Assembly (NCBI RefSeq): GCF_000171235.2
Contig: NZ_ABEA03000176.1
Location: forward strand, 1 to 64,000
Reading direction: 5' to 3'
Source: Geminisphaera colitermitum TAV2
GTDB taxonomy: Bacteria > Verrucomicrobiota > Verrucomicrobiia > Opitutales > Opitutaceae
DNA: 64,000 bases
Of the stretch, positions 1 through 64,000 are shown in pieces; position 1 is the stretch's first letter, and the number at the start of each line of letters is the position of its first letter. Under the pieces are notes generated by a model that made no database searches, had not been told where the DNA came from, and saw nothing but the letters and a program-made list of their open reading frames with translations. A program made the translations under genes and the position numbers.

Positions 1-341
1 GCTTCCTTGAATTTTTTATACTGGAGGAGTTGGTGGACGAGTTCCCAGCGGGGGTCGAGGGCGTCGTCTTCGTCCTCGGGGCCGGCGGCGGCCTGGCCGC
101 GGGGGAGGAGCATGCGGCTCTTGATCTCCATAAGGGAGGCGGCCATGACGAAAAATTCGCCGGCAATGTCGAGGTCGAGTTCCTTCATGGAGTGGAGGAC
201 GTCGATGTACTGGCGGGTGACCGACTCGATGGGGATGTCGTAGATGTCGATCTCGTTTTTCCGGATGAGGAAGAGGAGGAGATCGAGCGGGCCCTCGAAG
301 ACGGGGAGTTTTATGCGGTAGTCTGTTGAGTCGGGAGCCAC
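1..341 (-). CDS. scpA: Segregation and condensation protein A, 3' end beyond window
   Basis: ScpA is the kleisin partner of SMC and ScpB in chromosome condensation and segregation. The reverse strand reads, from a GTG at 341, an N-terminus with VFEGPLDLLLFLIRKNEIDI, the hallmark of the ScpA N-terminal domain that docks on the SMC neck, followed by a helical stretch (FFVMAASLMEIKSRMLLP) typical of the family. About 113 codons are visible and the rest lies left of the window. No ATG is available before an in-frame stop near 411-413, so GTG is the likely start. A 13-G tract (357-369) sits just upstream and would change the length of any longer N-terminus. Confidence 0.85.
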   Translation of the reverse strand, partial: MAPDSTDYRIKLPVFEGPLDLLLFLIRKNEIDIYDIPIESVTRQYIDVLHSMKELDLDIAGEFFVMAASLMEIKSRMLLPRGQAAAGPEDEDDALDPRWELVHQLLQYKKFKE

Positions 342-392
342 GGTCGGGTTGTCGTCGGGGGGGGGGGGGAGATGTCTGGGTGATGACGGAGA

Positions 393-478
393 ACGTTTAA
401 CACTTAACGTTTAACATTTAACATTTAATTTCGGGCGGGGTGTTCTCATTGAGTGTTAAATGTTAAGCGTTAAATGTT
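393..478. repeat. AT-rich inverted repeat between scpA and gdhA
   Basis: The left arm is built from repeated TTAACRTTTAACATTTAAC-like units and the right arm is its imperfect reverse complement (for example AACGTTTAACATTTAAC against AACGCTTAACATTTAAC, one mismatch). The composition is far more AT-rich than the surroundings. It resembles the other short intergenic inverted repeats in this window in layout but not in sequence. Confidence 0.6.
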
Positions 479-520
479 TGTGCGGTGTTTCTGATGTCTG
501 GAATCGTGTGGATTAACCTC

Positions 521-556
521 GGAGGCACGGGGGGGGGGGGCGTGCGCCGTGCCTCC
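521..556 (-). terminator. GC-rich hairpin downstream of gdhA
   Basis: GGAGGCACGG (521-530) pairs perfectly with CCGTGCCTCC (547-556), with a 16-nt loop containing a 10-G continuation of the arm. It lies 22 bp beyond the gdhA stop in the gdhA direction. A clear U-tract is lacking, so termination is inferred from position and stem strength only. Confidence 0.45.
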
Positions 557-578
557 GGGGTTGTTTTGTTGTTATGTG

Positions 579-1925
579 TTAGACGATGCCTTGGGCGATC
601 ATGGCGTCGGCGACTTTGACGAAGCCGCCGATGTTGGAGCCGTTGATGTAGTTGACGAAGCCGTCCTTCTCGCTGCCGTGCTCAACGCAGACGTGGTGGA
701 TGTTCTGCATGATGGCGTGGAGGCGGTCATCGACTTCGCCGCGGTTCCATGAGAGGCGCATGGCGTTCTGGCTCATTTCGAGTCCGCTGGTGGCGACACC
801 GCCGGCGTTGGCGGCCTTGCCGGGTCCGTAGAGGACTTTGTTGGCGATGAACACGTCCGCGGCTTCCAGCGTGGAGGGCATGTTGGCGCCTTCGGCGACG
901 CAGCGGCAGCCGTTTTGGACAAGGGACTTGGCGTCTTCGACATCGACTTCGTTCTGCGTGGCGCAGGGGAGGGCGATGTCGCACTTGATGGCCCAGGGGC
1001 GCTTGTCGGCGTGGTAGGGGAGCTTGTAGTGCTCGGCGAAGGATTGGATGCGGCCGCGGCGGTTGTTCTTGAGGTCCATGACTTCCTTGAGCTGCTCGTC
1101 GGTCATGCCGTCGGGGATCTCAACAGTGCCGTTGGAGTCGGAGAACGAGACGACGCGTCCGCCGAATTCGATGACTTTCTCGGCGGCGTACTGGGCAACG
1201 TTGCCGGAGCCGGAGATGGTGACGCGTTTGCCTTCGAAGCCGCCGATCTTGGCGAGCTGCATCATCTCCTGCGCGAAGTAAACGCAGCCGTAGCCGGTGG
1301 CTTCGGGGCGGATGAGGCTGCCGCCAAAGGCGAGGCCCTTGCCCGTGAGCACGGAGGTGAACTGGTTGGTGATGCGCTTGTACTGGCCAAACATGTAGCC
1401 GACTTCGCGTCCGCCCACGCCGATGTCGCCGGCGGGCACGTCGCAATCTGCGCCGATGTGGCGGTAGAGTTCGGTCATGAACGACTGGCAGAAGCGCATG
1501 ACTTCTTGTTCGGTCTTGCCCTTGGGGTCGAAGTCCGAGCCGCCCTTGCCGCCGCCCATGGGCAGCGTGGTGAGCGAGTTTTTGAAAACCTGCTCGAAGG
1601 CGAGGAATTTGAGGATGCCGAGGTTGACCGAGGGATGGAAGCGGATGCCGCCTTTGTAGGGGCCGATGGCGCTGCTCATCTGGATGCGGTAGCCGCGGTT
1701 GACGCGGACGTTGCCGGCGTCGTCCACCCAGGGCACGCGGAACATGATGACGCGCTCGGGTTCCACGATGCGGTCTAGGATGCCGGCTTTGGCATATTTG
1801 GGGTTTTTGGCCAGGAAGGGCCAGAGGCTGCGGAAGAACTCTTCCACGGCCTGATGAAATTCAGGCTGGATAGGGTCGCGCTGGCGGATGCGAGCGAGAA
1901 AGGAATCAAGGGATTGGTCTGACAT
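579..1925 (-). CDS. gdhA: NADP-type glutamate dehydrogenase
   Basis: Catalyses reductive amination of 2-oxoglutarate with ammonium to glutamate in the cytoplasm. The 448-residue length is typical of hexameric GdhA. Visible landmarks are the glutamate-binding GPYKGGIRFHP (K91), the catalytic lysine in PMGGGKGG (K127), the aspartate in DVPAGDIGVGGREVG (D167), GSLIRPEATGYG, and a Rossmann GSGNVAQYAAEK loop near 239-250 followed by FSDSNG. A serine there rather than an acidic residue fits NADP preference. It is transcribed alone, divergent from the response regulator at 2444. Confidence 0.97.
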   Translation of the reverse strand: MSDQSLDSFLARIRQRDPIQPEFHQAVEEFFRSLWPFLAKNPKYAKAGILDRIVEPERVIMFRVPWVDDAGNVRVNRGYRIQMSSAIGPYKGGIRFHPSVNLGILKFLAFEQVFKNSLTTLPMGGGKGGSDFDPKGKTEQEVMRFCQSFMTELYRHIGADCDVPAGDIGVGGREVGYMFGQYKRITNQFTSVLTGKGLAFGGSLIRPEATGYGCVYFAQEMMQLAKIGGFEGKRVTISGSGNVAQYAAEKVIEFGGRVVSFSDSNGTVEIPDGMTDEQLKEVMDLKNNRRGRIQSFAEHYKLPYHADKRPWAIKCDIALPCATQNEVDVEDAKSLVQNGCRCVAEGANMPSTLEAADVFIANKVLYGPGKAANAGGVATSGLEMSQNAMRLSWNRGEVDDRLHAIMQNIHHVCVEHGSEKDGFVNYINGSNIGGFVKVADAMIAQGIV

Positions 1926-2443
1926 GGAAAAAACGATTTTGAACGAGTTGAAGGTGTGTTGACGAGAGACGATTTGTTGCCGGCCCGGGCCGGGCTCAAT
2001 TTGCCGGGAAGGGTTTTGCGCGATCCCGCGATTTTAAGTCGCGTGGGAGGAGCGCGGGCATGAGCCTGCGGGCAGCCGTTGCGGCGGGCAGCGGCGGTGG
2101 TTTGGCTTTGGTCAACGGATTGGGTTGTTCGTGTGGTTTCACTTTGGTTTCGCAGGGCTTGCGCACGGTGCAGACCATCGGATGCGGGCCCAAGGAATCG
2201 GCACGATAACAAATTTCCCGCCCCTAGGATAGTAAGGAAAAACCTTAAATGTAACTGGCTGTTTGGAACGTGCTGGTTTTCTTTGACATGCAATGACCGA
2301 AAAGACAAAAAAGTTGCAGTTGCGATCCACTGGATTCGCGTTTTGATTAGCCCGTTTCACTTGATCACGCCACTTGACCATCTGCGTTTTTTTTGGTCGT
2401 CACGTAGCCCAACGCACAACTCACGGAAAATCATCACCACTCT
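1926..2443. other. Divergent intergenic region, no gene
   Basis: This 518-bp gap separates gdhA (minus) and the response regulator (plus) and must hold both promoters. Several short open frames exist but they have no family resemblance and shift composition midway. TTGACA occurs at 2283-2288 but no good -10 hexamer is seen at the expected distance, so no promoter is claimed. Confidence 0.6.
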
Positions 2444-3127
2444 ATGCAACCCATCTCAGTCATCATCGTTGATGATCATCAATTGATGCTTGAAGGTATC
2501 GCCTCGTTGCTTCGTGCCACGCCGGACATCACCCTGGTTGCCAAGGCCCAGAGCGCCAAGGAGGCGTTCGAATTGGTTAAGCAGCACAACCCCGACATCG
2601 TCGTCGCTGATCTCAGTATGCCGGGCGTCACCGGGCTCGATCTGATCCAGCAGATCAAGGACGCGGGGCTTCTCACCCGGATCATCATGCTCACCATGCA
2701 CCGTACGCGCCTCACGGTGCACGAGGCGTTTTCCGTCGGTGCCAATGCCTTCGTTCTGAAGAGCGACGCGTTCGAGGATCTCGTGGATATCATCCACCGC
2801 GTACACGAGGGCGAGAACACCTTGACGAGCAAGGGGCTGCCCCCATACGAGCCGGCGTGCGCGGCCACCTTGTCCCCGCGCGAGAAGGATGTGCTCGAAG
2901 GCATCTCGGCGGGCCTGAGTAACAAGGAGATCAGCCGCCGTCTGGCCATCAGCTCCAAAACCGTGGAGACGCACCGCAGCCGGATCATGCAAAAACTCAA
3001 CGTCACCAAGGCGACGGAATTGGTGCGCGAGGCGATGCGCTCCGGCTTGGGCAACTTCGATACAACCCCGCCTTTCACCATCGATCCACCACCTGAACGG
3101 GGATCGGCGGGAAAAATTAAGAATTAA
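2444..3127 (+). CDS. NarL/FixJ-family response regulator
   Basis: Two-component transcriptional regulator of 227 residues. The receiver domain has the acidic pair D10-D11, the phosphoacceptor D56 in VVADLSMPG and the conserved lysine in FVLKSD (near 105). The C-terminal LuxR-type helix-turn-helix begins at LSPREKDVLEGISAGLSNKEISRRL and contains SKTVETHRSRI. The kinase encoded next on the same strand (3456) has the NarX-type HisKA_3 phosphotransfer domain that normally partners this class, so the two are probably a cognate pair. The last ~20 residues are encoded by the start of an AT-rich repeat and are probably not part of the fold. The target genes are unknown. Confidence 0.93.
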   Translation: MQPISVIIVDDHQLMLEGIASLLRATPDITLVAKAQSAKEAFELVKQHNPDIVVADLSMPGVTGLDLIQQIKDAGLLTRIIMLTMHRTRLTVHEAFSVGANAFVLKSDAFEDLVDIIHRVHEGENTLTSKGLPPYEPACAATLSPREKDVLEGISAGLSNKEISRRLAISSKTVETHRSRIMQKLNVTKATELVREAMRSGLGNFDTTPPFTIDPPPERGSAGKIKN

Positions 3128-3204
3128 TAATTAAAAATTAAGAATTTCAAACCAACCGATCCCCTGCCCACTGAAATGACGGCGAAGCCGCCCATTCTTA
3201 ATTC

Positions 3205-3426
3205 TTAAGGGAGGTTCTAAAAATCAGAACTTACACAGAGATCACAGAGAAGGCACAGAGTTTAGGGAGGACAAAACGACTTTGCTCCTTTTTCCGTAAA
3301 AAAATGTTATTTTATTTATAATAAATGAATTACAGAGACATTCATTCGCGAGGAAAATGTCCTTCCACCGGACAGGCCTCCCCAAACTCTGTGTGTCCTC
3401 TGTGTAATTTTTAGAAGTTCCCTTAA
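3205..3426. repeat. CACAGAG-type inverted-repeat element (MITE-like)
   Basis: The outer ends are TTAAGGGAGGTTCTAA on the left and TTAAGGGAACTTCTAA as the reverse complement on the right. Inside each arm are CACAGAG repeats and GTTTRGGGAGG. The centre is AT-rich. It lies in the 328-bp gap between the response regulator and its kinase. The same arm motifs recur in the element at 13825-14224, so this is a dispersed family without an ORF of its own. Confidence 0.7.
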
Positions 3427-3455
3427 TTTTTAATTCTCCCTCTTCTCCCTCCCCC

Positions 3456-5087
3456 ATGCCCACCCGCGGACTCCGCCCCTCGTTATTGCCCACGACGCGT
3501 TCCGGCAACTGGCTCGCCAATCTGACGGCAACGGCGGCCACGTTCGTCAGCACCTTTGCCGGGCTCTGGCTGGGGCGCATTCTTTACACGAGCAATCATG
3601 GGGCGGGTTGGGAGGATGTATTCTGGCCGGAAACAGGATGCTCGCTCGCGCTGGTGGCACTGCTCGGATACCGTCGTCTGCCTTGGATGGGACTGGGCAG
3701 CTTGCTGGCTCTCGCGTGCTTTCATCCGCCATCGTTAGCCTGGTTGCTGGCTCCGCTTTTCATGTGTCAGGCGGGGGTCGGATTGTGGGCCATCCGGCGC
3801 ATCCATCCCAACCCTCAATTGCGGCCCAATGTCCGCTCTTACATTGTGGTGGGCGGGGTGGGGGGGATTTTGGTGGCATTGCCGTCTTCGTTGCTGGGAG
3901 TGATGATCCTGCACGGCTCGCCGTTCGTGCATCCTGAATTGTGGCAAAAAACGTTGATCTGGTGGCTGGGCGAGATGAGCAGCGTGATCGTGTTTGTGAT
4001 GCTGGTGCTGATGCCGTTCTCGGTGGAGGCGCGCGCGGACCGGCGCAGGTTGCCGGAGTTTGTGGTTTATGCGGTGGGGCATCTGGTGGGCGCGTGGTTT
4101 GTCTTCACCGGGGATTTGCACGGCAGTCCGAGCGTGCCGGCGTTGTTCCTGATGTTTTCCGCCAGCATCATGATCGCGCTGCGCAATGGTGTGGCGTTGA
4201 GCATCGTGGCCAATGGGTTGTTTTACCTGGTGTCGATCACGGCGCAAATCACGTGGGCGCTCGGTTCGCCGGCGGATTCGACCAACGGGCCGATCATCTT
4301 TGCCCACTGCCTGATGATCGACGTGATCGTCACCAGCCTGATAACGGCGGCGGGCCTCTTCGACCACCGGCGCGCCGAGAATGAACTGCGCGGCGTCTCC
4401 ACGCGTGTGCTCGATGCGCAGGAAGCGGAACGGCGCAGGCTCGCCCGTGACTTGCACGACAGCGTGTGCCAGACGGTGCAGGCGGTCATCATTCGCATTA
4501 AACTGCTCGCCTTTGAAGCGCAGGCGTCCGGAGCGCTCCGAGGGGGGGGGGGGGGGGGGGACGGCTCGGTGTCGGCGAAGGCGTTGCTGCCGTTAACGAA
4601 GGAACTGGACGAGGCGCTCGACGAGTTGCGGCAGAATATCACGGGGCTGCGCCCGGAGACGATTGATCGCAGCGATTTTGCCGGCATCGTGCGCGACCAT
4701 TGCGAGGAGTTTGCCGGGCGGCATCATGTGAATGTCGAGTTGCTCGATGGCGACAGGCTGCCGGTGCTGCCGATCCGGGTGCGCGAACATTTGTTTCGCG
4801 TGTTGCAGGAGTCGCTCGCCAACGCGGTGACGCACGGCGGGGCGAAATCCATCGAGGTCGAGATGCACTGCGAGCGCGGCAAGTTTGTTTTCACGGTGCG
4901 GGACGATGGTCGTGGTTTCGACCCGGCGATCCAGCGTACAGGCCGTCCGCGTTACGGGTTGCGCACGATGCAGGAGCGGGCGTTTTTGATGGGCGGCGTG
5001 TTTTCCATCGAGTCGCGACCGGACCGGGGCGCACTGGTCACGGTGGAGATTCCGCTCGATCAGATGGCGGCGGTGGGCGGCGGTTGA
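3456..5087 (+). CDS. Membrane histidine kinase (MASE1-like sensor, HisKA_3, HATPase)
   Basis: Sensor kinase of 543 residues. The N-terminal ~300 residues contain about eight hydrophobic segments with the look of a MASE1 integral-membrane sensor (FWPETGCSLALVALL). The dimerisation and phosphoacceptor box AERRRLARDLHDSVCQT places the phosphorylated histidine at H334. The ATPase domain has an N-box (ESLANAVTHGGAK), a G1 box (DDGRGFDP) and a G2 region (YGLRTMQERA). A run of 19 G (4542-4560) encodes six glycines between the H-box and the ATPase domain, so a one- or two-base slip would remove the ATP-binding domain. It is likely the partner of the regulator at 2444. The stop is 3 bp from the convergent diguanylate cyclase. 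Confidence 0.92.
   Translation: MPTRGLRPSLLPTTRSGNWLANLTATAATFVSTFAGLWLGRILYTSNHGAGWEDVFWPETGCSLALVALLGYRRLPWMGLGSLLALACFHPPSLAWLLAPLFMCQAGVGLWAIRRIHPNPQLRPNVRSYIVVGGVGGILVALPSSLLGVMILHGSPFVHPELWQKTLIWWLGEMSSVIVFVMLVLMPFSVEARADRRRLPEFVVYAVGHLVGAWFVFTGDLHGSPSVPALFLMFSASIMIALRNGVALSIVANGLFYLVSITAQITWALGSPADSTNGPIIFAHCLMIDVIVTSLITAAGLFDHRRAENELRGVSTRVLDAQEAERRRLARDLHDSVCQTVQAVIIRIKLLAFEAQASGALRGGGGGGDGSVSAKALLPLTKELDEALDELRQNITGLRPETIDRSDFAGIVRDHCEEFAGRHHVNVELLDGDRLPVLPIRVREHLFRVLQESLANAVTHGGAKSIEVEMHCERGKFVFTVRDDGRGFDPAIQRTGRPRYGLRTMQERAFLMGGVFSIESRPDRGALVTVEIPLDQMAAVGGG
4542..4560 (+). repeat. 19-nt G homopolymer inside histidine kinase
   Basis: An uninterrupted run of 19 G lies in the coding region between the phosphoacceptor and ATP-binding domains. 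The kinase is in frame at this length. Tracts like this are known slippage sites in other bacteria; whether it varies here cannot be seen from one sequence. Confidence 0.9.
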
Positions 5088-5090
5088 GGT

Positions 5091-6011
5091 TTACGCCGCG
5101 ACGAGAGCGCCGGCGGGGGCGAGGACCACGCGGTTGCGCCCGGCGTGCTTGGCGGCATAGAGTGCCTGGTCGGCGGCGGCAAAAAGCGCGGCCACCGTGT
5201 TTTCGGGTTGCGGGCGGCGCAGCCCGGCGACGCCCGCGCTGATGGTGACGGAAAGTCCTGGAAAGGGGGCGGGCGTGATGGGCGACGCGGCCACGGCGGC
5301 CACCATGCGGACGGCGATGTGCCGGGCGGCTTCCTGGTCGGCCCCGGCGAGTAACACGGCAAATTCCTCGCCCCCGAAGCGTCCGATGCGGTCGGAGGCG
5401 CGCAGGGCGGAGCGCAGGCGGGAGGCGACTTCCCGGAGCACGGCGTCGCCCGCGGCGTGACCGCGGGTGTCGTTGATCGTCTTGAAGTGGTCAATGTCGC
5501 ACATGACGAGCGAGAGCGGGTGTCCGAGGAGGCGGGCGCGTTCGAGTTCGTCGGCGAGGAGTCGTTCAAATTCGTGCCGGTTGTTGAGCCCGGTGAGTGT
5601 GTCGTGCGTGGCACGGAGGCGCAGTTGCGCGAGCGTGTCGCCCAGACGCAGCGCGTAGCGGAGGGAGCGTTCGAGGGCGGCGGGGTTGATTTCGCCTTTC
5701 ACGAGGTAGTCGAGTGCGCCGGAGTCGAGCGCCTCGGCATCGACGCGGGCGGAGGTTTCGGCGGTGAGAAACACGATGGGCGTGGGGCAGCCGCGCGCCA
5801 TGGCTTCGCGCAGCAGGGCGAGGCCGTCGCGGGGGCCGAGTTGGTAGTCGAGGAGGCAGGCGGCAAATTCGCCGCTGAGCAGGCGGGTCAGGCCGCTTTC
5901 GTAGTCGGGTGCCCATTCGACGACAAATCGTTCGCGGCGGAAGGCGGTGAACATTTGCGCAATCACGCGTGATTGCAGGCGGTCATCGTCGATGAGGAGA
6001 ACTTTTCGCAT
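5091..6011 (-). CDS. Response regulator diguanylate cyclase (REC-GGEEF)
   Basis: Makes cyclic di-GMP from two GTP under control of an N-terminal receiver domain. The receiver has the acidic triad at 8-10 (IDDD), the phosphoacceptor D55 in CLLDYQLGP and a K105 equivalent in YLVKGE. The GGDEF domain starts near 135 (ATHDTLTGLNNRHEFE) and has an intact GGEEF active site at 213-217. RASD at 204-207, five residues upstream, is a canonical RxxD inhibitory I-site, so product feedback is expected. It is convergent with the kinase at 3456 and may belong to the same signalling module, but no sequence evidence links them. Confidence 0.95.
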   Translation of the reverse strand: MRKVLLIDDDRLQSRVIAQMFTAFRRERFVVEWAPDYESGLTRLLSGEFAACLLDYQLGPRDGLALLREAMARGCPTPIVFLTAETSARVDAEALDSGALDYLVKGEINPAALERSLRYALRLGDTLAQLRLRATHDTLTGLNNRHEFERLLADELERARLLGHPLSLVMCDIDHFKTINDTRGHAAGDAVLREVASRLRSALRASDRIGRFGGEEFAVLLAGADQEAARHIAVRMVAAVAASPITPAPFPGLSVTISAGVAGLRRPQPENTVAALFAAADQALYAAKHAGRNRVVLAPAGALVAA

Positions 6012-6212
6012 GGGCGGCGGCTTGGGCGCTGATCCCGGAGGGAAGTTCCCGCGCGGCGCGGTTTGCGCGGACGCGCGGGCGGGGCCGGGCGGGAGGCGTG
6101 TGTCGGCGGGTGTGGTAGGTGCTGGTTCGTGTGGTAGTGGAGCGGACTATGCGTAGTTGCGCCGGAAGGGCAAGTTCTCGCCTTTTCGGGGAGAGTGGTT
6201 TGCGTGTCGGGC

Positions 6213-7646
6213 ATGAGATTTTCCTTAGCCGTCCTGTTGATGTTGAGTGCGCTGGTTGCCCGGCCTGTTGTGTCCGCTCAGGCGGGGGGGGAGGGGGGGG
6301 CTTTGCCGACGTTGCCGGCGTTGTTGCAGGAGCGCACGCGGGCGCTCGTGGCGGTGGAGTTTTTTACCGAGACGGAACTGGACCGGCGCCCCACGATCGC
6401 CAATGGCGTGGTCGTCGATGCGGCGGCGGGCACGATCGTGCTGCCTTCGCAAGTCATCAATATGCGCACCTCGCCCTCGCAACTCAAAGACTTCCGCGTC
6501 TATCTGCCGGGCCGTTCCACCAACAACTACGCCAAGGGCGAATACTTGGGACAGGACCCGTTGAGCGGGTGGCATTTCGTGCGGGTGGAGGAGAAGCTGC
6601 GCGCGCAACTAACGCCGGTCACGGCGTTCGTCGCCAAGGCGGCGGCGGGCGCGGAACCGGCGGCGGGTGAGGAGTTTTGGGGGATCGGGTTGCGGGGCAA
6701 GGACGAGGACTTTTTGCCGTATTTTCTGGCGGGGCACGTGTCGTTGATCCAGTCGCTGCCGGATCGCACGGCGATTGCGTTGTCCGAGGTCACGGCACCG
6801 GGGTTGCCGGTGTTTGACCGCGAGGGGCATTTTGCAGGACTGGGGATCGGGGGCTTCGGGGCCACGTATTTGCAATTTTCGCGCACCGAGCGCGGCAGTC
6901 CCGTCATGCTGATGAACGTGGAGGAAACGGCGGTGTTTCAACTCGCGGCCGACGTGCTGCCCAAACTGGGGCGCGTGCCGGCATCGGTGGACGGCAGGCC
7001 GATTCCGACGTTGGGCGTCTATGGATTGCAGCCGATGGACCCGGAGGTGGCGGCCTTTCTCAAGTTGGACAACCAGTCGGGTTGCGTGGTGAGCGAAGTG
7101 CTCGACGGCGGACCGGCGGAAGCGGCGGGAATGAAGGACCGCGACATCATCGTGGCGCTGGACGGCAAACCTCTGCCACGTTTCAAACCCGACAGCGTGG
7201 TGGTATCCTACATTGACCGCGAGGTGGCGCGTCGCACGCCCGGCGAGAAGGTTCCCGTGACGGTGTTGCGCGGCACGGAGCGCGTGGAGTTAATCGTGAC
7301 GCTGGGCGAGGAGCCGAAGCTGCAACGCGAGGCGGAGCGGAAATATTTTGAGCGGCTGGGGCTGACGGTGCGCGAGTTTGTGTTTGGCGACGGCGTGGTG
7401 CGCCGGATCAAACGTGCGGAACAGCGTGGGGTGATCGCCTATTTTGTAAAAAACAACGGCCTCACGGCCACCGCCGGGCTGCGTCCCGATGACTGGATAC
7501 AGGAAGTGGACGGGGTGGTCATCAAAACTTACGCCGAGGCGGTCGAGAAACTGGCGGCAATCGAGGCCGACACGAGCCGCGGCGAATTTGTGCTCCTCAC
7601 CAGTCGCGGCGGCGAGACAGCGGTGCTGCGCGTGAAGTTGAAGTAA
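6213..7646 (+). CDS. Exported protein with two PDZ domains, degenerate HtrA-like
   Basis: The ATG at 6213 opens a clear signal peptide (MRFSLAVLLMLSALVARPVVSAQA). A GTG at 6195 would add six residues and is less likely. The N-terminal half looks like a trypsin-fold domain of the HtrA/DegP type, but the GNSGGP-type catalytic serine motif is absent, so proteolysis is doubtful. PDZ-like domains lie around LDNQSGCVVSEVLDGGPAEAAGMKDRDIIVALDG and VKNNGLTATAGLRPDDWIQEVDG. A likely role is a periplasmic scaffold or adaptor; the substrate is unknown. It stands alone between divergent and convergent neighbours. Confidence 0.8.
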   Translation: MRFSLAVLLMLSALVARPVVSAQAGGEGGALPTLPALLQERTRALVAVEFFTETELDRRPTIANGVVVDAAAGTIVLPSQVINMRTSPSQLKDFRVYLPGRSTNNYAKGEYLGQDPLSGWHFVRVEEKLRAQLTPVTAFVAKAAAGAEPAAGEEFWGIGLRGKDEDFLPYFLAGHVSLIQSLPDRTAIALSEVTAPGLPVFDREGHFAGLGIGGFGATYLQFSRTERGSPVMLMNVEETAVFQLAADVLPKLGRVPASVDGRPIPTLGVYGLQPMDPEVAAFLKLDNQSGCVVSEVLDGGPAEAAGMKDRDIIVALDGKPLPRFKPDSVVVSYIDREVARRTPGEKVPVTVLRGTERVELIVTLGEEPKLQREAERKYFERLGLTVREFVFGDGVVRRIKRAEQRGVIAYFVKNNGLTATAGLRPDDWIQEVDGVVIKTYAEAVEKLAAIEADTSRGEFVLLTSRGGETAVLRVKLK

Positions 7647-7679
7647 CTGATATTACGCAGGAGTCGGCAGGGAGCGGCG

Positions 7680-7870
7680 GCATCCTCCCGCCGGTTCGAA
7701 GTGGCGCGGGCGTCCCGCCCGCAATCCAGCCTGCTGCGCGAAGCGCCGCACTCCATAAAAGTCACCGCGCTTCGCGCTATAGACAAGATGGCAGGCGGGA
7801 CGCCTGCGCTACATCGGAATGCGGGCGTTTGGCAGAAAAAACCCGCGCCACGTGCCGGCAGGATGCCGGC
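7680..7870. repeat. REP-like GC palindromes between PDZ gene and prfC
   Basis: The convergent gap holds GC-rich complementary words such as GGCGCGGGCGTCCCGCCCGC near 7702, GGCAGGCGGGACGCCTGCGC near 7791 and GCCGGCAGGATGCCGGC near 7855. They can fold into hairpins and may act as a bidirectional terminator. The family differs from the REP near the transposase at 44199. Confidence 0.6.
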
Positions 7871-7895
7871 GGTCCCAGGCGCTGCCGCGCCGGAC

Positions 7896-9530
7896 TCAGC
7901 GGGTTTGCTCGATGGGCATTTCGTGGAGGATGAGTTCGGGGTTCTTCTCCACAAAATAATGCATGCTCCAGTCGTTGGGGAAGAGGACGATGGGATGGTC
8001 GAATTTATCGACGCCGAAACTCACTCCGCTCGCCACGATGATGGCGTTGGGGTTTTCAAGGGCGGGATGCGGTTCGATCCAGCGCATCATCGTCCATGGG
8101 GTGGTTTCGAGGCGGGAGTCGGCGTTGTATTCGCTTTTGAGGCGGTACTGCACGACTTCGAACTGCAGGGGACCAACCGCCGCAAGGAGCGTGGAGCCGG
8201 GGGGGGCGTTGCGGGGTTGGAAGGATTGAACAACGCCTTCTTGCAAGAGTTGTTCGAGTCCGGCGCGGTATTTTTTGGCGTCGGCTGAAACGGGGTTGCT
8301 GATGTAGGCGAAGACTTCGGAGGGGAAGCGGGGGATTTCGTCGTAAGCAATGCTGCGGTCTTCTGTAAGGGTGTCGCCAATACCAAATTCGCTGTGGCCA
8401 ACGAGGCCAATGACGTCGCCGGGCCAGGCTTCATCAACGGTTTCGCGGTCCTGACCGAAGAGCTTGTGCGAGGAGGAGAGGCGGACGTTTTTGCCGGTGC
8501 GTTGGTGGGTGACAACCATGTCGCGCGTGAACTTGCCGGAGCATACGCGAATGAAGGCAATGCGGTCGCGGTGCTTGGGGTCCATGTTGGCTTGGATCTT
8601 GAAGACGAAGCCGGAAAATTTGTCGTGGGTGACGGGGATTTCGCGGGCGTCGGTCGGGGTGGGTAGTCCGGGAACGGATACAGTGACGGAGCGGCGCGTG
8701 GTCGGGGGGATGGAGTTTTTTAAGAAGCCTTCGAGGAGGAGGCCGACGCCGAAGTTGTTGATGGCGGAGCCGAAGAAGACGGGGGTTTGTTTGCCGGCGT
8801 GGATGGCGGCGAGGTCAAAGGGGGCGCTGGCGCCGTCGAGCATTTCGATTTGTTCGGCGGCTTCGGCGTAGGTGTGGTCGTCGAGTTTGGCGCGCACGGC
8901 GGGGTCGTCGAGGCCGGTGACTTGGACGGGGGCTTGATAGGCACCGTTGGGGACGCGTTCGAAGAGGTGGACTTGCTTGCTGCGGCGGTCGTAAACGCCG
9001 CGGAAGGAGGGGCCGTTGCCGAGGGGCCAGGTGAGGGGGCAGGGGGAGAGGCCGAGAACGCGTTCGAGTTCGTCGATGAGGTCGATGGGGTTGAGCGTGG
9101 GGCGGTCGCACTTGTTGATGAAGGTCATGATGGGCACGCCGCGGCGGCGGCAGACTTCGAAGAGTTTGCGGGTCTGGGGTTCGATGCCTTTGCCGGCGTC
9201 GATGACCATGAGGGCGGCATCGACGGCGGTGAGGACGCGGTAGGTGTCTTCCGAGAAGTCTTTGTGGCCGGGGGTGTCGAGGAGGTTGACGGCGTAGCCT
9301 TGGTAATCGAATTGGAGGACGGTGCTGGAGACGGAGATGCCGCGTTGTTTTTCGAGTTCCATCCAGTCGGAGGTGGTGGCGCGTTGGTTTTTGCGCGCGG
9401 TGACGGTGCCGGCGAGGTGAATGGCGTTGCCGTAGAGGAGGAATTTTTCGGTGAGGGTGGTCTTGCCGGCGTCGGGGTGCGAGATGATGGCAAAGGTGCG
9501 GCGGCGGGCGATTTCTTGGGAGGATGTCAT
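7896..9530 (-). CDS. prfC: Peptide chain release factor 3
   Basis: A translational GTPase that recycles RF1/RF2 from the ribosome after peptide release. The ATG at 9530 gives 544 residues, the usual RF3 length. The open frame extends further upstream, but the extra residues read through recR in another frame and are not real. The G1 motif SHPDAGKTTL, the switch/G2 region SDWMELEKQRGISVSS, G3 DTPGH and G4 NKCD are all present, followed by the RF3-specific C-terminal region ending in PNDWSMHYFVEKNPEL. It is 16 bp downstream of recR in the same direction and is probably cotranscribed with ybaB and recR. Confidence 0.96.
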   Translation of the reverse strand: MTSSQEIARRRTFAIISHPDAGKTTLTEKFLLYGNAIHLAGTVTARKNQRATTSDWMELEKQRGISVSSTVLQFDYQGYAVNLLDTPGHKDFSEDTYRVLTAVDAALMVIDAGKGIEPQTRKLFEVCRRRGVPIMTFINKCDRPTLNPIDLIDELERVLGLSPCPLTWPLGNGPSFRGVYDRRSKQVHLFERVPNGAYQAPVQVTGLDDPAVRAKLDDHTYAEAAEQIEMLDGASAPFDLAAIHAGKQTPVFFGSAINNFGVGLLLEGFLKNSIPPTTRRSVTVSVPGLPTPTDAREIPVTHDKFSGFVFKIQANMDPKHRDRIAFIRVCSGKFTRDMVVTHQRTGKNVRLSSSHKLFGQDRETVDEAWPGDVIGLVGHSEFGIGDTLTEDRSIAYDEIPRFPSEVFAYISNPVSADAKKYRAGLEQLLQEGVVQSFQPRNAPPGSTLLAAVGPLQFEVVQYRLKSEYNADSRLETTPWTMMRWIEPHPALENPNAIIVASGVSFGVDKFDHPIVLFPNDWSMHYFVEKNPELILHEMPIEQTR

Positions 9531-9546
9531 GCGTGGGTGGATACCT

Positions 9547-10143
9547 TCACTTGTAGGAGGTGCGGGCTTCGAGGGCGCTTTTGAGGGTGACGGAGTCGGC
9601 GTAGAGAACGCCGGCGCCGCTGGGAAGGCCGAAGCCGATGCGAGTGATTTTGAGCGCGGGCTGGAGGGTGGTGAGTTGTTGCGTGAGGAAGTGGCAGGTG
9701 GCTTCGCCTTCGACGTCGTTGGAGAGGGCGAGGATGAGTTCGTGAATGTCTCCGCGTTGCACGCGGTCGGCGAGGGGGGCGTAGTTGAGGTCGTCGGGGC
9801 CGACGCCGTTGATGGGGGAGAGTTTGCCGTGGAGGACGTGGTAGTGGCCGCGGTAGGCGGCGGAGCGTTCCATGGCGACGAGGTCGGGGACGTGCTCGAC
9901 GACGCACACGATGGCGGGGTCGCGCGTGGGGTCGGCGCAGAGGGGGCAGAGGTCGGTTTCAGCGAGGTTGCCGCAGCGGGTGCAGCGGCGCACGGTGCGG
10001 GCGGCGTCTTCCAGGGCTTGCACGAGCGCGGGGAGGCGGGCGGGTTTTTCCACGAGGAGGTGCAGGGCAATGCGTTCCGCCGACCGGTAGCCGAGGCCGG
10101 GGAGTTGCTTGAGTTGCTGCTGCAAGCGTTCGTAGGTGGTCAT
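9547..10143 (-). CDS. recR: Recombination protein RecR
   Basis: RecR forms a ring clamp with RecO that helps load RecA at gaps. It is 198 residues, the standard length. An N-terminal helix-hairpin-helix (LPGLGYRSAERIALHLL) is followed by a zinc finger with C54, C57, C66 and C69, then a TOPRIM domain (VCVVEHVPDLVAMERS) and a C-terminal Walker-like segment. The ybaB-recR pairing is very widespread. Here a palindromic repeat has been inserted between the two genes. Confidence 0.97.
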   Translation of the reverse strand: MTTYERLQQQLKQLPGLGYRSAERIALHLLVEKPARLPALVQALEDAARTVRRCTRCGNLAETDLCPLCADPTRDPAIVCVVEHVPDLVAMERSAAYRGHYHVLHGKLSPINGVGPDDLNYAPLADRVQRGDIHELILALSNDVEGEATCHFLTQQLTTLQPALKITRIGFGLPSGAGVLYADSVTLKSALEARTSYK

Positions 10144-10172
10144 GGGTGCGACTGCAAAAAGGGGCGGAGGCG

Positions 10173-10250
10173 GGAGGGCGGGCCTCGCGCTTCCGGGAGT
10201 CGGATGGGCGCGGCTGCGCCGCGTCTGGCGGGTCGGGAGACCCGCCCTCC
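10173..10250. repeat. GGAGGGCGGG palindromic repeat, ybaB-recR gap
   Basis: GGAGGGCGGG (10173-10182) and CCCGCCCTCC (10241-10250) bracket an inner GCGCGGCTGCGCCGCG hairpin. GGGTCGGGAGAC near the right end is the same word used as the insertion target by the mobile elements at 19976-21871. It belongs to the same palindrome family as 21652-21736 and 21872-21965. Confidence 0.75.
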
Positions 10251-10257
10251 TTGTTTT

Positions 10258-10566
10258 TTAGAACAGCCCAGGCATGGCGAAGCCGGAGGTGACTTTGCCC
10301 ATTTCGGCTTCGCTGTAGTCCTTGGCCTGACGGGCGGCGTCTTGGATGGCGGCAAGGAGGGTGTCGGAGACGACGGTGGCGTCTTCTTTCAAAAATTCGG
10401 GATCAATCTTGAGCGAGAGGAACTGGCCGGAGCCGTTGATCTTGACCTGCACGGCGCCGCCGCCGCTGGTGATGTCGAATTCCTTGGATCCGATCTCGGT
10501 TTGGAGCGTCTCGATTTGACGCTGCATTTTCTGTGCTTGTTTGAGGAGTTTGCCTACGCCGGCCAT
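10258..10566 (-). CDS. ybaB: YbaB/EbfC nucleoid-associated protein
   Basis: A small DNA-binding protein of 102 residues, the family's normal size. The N-terminal helix MAGVGKLLKQAQKMQRQIET and the central strand region (VQVKINGSGQFLSLKIDPEFL) are characteristic. It is upstream of recR and prfC on the same strand. The usual dnaX is not upstream; instead lpxA starts divergently at 10725. Confidence 0.95.
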   Translation of the reverse strand: MAGVGKLLKQAQKMQRQIETLQTEIGSKEFDITSGGGAVQVKINGSGQFLSLKIDPEFLKEDATVVSDTLLAAIQDAARQAKDYSEAEMGKVTSGFAMPGLF

Positions 10567-10724
10567 ATGCTGGAGGTGGGTTGCGGGTTATTGTTTGGAT
10601 GGATGCAATCAGTGTGAGGGACCATGGCGGCAATGCGCGGGACAATCTTCAAGCTCCATTTTCCTCCTCGCCTGACGCGGACGGGCGGGCTCTGCTGGCG
10701 GGCGTTTTTTCCTTTTTCCCAATC

Positions 10725-11471
10725 ATGATACACCCGACTGCCATTGTTGAGGACGGCGTTGTCCTCGGTGAGAACTGTAATATCCGCGAAGGCGTGATCC
10801 TGCGCCGCGGCGTGGTTCTGGGGGCACGCGTCACGGTGCATCCTTACGCGGTGATCGGGGGGGAACCGCAGGATTTGAAGTTTGATCCGTCGGTGAAGTC
10901 GGGCGTGCGGATTGGTGACGACACGACGGTCCGCGAGCATGTGACGATTAACAGCGCCACGCGGGAGGGGGGGCATACGGTGATTGGCTCCCATTGCCTG
11001 ATCATGGCGGATGCACACGTGGCGCACGATTGTGTGATCGGCAATCATGTGATTCTGGCCAATTCGGTGCTGCTGGCCGGGCATATCCACGTGGAGGATC
11101 ATGTGTTCATCGGGGGGGGGGCGGGGTTGCATCAATTTGGCAGGGTGGGGGAGGGGGCGATGGTGGCAGGCGGGGCGCGGATCGCGCTCGACATCCCTCC
11201 GTGCGTCATGGTGGCCGAGCGCAATGAGGTGATCGGTCTCAACTTGGTGGGGCTGCGCCGTCGGGGGGTGGCAGCCGAGGTGGTGCGCGAGATGAAGGAT
11301 GCGTTTCGCGCCGTGTATTACACGCAGGGCAACATCCGCGAGGTGGCGCTGGCGTTGCTGGGAGATGCGCGTTCGCGTGAGGCGCGGAGTTTTCTTGAGT
11401 TTTTCACGCAGGGCAAGCGGGGCATCGCCCGGCCTTCGCGCGAGATGATCGAGGCAACGGCTGAGTTGTAG
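10725..11471 (+). CDS. lpxA: UDP-N-acetylglucosamine O-acyltransferase
   Basis: First enzyme of lipid A synthesis; it transfers a hydroxyacyl chain from ACP to UDP-GlcNAc in the cytoplasm. The ATG at 10725 gives 248 residues beginning MIHPTAIVEDGVVLGENC and is preferred over a longer frame that runs into the divergent promoter region. Left-handed beta-helix hexapeptide repeats fill residues 1-180, and the catalytic histidine (H125 in the E. coli enzyme) corresponds to H101 in DAHVAHDCVIGNH. The C-terminal helical domain carries GLNLVGLRRRG. No other lpx gene is adjacent. A G-rich run (FIGGGAGLHQF) is part of the normal fold. Confidence 0.95.
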   Translation: MIHPTAIVEDGVVLGENCNIREGVILRRGVVLGARVTVHPYAVIGGEPQDLKFDPSVKSGVRIGDDTTVREHVTINSATREGGHTVIGSHCLIMADAHVAHDCVIGNHVILANSVLLAGHIHVEDHVFIGGGAGLHQFGRVGEGAMVAGGARIALDIPPCVMVAERNEVIGLNLVGLRRRGVAAEVVREMKDAFRAVYYTQGNIREVALALLGDARSREARSFLEFFTQGKRGIARPSREMIEATAEL

Positions 11472-11650
11472 GCGGGGCGGCGGCTTCGCCGAACGTCGAA
11501 CATCCAACATCCAATGTCGGAATGGAACAGGGGGGGGGGGGAATTAGGAAGTAGAAATTAGGAATTAGAAAGTGGGGACGCAGGCCTTTGGCAGTCGATG
11601 CGCGGAGGTGGTTTGCTGGATCGTTTTCTTAATTTTTAATTCCTAACTTC
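11472..11650. repeat. Mixed repeat cluster downstream of lpxA
   Basis: Three repeat types sit together. One is a decamer-type string (CGAACATCCAACATCCAATG, 11493-11512) also seen at nuoB, nuoC and the 51.5-kb genes. The second is a run of about 13 G. The third is a pair of AATTAGGAAT-type arms in opposite orientation (near 11545-11570 and 11635-11650), also found between nuoJ and nuoH. The IS5 element begins immediately after. Confidence 0.65.
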
Positions 11651-11691
11651 TAGAGCGTGTAGTCACGAGATAAGATTGACTGAGTTTTTTT

Positions 11692-12183
11692 GTGATGGAG
11701 AATGTCAGCATGGCGAAAGATCAACACCGTCACGACATTTCGGACCGAGTTTGGAGCGTTCTGGAGCCGCTGCTACCTGGAAGGAAAGGAGCGTGGGGAG
11801 GGGTGGCGGAGGACAACCGCAAGTTCCTCAACGCGGTTCTGTGGATTTTACGCACTGGTGCGCCTTGGAGGGATCTTCCAGAGGATTACGGAGGGTGGAG
11901 CAACACGCACAGGCGTTTTTGTCGCTGGAGAGACAAGGGGCATTGGGAGCGCCTGTTGTCGGAACTGATGAACGAGCCCGATTTTGAGTGGCTGATGATT
12001 GATGCCAGTCATGTCAAAATCCATCCGCATGCGGCGGGAGCCAGAGGTGGAAACGAGGCGATCGGTCTGACAAAAGGGGGCGAAACACCAAACTACATTT
12101 GGCCGTGGATGCGCATGGTATGCCGGTGCGAGTCATTGTTACAGCGGGTTCCACGGCTGATTGCACACAGGCTGGCAGGTTGA
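11692..12183 (+). CDS. IS5-family transposase, ORF A (copy A)
   Basis: The N-terminal half of the transposase carries the DUF4096-like region (DISDRVWSVLEPLLPGRKGAWG, NAVLWILRTGAPWRDLP) and the first catalytic aspartate in EWLMIDASHVK. The continuing frame after about codon 135 is not transposase-like. The second half is in ORF B, so a ribosomal frameshift in the overlap near 12085-12100 is expected for the full DDE protein, as known for this IS group. Confidence 0.9.
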   Translation: MMENVSMAKDQHRHDISDRVWSVLEPLLPGRKGAWGGVAEDNRKFLNAVLWILRTGAPWRDLPEDYGGWSNTHRRFCRWRDKGHWERLLSELMNEPDFEWLMIDASHVKIHPHAAGARGGNEAIGLTKGGETPNYIWPWMRMVCRCESLLQRVPRLIAHRLAG

Positions 12184-12473
12184 TTGAAGGCATTGCCGCA
12201 GACCATCTGATCGCCGACAAGGGATATGACACCAACGCCATCATCGAAATGGCGCAGGCCGCAGGCATCTGCCCGCAGATTCCTCCAAAGACCAATCGCA
12301 TAGAACAACGCGAATATGACCCTTATCTTTATCGGATCAGGCATCTGGTAGAAAATGCATTCCTACGACTCAAGCAATGGCGCGGCATCGCAACCCGATA
12401 CGCAAAACGAGCCTCCTCTTTCCTCGCTGCCGTCCAATTCAGGTGTGCCATTCTCTGGGCTTCAATCTCGTGA
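12099..12473 (+). CDS. IS5-family transposase, ORF B (copy A)
   Basis: The C-terminal half of the DDE transposase carries the second aspartate in DHLIADKGYDTNAI and the glutamate in RHLVENAFLRLKQWRGIATRYAKRA. The upstream frame should be joined from ORF A by frameshifting. The protein ends just before the right inverted repeat. Confidence 0.9.
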   Translation: MAVDAHGMPVRVIVTAGSTADCTQAGRLIEGIAADHLIADKGYDTNAIIEMAQAAGICPQIPPKTNRIEQREYDPYLYRIRHLVENAFLRLKQWRGIATRYAKRASSFLAAVQFRCAILWASIS

Positions 12474-12514
12474 CTACACGCTCTAATTTATCCCGCGTCT
12501 CCGCGTGAGATCTT

Positions 12515-13690
12515 TTAACTCGTCACGAGGTCTGCGGGCGTTTTGCCGGGGACGGGCGTGGAGGTCAGCGGGTAGCGGTAGGTGTGCCCCTCGTAGTTGC
12601 GGAAGATCACTTCGTCGTCGGTGATTTTTTCCACGTAGTCAGGGTTCATCGGCACTTTGCCGCCGCCGCCGGGGGCGTCGATGACGTATTGGGGAATCGC
12701 ATACCCAGTGGTGTGGCCGCGCAGGTTTTTGATGATTTCGAGGCCGCGGCGGACATCGACTTTGAAGTGCGAGCCGCCGGTGATGAGGTCCATCTGGTAA
12801 AGGTAATAGGGGCGCACTCTCATGCGGAGGAGGCGGTGGACGAGGGCACGCATGGTGTCGGGGTCGTCGTTGACGCCGCGAAGGAGGACGCTCTGGTTGC
12901 CGAGGGGGACGCCGGCATAGGAGAGGCGTTCGCAGGCGGCGCGCAGTTCTTCGGTGCATTCGTGGGGGTGGTTGACGTGAATGCTCATCCAGATGGGGCC
13001 GTGCTTCTTAAAAACTTCGCAGAGTTCGGGCGTGATGCGCTGGGGCATGAAGACAGGGATGCGCGAGCCGATGCGAATGAACTCAACGTGAGGGATGGCG
13101 CGGAGGCGTCCGAGGAGGTGGTCGAGCTTGCGGTCGGAGAGGAGGAGGGGGTCGCCGCCGGAGAGGAGGACGTCGCGGACTTCGGAATGTGATTCGATGT
13201 AACGGAGTCCTTGTTCGTATTCGGGGTGGAAGTTGTAGTCCTGAGCGTTGGATACGAGGCGGCTGCGGGTGCAGTAGCGGCAGTAGCTGGCGCAGCGGTC
13301 GGTGACGAGGAAGAGGACGCGGTCGGGGTAGCGGTGAACGAGGCCGGGGACGGGGGAGTGTTCGTCTTCGCCGAGCGAGTCGAGCATTTCTTCGGCGTGG
13401 AGCTGGCTTTCGCCGGCGCGGGGGATGACTTGGAGGCGGAGGGGGTCGGCGGGGTTGTCGCGGTCGATGAGGTTGAAAAAATAGGGGGTGATCGCGAGCG
13501 AGAGTTTGTTGCCGGCGAAGAGGACGCCTGCGCGTTCGTCGGGGGTGAGCGTCATGTAGCGCTCAAGGTCTTCGAGCCGGGTGAGACGGTTGCGGAGTTG
13601 CCAGGTCCAGGTTTGCCATTCGGAGGCGGGAATGTGCTGCCAGAGGCCCTGGCCTTGGAACCAGGCGGTGCGGTCTTCGGTGTAGGGCAT
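12515..13690 (-). CDS. kamA: Lysine 2,3-aminomutase-type radical SAM enzyme
   Basis: A radical SAM and PLP enzyme that interconverts alpha-lysine and beta-lysine. The CxxxCxxC iron-sulfur motif is C133, C137 and C140 (CASYCRYCTRS), with a GGDPLLL glycine loop. The PLP-binding lysine lies in APGGGGKVPMNPDY near residue 341. At 391 residues with a long N-terminal helical part it is closer to KamA than to EpmB (about 340 residues), but no efp or epmA gene is near to test that. The IS5 copy ends 30 bp downstream of the stop. Confidence 0.88.
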   Translation of the reverse strand: MPYTEDRTAWFQGQGLWQHIPASEWQTWTWQLRNRLTRLEDLERYMTLTPDERAGVLFAGNKLSLAITPYFFNLIDRDNPADPLRLQVIPRAGESQLHAEEMLDSLGEDEHSPVPGLVHRYPDRVLFLVTDRCASYCRYCTRSRLVSNAQDYNFHPEYEQGLRYIESHSEVRDVLLSGGDPLLLSDRKLDHLLGRLRAIPHVEFIRIGSRIPVFMPQRITPELCEVFKKHGPIWMSIHVNHPHECTEELRAACERLSYAGVPLGNQSVLLRGVNDDPDTMRALVHRLLRMRVRPYYLYQMDLITGGSHFKVDVRRGLEIIKNLRGHTTGYAIPQYVIDAPGGGGKVPMNPDYVEKITDDEVIFRNYEGHTYRYPLTSTPVPGKTPADLVTS

Positions 13691-13824
13691 CGGTGGATTT
13701 GGATGAGATCGGCTCGGAATTTTAATGAAGCGCGAAAACTAGGGCGGCGGGAAGCGCTGTCAAATAGTGGGACAACTTGATTTGTGACGAGAGTCCGGGT
13801 GAGAGTGCCGTTTCGTAATCAAAT

Positions 13825-14224
13825 CATGGGGAGGTTCTAAAAATTGCACAGAAGGTAACGAAGACAACGAAGACAACCAATCGAGATGGAACTTTTGTTT
13901 TTAACAATCTATTGAAGATAAATAAATTAAAGGGAGCTTCTGAAATTAAACAGAGGACGCAGAGGGAACACAGAGAGCAGTGAGGGAACAAAGACTGCTG
14001 ACGTCTCAAAAAATTCCCCAGTCTATTGCCTAATAATGGAAAGTGGGGTTTCTAAAAAATGTGCATGCGTCGTTTTGACCTCCCCAAACTCTGTGCAATC
14101 TCAGCGTCCTCTGTGTAATTTCTCAATCTTTAGGACTTCCCTAAAACACATTATGCTTCCTGTCTTTATCTTCGTTTTCTTGGTTATCTTCTGTGCAAAA
14201 ATGAATTTTCAGAACCTCCCCATG
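13825..14224. repeat. Nested CACAGAG inverted-repeat element (~400 bp)
   Basis: This fills most of the 557-bp gap between kamA and the EVE gene. The outer ends CATGGGGAGGTTCT (13825-13838) and AGAACCTCCCCATG (14211-14224) are a perfect 14-bp inverted repeat, continuing as imperfect GCACAGAAGRTAACNAAGA arms. An inner pair with ACAGAGGACGC words (from ~13931 and ~14084) is nested inside. It shares arm motifs with 3205-3426. No ORF of its own is seen. Confidence 0.75.
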
Positions 14225-14247
14225 GTTATTCAACCCACTCTCCATTT

Positions 14248-14685
14248 ATGAGCAAAATCCAATACTGGCTGGTGAAACAGGAACCGGAATCCTATGCGTG
14301 GGAGACGTTTGTCCGCGATGGGCGCACGACATGGGACGGGGTGCGCAATTTCCAGGCGCGCAACAATCTGAAGGCAATGCGCGAGGGGGACCGGGTGTTG
14401 TTCTACGCGAGCGTCTCGACCAAGGCGGTGCTGGGCACGGCGCGGGTGAGCCGGACGGCGTTTCCGGACCCGACGGTGGATGCGGACGAGGCGCGGTCGG
14501 GTGGCAGGGAGGGCTGGCTGGCGGTGGAGTTGGAGGCGGGGCAGGCGCTGGCGAAGCCGGTGACGTTGGAGGCGATCAAGGCCGAGGCGTCTCTGACGGA
14601 CATCGCGTTGCTCAGGCAGAGCCGGTTGTCGGTGATGCCGCTGACACGCGAGGAGTTTGAAACCATCGTGGCACTGGGGAAGTGA
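14248..14685 (+). CDS. EVE domain protein
   Basis: A small cytoplasmic protein of 145 residues made of a single EVE (PUA-like) domain. YWLVKQEPESYAWETFVRDGRTTWDGVRNFQARNNL is the family signature, followed by GDRVLFYAS and a C-terminal LSVMPLTREEFE. EVE domains bind modified bases in nucleic acids and are sometimes fused to or near restriction or RNA-modification genes. No such neighbour is present here, so the ligand is unknown. Confidence 0.93.
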   Translation: MSKIQYWLVKQEPESYAWETFVRDGRTTWDGVRNFQARNNLKAMREGDRVLFYASVSTKAVLGTARVSRTAFPDPTVDADEARSGGREGWLAVELEAGQALAKPVTLEAIKAEASLTDIALLRQSRLSVMPLTREEFETIVALGK

Positions 14686-14735
14686 AACCACTCACGCGTC
14701 TCCGTGCCCTCCGCGCCCTGCGTGAGTCCATTCTC

Positions 14736-16553
14736 CTATGGTTCGAGCTCGGTTTCGTCGTGATTCTCAATTTCGACGGCGGCTTTCTTGGCCGCCTTGA
14801 TTGCCGCGATCGTGCCGGTGATGGCGGGAGCATCGATCACGATGCGAAATCCGATGTGACGGGAGCGTTCGTTTTTGGGGAGCCTGCCTTTGGGCGGCGC
14901 GGCGGGAGTGAGAGTCTCGGGTGCGTCGAGATAGCTGCCGCCGATGTGCGTGGCGTCTTTGTCGTCGGCGGAGGAGGCCAGCCATTCGGCGACGTTGCCG
15001 AGAAGGTCATGGATTCCGTAATCGTTGGAGGCGAGCGAGCCGGCCTCGCCGGTGCTTGGCGGGGAGGAATCTTTGGCGCGTATGCCGCCCGGACCTCCTT
15101 TGAGCGCGGCCAGGTATTCGGCTTCGGTGGGGAGGCGCACTTTCACGCCCATGATCCAACTGAGTCGTGAGCAGAATTCGATCGCTTCGTTCCAACTGAC
15201 AGACTCGACCGGGAGGGTGCTTCCGGCGACGCGGTTGCGGCTGGGGTTGGTGTTCATGACCTGCTCATAGAGGTGCTGCGTTACTTCGGTGCTGCCAAAT
15301 TGCAGGGTGGCGAGACCGGGAACCAAGGCGATCCGTGTATAGACGGCGTCCTGGAGGTCGCTGAGACTGACTTTCTTGACGTTGAGGTAGGCGAGTTTGA
15401 GCTTGCGCGCGGGGTTCTGGAGGCGGCTGCGGGGGTAGGCGGTTTCGAGTTTCTCGATGAGGGCGATGGCGGTGGCGAGTTGTTCCTGGGCAACGACGAC
15501 GTGGCGGCGGGAGAGGGCTTCGGCGATGGTGGGTTCGAGGGCGGTGAGCTGGTGATCGATGTCGCGGGAGAGGGCGGTTTGTTGCTTGGTTTCAAATTCT
15601 TCGACGCGAGGCGAGGACACGAAACGGCTGCGGGGGTAGGCGGTGTTGATCTCGCGCTGGCGGGCGGCGGCCTGGGCATAGAGGTCGGCAGCCTTGGGGT
15701 AGTCGGCAATGAGTTCGGCTTCGGCGGCGGCTTTTTCGAGTTTTTCCACTTCGATGATGGCATCGGTGGCGTTGAGGGAGGCGATTTCGCCGTCGAGTTT
15801 TTCGAGTGCCTGAATGTCGGTGTAGCGGGTGCGGGGAGAGTCGTAGTTGATCTTGGCCTGGAGGTCGCGGGCGGCGGTGAGGCTGGTGAGGGCGTCCTGC
15901 CAGCGTTTTTCCTTTAGGGCGGCGCGGTAGTTTTCGAGAGCCGCTTCTTTTTGTTTGTTGATGGGGGCGACTTCAATGGCGGCTATGGCGGTGGCGAGGG
16001 AGGTTTCGCGGAGGTAGTTTTTATATTGGGTGGCGGCTTGGGTGCCGTTGATCTCGCGCTGGAGGCGGAGGGCTTCAGTGAGGTCGGCGAGGGCCTGGGT
16101 GCTGTCTCCGCGCTCGGCGGCGGCGGTGCCTTCGCGTTCGAGTTGCGCGATGCGGGTGAGGCTGTCTTTGGCGCGGGCGGAGTCGCGCTTGATTTCGAGT
16201 TGCCGGAGCCGGCTGGCTTGTTCGTAGCTGGAAAGGGGGAGGCGGCGGACGAGTTCGCGTTGTTTTTCGACGGCGTTTTCGAGCGCGGCGAGTGCTTCGG
16301 GGGTTTGGAGTCCGGCGGCGGCAACTTGCTGGTATTGTTTTTCCAAATCATCGACTTGCTGGCTCAACTCAGTGAGGGCGGGGTCGTTGACGTTGTCCGT
16401 TTTGGGAAGGTCATCCGTGATGCGGCGTGGGCCGGCGGTCGCAAGCAGGTAGTAGATGACCCCAAGAAGAATGAGTCCCAAGGCGATGAGGAGGAACTTG
16501 GAGATTTTGTGTAAATAGGATGCAAGCCTGCGTTTGAAGTGGGATGTCTTCAT
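14736..16553 (-). CDS. Membrane-anchored coiled-coil protein with FGE-sulfatase domain
   Basis: The ATG at 16553 gives 605 residues; longer starts overlap tyrA in the opposite direction and look spurious. A single N-terminal transmembrane helix (FLLIALGLILLGVIYYLLATA, about 20-40) is followed by about 380 residues of charged helical repeats rich in A, E, Q and R. At the C-terminus is a formylglycine-generating-enzyme-like domain (TEVTQHLYEQVMNTNPS, PVESVSWNEAIEFCSRLS, RLPTEAEYLAAL, DLLGNVAEWLA, IGFRIV). Many such domains are non-catalytic, and no active-site cysteine pair is obvious. The predicted location is the periplasmic side of the inner membrane; the role is unknown. Confidence 0.82.
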   Translation of the reverse strand: MKTSHFKRRLASYLHKISKFLLIALGLILLGVIYYLLATAGPRRITDDLPKTDNVNDPALTELSQQVDDLEKQYQQVAAAGLQTPEALAALENAVEKQRELVRRLPLSSYEQASRLRQLEIKRDSARAKDSLTRIAQLEREGTAAAERGDSTQALADLTEALRLQREINGTQAATQYKNYLRETSLATAIAAIEVAPINKQKEAALENYRAALKEKRWQDALTSLTAARDLQAKINYDSPRTRYTDIQALEKLDGEIASLNATDAIIEVEKLEKAAAEAELIADYPKAADLYAQAAARQREINTAYPRSRFVSSPRVEEFETKQQTALSRDIDHQLTALEPTIAEALSRRHVVVAQEQLATAIALIEKLETAYPRSRLQNPARKLKLAYLNVKKVSLSDLQDAVYTRIALVPGLATLQFGSTEVTQHLYEQVMNTNPSRNRVAGSTLPVESVSWNEAIEFCSRLSWIMGVKVRLPTEAEYLAALKGGPGGIRAKDSSPPSTGEAGSLASNDYGIHDLLGNVAEWLASSADDKDATHIGGSYLDAPETLTPAAPPKGRLPKNERSRHIGFRIVIDAPAITGTIAAIKAAKKAAVEIENHDETELEP

Positions 16554-16692
16554 GAAAAGGGAGGGAAGGGGGTTGAGCGAAAAGATAATTGTTGTCGAAT
16601 GCAATGTCGGGTGTGCCGGATGGAGGCGGGATTTGCAGGAAATTCGAGGTGCATCCTCGACAACGGGGGCGGCTTCTCGTTTTTCAGGCGTC

Positions 16693-17601
16693 GTGAGCAT
16701 CGAACACCTCGTCATCCTCGCCCCCGGTTTGCTGGGGGGCTCCGTGGCCATGGCGGCACGCGCCCGCGGACTGGCCCGGCGCATCACCCTGTGGTCGCGC
16801 CGACCGGAGACACGCGCGGAGTTGAGGTGCCAGCCTTGGTGCGACGCCGTGGCGGCGACGCCGGAGGAGGCGGTGCGCGAGGCGGGAGGGAGCGGCGGAG
16901 GGGGCGGGAGGTCGCTGGTGGTGCTGGCTGCCCCGGTGGAGGCGATCATCGAACTGGCCGGACGGATCGCGCCTCATGTGCCCGCAGGGACGTGGGTGAC
17001 GGACGTGGGCAGTGTGAAGGCACGGGTGTGCCGCGAGGCGGCGGCGGCGTTGCAAGAGGCGGCGCGCGGCGCGGGCTCCGGGCGCGAGGCGGTGTTTGTC
17101 GGGTCGCATCCGATGGCCGGTGGCGAGAAGACGGGCTGGATTCACGGGAGCGCGACCTTGTTTGAAAAACGGATGTGCTTTGTGACGCCGTTGCCGGGCA
17201 CGCCTGATGAGGCGGTTCGCGGAGTGAGCCAGTTCTGGCGGGATGCGGGGAGCACGGTGACCACCTTGCCACCCGAGCAGCACGACGAGGTGGTGGCGCA
17301 CATCAGTCACATGCCGCAGGCCGTGGCCACGGTGCTGGCGAATGCGCTGGCGGGACGCCCCGGCGAGTGGCGGCATCTGGCGGGCAACGGCCTGCGCGAC
17401 ACGACCCGGATCGCCGCCAGTGATGCGACGATGTGGGTGGAGATTTTTCAGCAAAATCGCGACCCGGTGCTGCGCGCGCTGGAGCGGTTTCAAACGCAGT
17501 TGCAGGACTTTCAGGCGGCGCTGGCCAGCCACGACTGGAACGCCGTCCGGCAGCAACTGGAGCAGGGCAAGGCGTGGCGCGACGGGTTCCGTCCGCAATG
17601 A
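16693..17601 (+). CDS. tyrA: Prephenate/arogenate dehydrogenase
   Basis: Oxidative decarboxylation step of tyrosine synthesis. The GTG at 16693 starts MSIEHLVILAPGLLGGSVAMAARARGL, so the Rossmann glycines are kept as PGLLGGS. Downstream, VGSHPMAGGEKTGW contains the conserved histidine and glycine loop, followed by HDEVVAHISHMPQAVATVLANAL and NGLRDTTRIAASDATMWVEIFQQNRD, all diagnostic of the family. The length is 302 residues with no chorismate mutase or ACT domain. The longer frame from 16534 overlaps the neighbouring gene's start and is rejected. priA follows 41 bp downstream. Confidence 0.9.
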   Translation: MSIEHLVILAPGLLGGSVAMAARARGLARRITLWSRRPETRAELRCQPWCDAVAATPEEAVREAGGSGGGGGRSLVVLAAPVEAIIELAGRIAPHVPAGTWVTDVGSVKARVCREAAAALQEAARGAGSGREAVFVGSHPMAGGEKTGWIHGSATLFEKRMCFVTPLPGTPDEAVRGVSQFWRDAGSTVTTLPPEQHDEVVAHISHMPQAVATVLANALAGRPGEWRHLAGNGLRDTTRIAASDATMWVEIFQQNRDPVLRALERFQTQLQDFQAALASHDWNAVRQQLEQGKAWRDGFRPQ

Positions 17602-17642
17602 GCGCTGCGCTGGCAACAACGGGCAAGCACCCTGCAACGACC

Positions 17643-19953
17643 ATGATGACCGTTGGCGTTCATCCGCTCGCTGGCTTTGACAAACTCCTGCACTACCGCG
17701 CGCCGGAGTCTCTGCGCGAACAGGCGCAGGTCGGGATGCTGGTGCGCGTGCCGATCCTCAATGGTCTGCGACTCGGCATCGTCGGCGAGATGCTGGAGAT
17801 CGGAGAGGGGGGGGGGGGGCTGGATTTTCCGGTCGAAAAACTCAAAACGCTCTCCGCCTTCGTGTATCCATTCCCCGCGTTGCCGCCCGACTTGTTGCAA
17901 CTGGCGCGTTGGATGGCGGGCTATTACGCCGCGCCGCTCGACGGAATCATCGAAACAATGTTGCCTGCCGCCGTGCGCCACGCCGCGGGTTTGAAATACG
18001 AAAAATATCTCTCCCTCGCCGCGCCTCCCTCCCCCCCCCCCCCCCCCCCCGGCCACGTCCGCCGCGCCGCTCGATGCGGAGGAATTTGCGCGGCTCGAAC
18101 ACCGCGCCCCCGCGCAAGCGAAGTTGTATCGGTTTCTTCGTGACCAATTTCGCCCGCAAAAAAAGTCCCTCGTTCTCTCGCGCCTCGGCATCACGGCGGC
18201 GGCATGCAACGCGCTCGTGAAACGCGGCCTGATCCGCGAAGAAACGCGCCGCGTGGAACGCGTTGCCTATGCCGACGACTGGGCAACTGGCGAGTCCGTG
18301 GCCGCGCTCCCGCACAATCTCAACGACGAACAACAAACCGCTGCAGACGCCCTGCGCGCCTCGCTCGCCGCGCGTCAGTTTGGCGTCACACTGCTGCACG
18401 GCGTCACTGGCTCGGGCAAAACCGAGGTGTATTTACGCGCCGTGCACGACGCCTTGGCGGATGGCGGCGGCGTGGTGTTTCTCGTGCCCGAAGTCGCGCT
18501 CACCCCGCAGACCGTGGCGCGCTTGCGCGGACGCCTCGAAGCCATTGCGCCCGGCCACAACGTGGTCGTCTGGCATAGTCACCTCAGCGACGGCGAACGC
18601 ATGGACGGCTGGCTCGCGCTCGCAACCGGCGAAGCGCGCGTGGTCGTGGGGGCGCGCTCCGCCATTTTTGCCCCCGTGCGCAATCTCCGCCTCATCGTCG
18701 TCGATGAAGAACACGAGCCCGCCTACAAGCAGGACGAAACACCGCGCTACCACGGACGCGACGTGGCCGTGATGCGCGCCAAACTCGCGGGCGCGCACTG
18801 TCTGCTCGGCTCCGCCACGCCCTCGCTCGAAACCCACGCCAACGCCAAGGCCGGAAAATATTCGCTGCTTCGCCTCACCAAACGCATCGACACACGCCAA
18901 CTCCCGCACATCGAGATCGTGGACCTGCGCATCGAGGCCATGCAAAATCGCGGCTTCACGACGCTCTCCAAAAAACTCGTCAACGCCATGCAAGCGCGTT
19001 TCGAGCGGCGCGAGCAGACGATCCTCTTTCTCAACCGCCGCGGTTACTCCAGCGCCATGCAATGCCGCAAGTGCGGCCACGTCGAGGAGTGCCCGCATTG
19101 CAGCGTATCGCTGACCTATCATCGCAGCGACGAAACCCTGCGGTGTCATCTTTGTGGATACCAGAAAACCGCCCCGCTCGTGTGTCCCAACGCCACCTGT
19201 CGCGCGCCCGACATTCGCTGGCGCGGCATGGGCACGCAACGCGTCGAAGAAGCCGTGCGTCGCGTCCTTCCCCATGCGCGTATCGAAAGAATGGATGCAG
19301 ACACGATGCAGAAAAAAAACCGCTTCCGTCAGCTCCTTTCCGAATTTCGCGCCGGCAAAATCGACCTCCTCGTTGGCACGCAGATGATCGGCAAGGGACT
19401 CGATTTTCCCAACGTCACGCTTGTTGGTCTCGTTGATGCGGACATCTCGATGCACATCCCCGATTTCCGCGCCAACGAACGCACCTTCCAACTTCTCGTG
19501 CAGGTGGCAGGCCGCGCCGGACGCGGCGACAGAGCCGGGGAAGTGATCGTGCAAACCTTCACGCCGCAGGCGGAGGCGATTCAGTTTTCGCGTCACGCCG
19601 ATTACGATGGTTTTGCCGAGGCCGAACTCAAAATGCGCAACGCGTTCGGATATCCTCCCGCGCGGCATTTGATCCACCATTTGTTTCGCGGTCCTAATCC
19701 GGAAAAGCTGCAATTTTTTTCCGAACAATGGGCCAAGCTCGTCGAGAAGGAATTGGGTGCGCGGGTCGAATTGCGCGGCCCGTCGCCGTGTCCGATTGAA
19801 AAGATCAAGGACGAGTATCGTTACCAACTCTGGTATTTCACGAATGCGAATGTCAGCGCCATCGTCGCCGACCTCGCGCGTTTGCGCGCCACCTTCGCGT
19901 GGCCGGAGCAACTGGTGCAGGTGATCGACGTCGATCCGGTCAACTTGAGTTGA
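17643..19953 (+). pseudogene. priA: Primosomal helicase PriA, frameshifted at a C tract
   Basis: PriA restarts collapsed replication forks. The frame from the ATG at 17643 encodes the N-terminal DNA-binding part (VPILNGLRLGIVGE, LARWMAGYYAAPLDGIIETMLP) and then meets 20 C (18031-18050), after which it is out of register. The +1 frame resumes immediately (PLDAEEFARLEHRAPAQAKL) and continues through Walker A (GVTGSGKTEVYL), DEEH, the zinc-binding cysteines (CRKCGHVEECPHC, CHLCGY) and the helicase motifs to 19953. Losing one C would join the halves. An essential gene being broken suggests a length error or a slippery, population-mixed tract rather than decay. A second tract of about 13 G (17807-17819) is in frame. 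Confidence 0.9.
18031..18050 (+). repeat. 20-nt C homopolymer breaking priA
   Basis: Twenty uninterrupted C follow GCGCCTCCCT. The tract lies between the PriA N-terminal and helicase domains in a low-complexity Pro/Ala linker, where variable proline number would be tolerated. As written it shifts frame. Confidence 0.9.
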
Positions 19954-19975
19954 TTTGGAGGGCGGGTCTCCCGAC

Positions 19976-20110
19976 CTATACGCGCTAACATCTTTTCAAT
20001 CGCCACGCATTTCTTGAGATTATTTCAGCAGAAAACAGCGATTTTTAGATTTAAAAGGCTGGTTTGAATCAAAAAATGAAGAAAAAAACGAAACATGTTA
20101 GCGCGTATAG
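19976..20110. mobile_element. MITE 1 (135 bp, related to the IS4 element)
   Basis: Perfect 16-bp terminal inverted repeats CTATACGCGCTAACAT enclose 103 bp without an ORF. The flanks GTCTCCCGAC (19966-19975) and GTCTCCTGAC (20111-20120) form a 10-bp target duplication with one mismatch. The termini match those of the transposase-bearing element at 20326-21651, so that element probably mobilises it. Confidence 0.88.
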
Positions 20111-20325
20111 GTCTCCTGACCCGCCAGACGCGGCTTTGCCGCGCCCATCCGAAATATCTCACGCGGAGCCGCGGAGAAGAAAACAGCAGGATTTCCCGCA
20201 ACGGCGCGACGGATGCCACGCTGAGGGGGTACCCGCAGGCTGATGGCGTTGCGCCCGTTGCGCCGTAGCGGGAAATTTTGATTACTTCGGTTTTGGCGCA
20301 GCCCTTGGAGGGCGGGTCTCCCGAC
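20111..20325. other. Palindrome remnant and repeats between MITE 1 and IS4
   Basis: This stretch holds the right part of a GGAGGGCGGG-type palindrome (GACGCGGCTTTGCCGCGCC), a CACGCGGAGCCGCGGAGA word, a partial hairpin (TTTCCCGCAACGGCGC against GCGCCGTAGCGGGAAA, about 20190-20277) and the left arm of the next palindrome (20307-20325). No gene is seen. Confidence 0.6.
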
Positions 20326-21651
20326 CTATACGCGCTAACATGTTGTCTTTACATGGGAGGAGGAAACGGGTAGATAGGTGGGATGAAAAAGACATGGATG
20401 ACGGAAGAGTGGGGGCTGGTGAAGGGGCTGCTGCCGGAAGGGTGGGAGGTGGCGGCCAGGGAGCAAGGAGCGTTCAAGCAGGCCAAGGGGATAAGAACGG
20501 CGGAGGAGTTGCTCAGGCTGATATTGATGCACGCTGGGAGCGGGCTGTCGTTGAGGCATGCGGTGGCGAGGGGGGCGGCGGCAGGGTTGCCGGAGGTCTC
20601 GGATGTGGCGTTGCTCAAGAGGCTGAGGAACGCGGAGGGTTGGCTGAGGTGGATGAGCGTAAGGTTGCTTGAGCAGCAGGCCGGACAGCCGAGGTGGTCG
20701 AGATTGCCGGAAGGGTGGACGGCGGTGGCGGTGGACAGCACGACCATAGAGGAATCCGGAGCAAGCGGAACGGACTGGAGACTGCATTATGCGATCGGAC
20801 TGCCCAGCCTGTTTTGCGAACAGGCCGAACTGACCGACAACAAGGGGGGCGAAAGTCTGTGCCGTTACAAGGTGCGCAAGGGGGATTTGTTTTTGGGCGA
20901 CCGGAATTTTTGCCGAGCCCCGCAGATCAGGCATGTGATGGATCATCAGGGGGCGGTCCTGTTACGCTGGCACAGCACCAGTCTGCCCTTGTTTGACCAG
21001 CAGGGGCATGCGCTGGACGTTCCCGCATGGCTGGCCCAGTTGCGTTCCCGTCAGTGCTCCGAACTGCCCGTCTTCCTCAAGGACGGCACCGCCTTGCGCC
21101 TGTGCGCCCTTCGCGTCAGCCCACAGGCCGCCCAACGCGAACGAGCCAAAATCAGGCTCAGCGCCAAAAAAAACGGCCGCAAACCCTCCTGCCAGTGCCT
21201 GTGCATGGCTGATTACATTGTCGTTGTCACTTCCCTGCCCTCCTCTTGCCTGGACTCCCGCGGCATCCTCCAACTCTACCGCCTGCGCTGGCAGATCGAA
21301 CTGGCTTTCAAACGCCTCAAATCACTCCTGAACACTGGCCACGTCCCAAAAAAAGACCCCCTCAGCTCCCGCTCATGGCTCCAAGCCAAATTACTCACCT
21401 GCTTGCTCATCGAAAAATCCCTCCTCCAATCAGAGGTTTTTTCCCCCTGGGGATTCATCCTCCCTGACTAACTCCAGATGGACTGAGTTTGTCTTCGCTC
21501 GCGATTGTCTCCTCTCTTGTCTGGCCATCCCTCTCTCCCTAAGCCTCTTCCTTCTCTGCGGCCATCGCCTACGCGGTTCCCTCGGCTACCCTCCTCGCAA
21601 GCGCATCCCCCACCGTATCCTCATCAAATCTTAACATGTTAGCGCTTATAG
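20326..21651 (+). mobile_element. IS4-family insertion sequence
   Basis: 1326 bp with terminal repeats CTATACGCGCTAACATGTT on the left and one mismatch on the right, and a perfect 10-bp target duplication GTCTCCCGAC (20316-20325 and 21652-21661). A duplication of 9-12 bp is usual for IS4 elements. It inserted into a copy of the GGAGGGCGGG palindrome. It contains one transposase gene. Confidence 0.93.
20383..21471 (+). CDS. IS4-family DDE transposase
   Basis: 362 residues. The N-terminal region (RTAEELLRLILMHAGSGLSLR, SDVALLKRLRNAEGWLRW) is typical. The DDE aspartates are likely in VAVDSTTIE and LFLGDRNFC, and the glutamate in the conserved YRLRWQIELAFKRLKSLL (Y-x2-R-x2-E-x6-K signature region). 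The intact frame and matching ends suggest a functional source for the two MITEs nearby. Confidence 0.92.
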   Translation: MKKTWMTEEWGLVKGLLPEGWEVAAREQGAFKQAKGIRTAEELLRLILMHAGSGLSLRHAVARGAAAGLPEVSDVALLKRLRNAEGWLRWMSVRLLEQQAGQPRWSRLPEGWTAVAVDSTTIEESGASGTDWRLHYAIGLPSLFCEQAELTDNKGGESLCRYKVRKGDLFLGDRNFCRAPQIRHVMDHQGAVLLRWHSTSLPLFDQQGHALDVPAWLAQLRSRQCSELPVFLKDGTALRLCALRVSPQAAQRERAKIRLSAKKNGRKPSCQCLCMADYIVVVTSLPSSCLDSRGILQLYRLRWQIELAFKRLKSLLNTGHVPKKDPLSSRSWLQAKLLTCLLIEKSLLQSEVFSPWGFILPD

Positions 21652-21736
21652 GTCTCCCGACCCGCCAGACGCGGCGCAGCCGCGCCCATCCGGGATCGGA
21701 AGGGCGGCGTTGCACGCCGTCGGCGGGTCGGGAGAC
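21652..21736. repeat. 85-bp palindromic repeat, copy 1
   Basis: It begins GTCTCCCGACCCGCC and ends GGCGGGTCGGGAGAC, with inner hairpins GCGGCGCAGCCGC and GGCGTTGCACGCC. It matches 21872-21956 at all but one position by eye. Both ends contain the word into which the IS4 element and MITEs inserted. Confidence 0.85.
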
Positions 21737-21871
21737 CTATACGCGCTAACATGTTTCGTTTTTTTCTTCATTTTTTGATTCAAACCAGCCTTTTAAATCT
21801 AAAAATCGCTGTTTTCTGCTGAAATAATCTCAAGAAATGCGTGGCGATTGAAAAGATGTTAGCGCGTATAG
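21737..21871. mobile_element. MITE 2 (135 bp, inverted copy of MITE 1)
   Basis: Same length and termini as MITE 1 but in the opposite orientation; the interior is its reverse complement. The flanks are GTCGGGAGAC on the left and GTCTCCCGAC on the right. These are reverse complements rather than a direct duplication, so this copy was not simply inserted at its present site, or a rearrangement followed. Confidence 0.85.
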
Positions 21872-21965
21872 GTCTCCCGACCCGCCAGACGCGGCGTAGC
21901 CGCGCCCATCCGGGATCGGAAGGGCGGCGTTGCACGCCGTCGGCGGGTCGGGAGACCCGCCCTCC
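21872..21965. repeat. Palindromic repeat, copy 2
   Basis: The same 85-bp unit as copy 1, here followed by the normal end CCCGCCCTCC. It lies a few bases beyond the stop of the GH78-like gene and could serve as a transcription terminator for it. Confidence 0.8.
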
Positions 21966-21970
21966 AAAGG

Positions 21971-23746
21971 TCACCGCACTTCGACGCGGTGGTGGCCGCT
22001 CCATTCGCCGATGATGTGGAGTCGGCGTCCGTGGCGGGTTGCCTCAACGGAGCGTCCGTCGATTTGGACGGAGTTGTTACCGATGGCCGGGAGTTCAAGT
22101 CGGGCGCTGGTGCCGGGTGGAAGAGAGAAGGTGAGCGTGAAGGCGGCAGCGTCTTTCCGCCACTCAACCTCGACGGAACCCAGAGGTGTCGGGATCTTGC
22201 CGGAACAGGACGCGAGCGGGCCGGTGTGGGGGCGGATGCGGATGCGTTTCCAGCCGGGCGCGTCAGACTGCACACCGACGACGTAGCGCGGCAGCAGGTT
22301 GGCGGGCGCGGCACCCCAGGCGTGATTCCAGTCTTGGTTGGGTTTGTAGTGCTGGTCCCAGGCTTCCCATGTGAGCGTGGCACCGCTTTCGATCATGTGT
22401 TTCCAACTGCGGTCTCCGTCGGCAGTGATGAGGGCAAAGGCGGTTTCGTCGGCGTCGTTTTCGAAGAGGGTTTCGAGCAGGTATTGCGCGGCATAAACGG
22501 AGCAGGCCATGCCTTTGCCAGTGAGAAAGGCGACGAGGGCGTCGCGGTGTTGCGCAGGCGCGAGGCCGAAGGCGAGGGGGAAGAGGTTGGCATGGAGTGA
22601 GGCGTGGTCGGTGCCTTCGCCGTCGCGGTAGAGGCCGCGGGCGGGATCGAAGAGGTGGCGTTGGAAGGCTGCGCCGGTGGTGCGGGCGCGCGCATCGAAG
22701 GCGTCGGCGTCGGCGGTTTTGCCGAGGGCGCGGGCGAGTTCGGACATGAGGGCGAGGGCGCGCAGATGGAAGGCGTTGACCACGGTGTTGACGGGCGTGA
22801 ACACGTAGCCGTCACGTTCGCCTGGGGGCCAGTCAACGATGTCGTTTTTGATTTGGTCGGGGTTGCTGGCAATGAGGCCATCGGGCCGGGCGCGTTCGAG
22901 GAGAAGTTTTGTTTTGAGGGATTCGTAGCGGGCGGCAACCCAAGTGGTGTCGCCGGTGTGGCGCCAGTCGGCGTGGGCAACGAACACCATGTGCGGAGCC
23001 CATTCCGTGGACCGGGTGGGGCGTTGCATCAGGTAGTCAAAGGTGTCGCGCGGCATGCTGAAATCGTGGTCGCAGGCGTAGTGGCTGAGCTGGTTGAGGT
23101 AAGTGTCGGCCTCGTAGGGGCGACGTTCGCGGTCGCCGTCAACATACACGCCAGCGAAGGTGGTGGCCTTGATGGTGTAGCGGCAGAGTTCCCAAATGCG
23201 GTCGAGCAGGGGATTGGAGGAGGCAAAGGCGGCGGCGCTGTCGTCCCAGGTTTTGGTGTAGATTGAGCGGCGGCGGACGACGGGCGGCGCGGCGTCTGCG
23301 GGCCATCCTTCGATCTCGACCCAGCGGAAGGGCAGCACAATGCCCCACTCGGGTGGGAGAAGGACGGCGAGTTCGTTGGTGTTTCTTTCGTCGGCGGAGG
23401 TTTCGATGACGAGGGGGAGGGGGGGGGAGGGGAGGGCGTCGCCGTCGAGGGTGACGGTGGTGCTTTGATAGCGCACGGAGCCGGGCGGCTGGCGGTCGAT
23501 GCGTCCGTTGGCGAAGGCTTCGCCAAAGTGCACGACGATTTTGCCTGTCACGCCAGCGGGCGGGGCGAATTCCAAGTTGCCGAAGGCCACGCGGCCGAAG
23601 TCGATCAGCAGAACGCCGGGGGCGGGCGTCGAGAGGCTTGCGGGTTTTTCAAGGAAGATGCCGCAGGGATGCACAGCAGGCATGACGCGTTCGGGTAGGG
23701 AGGGCGGAGTGTGTTCGGGAGCGGGAGCAGTGGCGGGTCGGGTCAT
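21971..23746 (-). CDS. Alpha-L-rhamnosidase-like glycoside hydrolase (GH78 type)
   Basis: 591 residues without a signal peptide. A beta-rich N-terminal part (LLIDFGRVAFGNLEFAPPAGVTGKIVVHFGEA) is followed by an (alpha/alpha)6-barrel-like region starting near FASSNPLLDRIWELCRYTIKATTFAGVYVDGDRERRPYEADTY. The DGDRERR segment matches the place of the DCPxRDER acid motif in GH78 enzymes. W-rich later segments (TLTWEAWDQHYKPNQDWNHAWGAAP) also fit. It probably removes terminal deoxyhexoses from plant-type polysaccharides; the substrate is inferred from family only. It lies alone, between the mobile-element nest and a DUF1275 gene. Confidence 0.82.
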   Translation of the reverse strand: MTRPATAPAPEHTPPSLPERVMPAVHPCGIFLEKPASLSTPAPGVLLIDFGRVAFGNLEFAPPAGVTGKIVVHFGEAFANGRIDRQPPGSVRYQSTTVTLDGDALPSPPLPLVIETSADERNTNELAVLLPPEWGIVLPFRWVEIEGWPADAAPPVVRRRSIYTKTWDDSAAAFASSNPLLDRIWELCRYTIKATTFAGVYVDGDRERRPYEADTYLNQLSHYACDHDFSMPRDTFDYLMQRPTRSTEWAPHMVFVAHADWRHTGDTTWVAARYESLKTKLLLERARPDGLIASNPDQIKNDIVDWPPGERDGYVFTPVNTVVNAFHLRALALMSELARALGKTADADAFDARARTTGAAFQRHLFDPARGLYRDGEGTDHASLHANLFPLAFGLAPAQHRDALVAFLTGKGMACSVYAAQYLLETLFENDADETAFALITADGDRSWKHMIESGATLTWEAWDQHYKPNQDWNHAWGAAPANLLPRYVVGVQSDAPGWKRIRIRPHTGPLASCSGKIPTPLGSVEVEWRKDAAAFTLTFSLPPGTSARLELPAIGNNSVQIDGRSVEATRHGRRLHIIGEWSGHHRVEVR

Positions 23747-23842
23747 GGGAAGCGAGGATGGAAGGGGAAAAACAAAATTTTGGAGTGCGGTGATTTATAG
23801 CCAATTTTGATGGGGCACTTTAGCACGCCGTCCTGCGTCACG

Positions 23843-24664
23843 TCAGGCGGCTGGTTTGCTGCTGAGCGCAGTTTGTTTCGTGCGTGTCTTTTTCTGGTGT
23901 CGGCGTTCGGCGGCGAGTTTGCGGCGGGTGATCCAGAGGTTGTGCTTCTGGCGTTCACGATGTTTTTTCACCATGTAGATCACGCCGCAGGCTCCGCAGA
24001 CGACGCCGGGGACGAGGAGCGCGTTGTAATTGATCAGGTTGAACAATAGCGCCCCGGCTATGCCGCCCAGCGTGAAGCCGACCAGCAACGATAGGTGCAG
24101 GCGCACGCGGATCCATTCGACGGGCTGGCGGCGCAGGAGGTGCCCGAGGGCAATGCCGAGGTCGGTGACAATGCCGGTCATGTGCGTGGTGCGCACGATG
24201 GCTCCGCTGTAGGTGGTCGCCATGCCGTTTTGCAATCCGCAGGCGGTCGAGGCAAGGTAGTCGCCCGTGATGCTGCCGCGGTTGAGATACCATACGGCGA
24301 GAAAGAGCAACGCGGCTTCGCCAGTCAGAATCGCCCCGTAGCGGCGTCCGAGTTTGAGCGTGGTTTCGCGGAGGGTGTAGCTGCTGACGACGCACCCGAT
24401 GAAAAAGAAAAAGACCACGCATAGCGCGTTGAACGCGCCGGGCAGGTTGTTGCGCGCAAATTGGGTGCCGACAAGTGTGAGCGTGCCGGTGAGGTGGGTG
24501 ATCGCCTGATGGCCGAGTCCGAGCCAGCCAACGGCGTTGATGCAACCGGCGCCAAGGGTGAGCAAAAATCCTCCCAAGGCGATCCACGGTGGAAGGTACT
24601 TCGGCTTCATGGCCGGTTTGATGACGGTGAGTTTAGGTGATGCCACGGCTGGTTGGGCGGACAT
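23843..24664 (-). CDS. YoaK/DUF1275 family membrane protein
   Basis: The ATG at 24664 gives 273 residues; the longer frame runs antisense to hemH codons and is rejected. At least six hydrophobic segments are visible (ALGGFLLTLGAGCINAVGWL, AFNALCVVFFFFIGCVVSSY, AALLFLAVWYL, LVGFTLGGIAGALLFNLI). GHQAITHLTGTLT and RTTHMTGIVTDLGIALG are characteristic of the DUF1275 family. The tail is very basic (KKHRERQKHN...KKTRTKQ). The function is unknown. It starts 5 bp after the hemH stop and is probably cotranscribed. Confidence 0.85.
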   Translation of the reverse strand: MSAQPAVASPKLTVIKPAMKPKYLPPWIALGGFLLTLGAGCINAVGWLGLGHQAITHLTGTLTLVGTQFARNNLPGAFNALCVVFFFFIGCVVSSYTLRETTLKLGRRYGAILTGEAALLFLAVWYLNRGSITGDYLASTACGLQNGMATTYSGAIVRTTHMTGIVTDLGIALGHLLRRQPVEWIRVRLHLSLLVGFTLGGIAGALLFNLINYNALLVPGVVCGACGVIYMVKKHRERQKHNLWITRRKLAAERRHQKKTRTKQTALSSKPAA

Positions 24665-24669
24665 TGCAA

Positions 24670-25908
24670 TCAGACTGCGGCAGCGGGGGCGTTCGACGCA
24701 ACAGGGGTCAATTCGCGGGCGGCCTCGCGGAGATGTGTGGCGGTTGGGGTTTCTCCGGAGAGCCAGGCGCGCACGCGGGCGGCGAGAAATTGGATATAGG
24801 CCGGGGAATCGTTGAGGCAGGGAACGTGTTGAAAGGTTTCGCCGCCGGCGTGGAGAAACAATTCGCGTCCTGCCACGGCGATTTCCTCCAGGGTTTCCAG
24901 GCAGTCGGCGACAAAGGCGGGGGTGAGGACGACGATGCGCTTTTTGCCTTCGGCGGCGAGGCGCTTGAGTTCGTGGTCGGTATAGGGCGTGAGCCAGGGT
25001 TCGCCCGCCAGTCGCGATTGAAACGAGATGGACCATTTGCCGTCGGGCAGTCCGGCGCGGCGGACGAGGGCTTGCGTGGTCTTGGTGATTTGGGCGCGGT
25101 AACAGGTTTCCTGGATGGGGCTGCACGTGTTGCAACAATCAGGCACCGTCAGGCAGTGGGCTTTGCTCGAATCGGCTTTGCGCAGGTGGCGTTGCGGGAT
25201 GCCGTGATAGGAAAAGAGGACGTGGTCAAAGGGAGGGGTGTTATTATTAAGCAGGAAGGGCCGGGAAACTTCGTGGAGTGCCGTGATGTAATCGTGATCC
25301 TGATAAAAGGGCCGCACGCATTGGATGCGCAGGGGGGGGGGGGGGGGGGGAGGGGCAATTTCAGTGTCGAGCAACATTGCTTTGTCGAACGCGGCTCCGG
25401 CTTGCGCGGCCAGACGGGCGGCCTCCTCGTAAACTTTCACCACCACGGTTTCCCACGAGGACATGGCGTAGTGCGGATATTGGGGAAACAACAACAGTTC
25501 CTCGACGCCGGCCTTGATAATGGTCTCCAGCACCGAGGCGATGGACGGACGTCCGTAGCGCATGGCGAGGAAAACGAGCGGCGGCGCGGCGGGATCGGCA
25601 TCGTTATTGGCCGGGGGGGGGGAGGGGGGGGATGCGCGGAGCGCCTCGACGAGTTTTTTTTGCACGCTCTCCGACGTGACGACGAGAGGTGAGCCGGATT
25701 TGGTCCATATCTGCTGGTAGGCGTGGGCGGACTTGGGGGCGCGGAAGGGGGTGATAATGCCATTGACGAGCAGCCAGCGGAAGGGCTGGGCGGGCTTGTC
25801 GATGACGCGTTCGTCGCCGAGAAATTCGCGCAGGTAACGACGCACATCAGAGACTCGCGTGGAGTCGGGAGAACCGAGGTTGACGAGGAGGACGGCGCGC
25901 TTGGACAT
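24670..25908 (-). CDS. hemH: Ferrochelatase
   Basis: Inserts iron into protoporphyrin IX, the last step of protoheme synthesis. The ATG at 25908 (MSKRAVLLVNLGSPDS) is preferred over a start 14 codons upstream. The active-site histidine lies in VLFSYHGIPQRH, and the glutamate region is FQSRLAGEPWLTPYT. NPDCC-like CNTCSPIQETC cysteines could bind a cluster. Two proline runs interrupt the usual sequence: one from 19 G on the plus strand (25332-25350) in the stretch LLDTEIAPPPPPPPLRIQ, and a shorter one near 25612-25630. Both are in frame here. hemB is at 48805, unlinked. Confidence 0.94.
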   Translation of the reverse strand: MSKRAVLLVNLGSPDSTRVSDVRRYLREFLGDERVIDKPAQPFRWLLVNGIITPFRAPKSAHAYQQIWTKSGSPLVVTSESVQKKLVEALRASPPSPPPANNDADPAAPPLVFLAMRYGRPSIASVLETIIKAGVEELLLFPQYPHYAMSSWETVVVKVYEEAARLAAQAGAAFDKAMLLDTEIAPPPPPPPLRIQCVRPFYQDHDYITALHEVSRPFLLNNNTPPFDHVLFSYHGIPQRHLRKADSSKAHCLTVPDCCNTCSPIQETCYRAQITKTTQALVRRAGLPDGKWSISFQSRLAGEPWLTPYTDHELKRLAAEGKKRIVVLTPAFVADCLETLEEIAVAGRELFLHAGGETFQHVPCLNDSPAYIQFLAARVRAWLSGETPTATHLREAARELTPVASNAPAAAV

Positions 25909-25987
25909 AGGACAAAGGTCCACGAGGCAGCACAAAGCCGGGCCTGTCAACGCGGGGCCGGGCGGAAATCAGGACGGAAATCGAACG

Positions 25988-28912
25988 ATGACGACCAACC
26001 TCTTTCATGCCAGCGGCCAATGTGCGCAAGAATCTCAGAAAGGGATTGCGGGGGCCGGGAGGGGTTCTAGGTTTTCCCCTTTTCGACGGATGCAATCCCA
26101 CGGACCGAAGCGCATTTACACCCCACAATCCCTTGAATTTTGGTTCACCCAACTGGAGCGCAATTGGGAGGAGTTCTTCACTCCCGCCCAACTCGAAGCC
26201 GGGCACCGGATCTACCGCGATGGAGAAGTCCGTGAACTGGAACTGACTCCCGGCGACGCCATCATTCATCGCCGCGTGGACAAGCGCGACGAATACACCG
26301 TCGTGGAATGCGGCCCCAAGGGACTTGCCGTTCGCTCCTCGACCGAGGATGCGGATTCCTCGCGCGCCCTGGCCGTGGCCGGTCTCCACGAGATCGAAGA
26401 GCTTGTGGCCGACGAAATCTCGCCGCTCCCCGAGACCGCGCCTCCCTTTCCCATGTCGTCAACGGCTCCCGCCGCGTCACCCAACGACAAGCCTGCCCCG
26501 GCCTCCGGCACGCCCTCCGATCCCGCATCGGGCGGGCCAGTCACCCCGCCCGTTGTATCCGTGGTCGTTTCATCGGACGGCAACGGCCACTCCAACAACG
26601 GCAACTCCTCCAACTCCAAAAAACCCTCCGCCAGCGCCACCCTTGCCAAGCCTGCGGCGAAGTCTTCCTCCAAGTCCGCCTCTGCCACCGAACCGCCTCC
26701 CGTTGCGGCAACCTCGCGGTCGGTCCCTGTCTCTTCCGCCACCGCCGCAGGCGGCGAAGCGCGCACGCTGTTGCTCTCGTTTACCACGCGGGCCGAAGGG
26801 CTGGCGTTCGAAGCCCATTGGGTGAATACCGACGGCACGCGCACTCCGGCGCTCGGTGTGGCCGCGCAATCCCAACAAACTCCCGCGCAGCCGCCCAGTT
26901 CAGCCGAGCGCGCCAAGCTCATCGGGCTCTCCGCCTACGCTCGTAAGGCGCACTTCGTCTTCTCGCAGGACCTTGGCGCCTACGTCCTCGCCTCGGTCGC
27001 GGAAGTGAAAAACTTCCTCAAGACCACGCTCCCCGCCTGGAACAAACTCGTGGAGACCGAGCTTTGCCCCATCACCGCCAACCTCCTCAGTACCTCGCGC
27101 GAAATCACCATCGAAGCCGTGGCCGTCCCGCACCGCCGGGGTGCTTCCAACCTCAGCGGCGGACTCGACTTGCGCTGGATATTCCGCGCCGGCGAGCACC
27201 TTCTTTCGGACGACGAAGTGGCCCTCGTCACGCGCACCGGAGGCAGCGCCCCGGCCATGCTGCCCGGCGTGGGCATCGTCACCCTGCCCGTTGAAAAACT
27301 CGCCTCCGTCGCCGCCTGGCAGCGCAGTGTCAAGGAAACCCGTCGCAGCGGCGAAGGCGACATCCCCCCCTACCTCCTTTTTTCCCTCTTCAACGACGCC
27401 CGCCTCACGCTCACTCTTTCGTCCGAACTCGAAGCCTGGCGCCAGAGCGTGCTGGAGCGCCCGGCCAGTTCGCCCGATCTGCCCGCCGTACTTCGTCCCT
27501 ATCAGCGCCGCGGCGTCGAGTGGCTGCATCATCTTTGCGACAAAGGTTGCCACGGCCTGCTCGCCGACGAAATGGGCCTGGGCAAAACCCTGCAAATCAT
27601 CGCCCTCCTCATGACGCGCCCTGTTGCGGGCGACGACGGCAAACCTCTGCCCACGCTCGTCGTATGCCCTGCCAGCGTCGTTCCCGTGTGGTGCGAGGAG
27701 ATCGAACGCTTCTGGCCTGGCACCCGCGTCGAACTCCTGAAAAACGGCAACGACTTCAACGCCCGCCACACCACGCCGCCGCAGGTGTGGATCGCCAGCT
27801 TTACCCAACTGCGCAAACATCGCGCCCTGCTCGACGACCACCCCTTCGGTTACGCCGTGCTCGACGAAGGCCAGTTCATCAAAAACCCCGACGCCAAGGT
27901 CACCCAGACCTGTTTCGCCATCCGCGCGCGTCATCGTATCGTGCTTACGGGTACACCGCTGGAAAACCGCCAGCTCGATCTCTGGTCCATCTTCCGCTAC
28001 CTGCTGCCCGGCCTCCTCGGCACGCGCCTCACCTTTGAGGCGGCGCTCGCCACCGATCATGCCGCCACCATGCAACGCCTGCGCACCCAACTTGCCCCCT
28101 TCATCCTCCGCCGCACCAAGGACGAAGTCGCGCAGGAACTCCCGCCCAAGGTCGAGATGGAGCTTATCTCCCCGCTCACCGAAATGCAGCGCACCGAATA
28201 CGCCCGCATTTGTGCCGAGGGCCTGCAACGCCTCGGCGACGACGTGAGCGCGGCCATTCGAGAAAAATCCTTCGGCCTGCTCGCCCTGCTTACGCGACTG
28301 CGCCAGGTCTGCTGCGACCCCGACATGCTGCCTTGGATCAAGGACGCGCGTCTGGCCGACTCGGGCAAAATCTCGCTCCTCATCGAACGCCTCGCCGAAG
28401 TCATCGCCAACGGGCACAAGGTCGTCATCTTCTCGCAGTTCGTGATGCTGCTCAACCGCGTGCGCGACGCCCTCGCGCACTCCTTCCCCGACCTCCCCCG
28501 CTACGAACTCACCGGCATGACGCTCGACCGCCTCAAGCCCGTGCAAGGCTTCCAGAATGCCGACGGAGCCGCCGCCATGCTCGTGTCGCTCAAAGCCGCG
28601 GGCACCGGCATCACGCTGCACTCGGCGGACTACGTTTTTCTGCTCGATCCCTGGTGGAACCCCGCGGTGGAGGCGCAGGCCGTGGACCGCGTTCATCGTA
28701 TCGGACAAACGAGTACAGTGTTCGTCTATCGCATGGTGACCGCCGGCACGATCGAGGAACGCATCGAGGCGCTCAAGGCCTCCAAACGCGACCTGTTCGA
28801 CAAGCTCATTGGCGGCCTCGGCGGAGACTTCGATCTGAGCCAGCATTTCTCGTCGCTGCATGAACTCGTGCAACTGACGACCGGGGAGGTCGAGACCGAG
28901 CAACGCGAGTAG
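25988..28912 (+). CDS. SNF2-family helicase/ATPase
   Basis: 974 residues from the ATG at 25988; an ATG at 26090 is an alternative start. An N-terminal SWIM-like region (RNWEEFFTPAQLEAGHRIYRDGEVRELEL) is followed by a Ser/Pro/Ala-rich linker of about 120 residues, then a helicase-associated region. The ATPase core has Walker A (DEMGLGKTLQII), a DExx box with DEGQ in YAVLDEGQFIKNP, LTGTPLENRQLDLWSIF, and a C-terminal lobe with FSQFVMLLNRVRD and DPWWNPAVEAQAVDRVHRIGQ. It is a DNA translocase likely to remodel DNA-protein complexes. rsmD follows by 21 bp. Confidence 0.93.
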   Translation: MTTNLFHASGQCAQESQKGIAGAGRGSRFSPFRRMQSHGPKRIYTPQSLEFWFTQLERNWEEFFTPAQLEAGHRIYRDGEVRELELTPGDAIIHRRVDKRDEYTVVECGPKGLAVRSSTEDADSSRALAVAGLHEIEELVADEISPLPETAPPFPMSSTAPAASPNDKPAPASGTPSDPASGGPVTPPVVSVVVSSDGNGHSNNGNSSNSKKPSASATLAKPAAKSSSKSASATEPPPVAATSRSVPVSSATAAGGEARTLLLSFTTRAEGLAFEAHWVNTDGTRTPALGVAAQSQQTPAQPPSSAERAKLIGLSAYARKAHFVFSQDLGAYVLASVAEVKNFLKTTLPAWNKLVETELCPITANLLSTSREITIEAVAVPHRRGASNLSGGLDLRWIFRAGEHLLSDDEVALVTRTGGSAPAMLPGVGIVTLPVEKLASVAAWQRSVKETRRSGEGDIPPYLLFSLFNDARLTLTLSSELEAWRQSVLERPASSPDLPAVLRPYQRRGVEWLHHLCDKGCHGLLADEMGLGKTLQIIALLMTRPVAGDDGKPLPTLVVCPASVVPVWCEEIERFWPGTRVELLKNGNDFNARHTTPPQVWIASFTQLRKHRALLDDHPFGYAVLDEGQFIKNPDAKVTQTCFAIRARHRIVLTGTPLENRQLDLWSIFRYLLPGLLGTRLTFEAALATDHAATMQRLRTQLAPFILRRTKDEVAQELPPKVEMELISPLTEMQRTEYARICAEGLQRLGDDVSAAIREKSFGLLALLTRLRQVCCDPDMLPWIKDARLADSGKISLLIERLAEVIANGHKVVIFSQFVMLLNRVRDALAHSFPDLPRYELTGMTLDRLKPVQGFQNADGAAAMLVSLKAAGTGITLHSADYVFLLDPWWNPAVEAQAVDRVHRIGQTSTVFVYRMVTAGTIEERIEALKASKRDLFDKLIGGLGGDFDLSQHFSSLHELVQLTTGEVETEQRE

Positions 28913-28933
28913 CGGGGGGGGAATCCGACACGC

Positions 28934-29605
28934 ATGAGAATCACCGGAGGTATCGCCCGCGGCATTACACTGCAAACGCCCAAAGGCGACCGCACCCGAC
29001 CGGCGACGGACGGCATGAGGCAGGCCGTGTTTTCCAGTCTGGCGGCGCGCGTGCCGGGGGCGCGTTTTGTTGACCTCTTTGCCGGCAGCGGCGGCTACGG
29101 GCTGGAGGCGTTCAGCCGGGGCGCGGCGGGTGGTGTATTTGTGGAGAAGGACAACCGCGCCTGCGCTTGCATCGCCCGCAACATCGAGGCTGTCGCCCGC
29201 AGCGTGAAGCGCGACCCGTCGGCGATGCGCGTGCTCGCGTCGGATGTCCTCGCCTGGACTCCGCACGCCGGTGGTCTCCCCCCCCCCCCCCCCCCCGGCG
29301 ACAGCGCGGGGCCCGATTTGATTTTCATAGACCCGCCCTACGAAATTATCCCGGAGATCGGCCTGCGGCTTTTCGCCCGCATGGACGAGGGCCGTTGGTT
29401 TGACGATGCAGCAGGGCAGGGGGGGGGGGGGGGGGCTGATCCGGTGGTGGTGTTTGAGATGCCCGGCGAGATCGAGTTGAAACCGCCGGGTTGGGTTTGC
29501 GTAAAACGGCTGGGAGGCAAAGGCGCGCACCAGCCGTCGGTGTGTTTTTTTCGGAGGGCGGTTTGGTTTGACGAAAAAACTACTCCGGCACCTCGGCGGG
29601 ATTGA
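28934..29605 (+). CDS. rsmD: 16S rRNA guanine-966 N2-methyltransferase
   Basis: An SAM-dependent methyltransferase acting on 16S rRNA. It starts MRITGGIARGITLQTPKG with TRPATDGMRQAVFSSL, the RsmD signature. SAM motif I is FVDLFAGSGGYGLEAFSRGA and the catalytic motif is LIFIDPPYE. Two homopolymers lie inside: 19 C (29278-29296) giving PPPPPP before motif IV and 17 G (29419-29435) giving GGGGG after it. Both are in frame here and extend the protein beyond the ~190-residue norm. The 3' end overlaps the convergent pseudopilin gene by 26 bp. Confidence 0.92.
   Translation: MRITGGIARGITLQTPKGDRTRPATDGMRQAVFSSLAARVPGARFVDLFAGSGGYGLEAFSRGAAGGVFVEKDNRACACIARNIEAVARSVKRDPSAMRVLASDVLAWTPHAGGLPPPPPPGDSAGPDLIFIDPPYEIIPEIGLRLFARMDEGRWFDDAAGQGGGGGADPVVVFEMPGEIELKPPGWVCVKRLGGKGAHQPSVCFFRRAVWFDEKTTPAPRRD
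29278..29435 (+). repeat. Two homopolymer tracts inside rsmD (19 C, 17 G)
   Basis: Runs of 19 C (29278-29296) and 17 G (29419-29435) flank the catalytic DPPY motif. As written they compensate to leave one open frame. Confidence 0.9.
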
Positions 29606-30371
29606 TGCCGGAATCGACGAGCCTTTTCAGGTCGCTGGCCTTGATGTTTTGCACGTGACCGTCGGCGTAAAGGTAGTTGGACGAGCCGTTGAGCTTGTTG
29701 GCCGTCTGGGCTCCGAGCCGGTGACGGTTGGGATCGATGTCGTCGATCACGCCGCTCCAATCCCTCCACGCGCCTCCATGAATATGATCCCAGGTGGTGG
29801 TGGGATTTTTGGATTCCGAAAGAATGCACATCAGCAATGTGCGGGAGGGATTGGGGATGCCGGTGAGCCGGCGATAAGCCTTTCGCTCCACGACCCGGTC
29901 GTTGAGCACGTAGCTGGTCCCCATGTTGTCGATGATTTTTTTCTTCCGCTCCGATGACTCGGCCGGGCAGACACGGATTGCGTCCATGTTGCCCACGTAG
30001 GGTCTCAGCAGATAAATCCATGTCTGCGTGTAGTCATCGGCGTTGTGCGTGGTGACCGGCAGATTGTCTTTGTTGTCGCCGGCATAGAGGAGCATGGCGG
30101 CGCCGAGTTGCCGCATGTTGGACATGCAGGAGGCCCGTCTGGCCACCATGCGCGCGCCTGCGGCAACAGGGATGATGACCGCCGCCAAAACGCCGATGAT
30201 GACAAGGACGACAAGGAGTTCGACCAGAGTGAAGCCAAGGAGCGGCGGTCTCCAGGCCGCCGGACGGTGCGAAGCACCGCCTCTCTGATGGACGTAATCC
30301 CTGAGGCGAGGCGCGTTGCGCCTCGCCCGGCGGCCTGGAGACCGCCGCTCCTTGCTTCGTCTGCGTAACAT
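29580..30371 (-). CDS. Type IV pseudopilin (prepilin-type N-methylation protein)
   Basis: 263 residues. The class III signal is GFTLVELLVVLVIIGVLAAVIIPVA, with the invariant glutamate at +5. The C-terminal region contains SYLY-like NYLYADGHVQNIK, common in Verrucomicrobia/Planctomycete pseudopilins of the secretion-system G/H type. The leader is abnormally long: 38 codons encoded by a palindromic repeat (30237-30350) separate MLRRRSK from GFTLVELL. Without them the leader would read MLRRRSKGFTLVELL, a normal prepilin leader. Export and processing of the long form are uncertain. Confidence 0.88.
   Translation of the reverse strand: MLRRRSKERRSPGRRARRNAPRLRDYVHQRGGASHRPAAWRPPLLGFTLVELLVVLVIIGVLAAVIIPVAAGARMVARRASCMSNMRQLGAAMLLYAGDNKDNLPVTTHNADDYTQTWIYLLRPYVGNMDAIRVCPAESSERKKKIIDNMGTSYVLNDRVVERKAYRRLTGIPNPSRTLLMCILSESKNPTTTWDHIHGGAWRDWSGVIDDIDPNRHRLGAQTANKLNGSSNYLYADGHVQNIKASDLKRLVDSGINPAEVPE
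30237..30353. repeat. Palindromic repeat inserted in pseudopilin leader
   Basis: Perfect 27-bp arms (30237-30263 and 30327-30353, beginning AAGGAGCGGCGGTCTCCAGG on the left) enclose two smaller hairpins, CGGTGCGAAGCACCG and GAGGCGNNNNGCGCCTC. It lies wholly within the open reading frame; the inserted length of 114 bp is a multiple of three and contains no stop in that frame. Confidence 0.9.
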
Positions 30372-30378
30372 CAGTCAG

Positions 30379-31188
30379 TTAATGTTGGTTGAACGGGTTG
30401 CCCGCCTTGCGACGGAGGCGCACGCGGTTGAGCGCGAAGAGCAATCCGGCTACGCCAAGGAGGATGGCATAGGTCGCCGGTTCGGGAACCGCCGGAGTCG
30501 TGCCGACCCAAATGCCAAAAGTTCCATTCGTCGTGACAAGGCCGTCGGTGGCATGTGTGCCGCTGAAGGTCAGGTCCAGTTCGTAGTAACCGGCTTCGGT
30601 GAAGCCAAACGCGTAGTGAGTATGGCCGCCGATGGGCACGTTAAGCACGTTGTTCCCCGTCGTTGCACTGGCATTGTAGGTGGAAAAACGGGCGCTGGAA
30701 ATCGAGGCGTCGTCCTCATCGAGACGAAACAGGGCGAACTGTCCCGGACCGGTGAAGCTGGCAATGTTAAGGGTGACGCTGATGTTGGCGCTCGTCCAAT
30801 CCGCAGGGTCCAATTCTTCCGAGGCCCAACCGAGGTTGGGCTGGTCGTAATCGGAACCGAGGATGTAAATGCTATCGCCAAGTGAAACACCCAGCAGGTT
30901 GCCCAGCGCCGTGGCATTGGCTGAACTTACCGTGAGTGTATCGACGCCGAACGCGACAATTTCATTGGGCGCAAACTCACCGCCGTCGCCGCCCAAGGCG
31001 GCTCCGTTGACAACCGCGGCGCCGCCCAAGTGCCAGTGAGGCTCAAGAGCACCGTCTTCGTAGGCGACGCCGATGTCGCCATGACCGTAGGTATAGACGC
31101 CTTGCGCCGCGAGTTGCGGGGCGGCGAGTGAGAGAAGGCTGGCGGCAAGAACCGACAGCGTGGTGTGTTTTGTGAAAAGATGATTCAT
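30379..31188 (-). CDS. PEP-CTERM surface protein with anchor-M-like domain
   Basis: 269 residues with a signal peptide (LSVLAASLLSLAAPQLAAQG) and a C-terminal sorting signal: VPEPATYAILLGVAGLLFALNRVRLRRK, i.e. PEP motif, hydrophobic helix and basic tail, the target of exosortase. The body (YTYGHGDIGVAYEDG, EPHWHLGGAA, EFAPNEIVAFGVD, HTHYAFGFTEAGYYELDLTFSGTH) resembles the choice-of-anchor M domain, often found beside metal ABC transporters. The His-rich residues and the His-rich next gene suggest a metal connection, which is inference. No exosortase gene is in the window. Confidence 0.85.
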   Translation of the reverse strand: MNHLFTKHTTLSVLAASLLSLAAPQLAAQGVYTYGHGDIGVAYEDGALEPHWHLGGAAVVNGAALGGDGGEFAPNEIVAFGVDTLTVSSANATALGNLLGVSLGDSIYILGSDYDQPNLGWASEELDPADWTSANISVTLNIASFTGPGQFALFRLDEDDASISSARFSTYNASATTGNNVLNVPIGGHTHYAFGFTEAGYYELDLTFSGTHATDGLVTTNGTFGIWVGTTPAVPEPATYAILLGVAGLLFALNRVRLRRKAGNPFNQH

Positions 31189-31228
31189 GTTTTGTGTGAA
31201 ATGGATGTTTTTGGTGAACTGCCGCCCC

Positions 31229-31319
31229 CGTAGGGGCTTCGTTTGCGAAGCCCGCGAAGAGCTTGGGGTTTCGCAAGTCCATCCGGCTGGCGCGGGCGTC
31301 GCAAGCGACGTCCCTACCT
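31229..31319. repeat. Divergent REP pair (REPIN-like), intergenic
   Basis: GGGGCTTCGTTTGCGAAGCC on the left and GGCGTCGCAAGCGACGTCCC on the right are two small palindromes in opposite orientation, with GTAGG at the outer edges. The left unit differs by one base from the REP flanking the transposase at 44199. Confidence 0.75.
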
Positions 31320-31347
31320 CCGGAACTTAAATGGTATAACGCGCTTG

Positions 31348-31791
31348 TCAGGCCGCGGGCGGGGCGTGCGTGTGCAGGTGGGTGAGGCGCGGCGGAGCCG
31401 GCGCAATCCAATCCTGCGGCGTGATGGGAACGGTTTTGACCGTTCCCATCTCAACCAGGAGGGCAAAGGCCGCGCTCAGGTTGAGGATACCGTGGGAAAA
31501 TAGTGTAATGACGCAGCCTGCGTCATCGTCAGGGACAGGGGTGGTGGAACGGGCGTCGTCCGCCGGGGCATGATGAGTGCCGGCGTGGGAATGATCGTGC
31601 CCGTGGGGAGTGGATGCGAGGTGAGTTCGTTCGCCGTATCCGTGAAACCATGCGTGTGCATCCGGGCTCACCGAACCGACGGCAAGCACGAGCGTGAGCA
31701 CGACGCCAAGCCAGCCTGTGCCTCGCAGCCACGCGGCAACATGCGCACGGCATGTTTTCGGCTGGCGGGCTTGGCGGTGGCGGAGGCTCAT
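31348..31791 (-). CDS. Small exported His-rich protein (DUF2946-like layout)
   Basis: 147 residues. A basic N-terminus and one hydrophobic helix (TGWLGVVLTLVLAVGSVSPDAHA) give a signal or anchor. A loop with nine histidines follows (TPHGHDHSHAGTHHAP), then a single cysteine in DDDAGCVITLFSHG and a Pro-rich tail with HLHTHAPP. I recognise the layout of small metal-associated membrane proteins such as DUF2946 but cannot confirm the family. It is upstream of the PEP-CTERM gene on the same strand, with a REP pair between them. A role in zinc or copper handling is only suggested by composition. Confidence 0.6.
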   Translation of the reverse strand: MSLRHRQARQPKTCRAHVAAWLRGTGWLGVVLTLVLAVGSVSPDAHAWFHGYGERTHLASTPHGHDHSHAGTHHAPADDARSTTPVPDDDAGCVITLFSHGILNLSAAFALLVEMGTVKTVPITPQDWIAPAPPRLTHLHTHAPPAA

Positions 31792-31910
31792 GTTGCGTGG
31801 CAGAAAAATCGGATGCGAGTCAGGTCGGGTTGCCGCATTCTTGGCTGGAAAACGTGCATCCTAGCAAAGCTGTCAAGCGGGGCGCGTATGCTTGGAAAAA
31901 CGATTCACCG

Positions 31911-32615
31911 TCAGGCGTCACCGAGGGCGGCGCGCAGAGCGGCGAGTTCGGAGCGCAGGCTGGCGACTTCGCTTTCGAGGGCGGCGATACGTTGTTCGAT
32001 TTCCGGTGACGGCGACTGGACACTGCTGGCCGCTGGCACCTGCGAGGGGGAGGGGAGGGAGGCGTTTGCCAGTGACGGCGTTGCAGGCAGTGAGGGTTCG
32101 CCGGTGAGCAGTTCCGCCCAGCGTTGTTCTTTTTGTCCGGGCTGGCGGGGTAGGAGACGGACGAGGGCGCCTGCCGGTCGTGCGGCCAGATCGGAGAGGA
32201 GTCGCTCGGCCTCGGCAAGGTCGGCCAGCGGATGCATGCGCTCGGCACGTGCGCGGAGTTCGGCGGTGGTTTGGGGACCGCGCAGCAAAAGCTCGGCCAG
32301 CAGGGCGCGGGCGGCGGTCTCCATCGGATATTCGTTGTCGAGAGTCTGGCGGAATTTGGGCACGCGGGCATCGGCGCCAGAGAAAAGGGCGGCGAGGCGT
32401 TTTTGACGCAATCCATCGAGCGCCTGTTCCACTTCGCCATCGTTGAGCGTGAGAATGGGCGCGCGGTTGCTGCGCTGATTGCAGGCATTGGTCAGCGAAT
32501 TGAGGCTGAGAGGGTAAATGTCGGGGGTGGTGAATTCTTTCTCAATCAGGCAGCCGAGTGCGCGGGCTTCCGTGGCGGTGAGGAGGGTGTCGGGCGTGGG
32601 ATCGGCAAGAGTCAT
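31911..32615 (-). CDS. yceH: YceH family protein (DUF480)
   Basis: 234 residues from the ATG at 32615. LTATEARALGCLIEKEFTTPDIYPLSLNSLTNACNQRSNR is the family hallmark, followed by GPQTTAELRARAERMH and a C-terminal coiled coil (IEQRIAALESEVASLRSELAALRAAL). It has a winged-helix-like fold and unknown function. The upstream codons to 32687 are antisense to the next gene's leader and are not included. Confidence 0.92.
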   Translation of the reverse strand: MTLADPTPDTLLTATEARALGCLIEKEFTTPDIYPLSLNSLTNACNQRSNRAPILTLNDGEVEQALDGLRQKRLAALFSGADARVPKFRQTLDNEYPMETAARALLAELLLRGPQTTAELRARAERMHPLADLAEAERLLSDLAARPAGALVRLLPRQPGQKEQRWAELLTGEPSLPATPSLANASLPSPSQVPAASSVQSPSPEIEQRIAALESEVASLRSELAALRAALGDA

Positions 32616-32731
32616 GGAGCGGGTATGTTCGAGAAGGGCGCGCGTGGGGACAAGCCTTGGAAGGAGTGAAATGGGGCGGGCAATCATTCTTCTTCACAGA
32701 AAGGCGTTCACGCTTCTGCATGGGAGGGCAC

Positions 32732-34528
32732 ATGAGATATCTGCTCCCTTTTCCCGTGTCCGGTCTGCTGTTGGTTGCGGTGGTGGCGCTGGCGGCGTCC
32801 CCTCCCCCCCCCCCCCCCCGTGTGATGGCGGCGGATGCGGCGGCGGCGCGTGTGGTCGTGGTGCTGGCCAATGGCGCGGACCCGGAATCGGTGTCATTGG
32901 CGAAGCACTACGCGGAGGCCCGGCAGGTGCCGGAAGAAAACATCATCGCGTTGCCCATGCCGCTGAAGGAAACGATTTCGTGGCGCGAATTCATCGATGC
33001 GATTTACAATCCCTTGCAGGCGGAGTTGGTGAAACGGGAATGGATCGACGCGATCACCGCGGGCGACACGGATTCCATCGGGCGTACGAAATACGCCATA
33101 TCCGGGCACCGGATACGGGCGCTGGTCGTGTGCCGCGGAGTGCCGTTGCGTATGAACGGCGATGCCAAGCTCGTGCTGGAGACTCCGGGGCGCGGCGGCC
33201 AGGCGGCGGCGAGCGGGGCGTTCTCGACCAATGCCGGGGCGGTGGACAGCGAACTGGCGTTGCTGGCGGCGAGCGGATACCAGATCGCGGGGCTGCTGCC
33301 CAATCCGCTCTACAACGTAAAAGCACCTTCGGATCAGCAGCGCATCATGGTCGTCACGGTGGGCCGGCTCGACGGCATCACGCCGCAGGATGCGCGTGCG
33401 TTGGTGGACAACGCGCTCCGGGCCGAACGCGAGGGATTGATCGGACGGGCTTACGTGGACATCGGGGGGCCGCACAAACAGGGGGATGTGTGGATGGAGG
33501 CGGCGGTGAAGGAGATCGAGTCGCTGGGCTTCGACCTTGCCGTGGACAGGGAGCGGGGACGGTTTGGGGCGGCGTCGCGTTTTGATGCGCCTGCGCTTTA
33601 TTTTGGCTGGTACACGGGGGCGATTGATGGTCCGTTTTTAACACCTGGATTTCGTTTCCCACCGGGCGCGGTGGCTTTGCATATTTACAGTTTTTCAGCG
33701 TCGAGCATGCGCAATGCAAAGGGGTGGACGCCGGGGTTTGTGGCGCGTGGTGTCACGGCGACCGTGGGCAATGTGCATGAGCCGTATCTGCAATTCACGC
33801 ACCAGCCTCATTTGTTGATCGAGGCGCTGGCCCGGGGCGAAATGCTGGGCGATGCCGCGTTGTATGCGCTGAACGGGTTGAGCTGGCAGGCGATTCTGAT
33901 CGGCGATCCGCTTTATCAGCCGTTCAAAGTGCCGGTTGAAAAGCAGTGGAAGCAACGCGAGTCGATTTCACCGGCTCTGGCGCCTTACGTGGCAATCCGC
34001 CAGATGCATCTGCTGGAGGCCGCCGGAAAAAGAGATGAGGCGCTGGCGATCGGCCAGAAAGAACTGCGGCGCGATCCCAGTGTGCCGCTGGTGCTGGCGA
34101 TGGCCCGGACTCAGTTAAATCCGCCGAAGCCGAAGAGCGCGGAGACGCCGGATGCCGCCGCCGTCGCAGCCGGGAAAAAAGCCGCGGCGCGCACGCTGGC
34201 CGTGCTGACTTTGTTCAATTCCATCCGCACGGAGGACGTGCTATTGTTTGCCGAGGGAGCCGATTTGCTGCGGCAGGCGGACGATGCGAAAAATGGCTTG
34301 GTATTGATCCAGCGGATACTTGCGGATCAAGAGTTGTCGAAGCCGATGCGTATCGGGTTGCTCAAGCAGGGCCAGGTCATTGCGAGGGCCGCCATGGATT
34401 TCAGGCAGGTTGCAAGTTGGGATGCGGAGCATCGGGAACTGACAGCCCCTCCCCCCCCCCCGCCCGCGCCTCCCGCACCGCCACAACCGGCCTCGCCCGC
34501 GCCGGCAGCAACCGCTCCGAAGAAATAA
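32732..34528 (+). CDS. TIGR03790 family secreted protein
   Basis: The ATG at 32732 has a GGAGG 6-10 bp upstream (32722-32726) and opens a signal peptide (MRYLLPFPVSGLLLVAVVALAA). A 16-C tract (32804-32819) encodes six prolines directly after it, so slippage would abolish export. The body matches TIGR03790-type proteins (VVVLANGADPESVSLAKHYAEARQVPEENI; YFGWYTGAIDGPF; HIYSFSASSMRN; NGLSWQAILIGDPLYQPF). The C-terminal region has TPR-like helices and ends in a Pro/Ala-rich tail with another C tract near 34448-34459. The function is unknown; the family is frequent in Verrucomicrobia. Confidence 0.85.
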   Translation: MRYLLPFPVSGLLLVAVVALAASPPPPPPRVMAADAAAARVVVVLANGADPESVSLAKHYAEARQVPEENIIALPMPLKETISWREFIDAIYNPLQAELVKREWIDAITAGDTDSIGRTKYAISGHRIRALVVCRGVPLRMNGDAKLVLETPGRGGQAAASGAFSTNAGAVDSELALLAASGYQIAGLLPNPLYNVKAPSDQQRIMVVTVGRLDGITPQDARALVDNALRAEREGLIGRAYVDIGGPHKQGDVWMEAAVKEIESLGFDLAVDRERGRFGAASRFDAPALYFGWYTGAIDGPFLTPGFRFPPGAVALHIYSFSASSMRNAKGWTPGFVARGVTATVGNVHEPYLQFTHQPHLLIEALARGEMLGDAALYALNGLSWQAILIGDPLYQPFKVPVEKQWKQRESISPALAPYVAIRQMHLLEAAGKRDEALAIGQKELRRDPSVPLVLAMARTQLNPPKPKSAETPDAAAVAAGKKAAARTLAVLTLFNSIRTEDVLLFAEGADLLRQADDAKNGLVLIQRILADQELSKPMRIGLLKQGQVIARAAMDFRQVASWDAEHRELTAPPPPPPAPPAPPQPASPAPAATAPKK

Positions 34529-34569
34529 GCCATTGGTCTCTGCGTGAGATATTTTGAATGGGAAAGGTA

Positions 34570-36083
34570 TTACCCGGCAATGATACGCAGCAGGAGCGAC
34601 GGGAACAGACCGAGAAAAATCAGGAGCGCCGTCGCAATGATTAGGGCGATGGCGGCGGGAAGAGGCGTGTGGATGGTCGTCGAAGCGGGGGGGGGGGGGG
34701 ATTGGTCACGAGTGCCTGTTTGAGGATTTGCAGGTAATAGTAGAGGGCGACGGCACTCATGGCGATGGCGAGGATCGCAAGCCAGCCGGTGGGCGAGGCG
34801 AGTCCGGCAGGGCGAAGGGCGGCGGCGAAGAGGTAGAATTTGCCGAAAAATCCGGCGAGCGGAGGGATGCCGGCGAGCGAGAGCACGCAAACAAAGAGGA
34901 TCGCGGCGAGGAAGGGGGAGCGTTTCCAGAGTCCGGCGAGATCGGTGAGGGCGTTGATGGGGCGGGCGGTGGTGGGAGAGTTGTTGGAATCGAGGACGGC
35001 GAGGACGCCGAAAATACCAATCGTGGCGAGGCCGTAGGTGAGAGCGTAGTAAACGGTCGCGCTGGTATCGCCGAGGGCGACGCCGAGGAGCAGGACGCCA
35101 GCGTGCGCAATGGCTGAATACGCGATGAGGCGACGGACGCTGGTCTGCGCAAGCGCTGCTATGTTGCCCAGGAGTATCGAGGCTGCGGATACGAGCAGGA
35201 GAACAGGCAGCCAGCCGGTGAGCGGAGCAAACTGGAGCGCTGCCGGGGCGAGCGCGGTGTGGAGTAAACGGAAAAAGAGGGCGAGTCCGGCGAGTTTGGA
35301 TGCGGATGCGATGAGCGCGGCGGCGGGGGAGGGGGCGCCTTCGTAAACGTCGGGCGCCCAGAGGTGGAAGGGGGCGGCGGCGGCTTTGTAGCCGAAACCA
35401 ACAAGGACCATCACGAGGGCGACGAGGAGGAGTGGCGAGATGCGGGCGGGGGGGGCGAGAGCGGCGGCGATGGCGTCGAACTGGATAGAGCCGGTGAACC
35501 CGTAGATGAGGCTGAATCCAAAGAGGAGGAACGCGGCAGCCATGCCTCCGAAGAGGAAGTATTTGAGTCCGGCCTCGGCGGAGGCGGGGCTGGTTTTGTC
35601 GAGCGCGGCGAGGATGTAGAGCGAGAGGCTGGCAAGTTCGAGGCCGAGGAAGGCGACGAGGAGGTTGTTCGCCACTGCCATGAGCGTGAAGCCCGCCGTG
35701 GCGAGGAGGACGATGGCGGCGTGCTCGGCGGGGTGCGCGTTGCGGTCACGCGAAGGGAGCAGGAAAGTCAGCGCAGCGAGGGCGAGGACGCCGAGGCGGA
35801 TGACGGCGGCGAAGGAGTCGAGGATGAACGCGCCGGGGGGGAGGAGTGTCGGGGAAGGCGAGGCGAAGGTGAGGGTGCAGATGAAAGCAGGAGCGAGGGT
35901 TTGAAACGCAGCCGAGGCGAGCGCGCCAAGGGCAATGGCGGTGGCGGCGGCGAGGCGGGCGCGATCGGAGAGGCGGCGTCCGACGGAAAGGTCGAAGGCG
36001 AGCACGATCAACATGCCGAGTGTCAGCATGATTTCGGGCCGGAGCGCGTGGAGGAGTTCGATGTAGGGATTGGGCGAGGGCAT
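34570..36083 (-). pseudogene. nuoN: NADH-quinone oxidoreductase subunit N, frameshifted at G tract
   Basis: A membrane proton-pumping subunit with about 14 hydrophobic segments, including GFGYKAAAAPFHLWAPDVYEGAP and the lysine-bearing helices typical of NuoN. The frame from the ATG at 36083 runs to a tract of 14 G (34687-34700) and there goes out of register. The true C-terminal helix (LPAAIALIIATALLIFLGLFPSLLL) is in the next frame and ends at 34570. Tract lengths of 12 or 15 would restore one protein. It is the last gene of the nuo operon. Confidence 0.88.
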
Positions 36084-36105
36084 CGCGTGTCGAGGGAAGG
36101 AATGT

Positions 36106-37693
36106 TTATTTCAGCGCGGCTTGGAACAGCGGGGACTGGAGCGCGGGATTAATCCAGTTGAGAAGGAGGTCGGGCATCAGGCCGATGATGAGAGTTGTGG
36201 CGATCAGGATGAGCGCGCCGAGTTTTTCGGGGAGCGTGATCGGTGCATAGGTAGGGGCTTCGCTTGCGAAGCCCGAGGGGGGGGGGGGGCAGGGGAGGGA
36301 CATTGGTGTTCGTTGCATCGACGGCGGACGCGGGCTTCGCAAGCGAAGCCCCTACCGGAGAGGTTTTGCCGAAGAATGACACCTGGATTGCGCGCAGGGT
36401 GAAGGCGGCGGCGATGAGGATGCCGATGGCGGCGATCAAGGCCCAGAGGCGGGAGGTTTGCCAGGCGCCGACAAGGATGGAGAGTTCGGCCGGGAATCCG
36501 CTGAAGCCGGGCAGACCCATCGAGGCGAGTCCGGCAATCACGAAGGTCGTTGCGGCAAAGGGCAGCAGGCGGTGCAGGGGCAGGGCGCGGAGGTCGGCGA
36601 GGTTGCGGGTGTGCGTGCGTTCGTAAACCATGCGTCCGACGACGGCGAAGAGGAGTCCGGCGATGATGCCGTGCGAAAACATTTGGAGAACAGCTCCGCT
36701 GAGGGCGCGTTCGTTGGCAGCGGCAAGGCCGAGCAGGACAAATCCCATGTGGCTGACGGAGGAGTAGCCGATGACAAATTTGAAGTCGTCCTGGATGAGC
36801 GCGATGAACCCGGCGTAAACGATACCAATGACGGCGAGCCAGCCGATGAAGGGGGCGAAGGTGTGGTAGCCTTCAACAAAAAGCGGGATGGCAACGCGGA
36901 GGCATCCGTAAGCGCCGAGTTTCATGACGACTCCGGCGAGGAGCATGGAGGCGGCGGTGGGCGCGGCGACGTGTCCGGTGGGCGCCCAGGTGTGGAAGGG
37001 GAACATGCCGGCGAGGACGGCGAATCCAGTGAAGACGAGGGCGAACATGCCGAGTTGTTGCGCGTGACTGAAGTGGGTGGCGGCTTCGGCGAGTTGCGTG
37101 AGCGAGAAGGTTTGAACGGCGTGGGGGGGGGGGAGGGCGGCGGCCGTGGCGTGCGCCCAGAGGAGTCCGGCCATGACGAGGGCGCTGCCGGCGAAGGAGT
37201 AGAGCACAAGTTTCATCGCGCCGTATTCGCGGTTGGTGGAGCCCCATTTCGCCACGAGGAAGTATTTGGGGACGATGGCGATTTCGTAGAAGACGAAGAA
37301 CACAAACGCATCGGCGCTGAGGAACACGCCGTAAACGCCGCCGATGAGCGCGAGGTAGAGCGCGAAAAATTCGCCGGTGCGGTCGGTGATGTTCCACGAG
37401 AAGAGAATGCCCGCGAGCGCGGCAATGGCGGTGAGAACAACAAGCGTGAGGCTGATGCCGTCAGCCGCGAGGTGGTATTGAATGCCGAGTTCGGCAATCC
37501 AGGGGAGGTTGACGAGGGTTTGCGGGTCGGGGGATGGCGTAAATTCGATGGCCGCGAGCGCAACGATGGCAGCGGCAGCAAGTGCTGTAGTGATGGCGAC
37601 GATACGCGCGGCGGCGGGTGAGCGGCGTCCGGCGAGGAGCGTGAGGAGCGCGCCGGCAAGGGAGATGTAGATGGTCCAGGGAAGGAGGTTCAT
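36106..37693 (-). pseudogene. nuoM2: Second NuoM-type pump subunit, frameshifted at G tract in REPIN
   Basis: A proton-pumping antiporter-like subunit. The ATG at 37693 starts a ~14-helix protein with FVFYEIAIVPKYFLVAKWGS (the glutamate of TM5), GMFPFHTWAPTGHVAAPTAASMLLAGVVMKLGAYG and YSSVSHMGFVLLGL, all NuoM-type. A REP pair (36250-36357) is inserted before the last helix and contains 13 G (36277-36289) that break the frame. The correct end (ITLPEKLGALILIATTLIIGLMPDLLLNWI) is in the next frame to 36106. A tract of 12 would rejoin it. It is 22 bp downstream of the first nuoM stop. Confidence 0.88.
36250..36357. repeat. REP pair (REPIN) inside nuoM2
   Basis: Two units containing GGCTTCGCTTGCGAAGCC lie in opposite orientation at about 36255-36275 and 36333-36353, both preceded on the outside by the same GTAGGG word. 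In the nuoM2 frame the first-read unit encodes PVGASLAKPASA. The G tract lies between the units. Confidence 0.9.
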
Positions 37694-37714
37694 CGGGAGA
37701 GGTTTTGCAGCATG

Positions 37715-39307
37715 TCAGCCGAGGAGGGATCGGAAGAGGTTGATGAGGAGTTGCGGCGCGAGGCCGAGAACGAACATCAGGACGATCGCGGGGGCCAGTG
37801 TGAGGATTTCGGTCGCAGTGAGGTCGGTGACGCGTTGGGCATTGGGCGTGACGGGGCCGTGGAAAACGCGTTGCCAGAAGGTGAGCAGGAACAGCGCGGT
37901 GGCGAGGAGGCCGAGCGTGGCAATGGCGGCAACCACGGGTGCAGCACCGAAGACGCCGCGGAAAATCAGAAATTCGCCGACGAAGCCGTTGAGTCCGGGC
38001 AGGCCAAGCGAGGAGAACATCGAGATGCCGCAGAACGCGGCGAAAATCGGGGCGACTTTGCGCACGCCGCCGAAGTCACCCATGCCACGCAGTCCGCCGG
38101 TGCGGTTCTCCAAAATGCCGATGCAATAAAAGAGCGCGGCGGCAGAGAGGCCGTGGTTGAACATTTGCAGGATCATGCCGGTGAGGGCGGCGGTGAATGT
38201 TTGGCTTGTGGAGGGAAGATGGTCGGCGGCGATTACGAAGGCGAAGAAGGCGAGCAGGCAGTAGCCAAGGTGGTTGATCGAGGAGTAGGCGATCATGCGT
38301 TTGAGGTCGCGCTGGCGGAGCGCGGCAAAGGCTCCGAAAACGACACCCGCAAGCGCGAACCAGATGAGGATGGGAGCGGTGATGATGAGTTCTATCGGGA
38401 AAATGGACCAGAGAATGCGGATGAAACCGTAGAGTCCCATTTTGGACATGATGGCGGTGAGAAATATGGACGCACCGGTCGGGGCTGCGGCATAGGCGGA
38501 GGGAAGCCACGTGTGAAAGGGAAACAGCGGAACTTTTACGGCCAAACCGAGGAGCACTCCGAAAAACACCAGCATGGGCAGCGCGGGGGAAACCGCGGCG
38601 AGTTTGTCAGCGAGTTTGTCGCTGCTGAAAAGGTGGAATTGGAGTTCTTCAAAATTGAGCGTGCCGGTGACGGCGTAAATGGCGGCGAAGGAGAGCAACA
38701 TGAAGGCGCTGCCGCCCATCGTGTAGATGACAAATTGATACGCGGCACGAGAAGCGTTGCCGGGACGGGTGTCGCCGTTGGAGTCGGTATCGTTGCCGTA
38801 AAGTTTTGTGAGGAAAAACGCGGGGAAGAGGCTGAGTTCCCAAAAGAGAAACCAGAGGAAGAAATCTTGCGCGAGGAAGACGCCGAGCGCCGCGCCTTGA
38901 ATGGTGAGAAAGAGTATGCCGGGAAGCCGGGGGGGGGGGGGGGGAAGGGATGTCGCGGACGTTGCGGGGCTGCGCCATGTGGCGGCGAGAGACATGGGCG
39001 CAATGAGGCCGGTGAGTAAAACGAGAACGAGCGAGATGCCGTCAATGCCGAGTGTGTAGTTGATATTTAATGGCGCGATCCATGTGTGCCGTTCGGCGAG
39101 TTGAAGGGTGCCTGCGGCGGCGGTGTCGAATGCGGGCAGGACAGCAGCGAGGGTGAGCGCGAGCGTCGAGAGGCTGAACACGAACGCAATGAGGCGGGTG
39201 GTGCGATGTCCGGCGGGCGAACGCGAGAGTTGCGGCAACGCGGCGAGCAGGAGCGCGCCAATCCACGGAACGAAAATGATGAGAGAGAGAAGCGGGACGT
39301 TGGTCAT
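37715..39307 (-). CDS. nuoM: NADH-quinone oxidoreductase subunit M (first copy)
   Basis: A membrane proton-pumping subunit of complex I, 530 residues. WFLFWELSLFPAFFLTKLYG contains the TM5 glutamate; PLFPFHTWLPSAYAAAPTGASIFLTAIMSKMGLYGFIRI contains the TM7-8 lysine region, with SSINHLGYCLLAFFA further on. A run of about 14 G in the plus strand (38930-38943) encodes PPPPP in a loop ([14 protein letters not shown]) and is in frame. An inverted-repeat element separates it from nuoL. Confidence 0.95.
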   Translation of the reverse strand: MTNVPLLSLIIFVPWIGALLLAALPQLSRSPAGHRTTRLIAFVFSLSTLALTLAAVLPAFDTAAAGTLQLAERHTWIAPLNINYTLGIDGISLVLVLLTGLIAPMSLAATWRSPATSATSLPPPPPRLPGILFLTIQGAALGVFLAQDFFLWFLFWELSLFPAFFLTKLYGNDTDSNGDTRPGNASRAAYQFVIYTMGGSAFMLLSFAAIYAVTGTLNFEELQFHLFSSDKLADKLAAVSPALPMLVFFGVLLGLAVKVPLFPFHTWLPSAYAAAPTGASIFLTAIMSKMGLYGFIRILWSIFPIELIITAPILIWFALAGVVFGAFAALRQRDLKRMIAYSSINHLGYCLLAFFAFVIAADHLPSTSQTFTAALTGMILQMFNHGLSAAALFYCIGILENRTGGLRGMGDFGGVRKVAPIFAAFCGISMFSSLGLPGLNGFVGEFLIFRGVFGAAPVVAAIATLGLLATALFLLTFWQRVFHGPVTPNAQRVTDLTATEILTLAPAIVLMFVLGLAPQLLINLFRSLLG

Positions 39308-39317
39308 GTTGTCGTTT

Positions 39318-39422
39318 TATTGGGTCACGCAGAGACGCGGAGACGCAGAGGAAGGCAGAATCATTGCAGAAAGATCGTTCAAAATTTCAACACTCTGCGT
39401 CTTTGCGTCTCTGCGTGAGCCT
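39318..39422. repeat. CACGCAGAG inverted-repeat element without ORF
   Basis: Arms GTCACGCAGAGACGCGGAGA on the left and the complement of GCTCACGCAGAGACGCAAAG on the right enclose about 45 bp. The arms match those that bracket the GxxExxY gene at 41473-41943. It lies in the nuoL-nuoM gap. Confidence 0.85.
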
Positions 39423-39444
39423 TGATTGTGTAGTGTATTGGAAA

Positions 39445-41463
39445 TCATAGTACACCTCCCAAGATCAGGGTGACGACGATCAGGGCGACAAAGCCGAGGG
39501 CGAGGCCGGTCAGGGAAACGCGGGCGTCGCCGGTTTGCGTGCGGGAATAGGCGCGGGCCGTCGTGCGGAGGGCGTCGGTCGTGGCGTCGAAACTGCCGTT
39601 GATGTTCACTTCGTCGGTGTCGCGTGTGACGCCTCCGGTAAAGCAGGCGAGTCCGGCAAGGGCGCGAATCGCTCCGCCCCAGATCCAGCGGTCAGCAAAG
39701 TCGGACAGCGCGGCGGCGATGGTCGTGAAGCGTCCGACGGTGGCGGCGTAAAGTTCGTCGATGTAGAGGCGGTGGGCGAAGGCGTTGAAGAGGCCGGGCG
39801 CGACGCGTTCGACGGGGTCGGGCGCGGTGGCGTTGTCGTGTCCGCGTTGGATGCGGGAGCGGCGGGCGTAGATGGCAAGTCCGGAGCCGATGCCGATGGC
39901 GACGAGCGCGATGGAGGTCAGCATGAGGCCCGTGCCTTCGTCGAAAATGCCGTGGCCGTGGACTTCGGCGCGGCCTTCGAGCATCGCCTGCAACCAGGGC
40001 CAGGCAGGTGTGCCGAGGAAGCCGAGGGCGATGGCGCAGATCGCGAGGAGGACGAGGGGGAGCGTCATCGAGAGTGGGTTTTCGTGCGCGTGTTCGGCGG
40101 CGTGGGTGCGGGGTCTTCCCATAAACACCTCGGCGACGAGGCGCGTCATGTAGAAGGCGGTGAGGATGACGGCGGCGAGCGCGGCGAGGAAGGGGAGTTG
40201 CGAAACGGGCCATGCGTGCGCGCCGTGCAGGATGGCTTCTTTGGACCAGAAGCCGGAGAATACGAAGGGAACGCCAGCGAGCGCCATCATGCCGATGGCA
40301 AAGGTGGCGAAGGTGAGTTTCATGCGCGGGGCGAGTCCGCCGAGTTTGCGGATGTCTTGCTCGTGGTGGGCGGCGTGGATGACGGAACCGGCTCCGAGGA
40401 AGAGGAGGGCTTTGAAGAAGGCGTGCGTGAGGAGGTGAAAGATGGCGGCGGGCCAGGCTCCGACGCCAATGGCAAGCATCATGTATCCGAGTTGTGATAC
40501 AGTGGAGTAGGCGAGGACGCGTTTGATGTCGTTTTGGGCGGTTGCGAGAATTGCGCCGAAGAGGGCGGTGATGGCTCCGATGGTGGCAATGACTGCAAGG
40601 GCGTCGGGCGTAAGGAGGGGTTGGATACGCGCCATGAGGAACACGCCTGCCGCCACCATGGTTGCGGCGTGGATGAGGGCGGAGACGGGCGTGGGGCCTT
40701 CCATGGCGTCGGGAAGCCAGACGTGGAGGGGGAACTGGCCGGATTTGCCGACGGCTCCGCAGAAGATGAGCAGGCCGATGGCGGTCGAGACGGCGAGTCC
40801 GCCGGGGAGGGCGAGGGCAGCGAGCGAACCGAGTTGCGTGGTTTCGAGGAAGCCCGCGCCGTTGTCGTAGAAGAGGAGGGTGTCGGTCGCGGAGTGAAGC
40901 CAGAGGATGCCGAGAAGGAAACCGAGGTCGCCGATGCGGGTGACGATGAAGGCTTTTTTCGCGGCGGCGGCGGCGGATGGTTTTTCAAACCAGAATCCGA
41001 TGAGGAGGTAGGAGGCGAGTCCGACGAGTTCCCAGCACACGAAGAGGAGCAGCAGGCTGTTGGAAATGAGGAGGCCGAGCATCGCGGCGGCGAAGAGGCT
41101 GAGGTAACAGAAGAATTTCCCGTAGCGCGGGTCGTCCTTCATGTATCCGGTGCTGAAAAGGAAAATCAGGAAGCCGACGAAGGTAACCATCACGAGCATG
41201 AAGGCGGTGAGGGGATCAAGGAGGAGGCTGAGGGGCAGCTTGAGCGCGCCGGCGTTGATCCAGTCGAGGGTGGCGGTGGCGTGGGCGGCGGGACTGGCGA
41301 GGGCTTCACGTAGTGATAGACAGGATACGACGAAGGCGGCAGCCATTGCGGCGAGCGCAGCGGTGGAGGCCAGGCGGCTGCGCGCGGAGGTGAACACACC
41401 GATGACGCAGGCAGCGAGGGGAAGCGCAGGGATAAGCCAGAGATGCGGGACAAGGGTTGGCAT
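39445..41463 (-). CDS. nuoL: NADH-quinone oxidoreductase subunit L with lengthened lateral helix
   Basis: The distal proton-pumping subunit of complex I, 672 residues against about 610 in E. coli. The core is standard (FVCWELVGLASYLLIGFWFEKPSAA, GKSGQFPLHVWLPDAMEGPTPVSALIHAATMVAAGVF, STVSQLGYMMLAIG, THAFFKALLFLGAGSVIHA). From DELY to the QTG that precedes the last membrane helix I count 77 residues; the same span is about 48-53 in typical NuoL proteins known to me. The extra 24-29 residues fall in the amphipathic helix that braces the pump subunits. This fits accommodation of the extra NuoM encoded downstream. Confidence 0.94.
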   Translation of the reverse strand: MPTLVPHLWLIPALPLAACVIGVFTSARSRLASTAALAAMAAAFVVSCLSLREALASPAAHATATLDWINAGALKLPLSLLLDPLTAFMLVMVTFVGFLIFLFSTGYMKDDPRYGKFFCYLSLFAAAMLGLLISNSLLLLFVCWELVGLASYLLIGFWFEKPSAAAAAKKAFIVTRIGDLGFLLGILWLHSATDTLLFYDNGAGFLETTQLGSLAALALPGGLAVSTAIGLLIFCGAVGKSGQFPLHVWLPDAMEGPTPVSALIHAATMVAAGVFLMARIQPLLTPDALAVIATIGAITALFGAILATAQNDIKRVLAYSTVSQLGYMMLAIGVGAWPAAIFHLLTHAFFKALLFLGAGSVIHAAHHEQDIRKLGGLAPRMKLTFATFAIGMMALAGVPFVFSGFWSKEAILHGAHAWPVSQLPFLAALAAVILTAFYMTRLVAEVFMGRPRTHAAEHAHENPLSMTLPLVLLAICAIALGFLGTPAWPWLQAMLEGRAEVHGHGIFDEGTGLMLTSIALVAIGIGSGLAIYARRSRIQRGHDNATAPDPVERVAPGLFNAFAHRLYIDELYAATVGRFTTIAAALSDFADRWIWGGAIRALAGLACFTGGVTRDTDEVNINGSFDATTDALRTTARAYSRTQTGDARVSLTGLALGFVALIVVTLILGGVL

Positions 41464-41469
41464 GGATGG

Positions 41470-41943
41470 ATTCTAATTTGTGTCACGCAGAGACGCAGAG
41501 GCGCAGAGCTGCGGAGATGCAGAGGATGAGAGATTATTGGCGATGCGTTTGATGCCGTCTTTGATGAGAGGGGCTCCGAAATTGATGAGCAGTCCGAGTC
41601 GGTAATCGAGAAGACGGAGATAGGTGAGGAGTTGTTTGGAGTGAACGGGGGCGAGGGTTTCGGCAGACTTGAGTTCGACGACGATGCAATCGTTGACGAC
41701 AAGGTCAGCGCGAAAGCCTTCATCGAACCGGAGATCGTCCCATTCGATGGGGATGGGTTTCTGACGTTCAACCTTGAGGTTCAGTTGGGCAAGTTCACGG
41801 GAGAGGATGGTTTCATACACACTTTCCAGTAATCCTGGTCCCAGTCTGGAATGTATCCGATAGGCGGCATCGACGATCTGTCCGGAAATGTGATTTAATG
41901 CATTTTCACTCTGCGTCTCTGCGTCTCTGCGTGAGGTTTGCAT
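41470..41943. mobile_element. Putative GxxExxY mobile unit with CACGCAGAG ends
   Basis: Inverted arms CACGCAGAGACGCAGAG (from 41484) and CTCTGCGTCTCTGCGTGAG (to 41937) delimit the GxxExxY gene exactly. A gene-less version with the same arms lies 2.1 kb away (39318-39422). This arrangement suggests an autonomous unit and a derivative, but no transposase chemistry is established for it. Confidence 0.6.
41473..41943 (-). CDS. GxxExxY family protein inserted in the nuo operon
   Basis: 156 residues. The GLLESVY sequence (in SRLGPGLLESVYETILSREL) gives the GxxExxY name, followed by FRADLVVNDCIVVELKSAE, which has the D-x(n)-ExK layout of PD-(D/E)XK nucleases, and LTYLRLLDYRLGLLINFG. The first codons (MQTSRRDAETQSE) and the last (LCASASLRDTN) are encoded by the flanking CACGCAGAG repeats. 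It fits between nuoK (12 bp) and nuoL (9 bp) without disturbing either. Its function is not known; it is not a complex I subunit. Confidence 0.88.
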   Translation of the reverse strand: MQTSRRDAETQSENALNHISGQIVDAAYRIHSRLGPGLLESVYETILSRELAQLNLKVERQKPIPIEWDDLRFDEGFRADLVVNDCIVVELKSAETLAPVHSKQLLTYLRLLDYRLGLLINFGAPLIKDGIKRIANNLSSSASPQLCASASLRDTN

Positions 41944-41955
41944 TGTTTCAGTGGT

Positions 41956-42318
41956 TTAGCCTTTGAGCGCGGTTGCGTCTTGCAGGCGGATGGCGCGGCG
42001 GTGGCGGTAGAGGGCGATGATGAGGGCGAGGCCGACCGCGGCTTCGGCGGCGGCGATGGCGATGCTGAATATCACAAAGACAACGCCGGTGGCGGGCGAG
42101 GCTGCAGAGGCTCCGGCGGCTCCGGCATCAAAACCGTGCCGCCAGAAGGCGATGAAGTTGATGTTGGCAGCATTGAGCATGAGTTCGATGCCGAGCAGGA
42201 CGAGAATTGCACTGCTGCGGGCAAGGGCGGTTGTCAGGCCGATGGTAAAGAGCGCCGCCGAAAACAGGAGGCTGAGGTGCAGCGGACTGGCGAGGAGATC
42301 GGAAAGGCTGGTGATCAT
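41956..42318 (-). CDS. nuoK: NADH-quinone oxidoreductase subunit K
   Basis: A small complex I membrane subunit, 120 residues from the ATG at 42318, which starts 1 bp after the nuoJ stop. Three helices are present, with the conserved glutamate in SSAILVLLGIELMLNAANINFIAF and a second in AAAEAAVGLALIIALYR. The longer open frame upstream overlaps nuoJ and is not used. Confidence 0.95.
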   Translation of the reverse strand: MITSLSDLLASPLHLSLLFSAALFTIGLTTALARSSAILVLLGIELMLNAANINFIAFWRHGFDAGAAGASAASPATGVVFVIFSIAIAAAEAAVGLALIIALYRHRRAIRLQDATALKG

Positions 42319-42319
42319 G

Positions 42320-42856
42320 TCAGCGAGTGGTGCGCGCGTCGCGGGGTTTGTCGGTGGCGGCGAGGAGGATGGAACCGAGGAGCGCAACGGTCAGGAGCGC
42401 GCCTGTGATGAGGACCGCGGCGGCGTGCTCGCCGGTGAGCGCGTGGCCGAGGTCTTTTATTGTGAGGGAGGGGGGGGGGGGGGCGTCAGAGGCAAGGGCT
42501 GCGGAGTCGGGGGAGGGGAGGGCGGTGCAGAGAATCGCGGCGAAGATCATGGCGGCGACGGCTCCGCCAGCAGCGACAGCCCAGTTGAGGCGGCGACGGG
42601 TGGCGGGTTCTTCGGCGGGATCGTCGGGCGCGCGACGGGTGAGGACGACGGCAAAAAGAACCACCATCGAGATTGCACCGACATAAACGAGGACCTGGGC
42701 AAAGGCCACGAACTCGGCTCCGGCCCAGAGATAAAAGGCGGCAATGCCGATCCATGCGGGGACGAGGAAAATCGCGGATCGAATGATATTGCGCAACGAG
42801 AGCGCAGCCGCGGCGGTGACGAGCGTAAATGCGGCGATGAGAAGGAGTGTGAGCAT
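42320..42856 (-). CDS. nuoJ: NADH-quinone oxidoreductase subunit J
   Basis: A complex I membrane subunit of 178 residues with five helices. LSLRNIIRSAIFLVPAWIGIAAFYLWAGAEFVAFAQVLVYVGAISMVVLFAVVL covers the conserved TM2-TM3 region with the pi-bulge helix. A G tract (about 42472-42483) encodes APPPP in a loop and is in frame. Confidence 0.95.
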   Translation of the reverse strand: MLTLLLIAAFTLVTAAAALSLRNIIRSAIFLVPAWIGIAAFYLWAGAEFVAFAQVLVYVGAISMVVLFAVVLTRRAPDDPAEEPATRRRLNWAVAAGGAVAAMIFAAILCTALPSPDSAALASDAPPPPSLTIKDLGHALTGEHAAAVLITGALLTVALLGSILLAATDKPRDARTTR

Positions 42857-42864
42857 GGAAAAAA

Positions 42865-42985
42865 GGAGGAAGGAGAAATTAGGAATTAGGAAGTGGGCGG
42901 CTTCGCTGTCGCTGCGGGTTGCGAAAGTTGTGAGAGGTTTGTGTGCATCGGTTCGTTTTTCTAATTCCTAATTTCCACTTCTTAA
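42865..42985. repeat. AATTAGGAAT-type inverted repeat, nuoJ-nuoH gap
   Basis: GAAATTAGGAATTAGGAAGTGG (left) and TTCTAATTCCTAATTTCCAC (right) are complementary arms around a GC-rich core. The same words occur near 11545 and 11635. It lies within the otherwise tight operon. Confidence 0.65.
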
Positions 42986-42990
42986 TTTCC

Positions 42991-44181
42991 TCAGGCGTAG
43001 CGGTAGGTGCGGGGGCCGAGGCCGGCGCTGAGGCGGCGGGCGAGGAGGACATACGGGATGACGACGAGCGCAAGGGGGAGGAGCCAGCGGAGGGCGAGGA
43101 GCGGGCCGGTCCAGGCGGGAGTGAGGAGCCAGAGGGCGGCGGCGCCGAGGTTGAGGAGGGCGAGGGGAATCAGGAATTTCCACGCGAGTTTCAGGAGTTG
43201 GTCCATGCGCAGGCGCAGGAGCGTGGCGCGCGCCCAGATGAAGAGCATCATGCAGGCGATGAGTTTGATGCCGAACCAGGCGTAGCTGGGGATGAATTGC
43301 AGGAATTCGCAGGGGGCCTGCCAGCCGCCAAGGAAAAGGGTCACGCCGAGTCCGGCGAGGGCGGTCATGCCGAAGTATTCGCCCATGAAAAAGAGCGCGT
43401 ATTTGAATCCTGAATACTCGGTGAGGTGTCCGGCGATGATTTCGCTTTCGGCTTCGGGGAGGTCGAATGGGCAGCGGTTGGTTTCGGCAAGGGCGGCGAT
43501 GAGGAAAATGGGCGCGGCGGCGAGTCCCCAGGGGGTGAAGAGGTTCCAGTGAGGGAGGAGTCCGCCGAGGCTCCAGGCTCCTTGCGCGGTGACAATGCCG
43601 GGGAGCGAGAGGGTGCCGGCGGCCATGACGGCGGGGATGGCGACGAGGAGGAGGGGGAGTTCGAAGCTGATGAGTTGCGCGAGGGCGCGCATGGCGGAGA
43701 TGAGCGAGTATTTGTTATGGCTGGACCAGCCGGCCATGAAGATGGCGAGTTCGGTGGCGGCTCCGGCTGCGAAGAAATAGAGGATGCCTGCGTCGAGGTT
43801 GAGCGCGGTGAGGTGGAGTCCGCAGGGGATGACGGCGAAGCCGAGGAGCGCGAAAAAGACAGCGCAGCAGGGGGCGAGGAAGTGGAGCAGCTTGTCGGCG
43901 GTGGCGGGGATGAGGTCTTCCTTGGTGAGGGCTTTGACGGCGTCGGCAAAGGGTTGCATGTAGCCGAAGGGGCCGGTGCGGTTGGGGCCATAGCGGTTTT
44001 GGAAGCGGCCAAGGACTTTGCGCTCGGTGACGGTGAAGAGCGCGAAGAAGAGTCCGAAGACGGCAAGTATTGCGATGATGGATACGAGCGAGGTGGCAAG
44101 CCAGCGGAGAAAAACGGCGTCGGACGGGAAGAGGGCGTCGAGAAACCAGTCGCGCAGGGTGATGGGAAGTGTTTCGAGCAT
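42991..44181 (-). CDS. nuoH: NADH-quinone oxidoreductase subunit H
   Basis: The quinone-chamber membrane subunit of complex I, 396 residues. TVTERKVLGRFQNRYGPNRTGPFGYMQPFADAVKALTKED is the universal NuoH signature; AETNRCPFDLPEAESEIIAGHLTEYSGFKYALFFMGEY carries the conserved acidic loop at the quinone channel. FIWARATLLRLRMDQLLKLAWKFLIPLAL forms the C-terminal end. It follows the inserted RAYT gene. Confidence 0.97.
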   Translation of the reverse strand: MLETLPITLRDWFLDALFPSDAVFLRWLATSLVSIIAILAVFGLFFALFTVTERKVLGRFQNRYGPNRTGPFGYMQPFADAVKALTKEDLIPATADKLLHFLAPCCAVFFALLGFAVIPCGLHLTALNLDAGILYFFAAGAATELAIFMAGWSSHNKYSLISAMRALAQLISFELPLLLVAIPAVMAAGTLSLPGIVTAQGAWSLGGLLPHWNLFTPWGLAAAPIFLIAALAETNRCPFDLPEAESEIIAGHLTEYSGFKYALFFMGEYFGMTALAGLGVTLFLGGWQAPCEFLQFIPSYAWFGIKLIACMMLFIWARATLLRLRMDQLLKLAWKFLIPLALLNLGAAALWLLTPAWTGPLLALRWLLPLALVVIPYVLLARRLSAGLGPRTYRYA

Positions 44182-44198
44182 GGTGTGGCGGCGAGTCT

Positions 44199-44837
44199 TT
44201 AATGTAGGGGCTTCGCTTGCGAAGCCCGCGAAGGGCTAATCAAATTTCCGCTGGGTGTACGAGTGCGCGCGTGAGTGTGAATTTCGTCGAAGCGTGATTC
44301 ATAATTACGATGCCACTCGACCGGCGGGACTCCATTGGGTGAGAGGTGTTGTGTGAACTGAAACCGGGATGGTGAGGGAATCCAAGAGTGAGGCCACGTA
44401 TCGGAAGCAGACCGTAGGTGGGCACGCCAAGGATTGAGAAAAGTATAGAGAGCGTATGTCTCATGGTCTTCATCGGGGCGCAGTCGATGTTCCCAAAAGT
44501 CTCGCTGCCATTGGTTGGCGGGGTTAGTGGCTTGGCGGATTTGGAATTTCCAGTGGGCTACGCATTGCCCAACAGTGAGTCGGGGGCCGGAAAGTGAAAA
44601 AAGGATGTGCAAGTGATCAGGCATGCAGGTTGCGATCTCGATCATCCAATCACCAGCATCGTGACCGGTTTGTAGGATACGGATAGCCGCTTGTGCGTTG
44701 TCAGGAGTCGCAAGCCAGGGTGTGCGGTCGTGCGTAATAAACGTGACAAAATAACGGGTTTCCGGACGCGAAACTCGACCGAGACGAAGGTTGTCCGTTT
44801 GACGAACGGGACGCAGCGGTTTGCAGGTGATCGTCAT
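44199..44837 (-). CDS. REP-associated tyrosine transposase (RAYT) inside nuo operon
   Basis: 212 residues of the IS200-related Y1 transposase family. YFVTFITHDR forms the first strand; the metal-binding HxH is in MPDHLHILFSLSG; GQCVAHWKFQIRQATN and QRDFWEHRLRPDEDHETYALYTFLNPWRAHL complete the catalytic region, with the tyrosine likely in ALYTFLNP. REP units lie at both ends, the downstream one forming its own last codons (RASQAKPLH). The ATG overlaps the nuoI stop (ATGA), so it is translationally coupled within the operon. RAYTs are domesticated enzymes that spread REP sequences. Confidence 0.9.
   Translation of the reverse strand: MTITCKPLRPVRQTDNLRLGRVSRPETRYFVTFITHDRTPWLATPDNAQAAIRILQTGHDAGDWMIEIATCMPDHLHILFSLSGPRLTVGQCVAHWKFQIRQATNPANQWQRDFWEHRLRPDEDHETYALYTFLNPWRAHLRSASDTWPHSWIPSPSRFQFTQHLSPNGVPPVEWHRNYESRFDEIHTHARTRTPSGNLISPSRASQAKPLH
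44203..44230. repeat. REP unit at RAYT 3' end
   Basis: GTAGG followed by the palindrome GGCTTCGCTTGCGAAGCC and GCG. The same unit in opposite orientation flanks the other side of the transposase gene. Confidence 0.88.
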
Positions 44838-45505
44838 GCGGGAGGGGAAGATGGCGATGTGCCACTAGCAACGGAAGACAATGGAGGTGTTGGAGTGGAG
44901 GGGTGAGCGGGTGCCGAAGCGGCTGGCGCGGGCTTCGCAAGCGAAGCCCCTACACGGGCTTTGGCGGCGGCGGCGCGTTCCTCGGCTTTGCGTTTGGCTT
45001 CGGCTAACGCGGCATCGACGGCGGCGGCTTCGGTGGGGTGGATCTGATTGTAGTAGGCGTTGGACTTGGCGAGTTGGTCGCGGTGGACGAGGAGGTCTTC
45101 GTAGCGGTTGTTCGCCGTGATCTCGTAGTGGTGGTCCATTTTTATCGAGTCGAAGGGACACGACTCGGCGCAGAGGCCGCAGCCCATGCAGACGGAAAAA
45201 TCGATGTCGAATATCGCGGGTTTTTTGAGGGCTTTGCCTTTCTCGTCACGCTCGGGGACGATGTAGATGCACTGCGGAGGGCATTCTTTTTCGCAGATTT
45301 TGCAGGCGACGCAGCGAAGGCCTTCAATGGGGCTTTTCCCCTCAATCTCGTCGAACACGAGGAAGGGGAAGCTGCGAAAGTTTTCGGGGAGCGTGGTGCG
45401 CTGTTCGGGGTATTGAACAGTGGTGAGGCGGCGCGGGTCGTGATAACTGCCAGCGAAATTTTTGGCGGTGACGACGAGACCTTTCAATATGCCGGTGCCG
45501 AACAT
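44834..45505 (-). CDS. nuoI: NADH-quinone oxidoreductase subunit I with REP-encoded tail
   Basis: The peripheral-arm ferredoxin-like subunit carrying two [4Fe-4S] clusters (N6a, N6b). The cysteine motifs are CVACKICEKECP and CMGCGLCAESCP. The normal domain ends near residue 160 (YYNQIHPTEAAAVD); a ~60-residue low-complexity tail follows, containing GASLAKPAPAA encoded by a REP unit at 44926-44953. It lies 21 bp after nuoD and overlaps the RAYT start. Confidence 0.95.
   Translation of the reverse strand: MFGTGILKGLVVTAKNFAGSYHDPRRLTTVQYPEQRTTLPENFRSFPFLVFDEIEGKSPIEGLRCVACKICEKECPPQCIYIVPERDEKGKALKKPAIFDIDFSVCMGCGLCAESCPFDSIKMDHHYEITANNRYEDLLVHRDQLAKSNAYYNQIHPTEAAAVDAALAEAKRKAEERAAAAKARVGASLAKPAPAASAPAHPSTPTPPLSSVASGTSPSSPPA
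44926..44953. repeat. REP unit inside nuoI 3' end
   Basis: GCGGGCTTCGCAAGCGAAGC followed by CCCTAC: the RAYT-flanking REP in the orientation opposite to 44203-44230. It is read in frame by nuoI as GASLAKPA. Confidence 0.88.
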
Positions 45506-45526
45506 GGTGGTGAGGAGGTGATAGGG

Positions 45527-46687
45527 TTAGCGGTCCACCTCGCCGAGGACGATGTCCACGCTGCCGAGGGTGATGACGGCGTCGGCGAGGGTGCCGCCGA
45601 TGCACATGTCTTCGAGGATGGTGAGGTTGATGAGCGAGGGGGGGCGGATGCGGTAGCGGTAGGGCTGCGGGCTGCCGTCGCTGATGAGATGGAAGCCGAG
45701 TTCGCCTTTGGGGGCTTCAATGCGGGCGTAGGCTTCGCCGGGTTTGGGACGGAGGCCGCGGGACTTGGCTTTCGGGTCGGTGACGGGGCCGGCGGGGATG
45801 TCGCGCAGGGCTTGTTGCAGGATTTTGAGCGACTCGCGCATTTCGAGCATGCGCATCATGTAGCGGTCGTAGGTATCGCCGTGCGCGCCGAGGGGGACGC
45901 GAAAATCGAAGCGGTCGTAAATGGAATACGTATCCACTTTCCGGATATCATAGGGGACGCCGCTGGCGCGGAGCATGGGGCCGGTGATGCCGGCGTTGAT
46001 GGCGAGCGCGGCGGGGAGTACGCCGGCGCCTTGCGTGCGGGCGAGGAGGATTTCGTTGGTGGTGAGGAGGGCGTCCTGTTCGTCGAGGTAACGGGCGAAG
46101 TCGTTTTCGAGGTAGGTTTTTAACTTGGCGAGCCACTCGGGGCTGAGGTCAGCGCGGACGCCGCCAAAGCGCATGTAGTTGCACATCATGCGGGAGCCGG
46201 TGAGCTCTTCGATGAGGTCGAGCATGTGTTCGCGTTCGCGGAGGGAGTAGAGGAGGGGGGTGAAGGAGGTGCCGAGGTCGTTGAGGAGGAAACCGACGAG
46301 GCAGGCGTGGTTGATGAGGCGGGCGAGTTCGCCGACGATGACGCGGACGTATTCGCCTCGTTCGGGGACGGTGAGGCCGGCGAGTTTTTCGACGGCGTGG
46401 ACGTAGGCCCAGTTGTTGGTGAGCGAGGAGAGGTAATCGAGGCGGTCGGTGTAGGGGATGCTGGCGAGGTAGGTGGTGTTCTCGGCGAGTTTTTCGTGGT
46501 TGCGGTGGAGGTAGCCGAACACGGGTTTGAGTTTGACGATGATTTCGCCATCGAGCGTGGCGACCATCCGGAAGACGCCGTGCGTGGAGGGGTGGTGCGG
46601 CCCCATGGAGACTTCGAGGAGGTCGCCGTGGTAGGGGTCGTTGACAGGGCGGACGACGGGAATGTGAGACGGGGCGGTGGTGGTCAT
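45527..46687 (-). CDS. nuoD: NADH-quinone oxidoreductase subunit D
   Basis: The 49-kDa quinone-site subunit of the peripheral arm, 386 residues from the ATG at 46687, which overlaps the nuoC stop (ATGA). MGPHHPSTHGVFRMVATLDGE holds the conserved quinone-site histidine loop; YTDRLDYLSSLTNNWAY carries the tyrosine; PKGELGFHLISDGSPQPYRYRIRPPSLINLTIL and DIVLGEVDR form the C-terminus. The longer upstream frame is antisense noise over nuoC. Confidence 0.97.
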   Translation of the reverse strand: MTTTAPSHIPVVRPVNDPYHGDLLEVSMGPHHPSTHGVFRMVATLDGEIIVKLKPVFGYLHRNHEKLAENTTYLASIPYTDRLDYLSSLTNNWAYVHAVEKLAGLTVPERGEYVRVIVGELARLINHACLVGFLLNDLGTSFTPLLYSLREREHMLDLIEELTGSRMMCNYMRFGGVRADLSPEWLAKLKTYLENDFARYLDEQDALLTTNEILLARTQGAGVLPAALAINAGITGPMLRASGVPYDIRKVDTYSIYDRFDFRVPLGAHGDTYDRYMMRMLEMRESLKILQQALRDIPAGPVTDPKAKSRGLRPKPGEAYARIEAPKGELGFHLISDGSPQPYRYRIRPPSLINLTILEDMCIGGTLADAVITLGSVDIVLGEVDR

Positions 46688-47379
46688 GCGGTGGCCTCCG
46701 TGGTGGTTTGCGGATAGTGGGTTTTGGCCCGGGTGAGCACTTCGTCGTGCGGGGTGGGTTCCCATTCGTAGTCGTCGGGGGAGATGTAGTCTTTGCGCAT
46801 GGGGTGGTCTTTGAATTCGTCCCACATGAGGAGTCGGCGGAGGTCGGGGTGGCCTTCGAAATGGATGCCGTAGAGGTCAAAGATTTCGCGTTCCTGGAGT
46901 TCGCAGGAGCGCCAGACCGGGGTCAGCGAGGGGACGGTTGTGGCGTCGGTGCGGTTGGCAGTGCGGAGGCGGAGAATGACGGGGGCAGTGGTTTTACGGG
47001 CGATGGAGTAGAGGTGATAAACGGCTTCGAGGCAACCGGCGTCGGGGGGGGGGAGGGGGGCGGCTTCGCCGCAACGTCGAACGTCCAACGTCGAACGTCC
47101 AACATCCAATGCGGAAGAGGAGGGAGGAGCGGGAGGCGCGGTTTTTGGGGCGGGTTTCGCGGGCCAGTCGATGCCGGTGACGTTGGAGCAGTAGTCGTAG
47201 CGCGTAGAGGGATCGTCGCGGAGGAAGGTTGCTATCTCGCGGGCGCGGGGGTGCGCGGCGGCAGTGATGAGGAGGCTGTGTTGCGCGGAGGGGCCGGGGT
47301 TGTTGACGAGTTCGAGGGCGTCGGCGCCGAAGCGTTCGGCGAGGCGGGCGTGGAGTTGGTCGAGTGATTCGGTTTCCAT
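46684..47379 (-). CDS. nuoC: NADH-quinone oxidoreductase subunit C with decamer-repeat insertion
   Basis: The 30-kDa peripheral subunit, 231 residues. EAVYHLYSIARK, ELQEREIFDLYGIHFEGHPDLRRLLMWDEFKDHPMRKDY is the family signature. Between VTGIDWPAK and LEAVYHLYS lies an extra ~40-residue segment including SSSALDVGRSTLDVRRCGEA, encoded by decamer repeats (47073-47108) and a G-rich run. In usual NuoC these two strands are joined directly, so this is an in-frame insertion in a surface loop. It follows nuoB by 2 bp. Confidence 0.94.
   Translation of the reverse strand: METESLDQLHARLAERFGADALELVNNPGPSAQHSLLITAAAHPRAREIATFLRDDPSTRYDYCSNVTGIDWPAKPAPKTAPPAPPSSSALDVGRSTLDVRRCGEAAPLPPPDAGCLEAVYHLYSIARKTTAPVILRLRTANRTDATTVPSLTPVWRSCELQEREIFDLYGIHFEGHPDLRRLLMWDEFKDHPMRKDYISPDDYEWEPTPHDEVLTRAKTHYPQTTTEATA
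47073..47108. repeat. Decamer repeats inside nuoC
   Basis: Tandem CGTCGAACGT/CCAACGTCGA-type units followed by CCAACATCCAATG. The same words occur at 11488, 47986, 48081, 51461 and 51586. Confidence 0.85.
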
Positions 47380-47381
47380 TG

Positions 47382-48122
47382 TCAGGCGCGGGGGAGGGGG
47401 GGGGAGGGTTTCCAGACGGCGGGATTGTGCGTGGGAACGAGGTCGTGTTCGCCGTATTCGGGGACGGGATACACACCGTCGTTGTCATTGCGGAGGTGGC
47501 GGGGGCGGCCGGGACCGGTGAGTTTTTCGGCGCGCATTTTTTTCTGGAGTTCGATGAGGCCGTTGAGGAGGGCTTCGGGACGGGGGGGGCAGCCGGGGAT
47601 GTAAACGTCAACGGGGATGAAGCGGTCCACGCCTTTGAGGACGTTGTAGCCTTGCTTGAAGGGGCCGCCGGAGATGGAGCACGCGCCCATGGCAATGCAG
47701 TATTTGGGCTCGGCCATCTGGTTCCAAATGCGGACGACTTGCGGCGCCATTTTTTTGGTGACGGTGCCGGAGACGATCATGAGGTCGGCCTGACGCGGGG
47801 AGGCGCGGAAGATTTCGGCGCCGAAGCGGGCGATGTCAAAGCGGGCGGCGGCAACGGCAATCATCTCGATGGCGCAGCAGGCGAGGCCGAATTGCAGGGG
47901 CCAGATGGAGTTGGTGCGGCCCCAGTTGTAGATGTCGTTGAAGGTGGTGAGCAGGATGCCTTGCTGACGGAGGGACTGCGCTTCGCGAACGTCCAACGTC
48001 GAACATCCAACGTCCAACGTCGAAGTGGTTGGTGAGGCATCCGAGGCGTCCTGTTTTTGATCCTGCTGCCGGTTTTGATTCATTGGATGTTCGATGTTGG
48101 GCGTTCGATGTTGGGCGTTCAC
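47382..48122 (-). CDS. nuoB: NADH-quinone oxidoreductase subunit B with repeat-derived N-terminus
   Basis: The PSST subunit that holds the N2 [4Fe-4S] cluster. Its cysteines are visible as the tandem pair in GLACCAIEM, one in [11 protein letters not shown] and one in [11 protein letters not shown]. The conserved domain begins near [28 protein letters not shown]. The first ~50 residues are encoded by two oppositely oriented decamer-repeat blocks (47986-48021 and 48081-48120). Possible starts are the ATG at 48122 (7 bp after nuoA) and the ATG at 48083; which is used is unclear. Confidence 0.94.
47986..48120. repeat. Inverted pair of decamer-repeat blocks at nuoB 5' end
   Basis: Left block: CGAACGTCCAACGTCGAACA and further units. 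Right block: the complementary ATTGGATGTTCGATGTTGGG type. They enclose about 60 bp and lie almost entirely in the nuoB coding frame. Confidence 0.85.
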
Positions 48123-48129
48123 GGCGTGG

Positions 48130-48507
48130 TTATTTCCATTCGAGGTGTCCGCGTTGCCAGGCCCAGACGAGGCCCTCGGCGAGGAGCAGGATGAAGGCGA
48201 GAATCACAAACAACGCCCCCATCGGCAGGCCGGTGAAAGTGACGGCGACGGGGAGCAAAAAAAGAACCTCTACGTCGAAGATCAAAAAGAGGATCGCGTA
48301 GAGGTAATAGTGGGCGCGGAACTGAATCCACGAATCGCCTTTGGACGGGAGGCCACATTCATAGATGGCGTTTTTCTCCCGGCCGGGTTTGGGGGGCTGG
48401 AATGTTTTGAACCAGATTTGCGCGACGAGAATCAGGGCCAGCGGGAAGATCGCAGCGATGGCAACGAACAACGCGAGGAACGCGTAAGGGTGGTCTGTGG
48501 CGGTCAT
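48130..48507 (-). CDS. nuoA: NADH-quinone oxidoreductase subunit A
   Basis: A small complex I membrane subunit of 125 residues, the first gene of the operon. Three helices are present, with [45 protein letters not shown] containing the conserved ECG and FDVE motifs. No nuoE, nuoF or nuoG follows or precedes. Confidence 0.96.
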
Positions 48508-48804
48508 GATTTTGGTCGGGACACGGGAAAAAATCCGCGCACGTTACTGAAAATCAGACCGGCAAAACCACGGCAACGAACAAGCCGGAGTGTTTTTTGG
48601 CGAAGGCTGCGCATGTTTTAACGGATACTCAGCGGGATTAACGGAAGAGAGGCGTTCCCAGGTGGTTCAGCCGGACGGCCATCTTCGTTGCGGGAACGTG
48701 GGGTGCTCCCACAGGGGCATCGTGTATGTGTGTGTTGGGGGGGGGGGGAGGGTAGGCATGAGGGCTCGCGTTTGTGCGTTGGTTGCTGTTTGGTTCGATC
48801 CATC
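48508..48804. other. Divergent intergenic region nuoA-hemB
   Basis: A 297-bp gap expected to contain the nuo promoter (minus) and the hemB promoter (plus). It includes a G tract of about 13 at 48736-48748 after TGTGTGTT. No hexamers convincing enough to report were found. Confidence 0.5.
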
Positions 48805-49839
48805 ATGCGCACTTCTTCTTCCTCCGCGTCGTCGTCTCCCTTCTCGCTCGATCTCCTGCACCGTCCGCGACGGCTCCGCCGCACCGCCAGCCTGCGCGCC
48901 CTCACGCGTGAAACCGTGCTGACGCCGGCCAATCTCATCGCGCCGCTTTTTGTGATCGATGGCGATGTGCCGCCGGAGGAAATTGCGTCGATGCCGGGCG
49001 TGTTTCGTTATGGGATCGTGGATCTGGTGGAGGAGTGCCGGGTGTTGCACAATCTTGGCGTTCCTGGCGTGGCGTTGTTTCCGAAGCTTGACGCATCGCT
49101 CAAGGATGACGAGGGCAGCGCCGCGCTGGACGAGGAGGCGCTGGTGTTGCGCGCGGTGCGTGCGGTCAAGGAATCCGTGCCGGGCCTTACGGTTATCACG
49201 GACGTGGCGCTTGATCCCTATACGAGCCACGGGCATGACGGCGTGCTTAACGCGGCTCGCGACGACGTGGAAAACGACCGCACGGTCGGCATCCTCATGC
49301 GCATGGCGGTGATGCAGGCGCAGGCTGGCGTGGATCTTGTGGCACCAAGCGACATGATGGACGGGCGCGTGGAGGCGATCCGACTGGCGTTGGATGCGGC
49401 GGGTTTTCAGCAAACGGGCGTGATGGCTTACTCGGCCAAATTTAACTCGGCGTATTACGGTCCGTTTCGCGAGGCCGTGGGCAGCGCGCAGGCGGCGGGC
49501 ACGCGGTTGCTGGGCAAGGCGACTTACCAGCTCGATCCGGCGAATCGCCGCGAGGCCATCGCCGAGGCGGAACTCGATGAGGCCGAGGGCGCGGACATCA
49601 TCATGGTAAAGCCGGCGGGGGCGTATCTCGACATCATCCGCGATGTGCGCGAACGGACAAACAAGCCCGTGGCCGCCTACCAGGTGTCGGGCGAGTATGC
49701 GCAAATCCAGGCGGCGGCGCGTCTGGGCTGGCTGGACTTGGCGCGCACACGCGACGAATCGTTGCTGGCGATCCGGCGCGCCGGGGCGGACATGATTCTC
49801 ACCTACTTCGCAAAAGAGGTGGCCAAGTCACTCGCGTGA
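48805..49839 (+). CDS. hemB: Delta-aminolevulinic acid dehydratase (porphobilinogen synthase)
   Basis: Condenses two 5-aminolevulinate molecules to porphobilinogen in heme synthesis. The ATG at 48805 gives 344 residues; the frame upstream passes through the G tract and is unlikely. The Schiff-base lysines are in MAYSAKFNSAYYGPFR and IIMVKPAGAYLDI. At the usual zinc site the sequence is DVALDPYTSHGHDG, aspartate/alanine rather than cysteines, so this is the magnesium type. It is convergent with the DJ-1 gene. Confidence 0.96.
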   Translation: MRTSSSSASSSPFSLDLLHRPRRLRRTASLRALTRETVLTPANLIAPLFVIDGDVPPEEIASMPGVFRYGIVDLVEECRVLHNLGVPGVALFPKLDASLKDDEGSAALDEEALVLRAVRAVKESVPGLTVITDVALDPYTSHGHDGVLNAARDDVENDRTVGILMRMAVMQAQAGVDLVAPSDMMDGRVEAIRLALDAAGFQQTGVMAYSAKFNSAYYGPFREAVGSAQAAGTRLLGKATYQLDPANRREAIAEAELDEAEGADIIMVKPAGAYLDIIRDVRERTNKPVAAYQVSGEYAQIQAAARLGWLDLARTRDESLLAIRRAGADMILTYFAKEVAKSLA

Positions 49840-49864
49840 AAAAACAAAAAATGCCCGCGCAAAT

Positions 49865-50413
49865 TCACGCGCAGATGGAACGGGCGATTTCCTGGGCGGC
49901 GTAGGGGTTGAACAAAACCTCGACGAGCTTGAGGCCGAAATCGAGCGCCGTGCCCGCGCCGCGCGAGGTGATGATGTTGCCATCGACCACCACGCGTTGA
50001 TCGGGCAGGAGGCAGGTCAGTTCGCTGGCGACCGAGGGATGCGCGGTGTAACGGCGTCCCGTGAGCAGGCCGGCATCGGCGAGCACCGTGGGCGCGGCGC
50101 AAATCGCGGCGATCCATTTGTGGTGCTGGTGGTGTCGCAACACGCACTCGCGCACGCGGGTGTTGGCGCGGAGGTTTTTGACTCCGGGGCCTCCGGGAAT
50201 GAGCAGAAGGTCGTAGAGTGTTTCGCTGACGAAGGAGAGCGGGAAGTCGGCCTGCAACGTGAGCTGGTTGCGACCGGTGACACGCAGGTTGTCGGTGTCC
50301 GAGGCGAGGGTGACCTGGGCTCCGGCGCGGCGGAGAACGTCGATGGGGGCGACGGCCTCAAGTTCCTCAAAACCCTCTGGCAATATGGCTAGGACCGTGG
50401 GCATGCTGGACAT
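49865..50413 (-). CDS. DJ-1/PfpI family protein
   Basis: 182 residues from the ATG at 50413. LAILPEGFEELEAVAPIDVLRRAGAQVTLAS gives the conserved glutamate; the nucleophilic cysteine lies in WIAAICAAPTVLADAG; TSRGAGTALDFGLKLVEVL ends the domain. It resembles the DJ-1/ThiJ (YajL) branch, implicated in oxidative-stress protection or glyoxal detoxification. The much longer open frame to 51652 is antisense to the next gene and is not used. Confidence 0.93.
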   Translation of the reverse strand: MSSMPTVLAILPEGFEELEAVAPIDVLRRAGAQVTLASDTDNLRVTGRNQLTLQADFPLSFVSETLYDLLLIPGGPGVKNLRANTRVRECVLRHHQHHKWIAAICAAPTVLADAGLLTGRRYTAHPSVASELTCLLPDQRVVVDGNIITSRGAGTALDFGLKLVEVLFNPYAAQEIARSICA

Positions 50414-50425
50414 GCAAAACATCTG

Positions 50426-51511
50426 ATGAAGACAACGCGAGAACAGTTTGCGGCGGGAAGGGTGGGGGCGGTGGAGAAGCTGGCCGGTAAATCGGTCATG
50501 ATTTTTGGCGCCGGTTACATCGGTTCCCGGCTGGCGGCGCAGGCGTGCGCGGCGGGAGCGCGGGTGGTGGCGTTGACGCGCAATGCCGAACGTGCCGCCG
50601 AACTCGCGGGGTTGCGCGTGGGCGAAGGGGTGAGGGTGATCCGGGCCGATCTGGCTTCGTCCGAATGGCATGACGAAGTCGCGTCTGCGTTGGCGGCGGC
50701 GGGGGGGGGGGGGGGGGAGGATGTTGTCGTTAATTGCGTGAGCGGCGGCGGCATGGCGGGCGGTGTCCACGGTTATCGGAGGAGCTACCTTGAGGGTATG
50801 CGTTCTATCGTCGCATGGGCGCACGCCACGGGACAGCGGGGCCGGCTGGTTTATACGAGCAGCACCTCGGTTTATCCGCAGGGCGATGGTGTGCGAGTGA
50901 CGGAATCGATGCCCACGGCGACCGGCGCAGATGCCGCCGACGGTGCGGGCGCGGGCACGGATGTGGCGGGCGAGGTGTTGCTGGAGACGGAGCGGGAGGC
51001 TCTGCAAGGCTGGCCGGGTGGCGGTGTCTGCGTGCTGCGGCTGGCGGGGATTTACGGACCGGCGCGGCATCATTTGCTGGGTCAGCTTCGTGCGGCGGTG
51101 GCGACGGGTGCGGAGTTGCCGGGCGGGGCGGATGATCACTTGAATCTGATTTACCGCGACGATGTCTGCGATGCGGTGTGGGCGGCGGCTCTGGCAACGG
51201 CGGGGGGGGGGGGGGGGGGAGGATGCGCAGGCGAACAGCCGGTTTTCAACATCGCGGATGACGCCCCGCCGACGCGCGCCGAGCTTTGCGGCTGGCTGGC
51301 GGAGCGGCTGGGGTTGCCTGTGCCGCGTTTCAGCGGACAGCCGGCGGCGGGACGCAGGCGGCGGACGCCGGACCGTCTCATTGTCAACGAACGGGCGAAG
51401 CGAGTGCTCGGCTGGGCGCCGCGGCATCCGACATTCCGCGAGGGGTACGAGGCGATCTTTGAACGTCCAGCATCCAACGTCGAACATCCAACATCCAATG
51501 GCGGGCAATGA
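50426..51511 (+). CDS. NAD-dependent epimerase/dehydratase-like protein (YeeZ type)
   Basis: 361 residues of extended SDR type. The nucleotide loop is MIFGAGYIGSRLAAQACAAGA; RLVYTSSTSVYPQ contains the serine/tyrosine region; VLRLAGIYGPARH and LNLIYRDDVCDAV follow; NERAKRVLGWAPRHPTFREGYEAI ends the fold. Two G tracts (50701-50717, 17 nt; 51202-51219, 18 nt) encode GGGGG linkers and are in frame. The last ~13 residues ([13 protein letters not shown]) come from a decamer repeat. The substrate is unknown. Confidence 0.88.
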   Translation: MKTTREQFAAGRVGAVEKLAGKSVMIFGAGYIGSRLAAQACAAGARVVALTRNAERAAELAGLRVGEGVRVIRADLASSEWHDEVASALAAAGGGGGEDVVVNCVSGGGMAGGVHGYRRSYLEGMRSIVAWAHATGQRGRLVYTSSTSVYPQGDGVRVTESMPTATGADAADGAGAGTDVAGEVLLETEREALQGWPGGGVCVLRLAGIYGPARHHLLGQLRAAVATGAELPGGADDHLNLIYRDDVCDAVWAAALATAGGGGGGGCAGEQPVFNIADDAPPTRAELCGWLAERLGLPVPRFSGQPAAGRRRRTPDRLIVNERAKRVLGWAPRHPTFREGYEAIFERPASNVEHPTSNGGQ

Positions 51512-51630
51512 ATGGCGAATGGGGAACGACGGGAGGCGGGAGGTGCGTGGTGGGAGACGGAAATAAAGAAAATTGGCAGTTTGAGACATTGGATGTTGGA
51601 TGTTCGGCGTTGGATGTTCGATGTTCGCCG
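51461..51630. repeat. Inverted pair of decamer-repeat blocks
   Basis: The block ending the epimerase gene (CATCCAACGTCGAACATCCA, 51471-51490) and an opposite block before the flavoprotein gene (ATTGGATGTTGGATGTTCGG from 51589) form an inverted pair about 85 bp apart. The same family lies in nuoB and nuoC. Confidence 0.85.
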
Positions 51631-51632
51631 CC

Positions 51633-52901
51633 ATGTCTTTACGTGTGCTCATAGTCGGTGGCGGTGCGGCGGGTTTTTTTGCGGCAATCCGGTGTGCGGA
51701 GGCGCATCCGGGGGCGCGCGTGGTGCTCTACGAGACATCTCCGCAGCCGCTCGCCAAGGTGCGCATTTCCGGCGGGGGACGTTGCAACGTCACGCACGCC
51801 TGCCCCGAACCGCGCGAACTCGTGAAACGTTACCCGCGCGGCGCACGCGAATTGCTGGGACCGTTTCACCATTGGGGACCGCGCGAAACCATTGCGTGGT
51901 TTGCGGCGCGCGGTGTGGTCATGAAGACGGAGTCCGACGGGCGCATGTTCCCCGTCACGGACGACTCGGCCACGATCGTCGATTGTCTCACGCGCGCGGC
52001 GACCGATGCGGGCGTGCGTGTTTACACGCGCATGGGAGTGCGCGGGATCGAGCGGCGTAATGGAGCAGCGGATACGACGATGCCGGGCGCGGGGGCGAAG
52101 GCGGCGTTTGAGGTGACGTTTTCCGATGGTTCGGCGGGCGAATTTGACCGCGTGATCCTGGCAACCGGCGGCGGGCGCGGATCGGCGGGGCCGGACATCG
52201 CCCAAAAACTCGGCCATACGATTGTGCCGCCGGTGCCGTCGTTGTTCACGTTTCACATCGACGATGCGCGCATCCGTGGTCTGGAGGGATTGTCCGTGCC
52301 GGAGGCGGTCACGGCGATCAAGGGGACGAAGTTGCGCGAGTCCGGCCCGCTGCTCGTCACACACTGGGGCATGAGCGGCCCGGCCGTCTTGAAGATCTCG
52401 GCGTGGGGTGCGCGCGAACTCGCGGACTGCGATTATCGATGCACGCTGGTCGTGGCCTGGACGGGCGCGCGCACGATGGCGGAGGTGTATTCCAGCTTGG
52501 GGTCCGCACGCGCCGCCAACCCTCGCAAGCAGGTGGTGACGTGGAACCCGTTTACCCTGCCCGCGAGGTTGTGGGAGCGCCTGGTGGAGGCGGCGGGAAT
52601 TCCGTCTGGCGCGGTCTGGACGGCTGTATCCAACGGTTTGTTACAAACGCTCGCCTCGCAGCTCACCACCGGGGAGTTCACCGTGGAGGGCAAGAGTCTG
52701 AACAAGGAGGAGTTCGTGACGTGCGGGGGCGTGAGTTTGCGGGAGGTTGATTTCCGCACGATGGAGAGTCGCGTGTGTCCCGGTCTGTTTTTTGCGGGTG
52801 AGCTTCTCGATATCGACGGCGTGACGGGAGGTTTTAATTTTCAGGCCGCCTGGACGACTAGTTGGATCGCCGGATCGGCGGCGGGCGTTGAGAAAGATTG
52901 A
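51633..52901 (+). CDS. BaiN/HI0933-type NAD(P)/FAD-dependent oxidoreductase
   Basis: 422 residues from the ATG at 51633; the codons from 51600 are repeat-derived (MFGVGCSMFAA) and are probably not translated. RVLIVGGGAAGFFAAIRCAE is the FAD loop, KVRISGGGRCNVTHA is the family hallmark, VILATGGGRGSAGPDIAQKLGH and the C-terminal GLFFAGELLDIDGVTGGFNFQAAWTTSWIAG complete it. It is a flavoprotein of uncertain substrate. Confidence 0.93.
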   Translation: MSLRVLIVGGGAAGFFAAIRCAEAHPGARVVLYETSPQPLAKVRISGGGRCNVTHACPEPRELVKRYPRGARELLGPFHHWGPRETIAWFAARGVVMKTESDGRMFPVTDDSATIVDCLTRAATDAGVRVYTRMGVRGIERRNGAADTTMPGAGAKAAFEVTFSDGSAGEFDRVILATGGGRGSAGPDIAQKLGHTIVPPVPSLFTFHIDDARIRGLEGLSVPEAVTAIKGTKLRESGPLLVTHWGMSGPAVLKISAWGARELADCDYRCTLVVAWTGARTMAEVYSSLGSARAANPRKQVVTWNPFTLPARLWERLVEAAGIPSGAVWTAVSNGLLQTLASQLTTGEFTVEGKSLNKEEFVTCGGVSLREVDFRTMESRVCPGLFFAGELLDIDGVTGGFNFQAAWTTSWIAGSAAGVEKD

Positions 52902-53017
52902 GCCAAAAACCTGGGATGAGACGAATGGATGCATGAGTAAAAACAGGAGAGCGGGATGCCGGACAGGATACGGTGTTGACATGCATCGACGGATAGGCGG
53001 GCTATTGCCGCCGTTAA

Positions 53018-53094
<77 letters not shown>

Positions 53095-53378
53095 CTCTTC
53101 CTGAGAGGTAACTCTGCGGAAAAACATTTCAGAAATTACGCAACTCGCTAAAAAACAGCCAGTAACGGAATTATAAAAATTTAGATGTTTTTGGCGAGAG
53201 TTCGGAAGGCAGTAGGAAAATTACTCCCGGAAGCCTGAATTTGGGGCTTCGGAGGCCCTGCCATTTAAAATGTCGGATTGATTTTTTGGGAAGAATCTCC
53301 ACGCTGTTTTTCGTCAAACAAAGCACCGGGGCCGAGGCCAATAGGATCGCCCTCCCACCATCCAACCGGAGGTTTTCC
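53095..53378. other. Region between tRNA-Pro and recombinase
   Basis: A 284-bp gap, AT-rich compared with the flanks. No gene is seen. It may contain an attachment site, but no second copy of the tRNA 3' end is present in the window. A good ribosome binding site (CGGAGG, 53367-53372) precedes the recombinase ATG at 53379 and decides that start over the longer open frame from 53241. Confidence 0.5.
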
Positions 53379-55187
53379 ATGTCAGCGATCCATGACCGTA
53401 TCCTTGCGTCTGCGCTCGGCGCAGCCCCTGTTCCCGTGGCGATCTACGCGCGCGTTTCCACCTTCAATCAAATTGGCGGCCGCTTCGATTCCTGCGGAAG
53501 TCAGGTGGCGATCTGCCGCGACTATCTCCAGAAGCACGTCGGAGAGGGCTGGTTCGAGGCGGCCTGTTTCACCGATCCGGCCTACTCGGGCGGCACGCTG
53601 AACCGCCCAGGCATTCAGGCGCTGATGCGCCGGATCATGCTGGAGGAGATCAAGGTCGTCCTCATTTTCAAACTTGAGCGCCTGCTGCGCAGCACGGACG
53701 AATGGGTGCCGTTGCGCTCTTTTCTGGAAAAGCACAATTGTCAGCTGGTCAGCGCGACGGAAGACCTTTCGGAGGAAACGCCTTCGGGACGTTTGAAGAA
53801 CAACCTGCTGGTCAGCGTGGGCGAGTATGAACGGCTCAACACCAGCGCCAAGGTCCGCGCCAAACTCATGGAACAGGCCAAGCGCGGCTTCTGGTCCTGC
53901 GGCCTCGTTCCCTTCGGCTACGACTACGACACCGATTCGAAGATGCTTTTTCCCCACCCGGAGGAGGCACCGATTGTCCGCCGGATTTTCACCGAGGCGG
54001 CCCGGCTTGTCTCGCTGACGGACATTGCCAATGCGCTTTCCGCCGAAGGCATTCGCACGCGCCGCCGGCTCTACAAGCAACGCGACGGCAACCGGCGGGA
54101 GGTCGGTGGCGTGCGCTTCAACAGCTTTGTCCTGCGGCGCATGATTGGCAATTCGATCTACGCCGGGCAGGTGCGGATGCGCGGGGAGCGTTTTCCGGGC
54201 CGGCACGAGGCGCTGGTGTCCGCCGAACTATGGGAGGAAGCCAACGCAGCGGCCAACAAGCCGGTTGTTGCCCGCCGTCGGCAACTGCGATCCTCGGACA
54301 AGCATTTTCATCTGCTCAAGGGGGTGGTCCATTGCGGCTGCTGCCAGCGCGCGATGATTCCCGACGCCAGCGGCAAGCGTGGTCCGGATGGCAAGCCCTA
54401 CCGCTATTACACCTGCTGCCACCTGCATAAAGAGCGCACCGACTCGGTCTGCCCGGTGCGGCGTGTCTCCGCCGCCGGCTTGGAAGCCGCCTATATCGGT
54501 TTCCTCGGCGAATGCTGCCGGCATCCTACCATCCTCGCCTCCGCGATGGAGTTTTCCCGGAAACACAGCGGGACGCAGCAGGCATCCGTGCGCGCGGCCC
54601 TGGCCGAAACCGACCGGGCGCTGGCCGAACTCGACCGGCACCTGCGCAATTTTGCCGAAGTCGTCACGGCGGGCGGCCTTGACGTGCTCACCGAGGAACT
54701 GCGCGACCGGGCAGTTGCCCTGCGCGAGGAAAAACAACAAAAACTCGTCAAACGGGAGCGCCTGCGGCAGGATCTTGCCGCCTGCGAAGAGAAAGCCCCG
54801 GACACCGAGGCCATTCGCCATGCTTTGGAGCGGTTCAACCACGTATTTCCGACCTTGGAACAGGAACAGCAACGCGACTTCGTCACCCTGATTACGGATC
54901 GGATTGAAATCCGTCCGGCGGCCTGGTCGTCGCTGCGCACGGAAGGCACCGGACACAAGTTGCCCGGCCGGGCCTTTTCGCTGCGGGTCAAACTCCACGT
55001 TCCTAACCTCGTTGAAGGCATGGGAGATGGTATGATGGTCGAAGCGCCGTGTCGCGGCCAGTCGAACAAGTTTCTGACGCTGGAGACGTCGATTGTGGTC
55101 AACAACATGAACGCTGCCACGCCGGTGGTTCTTCTGACCCCTGATCTGCGGCTCCTGCGCATCGCCCGGAAATCGGCGGGAGTGTAG
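53379..55187 (+). CDS. Large serine recombinase, 3' end altered by IS5
   Basis: A site-specific recombinase, 602 residues as given. The resolvase domain has the catalytic serine in VAIYARVSTFNQ and LIFKLERLLRS; the recombinase domain (GLVPFGYDYD, IRRIFTEAARLVSLTDIANAL, LRRMIGNSIYAGQ) and a zinc ribbon (GVVHCGCCQRAM, YYTCCHLH, CPVRRV) follow, then a coiled coil (VRAALAETDRALAELDRHLRN). The stop codon is the TAG of the IS5 left end (GTGTAG), so the original C-terminus has been lost or replaced. It probably mobilised the island on its right. Confidence 0.9.
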   Translation: MSAIHDRILASALGAAPVPVAIYARVSTFNQIGGRFDSCGSQVAICRDYLQKHVGEGWFEAACFTDPAYSGGTLNRPGIQALMRRIMLEEIKVVLIFKLERLLRSTDEWVPLRSFLEKHNCQLVSATEDLSEETPSGRLKNNLLVSVGEYERLNTSAKVRAKLMEQAKRGFWSCGLVPFGYDYDTDSKMLFPHPEEAPIVRRIFTEAARLVSLTDIANALSAEGIRTRRRLYKQRDGNRREVGGVRFNSFVLRRMIGNSIYAGQVRMRGERFPGRHEALVSAELWEEANAAANKPVVARRRQLRSSDKHFHLLKGVVHCGCCQRAMIPDASGKRGPDGKPYRYYTCCHLHKERTDSVCPVRRVSAAGLEAAYIGFLGECCRHPTILASAMEFSRKHSGTQQASVRAALAETDRALAELDRHLRNFAEVVTAGGLDVLTEELRDRAVALREEKQQKLVKRERLRQDLAACEEKAPDTEAIRHALERFNHVFPTLEQEQQRDFVTLITDRIEIRPAAWSSLRTEGTGHKLPGRAFSLRVKLHVPNLVEGMGDGMMVEAPCRGQSNKFLTLETSIVVNNMNAATPVVLLTPDLRLLRIARKSAGV

Positions 55188-55216
55188 TCACGAGATAAGA
55201 TTGACTGAGTTTTTTT

Positions 55217-55708
55217 GTGATGGAGAATGTCAGCATGGCGAAAGATCAACACCGTCACGACATTTCGGACCGAGTTTGGAGCGTTCTGGAGCCGCTGCTA
55301 CCTGGAAGGAAAGGAGCGTGGGGAGGGGTGGCGGAGGACAACCGCAAGTTCCTCAACGCGGTTCTGTGGATTTTACGCACTGGTGCGCCTTGGAGGGATC
55401 TTCCAGAGGATTACGGAGGGTGGGGCAACACGCACAGGCGTTTTTGTCGCTGGAGAGACAAGGGGCATTGGGAGCGCCTGTTGTCGGAACTGATGAACGA
55501 GCCCGATTTTGAGTGGCTCATGATTGATGCCAGTCATGTCAAAATCCATCCGCATGCAGCGGGAGCCAGAGGTGGAAACGAGGCGATCGGTCTGACAAAA
55601 GGGGGCGAAACACCAAACTACATTTGGCCGTGGATGCGCATGGTATGCCGGTGCGAGTCATTGTTACAGCGGGTTCCACGGCTGATTGCACACAGGCTGG
55701 CAGGTTGA
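55217..55708 (+). CDS. IS5-family transposase, ORF A (copy B)
   Basis: The same protein as the copy at 11692 apart from one substitution (GGWGNTHRR instead of GGWSNTHRR). It contains the first catalytic aspartate in EWLMIDASHVK. The full transposase needs frameshifting into ORF B. Confidence 0.9.
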   Translation: MMENVSMAKDQHRHDISDRVWSVLEPLLPGRKGAWGGVAEDNRKFLNAVLWILRTGAPWRDLPEDYGGWGNTHRRFCRWRDKGHWERLLSELMNEPDFEWLMIDASHVKIHPHAAGARGGNEAIGLTKGGETPNYIWPWMRMVCRCESLLQRVPRLIAHRLAG

Positions 55709-55998
55709 TTGAAGGCATTGCCGCAGACCATCTGATCGCCGACAAGGGATATGACACCAACGCCATCATCGAAATGGCGCAGGCCGCAGGCATCTGCCCG
55801 CAGATTCCTCCAAAGACCAATCGCATAGAACAACGCGAATATGACCCTTATCTTTATCGGATCAGGCATCTGGTAGAAAATGCATTCCTACGACTCAAGC
55901 AATGGCGCGGCATCGCAACCCGATACGCAAAACGAGCCTCCTCTTTCCTCGCTGCCGTCCAATTCAGGTGTGCCATCCTCTGGGCTTCAATCTCGTGA
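55624..55998 (+). CDS. IS5-family transposase, ORF B (copy B)
   Basis: Identical in protein sequence to the copy at 12099, with the second aspartate (ADKGYD) and the glutamate (RHLVENAFLRLKQ). Confidence 0.9.
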   Translation: MAVDAHGMPVRVIVTAGSTADCTQAGRLIEGIAADHLIADKGYDTNAIIEMAQAAGICPQIPPKTNRIEQREYDPYLYRIRHLVENAFLRLKQWRGIATRYAKRASSFLAAVQFRCAILWASIS

Positions 55999-56010
55999 CT
56001 ACATGCTCTA

Positions 56011-56304
56011 GTCCGTGAAATTGACCTCGGTCCCAAATACTCGCCGCAAAATGTGTGGGTAGGATTTCAGATCGTCTTCCAGTATCCGTTTGCGGACGTG
56101 TATCCGCATTATTTCCCGGCCGAACTTCGCAGGACAGACGGAAACGGTTTGGGCGAAGGGTTTCACGCCAACAACACCTTCACACGGCCCTCGGGCAGCG
56201 AGACTGCCATGATGGTATCCCGCCGTTCCAACAAGCGCGATCCGGCGACGGAGACCGCAGCCATTAAATTAGCCAAAGTCATTGATTGGATCCGTTCCCG
56301 ATGA
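56011..56304 (+). pseudogene. E2-like (UBC-fold) protein, 5' end removed by IS5
   Basis: About 97 codons remain, opening directly at the IS border (VREIDLGPKYSPQNVWVGF). VGFQIVFQYPFADVYPHYFP resembles the P-rich beta-strand segment of prokaryotic E2-like proteins, followed by GEGFHANNTF and an aliphatic C-terminal helix (ETAAIKLAKVIDWIRSR). The catalytic cysteine is not visible and may have been in the missing part. The stop overlaps the next start (ATGA), showing an original operon with the JAB-E1 gene. The E2 call rests on local pattern plus this neighbour. Confidence 0.5.
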
Positions 56305-57669
56305 AAACTCACGAGTTTCGTATTTCGCAGGTAATGTTTGATGAGCTTAGCGCTCATCTCTTCCCCGGTGACCATGATGAACATGGCGCCGTAATCGCTG
56401 CCGGCATCTGCCGCAGCAAACGAGGAACCCGTTTTCTTGCCCGTAAGTTATTTCTTGCACGCGAGGGGATTGACTATGTCCCAAGTAAATATGGTTATCG
56501 CGCGCTTAGCGCAGAATTCGTGGCCCGCGTTTCGGGTTACTGCTCGCAGCACAAATTGGCTTACTTCGCCATTCACTGTCACGGTGGCCGTGACGAAGTG
56601 GCCTTTTCTAGTGTGGATTTGGAGTCCCACAAACGTAGCTACCCCGCACTCCTTGATATTACCGAGGGAGTTCCGGTCGGAGCACTGGTATTTGCGACCA
56701 ATGCAGTCGCTGGAGAAATCTGGACGCCAGACGGAATCGAGCGGTTAACCAGCATGGTTATTGTTGGGATGAACCATCGCCGACTTTACCCGCAGTTACC
56801 CCGCGTTCCCGAGGTGCTAAGTGAAATATATCATCGGCAGTCGTTGCTTTTTGGAGCCCGAGGACAAGCGATTCTAAAAGGCACCAAGGTCGGAGTGATC
56901 GGCATGGGCGGTGTTGGCTCCCTCGTGAGTGAGTGGTTGGCACGTCTCGGTGTTGGGGAGATAGTCGCCATCGACTACGACAAGTTGGAGCCAAGCAACC
57001 AATCCAGAGTCATGGGAGCCCGCTGGTGGGATGCGCCGGAATTTTTGCTGAATTCACGCCTTCCGCTTTTGAGAAAACTCGGCACAAAACTCTCGACCTA
57101 TAAAGTCAGTATCGGCGAGCGTGTAGCGCGAGCCGCGAATCCACGCGTCAAATACCAAGCGATTATTGGCAGCATCGTCACCGAGGAAGTCGCGCTTCAA
57201 TTGAAGGATGCGGATTACATCTTTCTGTGCGCAGACTCGATGCAGAGTCGGCTGGTTTTTAATGCATTGGTGCATCAGTTCTTGGTTCCTGGGGTGCAGA
57301 TCGGTTCGAAGGTTTCCGTTGATCGAGACACCGGCGACATTACTGACATTTTCTGTGTTACGCGCCCGGTGCTACCTCAAGCGGGAGGAGGGTGCCTGTG
57401 GTGCAATCAACTGATCTCTTCCAGCAAACTCCAGGAAGAGGTCATGTCCGTCCGATCAATTGAAGCGTCAGCAGTATGTCACGGACCCCGTGGTGAGCGC
57501 ACCAAGCGTCGTGACGCTCAATGCCGTTGGCTCTGCCCAGGTCGTAAATGAATTTTTTTTATCGATGGTGGGGCTTCACGACGATGATGGCACCACCATC
57601 GGAGGCCGACTGGCTTCGCCAAGAGCTCGCAAATGGGTGAAAGTGGCAAACTCACATGAGCCAAATTGA
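56301..57669 (+). pseudogene. JAB protease-E1 (ThiF) fusion, frameshifted near its 3' end
   Basis: The N-terminal ~150 residues form a JAB/MPN-type isopeptidase domain with DEHGAVIAAG and the metal motif AIHCHGGRDEVAFSSVD (HxH...SxxD). A ThiF/E1 adenylation domain follows: KVGVIGMGGVGSLVSEWLARLGVGEIVAIDYDKLEPSNQSR, then YIFLCADSMQSR and GCLWCNQLI. The first frame then goes wrong after LQEEVMS (near 57445-57456). The expected continuation, QLKRQQYVTDPVVSAPSVVTLNAVGSAQVVNEFFLSMVGL, is in the +1 frame and ends at 57669. Such fusions adenylate a ubiquitin-like protein and also process it. Confidence 0.78.
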
Positions 57670-57880
57670 TTACATTGCGGAGAAAAAGTGGGGGCGACCT
57701 TGGGCAAGGGTGACTTGGTTATGCTTCCCTGCACGAAATAGTCGGTAATCTGCCGACGCGTCGTAGGCGGAACCAGCTCAGGTCTATACTCCTTTCCAAT
57801 TTATTTGCTCCTGCTTCCAAAAGAACCAGATCGCTTCTCCTCCAACCCTCACCACCTCTTCCCGGGACTAAACAGTGACA
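57670..57880. other. Gap between JAB-E1 remnant and third IS
   Basis: A short frame (57656-57748, 30 codons, MSQIDYIAEKKWGRPWARVT...) overlaps the JAB-E1 end by 14 bp and could be the beginning of a truncated fourth operon member, but it is too short to assign. The remainder shows nothing recognisable. Confidence 0.35.
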
Positions 57881-59349
57881 TAGTCGGTGCTGAGGAAGGG
57901 CGGTATTAAGCGAGTTTGAAGCATGGCGAGGTGCGCAAGGCGGGAAAAAGCGCGAGCAGAAGGCGGGAAAAAAAGGCCAAAAGAAAAGCCAGGAGCTTTC
58001 CGAAGTTCATCGCGGCGGCGCTGAGGATGGCATTGACCTTGTCTCCGATCAATCCGCGTAACTTGTTGCGCTCCATACGACGTTCATTCTTGAGATGTCC
58101 GATTGCCGGCTCAATGGCGGCACGGCGTTTCATCCAGCGCCAGACTCGTTTGGGGATTTTCCCTCGCCTGCGTTTGTCCACGATCACCTCCACCGGCCCC
58201 TCATAATTGTGCCCTCGATAACCCATGTCCACGTGCGCCGTTTTCGACCCCTGTTTTTCAATATAGAGCCGTTTTACCTGCTCCATTTGCGCTTCAAGCG
58301 TGTGCCCATCATACGGATTGTCTGGCATACATAACGCTCCCAACAGCCAACCTCCCTTGCTCGTCGATGCCACACTTACCTTCTGTCCAAATTCATATTT
58401 CTTTCCCGATTTCCCTTTCGATATGCATTCCACCTTTGGCTCATGCACACTATACACTTTGTTTTTGTCTGCTGTCTTTTGTTTGTAAATTTGCTTGCTC
58501 GTCTCCAGCAACCCTTGCAATGCCGCCACAGGCTTTTGTCTCTCTATCTCTCGTATCACACGGCCCAGATTCGTCCTCAGTTTCCTGACACATGCCTTCG
58601 CTCTCTTCATCTTTCGGCTATGCATATAGCGCCCGGCCATCATCAATAATCCCCTCCCTACCCGTTCATAACTCTGCTTCACTTTCAGCCCGGCTTTCCG
58701 CGCTTCCTTCACCAGCCTCTCCCTCGCCCGATCATACGATCTCGCATCGGTCGGATAATAACGTATCTCCTCGGTTTGCACCGTCGTGTCAACGTTGATA
58801 TGCACCACCTGCACCGGCTTTAACCCCTTCATCCTCACCGCGCTCTCTATCGTCTGCTTGAGCATCTGTTCGGCTCCACTCTCCCCCAATCTCTTCCTCC
58901 ACCTCGTCATGCTCGACGAGTCTATCGGCTTCTCATGCTCAAAATACTGCCTCCCCGATAAATATTGCCAATATGGATTCTCCACCCAATGCTCCAGCAC
59001 CTCTTCGTCGCTCAGATCATATTGATACTTCAAATAGTGTAACGACACCATCAACCTTGTCCCCAACCCGGGCTGCCCCAACCTCTCATGATACGTCGGC
59101 CCCAAATGCTTGTCAAACTCGGCCCAGTTTATATTCCCGGCCAGCTTCACCATCGGATGGTTCATGTTCACCAACATTATTAACTCCATCTTGAACATTT
59201 CCCTCTGTCTCTCGTGCTTGTTTTCCTTTGGCTTCATCTTTTTCCCAGATTTTCTTTATAAATTGCCCTTTTCTGGGAAAATCTCACTCCAGTCTCAAGC
59301 GTTAAATTGCTCCTTGATAGGAAATTAAATGGTTCTTCAGCACCGACTA
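57881..59349 (-). mobile_element. IS5-superfamily insertion sequence
   Basis: The ends TAGTCGGTGCTGAGGAA (57881) and the complement of TTCTTCAGCACCGACTA (to 59349) are imperfect inverted repeats. It carries one transposase gene on the minus strand. TA at both borders may be part of the repeat or a 2-bp target duplication. It separates the ubiquitin-like remnant from the restriction cassette. Confidence 0.85.
57906..59237 (-). CDS. IS5-superfamily DDE transposase
   Basis: 443 residues. The N-terminal domain has INWAEFDKHLGPTYHERLGQPGLGTRLMVSLHYLKYQYDLSDEEVLEHWVENPYWQYLSGR (DUF772-like); catalytic residues are likely D in VVHINVDTTVQTE, D in TAHVDMGYRGHNYEG and E in RAAIEPAIGHLKNERRMERNKLRG. 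The frame appears intact. GC content is below that of the surroundings. Confidence 0.92.
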   Translation of the reverse strand: MKPKENKHERQREMFKMELIMLVNMNHPMVKLAGNINWAEFDKHLGPTYHERLGQPGLGTRLMVSLHYLKYQYDLSDEEVLEHWVENPYWQYLSGRQYFEHEKPIDSSSMTRWRKRLGESGAEQMLKQTIESAVRMKGLKPVQVVHINVDTTVQTEEIRYYPTDARSYDRARERLVKEARKAGLKVKQSYERVGRGLLMMAGRYMHSRKMKRAKACVRKLRTNLGRVIREIERQKPVAALQGLLETSKQIYKQKTADKNKVYSVHEPKVECISKGKSGKKYEFGQKVSVASTSKGGWLLGALCMPDNPYDGHTLEAQMEQVKRLYIEKQGSKTAHVDMGYRGHNYEGPVEVIVDKRRRGKIPKRVWRWMKRRAAIEPAIGHLKNERRMERNKLRGLIGDKVNAILSAAAMNFGKLLAFLLAFFSRLLLALFPALRTSPCFKLA

Positions 59350-59407
59350 CTTAGTTTCCTTAACCCATACCTCTAACGATAGTTCAGGCTTGCATTGAAT
59401 CGAGGTT

Positions 59408-61279
59408 TCAAAACCTAAATCCTTCTTCTTCCGAATAGCTCGATGCTGTGACGACGGTCTCTAAAAGCTGGGCCATGTAGGCTACTAATTGTGATAGATC
59501 TGTCGAACCATCATCACTAGGGATCAATCCGAACGCTCCGACACCGGGCCCGGGATTTGAATCCCGGTATTGAGAGTCTATGTGACGGACAAAAATTTCT
59601 GGCTGTGCTTGTCCCGGATATAGAATGAAACTGCCGCGTGTGCCCAAGAGTGCATCACGGTAACCATGCATCGTGTGGAGATCTTCACCCTTATATGCAT
59701 GGGTTTCTTTGTCGTTAGCATCCAAGGCAGCTCTCCATTTGGTGATATCCAATCTATATTTTGCATCGAAATGTACCCAGTGAGTCATCTCTTTACACCG
59801 AATTTCAATACTGAAATCAGGATGGAATAACGTGGAGTAAGATTCTGTCCAGTTTTTGCTTGAGGAGTCGATACGCCAAAAATTACGGTTGTAATAGAGG
59901 TTCACGACAACCGGCACTTCTGAATATGTGCATGGATACTTTACCGCCGAACCGGTTCCTTTTTTAAGATCCACCCGGTAGTCCTTTTCCGTGATGATAT
60001 GGCTCAATGTTGGACGACCTTCACTCTTGCAGGTAGCTTCGATAGCTTTGCGAAGTTGGAAGTAGCACCACAACTCGTATAAATCGTGGACCGGCTTTAG
60101 GTCTCCCGATGTTGGGTCGTATTCCCCCACTGTCGTATTGAGGAGCAGACCGAAATCGAACACCAAGATGTTGCGGACGAAGTCCCGATATCCATGTCTC
60201 CGTTGCAATGTCATGGAGTTGGGCAAGGAGTCTGTGTAACCGACATTCTCCCAGAGGGGATTTTGCAAGATCTCCTCCAGTTCTCTCGACCACCGGGCGA
60301 GCGCAACATGTGTTGCTGCATATTTCTCAGGGATTCTGAGGTCGAGACTCGCGATGCGAGCGTGAAGCAAGCGAAGCGATGTCTTTACGAATCGATTTTC
60401 GATGGTGTCGTAAGTCCTCTCGATTGTATGGGCCGGCATCAGCTCCGGGGTGAATCCGCGAAAGACAGCGGCCAGAGGCCCATCTGGCTGCCATTGGCAA
60501 TCTGCTGGATTAGCCGCCATCTCGACGAGATCCGGATCCGTCACAAAGGCGAGGGGATTGGTTTTACGGTGGTTCCTATACTTGAAATGCGGTTGGGACA
60601 GGATCGCGGCCATCGACTGAGGAAGGCAGGATTCCCGGAAAAGGCGCCGCAGATGGAATATCTGCATTTGGTCCGATGCTGCCTGATCCAAGTTTTCCCG
60701 CAGGACAACCTCGGTCGCCCCATCCATATTCAAAATGATCTCCGCATGGATGTCTGCCAGCTGCTCAAGCAATTTTTGGAACTCGGTTTCATACCCGATC
60801 TTGGTAGAGACAACATCCACCAAGAGCTCGATGCCCAACCCATCGACAAATGATAACTCCGCCTTGCCCGCATAACCACGAAAATTGATTCTCCCCGTCA
60901 GGCGATATCGTCCGCCGGGGAGGACGGTGCATGCGTCTTCCCCATTAAATGAAAGTGAATTCGCAAGTTTATCCGCCCTGAATGGATAAACCGGATTGGT
61001 CGCCCTCTCGCGAGCAATCGCCTCCTCACTCGAGCGAAGCGTCGCGGTGAAATCATACTCGGTGTTCTCCCGGAGCCGTACGGGTTCGAACAGGCCGATT
61101 TCCGTATCTTCGATCGCAAGCGGCGGTATGGCTTCCCCCTCAACGCCTGCATCGCGGACTGCGATCCCTGCGATGCCGGGAATGGGAAAGGGGGGGGCAG
61201 CCGCTCGCGAACCGCTGTTTGGTGCCAACGTTAACTCGCTGGCTCCTGTCCGTAGGGAGATTTTGGCGACGGGGATCAC
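59408..61279 (-). CDS. DUF2357/PD-(D/E)XK nuclease, McrC-like partner
   Basis: 623 residues. The N-terminal and middle parts match the DUF2357 layout (EVVLRENLDQAASDQMQIFHLRRLF; HTIERTYDTIENRFVKTSLRLL). The C-terminal nuclease domain (PDDEXK_7-like) has LFHPDFSIEIR and THWVHFDAKYRLD, giving the D...DxK catalytic pattern. It overlaps the ATPase stop by 4 bp (ATGA), so the two are translationally coupled, as McrB and McrC are. It is expected to be the cleavage subunit of a restriction complex; target specificity is unknown. Confidence 0.85.
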   Translation of the reverse strand: MIPVAKISLRTGASELTLAPNSGSRAAAPPFPIPGIAGIAVRDAGVEGEAIPPLAIEDTEIGLFEPVRLRENTEYDFTATLRSSEEAIARERATNPVYPFRADKLANSLSFNGEDACTVLPGGRYRLTGRINFRGYAGKAELSFVDGLGIELLVDVVSTKIGYETEFQKLLEQLADIHAEIILNMDGATEVVLRENLDQAASDQMQIFHLRRLFRESCLPQSMAAILSQPHFKYRNHRKTNPLAFVTDPDLVEMAANPADCQWQPDGPLAAVFRGFTPELMPAHTIERTYDTIENRFVKTSLRLLHARIASLDLRIPEKYAATHVALARWSRELEEILQNPLWENVGYTDSLPNSMTLQRRHGYRDFVRNILVFDFGLLLNTTVGEYDPTSGDLKPVHDLYELWCYFQLRKAIEATCKSEGRPTLSHIITEKDYRVDLKKGTGSAVKYPCTYSEVPVVVNLYYNRNFWRIDSSSKNWTESYSTLFHPDFSIEIRCKEMTHWVHFDAKYRLDITKWRAALDANDKETHAYKGEDLHTMHGYRDALLGTRGSFILYPGQAQPEIFVRHIDSQYRDSNPGPGVGAFGLIPSDDGSTDLSQLVAYMAQLLETVVTASSYSEEEGFRF

Positions 61280-63009
61280 GCAAAATAGTTGGTGAATCCC
61301 AAACTTTTCAACGTGCCAAGCATCGTATCGATCTTCGTCGTCGAAAGCAGCAATTTGTTAGCCGCCGAATACTTCGAGAGCTCGTCAAGAACAGCTAGGA
61401 TTTGCGAACGATTGCCGTGCAATTTCGGAAGCACTTTTTGCATGCTCAGCCGGTCGAGGATCGCCTCATCTTCGGCAAATTTTCCCGGATGCTTCCCTAT
61501 GGTGGCCAGCTTCCTACTCGCGGCAATGTAGCGGTGGCATTCGGTGGTCACGCGGGGACCGAATCGATAGCGGCCAAGGAGCGCGTAAATAGCGTCGAGT
61601 TTCTCATCAAAGCTCCTGTCGGGCTCGTTCGTCCTGCCCTTCAGAAGGAATTGGGCGAGTTCCTTGGCATCAATCGCGGAGCGGTCTTCTTCCGGCAAGG
61701 CGAAGGATGTCCCCGTCTCCGACGGCTTGATCGCCGGGCACTCCAAGACAAATGCGCGATCCAGCACTTTCGGTGAGAACATGTGGGTCGTCTCGTCTAC
61801 ATTGACTGTGCCGATGATGAAGACGTTGCGCGTCAGGAACAGTCCCCTCTGATCCAGCGCCGACTTGGCGTAGGTCGTCACGACTGGGTCGCTCATGCTC
61901 GCTGCGTGCAGGAGCTCCAACTCGTATTCTCCCAGCAGCGATTCCGGCGCACTCCCTGCCGTTTCCATGACAGACAGGAACCGAGAAAAATACATTTCCA
62001 CGTGAGAGAGATTCATTTCATCCAAGATTACGAAGAACGGGATGGATGCATAATCAGGATAGTTAGCCTTGAGAAGCAACTGAATGAGCGGGGTAGAACT
62101 GTAGGTCTCGCCGCTTTTCCCGAACGGATTTTTATAGCCCAAGAGATGTCGTCCGTCCATCCAGCCGGCTTCAACGGGGATAAAGACATGATTGAACGAG
62201 TCCGGCACGCCATCGGGTTTCAGGTTAGATGCGAGCTGTCGGGCGGTCATGGTTTTTCCCGTCCCAGTCGGTCCAGATATGATGACAAACGGCTTTGCGG
62301 CCAAGGCGGTAATCAGGGTGGTGCTCACCGTGGCAGTCCGTGGTGATAACACGGCTACTGGTGGTTTCTCGTATTCGACAGTAAGGCCTTCTAGCCAGTC
62401 ATGAAACTGCTTCGGCGAGATCGCCAACGTGTCATGAAATCCATAGAATGCGCATTGTTCGTAAAAATCGCGCAGGAATATATATCCTTCCGCGGGCTCT
62501 TTCCATTCGGTTTTTTCCAGTTTGAGTTTGAGAAGTCTTTTGGCGAGCGGACCAATTTGGAGCTCTCGAAAAAGCGGGGCCAAATTATAAGGAACCTCCG
62601 TTGCTCCGTTTTTTACAGTACACAGTCCCATGGATCCCATGGAATAAACAAGATTGGTGAAGACTTTCTCACCGTAATCCTCGCGCCTGAGAACTCCCTG
62701 CATCTCTGCGGTTCGCGATCTTGCCAAGCCCGTGATCAACGTATGGTGGCTGAAAATGATCGAGATGAAGGTGAGCGCTCGAATAGCTTGGGGACCCATT
62801 GCCCGGACCTCATTCCAGAGCTCGGGCAGCCTGTTGCTTGCATCTGCCGATAGCATGTTAGCCACTTGGGAATCGGCAAGGCGCACATCCTCAATCTGCC
62901 CCCCTAAATTCGAAAGAACTTGATCTGCAGGAACGGCTTCCAGCACCTTGGCCACTTTGAAATAGCCGTTTTTGGTCAAAGAGACAATGAGATTTTCTAG
63001 TCCGGGCAT
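61276..63009 (-). CDS. McrB-like AAA+ NTPase
   Basis: 577 residues. The N-terminal ~200 residues are a helical domain I do not recognise, possibly for DNA recognition. The AAA+ core has Walker A ISGPTGTGKTMTARQLA, an insertion with EAGWMDGRHLLGYKNPFG, Walker B FFVILDEMNLSHVEMYFSRFLSVME and a sensor region GTVNVDETTHMFSPKVLDRAFVLE, all McrB-type. It sits 4 bp after the methylase stop and overlaps the nuclease start, so all three genes form one transcript. The role inferred is nucleotide-driven translocation and activation of the nuclease. Confidence 0.9.
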   Translation of the reverse strand: MPGLENLIVSLTKNGYFKVAKVLEAVPADQVLSNLGGQIEDVRLADSQVANMLSADASNRLPELWNEVRAMGPQAIRALTFISIIFSHHTLITGLARSRTAEMQGVLRREDYGEKVFTNLVYSMGSMGLCTVKNGATEVPYNLAPLFRELQIGPLAKRLLKLKLEKTEWKEPAEGYIFLRDFYEQCAFYGFHDTLAISPKQFHDWLEGLTVEYEKPPVAVLSPRTATVSTTLITALAAKPFVIISGPTGTGKTMTARQLASNLKPDGVPDSFNHVFIPVEAGWMDGRHLLGYKNPFGKSGETYSSTPLIQLLLKANYPDYASIPFFVILDEMNLSHVEMYFSRFLSVMETAGSAPESLLGEYELELLHAASMSDPVVTTYAKSALDQRGLFLTRNVFIIGTVNVDETTHMFSPKVLDRAFVLECPAIKPSETGTSFALPEEDRSAIDAKELAQFLLKGRTNEPDRSFDEKLDAIYALLGRYRFGPRVTTECHRYIAASRKLATIGKHPGKFAEDEAILDRLSMQKVLPKLHGNRSQILAVLDELSKYSAANKLLLSTTKIDTMLGTLKSLGFTNYFA

Positions 63010-63013
63010 GGCG

Positions 63014-64000
63014 TTATTTTTTTCTGGCCGTAATCAGGCACTCCTTAACGTTGCGTTGCCGATCATTCCGACGACCCATTGTCATGTGAATATGATCGAA
63101 GTCAACCACTTCAATCTTGTAAGATTTTCCCAAGATGTTGCTTGCGATGGACTCAAGCTCGCTCAATCCTATCATCCCAGTATTGCTGTAGCTGAGGACC
63201 AGATTCGAGCCTGAACTCTGAATTCCCCGAAACATGTCAGCAAAGGCGCCGCGCACCTGCGTTTGGATGCAGAAAGGGGATTGGTGACGGTATTCGCGAT
63301 ATCGACCCTTCACGAATTTCCCCTTTTCCCGTTGAATGGGTGGAAAGTCATAAAGAACCAAGGTTTCCAGCGCGTGGTAAAACCGGCTGTAGTGGACGAA
63401 ACAGTAAGGCGGATCAGCGTAAACGGTAGCAGGCGGGATGCTGGCCAGGCATTCTTTGTAGTCCAACACGGAAATGGCATGTGGATGGTCCGGTGCTCGC
63501 GTGGGTAGGGCAGCAAAGGCAACCGAGTATTTTTTTAGGAAATAATCTCGCAAGCTGCGTGCGCGATAGACCGCGATGTCTAACATGGAGGATTGAGAAG
63601 TGGCGTTGCGGAATTGAGCGTAATGCCCCGTCCCTTGGCTGACGTATGCCATCGCGTGCATGAGCGAGGTGAGAATGACAGGGTAAAAAGGCTGCTGCCG
63701 ATGTTGCTCTGCAACCTCTCGTAAGGCGTCAATCCACAGGCATTGCTCTGCGGACCACCAGGTGCCCGCGTAATATTTTGTAAAAAGATGGTAGTGATAG
63801 CCGAACGTAGCATCCACGAGTTGCCGGTTGCGGTCCTCGCAGGCATTGAAGTCTGAGATTGTCCGGGTGTGCCGGGTTGAATCCAAATCTTCAGGGAGGT
63901 ACCCGATTCGCTCGTTCACGAGAGCCTCGGCGGCTGATACAATCTCCTCGGGCGAGCCTCCCGTGCTGTTTTCCCGATGTGCGGTAAGGTAGGCGGCGGC
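63014..64000 (-). CDS. D12-class adenine-N6 DNA methyltransferase, 5' end beyond window
   Basis: The frame stays open to the right edge, so the N-terminus (including the FxGGK SAM motif expected for the class) is outside. The visible 328 codons hold the catalytic motif ATVYADPPYCFVHYSRFYH (DPPY, adenine-N6 type) and NLVLSYSNTGMIGLSELESI, with a C-terminal DFDHIHMTMGRRNDRQRNVKECLITARK, as in Dam/D12-type enzymes. It is first in the cassette with the ATPase and nuclease and likely protects host DNA. Confidence 0.85.
   Translation of the reverse strand, partial: AAAYLTAHRENSTGGSPEEIVSAAEALVNERIGYLPEDLDSTRHTRTISDFNACEDRNRQLVDATFGYHYHLFTKYYAGTWWSAEQCLWIDALREVAEQHRQQPFYPVILTSLMHAMAYVSQGTGHYAQFRNATSQSSMLDIAVYRARSLRDYFLKKYSVAFAALPTRAPDHPHAISVLDYKECLASIPPATVYADPPYCFVHYSRFYHALETLVLYDFPPIQREKGKFVKGRYREYRHQSPFCIQTQVRGAFADMFRGIQSSGSNLVLSYSNTGMIGLSELESIASNILGKSYKIEVVDFDHIHMTMGRRNDRQRNVKECLITARKK

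Follow-up and report, generated by a model that had tools for sequence, protein, structure and literature searches.

The stretch of 64,000 nucleotides from Geminisphaera colitermitum TAV2 analyzed here (the window) contains a nuo operon that runs on the minus strand from position 48507 down to 34571, in the order nuoA, B, C, D, I, H, J, K, L, M1, M2, N. Its first genes were identified by comparison with the conserved operons of relatives that encode a complex I with two NuoM subunits (2M complex I). These are nuoA (48130..48507; BLASTP, 90% identity to a second genome of the genus, G014), nuoB (47382..48122; 90% identity across the core in G014) and nuoC (46684..47379). The nuoD gene (45527..46825; PF00346, 89% identity to G014) is separate from nuoC, and its real start is possibly internal. 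It is followed by nuoI for the ferredoxin-type subunit with two 4Fe-4S motifs (44834..45505; TIGR01971, E = 5e-27), nuoH (42991..44181; NF004741, above the cut-off), nuoJ (42320..42856; NF005168, E = 3e-26), nuoK (41956..42387; NF004322, E = 5e-25) and nuoL (39445..41463; TIGR01974, E = 2e-182, above the cut-off), of which the last encodes a protein with a lengthened lateral helix. Two nuoM genes were predicted in tandem, and the profile matches indeed place both in the NuoM family between nuoL and nuoN. The first, nuoM1, adjoins nuoL (37715..39307; NDH_I_M/TIGR01972, E = 1e-129), and further evidence on it comes from its pump residues, a tree and a structural model with a pLDDT of 92. The second, nuoM2, adjoins nuoN (36106..37693; NDH_I_M/TIGR01972, E = 8e-124). 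The operon ends with nuoN (34571..36083; TIGR01770, E = 2e-107). All these genes, and the two described next, lie on the minus strand.

Two further genes interrupt the operon and are no part of the enzyme. One, between nuoI and nuoH, encodes a REP-associated tyrosine transposase, RAYT (44199..44837; NF047646, above the cut-off), and the other, between nuoK and nuoL, belongs to the GxxExxY family (41473..41943; TIGR04256, E = 5e-41). Both are missing from the nuo operon in G014. A REP motif was located at 44929, within the 3' end of nuoI, and a REP pair within nuoM2. In addition, the reading frames of nuoM2 and nuoN are broken in the assembly, at a tract of 13 C (36277-36289) and a tract of 14 C (34687-34700), respectively. 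The original end of nuoM2 at 36106 thus holds only across the frame break, where the conserved C-terminus continues in the other frame, while the single frame as assembled stops at 36149.

The broken frames, the REP elements and the two insertions would all be expected if the operon were decaying in this strain and could no longer give rise to a complete 2M complex, but we consider this quite improbable. Homopolymeric C/G tracts are found genome-wide (2,685 overlapping matches to G14, as compared to 5 in G014), and assembly error and real damage are therefore equally likely at both tracts, the lengths of which are uncertain in an assembly of 225 contigs. Beyond each break, the match to the relative's C-terminus continues, and the remaining genes are all open. 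In G014, nuoM2 and nuoN are both open, with 506 and 505 residues. The dN/dS values against G014 range from 0.12 to 0.27 across all twelve nuo genes and from 0.12 to 0.23 for the membrane-arm genes, with 0.20 for nuoM1 and 0.12 for the part of nuoM2 that precedes the frame break; these values reflect long-term purifying selection rather than present function, and a very recent decay is invisible to them. A 2M cluster is transcribed in Acidobacterium capsulatum (PMC11636273).

In the NuoL protein of the window, the DELY (residues 569-572) and QTG (643-645) motifs are separated by 70 residues, or by 77 with both motifs included, which is the length given in the original prediction. The spacing between the motifs is only 41 residues in E. 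coli NuoL, 45 residues in the second NuoL of the same genome (contig C105), and 44-51 residues, nearly all 44-46, in 28 NuoL rows with a short helix. The comparison gives an excess of 25-29 residues, close to the 24-29 first proposed, and at 1.5 angstrom per residue this corresponds to about 37-44 angstrom, which brackets the earlier estimate of about 40 angstrom. An AlphaFold model built with 30 aligned NuoL proteins (mean pLDDT 86) contains helices at residues 565-610 and 614-643, followed by the last membrane helix at 647-668. It was a concern from the outset that the extra residues might lie outside the lateral helix, but the model places them within it (residues 565-643; 39535..39771, minus strand), with modest confidence for residues 600-643 (pLDDT about 55-66). 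Among the matches listed in a structure search with this model, the solved NuoL/ND5 chains align no further than about residue 612-618, and these matches are no evidence on longer helices either way.

A scan for NuoL relatives yielded 80 loci. The gene order L-M1-M2-N was observed for 37 NuoL rows from Verrucomicrobia, Acidobacteria and Chloroflexi, including that of the window, and the helix length is 70-73 residues in all of them. Since this order is common to the three groups, the operon belongs to the published 2M complex I (Chadwick et al., 2018), which later papers (PMC9040806, PMC6606698, PMC7117926, PMC11636273) describe as having a second NuoM and an insertion of about 26 residues in the NuoL helix. 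The adjoining second NuoM, the helix insertion and the order L-M-M-N are all shared with the window, and in a quick tree without bootstrap its NuoL falls into a well-supported group with the 2M loci of Verrucomicrobia and Acidobacteria. The proposed relationship to a published cassette with a fourth pump is thereby borne out at the level of genes, although the fourth pump itself, and a fifth proton per electron pair, remain putative. The operon is an addition to a known and uncommon enzyme, here in the Opitutaceae, and not a new enzyme type. Of 57 genomes from the same family and order as the window (its own included), 19 carry a nuoM1 gene.

The long helix is not confined to operons with two NuoM genes. 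At 11 loci, from Zixibacteria, Ignavibacteria, KSB1, Armatimonadetes, Bacteroidetes, Omnitrophota, Planctomycetes and Actinomycetes, a long helix is combined with a single NuoM in the cluster. The gene sets in the genomes of these loci that were searched are consistent with L-M-N triplets; the complete genome behind one of them (L079) contains L, M and N genes in two copies each, spread over two clusters. We therefore rejected helix length as a sufficient diagnostic of 2M complexes, and a long helix alone does not show a fourth pump. A similar mismatch between helix length and NuoM number has been noted in the Manganitrophaceae (PMC9040806). One locus within the 2M clade (L052), which combines a short helix with a single NuoM, was considered as a natural reversion, but was rejected and left out: its NuoL is 97-100% identical to a 2M NuoL and then changes abruptly to canonical sequence, and it is for this reason taken to be a recombinant or an assembly chimera.

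The helix extension has an internal period of 26 residues. The mean BLOSUM score at an offset of 26 residues is 0.62 for the 11 long-helix NuoL proteins from single-NuoM clusters, as compared to -0.92 (sd 0.09) for shuffled sequences, and -0.36 for the 37 NuoL proteins from 2M loci, as compared to -0.98 (sd 0.05). In the NuoL of the window by itself the period is only weakly visible, with tandem units at about residues 589-614 and 615-640. This period makes it probable that the extension originated when a segment of the helix was duplicated in tandem.

We also compared the two NuoM proteins in a tree of 113 NuoM sequences (a quick tree without bootstrap). The first NuoMs (38 of 38) form a single clade with a support of 99, near the NuoMs of the long-helix, single-NuoM clusters, while the second NuoMs (38 of 38, Chloroflexi included) form one group with a support of 75, near the canonical NuoMs of Verrucomicrobia. 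The branch between them has a support of 97 and the identity of M1 to M2 is only about 35%, for which reasons a recent tandem duplication of nuoM was rejected. On this evidence, M1 and M2 represent separate NuoM subfamilies of ancient origin. The first and second NuoMs of the Chloroflexi 2M loci collected here fall into the same two clades as those of the window.

The subfamilies also differ in the residues associated with proton pumping. In the first NuoMs, E144, K234, K265, H322, H348 and E407 (E. coli numbering) are all kept. In the second NuoMs, the lysine of transmembrane helix 7 (TM7), K234, is replaced by Leu or Thr in 38 of 38 proteins, and the other residues are kept except for one Asn at K265. 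The M2 protein of the window has Leu at this position and retains the other five residues, and the same change from Lys to Leu was recovered in a separate phmmer alignment. In E. coli NuoM, E144 and K234 form an ion pair in the proposed electrostatic-wave mechanism (PMC9271201). Every pump residue that was checked is kept in the NuoL and NuoN proteins of the window.

The loss of the TM7 lysine from all second NuoMs, together with the occurrence of the helix extension in several phyla at loci that lack a second NuoM, would fit an enzyme in which M2 (or M1) serves as a structural spacer or regulator and the stoichiometry is not raised above about four protons per two electrons. We consider this account rather doubtful. 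The lysine is also replaced by Leu in the canonical NuoM of the same genome and is absent from most canonical NuoMs in Verrucomicrobia; the change therefore characterizes a whole NuoM subfamily, and M2 need not be inactive. Moreover, the remaining pump residues are retained in M2, which ranks with the most strongly conserved subunits (91% identity, with the lowest of the dN/dS values given above). A rule that every antiporter subunit is the same pump does not, on the other hand, appear safe. A tentative idea, which we rate as possible but less probable than not, is that the long helix is not tied to the number of pumps: the 26-residue repeat would first have appeared in complexes with a single NuoM of the type that carries K234 (K-type), and the 2M complex would have joined two ancient subfamilies, with the K-type M1 next to NuoL and the lysine-less M2 next to NuoN. 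If true, the extra NuoM would be a mechanistically different module, free of the TM7 lysine, and the published model of a fourth identical pump and a fifth proton would consequently need revision. The single-NuoM complexes with a long helix (L053, L054, L059, L062, L079, L083 and others) share with the 2M complexes a helix of 70 residues and, where measurable, the lack of nuoEFG from nuoD to nuoH, and their 26-residue repeat is clear; they differ in that their sole NuoM is K-type and groups with M1.

No nuoE, nuoF or nuoG gene was identified within the nuo cluster of the window. At the 24 2M loci with both nuoD and nuoH on the contig, the two genes are separated by 38-966 bp, which leaves space for nuoI only, and none of the 24 has nuoEFG in this interval; in canonical clusters of Verrucomicrobia the interval is 3.5-6.1 kb. 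The only NuoF in the genome is encoded on contig C105, together with a separate canonical complex I. That complex and the E. coli Nuo complex, both of the canonical 14-subunit type, share the subunit families and the NuoL and NuoN pump residues with the window, but have one NuoM, the short NuoL helix and nuoEFG.

Genes for pyruvate or 2-oxoacid:ferredoxin oxidoreductases (PFOR or KOR) were found within 10 kb at 7 of the 40 loci in the 2M clade and at none of the 39 others (Fisher p = 0.006, for rows that are not independent and without correction for kinship). Four further Opitutaceae genomes have PFOR or KOR genes near the 2M operon: in two, korAB comes immediately after nuoN in the same orientation, and in the other two a full-length PFOR gene lies within 6 kb. 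Among the 57 relatives, a POR-family gene is present in all 19 genomes with a 2M operon and in 24 of the 38 others (p = 0.001, again without correction for kinship). In the 64-kb window itself there is no PFOR or KOR gene, and the PFOR-size gene of this genome is on another contig. The genome also has two nifH genes, which together with the PFOR-size gene would suit an enzyme linked to ferredoxin. Nitrogenase was considered as a partner of the 2M complex but was rejected: nifH is not systematically shared, with 8 of the 57 genomes above the cut-off and only some of these with a 2M operon.

Taken together, the missing nuoEFG and the recurrent PFOR or KOR neighbors suggest that the electron donor of the 2M complex, or its product when running in reverse, is probably ferredoxin. 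Exchange of electrons with ferredoxin has been proposed for 2M complexes (PMC6606698, PMC9040806), for example in Nitrospira (PMC6606698). The 2M cluster is, however, named an NADH dehydrogenase in reports on Nitrospira and Acidobacterium (PMC6606698, PMC11636273), and the single nuoEFG set on contig C105 could serve both complexes, so that the 2M complex would borrow NuoE, NuoF and NuoG from the canonical one and act as a five-proton NADH dehydrogenase. The consistent absence of nuoEFG from the measurable 2M clusters and the oxidoreductase neighbors argue against such borrowing, which we regard as unlikely. Judging from textbook potentials, electrons passed from NADH to menaquinone would release less energy than is needed to move five protons against a normal proton-motive force. 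With the sole NuoF associated with the other complex I, this operon is probably misread as a higher-yielding NADH dehydrogenase, and a ferredoxin-driven or reverse-running enzyme fits better.

The reading that we favor, with somewhat better than even confidence, is a 2M-type complex I composed of NuoA, B, C, D, H, I, J, K, L, N and two NuoMs, with no NADH module of its own, which would be driven by ferredoxin, have a further pumping step and be reversible. Reduced ferredoxin would be produced by a pyruvate or 2-oxoacid:ferredoxin oxidoreductase, and its electrons would pass via NuoI and NuoB to quinone at NuoD/NuoH, while energy would be transmitted from N through M2 and M1 to L. The lengthened NuoL helix would reach across the extra NuoM and clamp it. 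The drop in potential to a low-potential quinone is larger from ferredoxin than from NADH and would fund the further pumping step, and if the proton-motive force is high, the reaction could be reversed to supply reduced ferredoxin to processes such as nitrogen fixation. We found no biochemistry on any 2M complex in the literature. How proton stoichiometry depends on the number of antiporter-like subunits is debated in bioenergetics, and the 2M complex I offers the clearest natural test; a culturable genus in which the same cell has a 2M complex beside the canonical one would be well suited to measuring it. Two cautions are added by this study, namely that helix length alone is no marker of four-pump enzymes and that the two NuoMs are not equivalent. 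Its most useful additions are the non-diagnostic long helix, the NuoM subfamilies with different TM7 chemistry and the gene neighborhood that points to ferredoxin.

Other enlarged complexes differ from the one in the window. In the Nitrospira 2M form (clade 3, PMC6606698), nuoH, nuoE and nuoF are missing and nuoG is enlarged, whereas the window retains nuoH and lacks nuoG. Four antiporters are also present in the green complex I of rhizobia (PMC9040806), but these are obtained by two MrpD-like subunits that replace NuoL; the extra subunit is no NuoM and the cluster is another one, while the window has one NuoL (TIGR01974). In another Opitutaceae genome (G042), a cluster contains two NuoL-like genes and one NuoM, which resembles the green complex I in its two NuoL-like subunits.

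The nuo operon in the window is interrupted by two genes, one for a REP-associated tyrosine transposase (RAYT; 44199-44837) and the other a GxxExxY gene (41473-41943), and neither of them is present in the nuo operon of the same-genus relative G014. The REP sequence GGGGCTTCGCTTGCGAAGCCC is present in nuoM2 as an inverted pair (36254-36351), with further copies at the RAYT gene (44207), within the 3' end of nuoI (44929) and at position 31233. No copies of this sequence were found in the G014 nuo operon.

Approximately 30 poly-G/C tracts of 8-20 bases each were also identified within the window (e.g., at 4542, 18031, 25332, 29278, 34687, 36277, 38929, 42470, 50701 and 51202), several of which are located in coding loops and are read as poly-proline inserts. 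The tracts have proliferated genome-wide, with 2,685 overlapping G14 matches in the window's genome, as compared to 5 in G014 and none in four family members. This proliferation could be phase-variable, or could in part represent assembly error.

The TM7 lysine of NuoM (K234 in E. coli) is replaced by leucine in the NuoM of the genome's own canonical complex I cluster (L129, contig C105) and in most canonical NuoM proteins of the Verrucomicrobia. In locus L052, the NuoL gene (9634-11631) changes midway from 2M-type to canonical sequence and is followed by a single canonical NuoM; this NuoL is either a recombinant or an assembly chimera. A complex I cluster from the Opitutaceae genome G042 (L137; contig C52, 2106-7347) contains two NuoL-like genes and one NuoM gene, in which respect it is similar to the green complex I. 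Three other genomes (G019, G034 and G026) seem to encode a related NuoM in addition to their 2M operon.

Elsewhere in the window's genome, an additional cluster (L131; contig C109, 10000-24000) contains genes that resemble those for NuoB, NuoD and antiporters, and perhaps encodes a membrane-bound hydrogenase-type complex. The genome also contains two nifH genes (contig C21, 54-872; contig C222, 57385-58203), both of which scored above the curated cut-off.

Follow-up and report, generated by a model that had tools for sequence, protein, structure and literature searches.

The end of the window (the whole stretch of DNA analysed here, 64,000 nucleotides) carries the operon M-B-C, all three open reading frames of which lie on the minus strand according to the ORF listing. 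The features discussed below are the following.

63014..64000, minus strand: M, gene of a D12 (alpha-class) N6-adenine DNA methylase, running past the window edge (PF02086, motifs)
61276-63009, minus strand: B, a novel N-terminal domain (NTD) fused to an McrB-like AAA+ motor with an NxD motif, 577 aa (sequence matches and motifs)
62335..63009, minus strand: proposed target-recognition domain, the NTD of B, approximately residues 1-225, with conservation reaching residue 215 or so (unmatched by sequence in Pfam and the PDB; model; found with other motors elsewhere)
61279..62334, minus strand: AAA+ motor of B, with Walker A GPTGTGKT (246), Walker B FVILDEMN (326) and NxD motif GTVNVDE (400)
59408..61279, minus strand: C, McrC-like subunit with a GTG start, DUF2357 at residues 128-367 and PD-(D/E)XK at 400-557
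57906..59237, minus strand: transposase (DUF772 and DDE_Tnp_1 by Pfam), 170 bp downstream of C, given as context and outside the system

The window covers positions 1-64000 of contig C50; the 5' end of the methylase gene, which it lacks, was recovered from that contig. The full gene is intact and occupies contig positions 63014-64285 if it starts at an ATG, or extends to 64321 if it starts at a TTG. M contains the motifs KYMGSK, DLFAGS and DPPY, and while the fragment in the window scores 18.4 bits against the Pfam D12 model (PF02086), below its cut-off of 22 bits, the whole gene on the genome reaches 39.8 bits and thus exceeds it. A preliminary description of this DNA had reported three tightly coupled genes, with a 4-bp gap followed by an ATGA overlap; the 4-bp gap between M and B is indeed present, but the second junction reads GTGA, since C starts with a GTG that overlaps the stop codon of B. 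The catalytic residues of C are intact (PD at 487-488, DAK at 505-507), and, judged from its sequence, the three-gene operon is intact, with open frames and catalytic motifs present. These open frames and motifs also argue against the least probable of the alternative readings, namely that this copy of the system has lost its function and M acts as an orphan methylase, which could be favoured by the transposases on both sides and by the fact that, unlike in Roseibium, no upstream HTH gene is apparent at this locus.

The Roseibium plasmid in question carries the order HTH-M-B-C, with identities of 51% (M), 50% (B) and 34% (C). When 84,980 genomes were scanned once with B as the query, ten loci were obtained, belonging to Planctomycetota, Proteobacteria, Bacteroidota and Nitrospinota, and wherever the flanks of a full-length B relative can be read, C is present together with a same-family M of 49-55% identity to the M of the window; the contig of L043 ends inside B, so that no C is readable there, and the M of L042 is cut by a contig end. 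The trio sought across genomes is therefore found with its genes kept together in close relatives, from which we conclude that their adjacency in the window is not due to chance; this contradicts the possibility, raised in advance as a refutation, that M belongs to a different operon upstream.

Near the cassette lies a large serine recombinase (Resolvase, Recombinase and zinc ribbon; 53241-55187, plus strand), and transposases are located at 55217-55708, 57906-59237 and approximately 65267-66405 of the contig, together suggesting a mobile region. Among the transposases, 56286-57551 (plus strand) encodes a protein of 421 aa that combines a ThiF/E1 domain (2e-21) with an N-terminal part looking JAB-like by eye, and which is possibly another defence or ubiquitin-like-conjugation gene. 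Elsewhere, the genome encodes two further D12 methylases, equal in score and each with a frame of 244 aa (G000:C71:3378-4040 and G000:C207:17991-18653).

Motor and nuclease subunits of McrBC type

Pfam, motifs and matches to McrB and McrC bear out the combination of a D12-class methylase, an McrB-type motor and a DUF2357-PD-(D/E)XK nuclease. Within the PDB, the best sequence match of B is E. coli McrB, albeit a weak one (phmmer 9.4e-4 to 6hz4). The motif GTVNVDE of B corresponds to NxD and not NxxD, and its relatives read GTVN[VIM]DETT. Passages of the CoCoNuT census set the NxD branch of McrB apart from NxxD and describe it as often linked to DNA methyltransferases (PMC11090510). GTVN[VIM]D together with a DUF2357 nuclease recurs in 20 further loci of the window's own phylum, a 5mC-type methylase pattern was observed upstream in 7 of these, and plasmids of Rhizobium and Thauera carry an SPPF-motif methylase with a motor and nuclease of this kind. 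As such motors and nucleases stand beside different methylases, the chassis is common and the methylases vary.

C matches DUF2357 (1.8e-34) and PDDEXK_7 (5.1e-30) in Pfam, and across seven relatives there is no variation in the PD and DAK residues. Because the model of C is of low confidence overall (pLDDT 63), we used it for two observations only: four McrC structures rank at the top (Z 11.0-11.4, the next match having 6.9), and a region ahead of DUF2357 tentatively resembles a beta-sandwich. B also matches the PADLOC model PDC-M26A (8e-35), a name that appears in no paper found by our literature search; the best stretch of this match lies in the AAA region and it was not taken as a family assignment.

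With the branch covered by the census (PMC11090510, in part), the operon has in common the NxD motif and, in C, an N-terminal region resembling a beta-sandwich, which would fit an RNA-targeting or abortive system like the CoCoNuTs, with M only monitoring or regulating. We consider this very unlikely, given that passages of the same census separate the methylase-associated NxD homologues from the CoCoNuTs (PMC11090510) and that Pfam revealed no RNA-binding domain.

The N-terminal domain and its methylase partner

The NTD, of about 215 residues, has no Pfam match and no PDB sequence match. Modelled from 11 relatives (pLDDT 87.7), it is predicted to be mostly helical, and VIA-align ranks BrxA (Z 7.5), the DUF1819-like Magnetospirillum protein 3bhw (Z 7.0) and SspB (Z 5.9) as best matches, all with Z below 8, where a match may reflect a common arrangement only. 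Foldseek returned no significant match of the model in the PDB or among viral models, and a profile comparison with DUF4007 gave no sign of homology (hhalign probability 0.1%). In defence systems based on modification, BrxA and SspB have been described as DNA-binding modules with an HTH (PMC12839542); due to the Z scores below 8 and the negative DUF4007 comparison, common descent of the NTD with them is not claimed. The FokI, B3 and BpuJI DNA-binding folds are not among the fold matches, an observation that excludes nothing.

Whole genomes and viral contigs were searched with profiles, which uncovered further settings of the NTD. The domain is rare, each sample having it in approximately 1% of its genomes or less (the genome that served as centre is counted in several of the tallies); McrB-type queries retrieved no NTD relatives from IMG/VR, and a match in G1215 turned out to be a Lon protease and thus a false positive. 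Across several phyla, the NTD gene adjoins the same M family in 14 out of 15 scorable loci (L046 runs into a contig end). The engines to which it is joined comprise NxD McrBC, canonical NxxD McrBC, Septu PtuA/PtuB (three loci) and a DndB/DGQHR protein. In Mariniflexile, L045 shares 75% identity in the NTD and 71% in M with L043, and its M is nested in the group of L043 with 100/99 support in the tree; the motor of L045 is canonical NxxD (MNTSD), and no significant similarity links its second subunit to the nuclease of L042. L054, L064 and L099, the last a viral contig, encode M followed by an NTD-PtuA ATPase fusion and a PtuB-type HNH protein, with best PADLOC matches to PtuA of 4e-45, 5e-44 and 1e-43 and PADLOC matches to PtuB of 3e-50, 6e-39 and 4e-43, respectively, and in L057 the NTD is fused to a DndB/DGQHR region; in all four loci a same-family D12 methylase lies immediately upstream of the NTD. 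The exception is L047 (7962-9297), in which a stand-alone NTD is convergent with an MT-A70 methylase instead of M, and no motor or nuclease was recognised near it.

Additional genes accompany two of these loci. In L064 (4113-13399), the NTD-PtuA/PtuB pair has a GHKL ATPase and two further ORFs after it and, before it on the other strand, a patatin-like phospholipase. L057 encodes, after the NTD-DGQHR fusion, a 441-aa protein of no known family (4157-5482), a candidate nuclease or effector.

The identity matrices of NTD and M correlate across 13 loci (Mantel r=0.89, p 5e-5), which fits both a common DNA target and direct binding between NTD and M, with a contribution from shared descent. Taken together, comparison of these sequences shows a conserved linkage of NTD and M combined with exchange of motors and nucleases. 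The proposal of the preliminary description that specificity may lie in the ATPase's unrecognised N-terminal domain gains from this, as the NTD stays with M across exchanges of motor and nuclease, and the NTD is most likely the target-recognition domain of B.

Predicted recognition site and proposed mode of action

Three close M relatives without an adjacent NTD gene pair with BglII-family endonucleases, whose matches to PF09195 have values of 1.6e-42, 5e-40 and 1.4e-39. These methylases are from L048 and L098, with 46-50% identity, and from L049, with 41%. A 207-aa ORF of L048, considered as a candidate NTD, proved not to be one. The BglII-paired methylases do not form one clade, L098 being nested with the Roseibium and gamma NxD methylases at 97/97 in the tree, and an alignment of 17 methylases with five kinds of partner contains 79 invariant columns. 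BglII recognises AGATCT and BstYI recognises RGATCY, and enzymes of this family cut unmodified sites. Because close relatives of M pair with such enzymes, our best guess, drawn from the partner enzyme family only, is that M would recognise a GATC-cored site of the RGATCY or AGATCT type.

The same pairing bears on the possibility of a Type IV, modification-dependent McrBC, in which the NTD would read adenine-methylated DNA and the methylase would be a neighbour or decoy. Its McrBC-like motor and nuclease would suit such a system, yet with a cognate methylase encoded in its own operon it would be led to self-cleavage, and the M family is also paired with BglII-family enzymes, which are cutters of unmodified sites. 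DUF3578, YTH and EVE domains were not found by Pfam, and even with the precedent of the McrB of T. gammatolerans, which reads m6A (PMC7680126), we regard this reading as highly improbable.

The reading we prefer, with a probability of roughly 70%, is a restriction-modification system on an McrBC chassis, in which M marks a site and the NTD reads the unmarked site and directs the attached nuclease. M would methylate adenine in a short, putatively GATC-cored site, and the NTD of B would bind the same site when unmethylated. B would form an AAA+ ring of the McrB type, C would activate this ring by way of DUF2357 and cut the DNA with its PD-(D/E)XK domain, and host sites would be protected by M. 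NTD and M would thus act as one specificity cassette, fitted by evolution to several nucleases. We infer the activity and site of the methylase, DNA binding by the NTD and restriction of unmodified DNA. The protective-modification logic put forward earlier is supported, with M conserved beside B and C. Among known systems, the McrB-like subunit of LlaJI alone sets specificity (PMC1459862), and PcaI, composed of a methylase, an AAA+ protein and a DUF2357 nuclease, restricts unmethylated DNA in vivo, acting against phage and plasmid (PMC8989522).

The chief rival places specificity in M itself: the NTD would be an adaptor that docks motor and nuclease onto M, and the complex would both mark and restrict in the manner of Type I or Type III systems. 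The tight co-variation of NTD and M and their adjacency in nearly every locus are compatible with this arrangement, and an M-NTD-motor complex would also explain the swapping of engines. However, M relatives occur beside a self-sufficient BglII-type enzyme with no adjacent NTD, the NTD is also found with the unrelated MT-A70 methylase, its predicted fold moderately resembles DNA-binding HTH modules, and in the related LlaJI specificity sits in the McrB-like subunit (PMC1459862), so that we consider docking onto M rather unlikely.

Novelty, implications and comparison with known systems

The preliminary description had supposed that an adenine methylase with a DUF2357 nuclease might represent an undescribed type of defence. 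This does not hold, considering that the methylase-associated NxD branch has been named in passages of the CoCoNuT census (PMC11090510), that PcaI has been tested in vivo (PMC8989522), and that the conjugative E. coli plasmid pTE_T100_3 (L050), which carries two D12 adenine methylases beside a LlaJI-family nuclease and an AAA ATPase, is an adenine-type LlaJI-like system. The operon is a variant of the LlaJI/PcaI kind, whose precedents have cytosine methylases, and its new part is the NTD of the motor. The literature searched, with many subscription papers outside its scope, contained neither an NTD-methylase cassette that recurs with different engines, among them Septu, nor anything relevant on Septu with a methyltransferase; the passages of the census likewise describe no common NTD-methylase cassette and no exchange with Septu (PMC11090510).

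Beyond the single operon, we lean, with somewhat less confidence than for the operon itself, towards the NTD and the D12 methylase being a portable self/non-self cassette with one reader per mark, joined to at least four engines, with the BglII-type enzyme as a fifth partner of M. If so, Septu and McrBC would be interchangeable restriction-modification effectors and the reader a reusable target-recognition domain, touching on the open questions of how defence nucleases gain sequence specificity and what Septu senses. The findings suggest a restriction-modification role, with a known self-mark, for some Septu loci, and the recognition site would be predictable from the partner enzyme family. 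A reader that stays with one methylase across several engines also offers a direct test, in which the domain is moved between engines and it is asked whether the mark is still protective.

Type IV McrBC systems differ from the operon in having no cognate methylase and a methyl-binding N-terminal domain, whereas the window has a methylase and, by Pfam, no such domain. For BrxA and SspB (DUF4007), the fold match to the NTD is moderate (Z 7.5 and 5.9) and lacks sequence support. PtuA and PtuB of Septu are absent from the window operon, and only in the relatives L054, L064 and L099 are the same NTD and M attached to PtuA- and PtuB-like proteins. Type II systems of the BglII/BstYI family share the D12 methylase family, there beside a PF09195 endonuclease, but consist of a single self-sufficient endonuclease, with no motor and no NTD gene beside M.

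The methylase-associated NxD branch of McrB, as far as passages of the CoCoNuT census describe it, shares with the window the NxD motif, DNA methyltransferases and an extra domain in the McrC homologue, and is announced by the census for later work (PMC11090510). The operon fits McrBC-like Type II systems of the LlaJI/PcaI kind, since the window has a methylase in the same operon, an McrB-like motor with an N-terminal extension and an McrC-like PD-(D/E)XK subunit. LlaJI of Lactococcus and Helicobacter likewise combines methylase, McrB-like and PD-(D/E)XK subunits, restricting unmethylated DNA with specificity in the McrB-like subunit (PMC1459862); it differs in its two 5mC methylases, asymmetric site and B3 domain, compared with the single D12 methylase and the NTD of the window, which is predicted to be mostly helical. 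The NTD has no Pfam match, and B3 is absent from the fold matches of its model. PcaI of Pectobacterium has, like the window, one methylase, an AAA+ protein and a DUF2357 nuclease, but methylates cytosine (5mC) at CCNGG (PMC8989522), whereas the methylase of the window is of the D12 adenine class.
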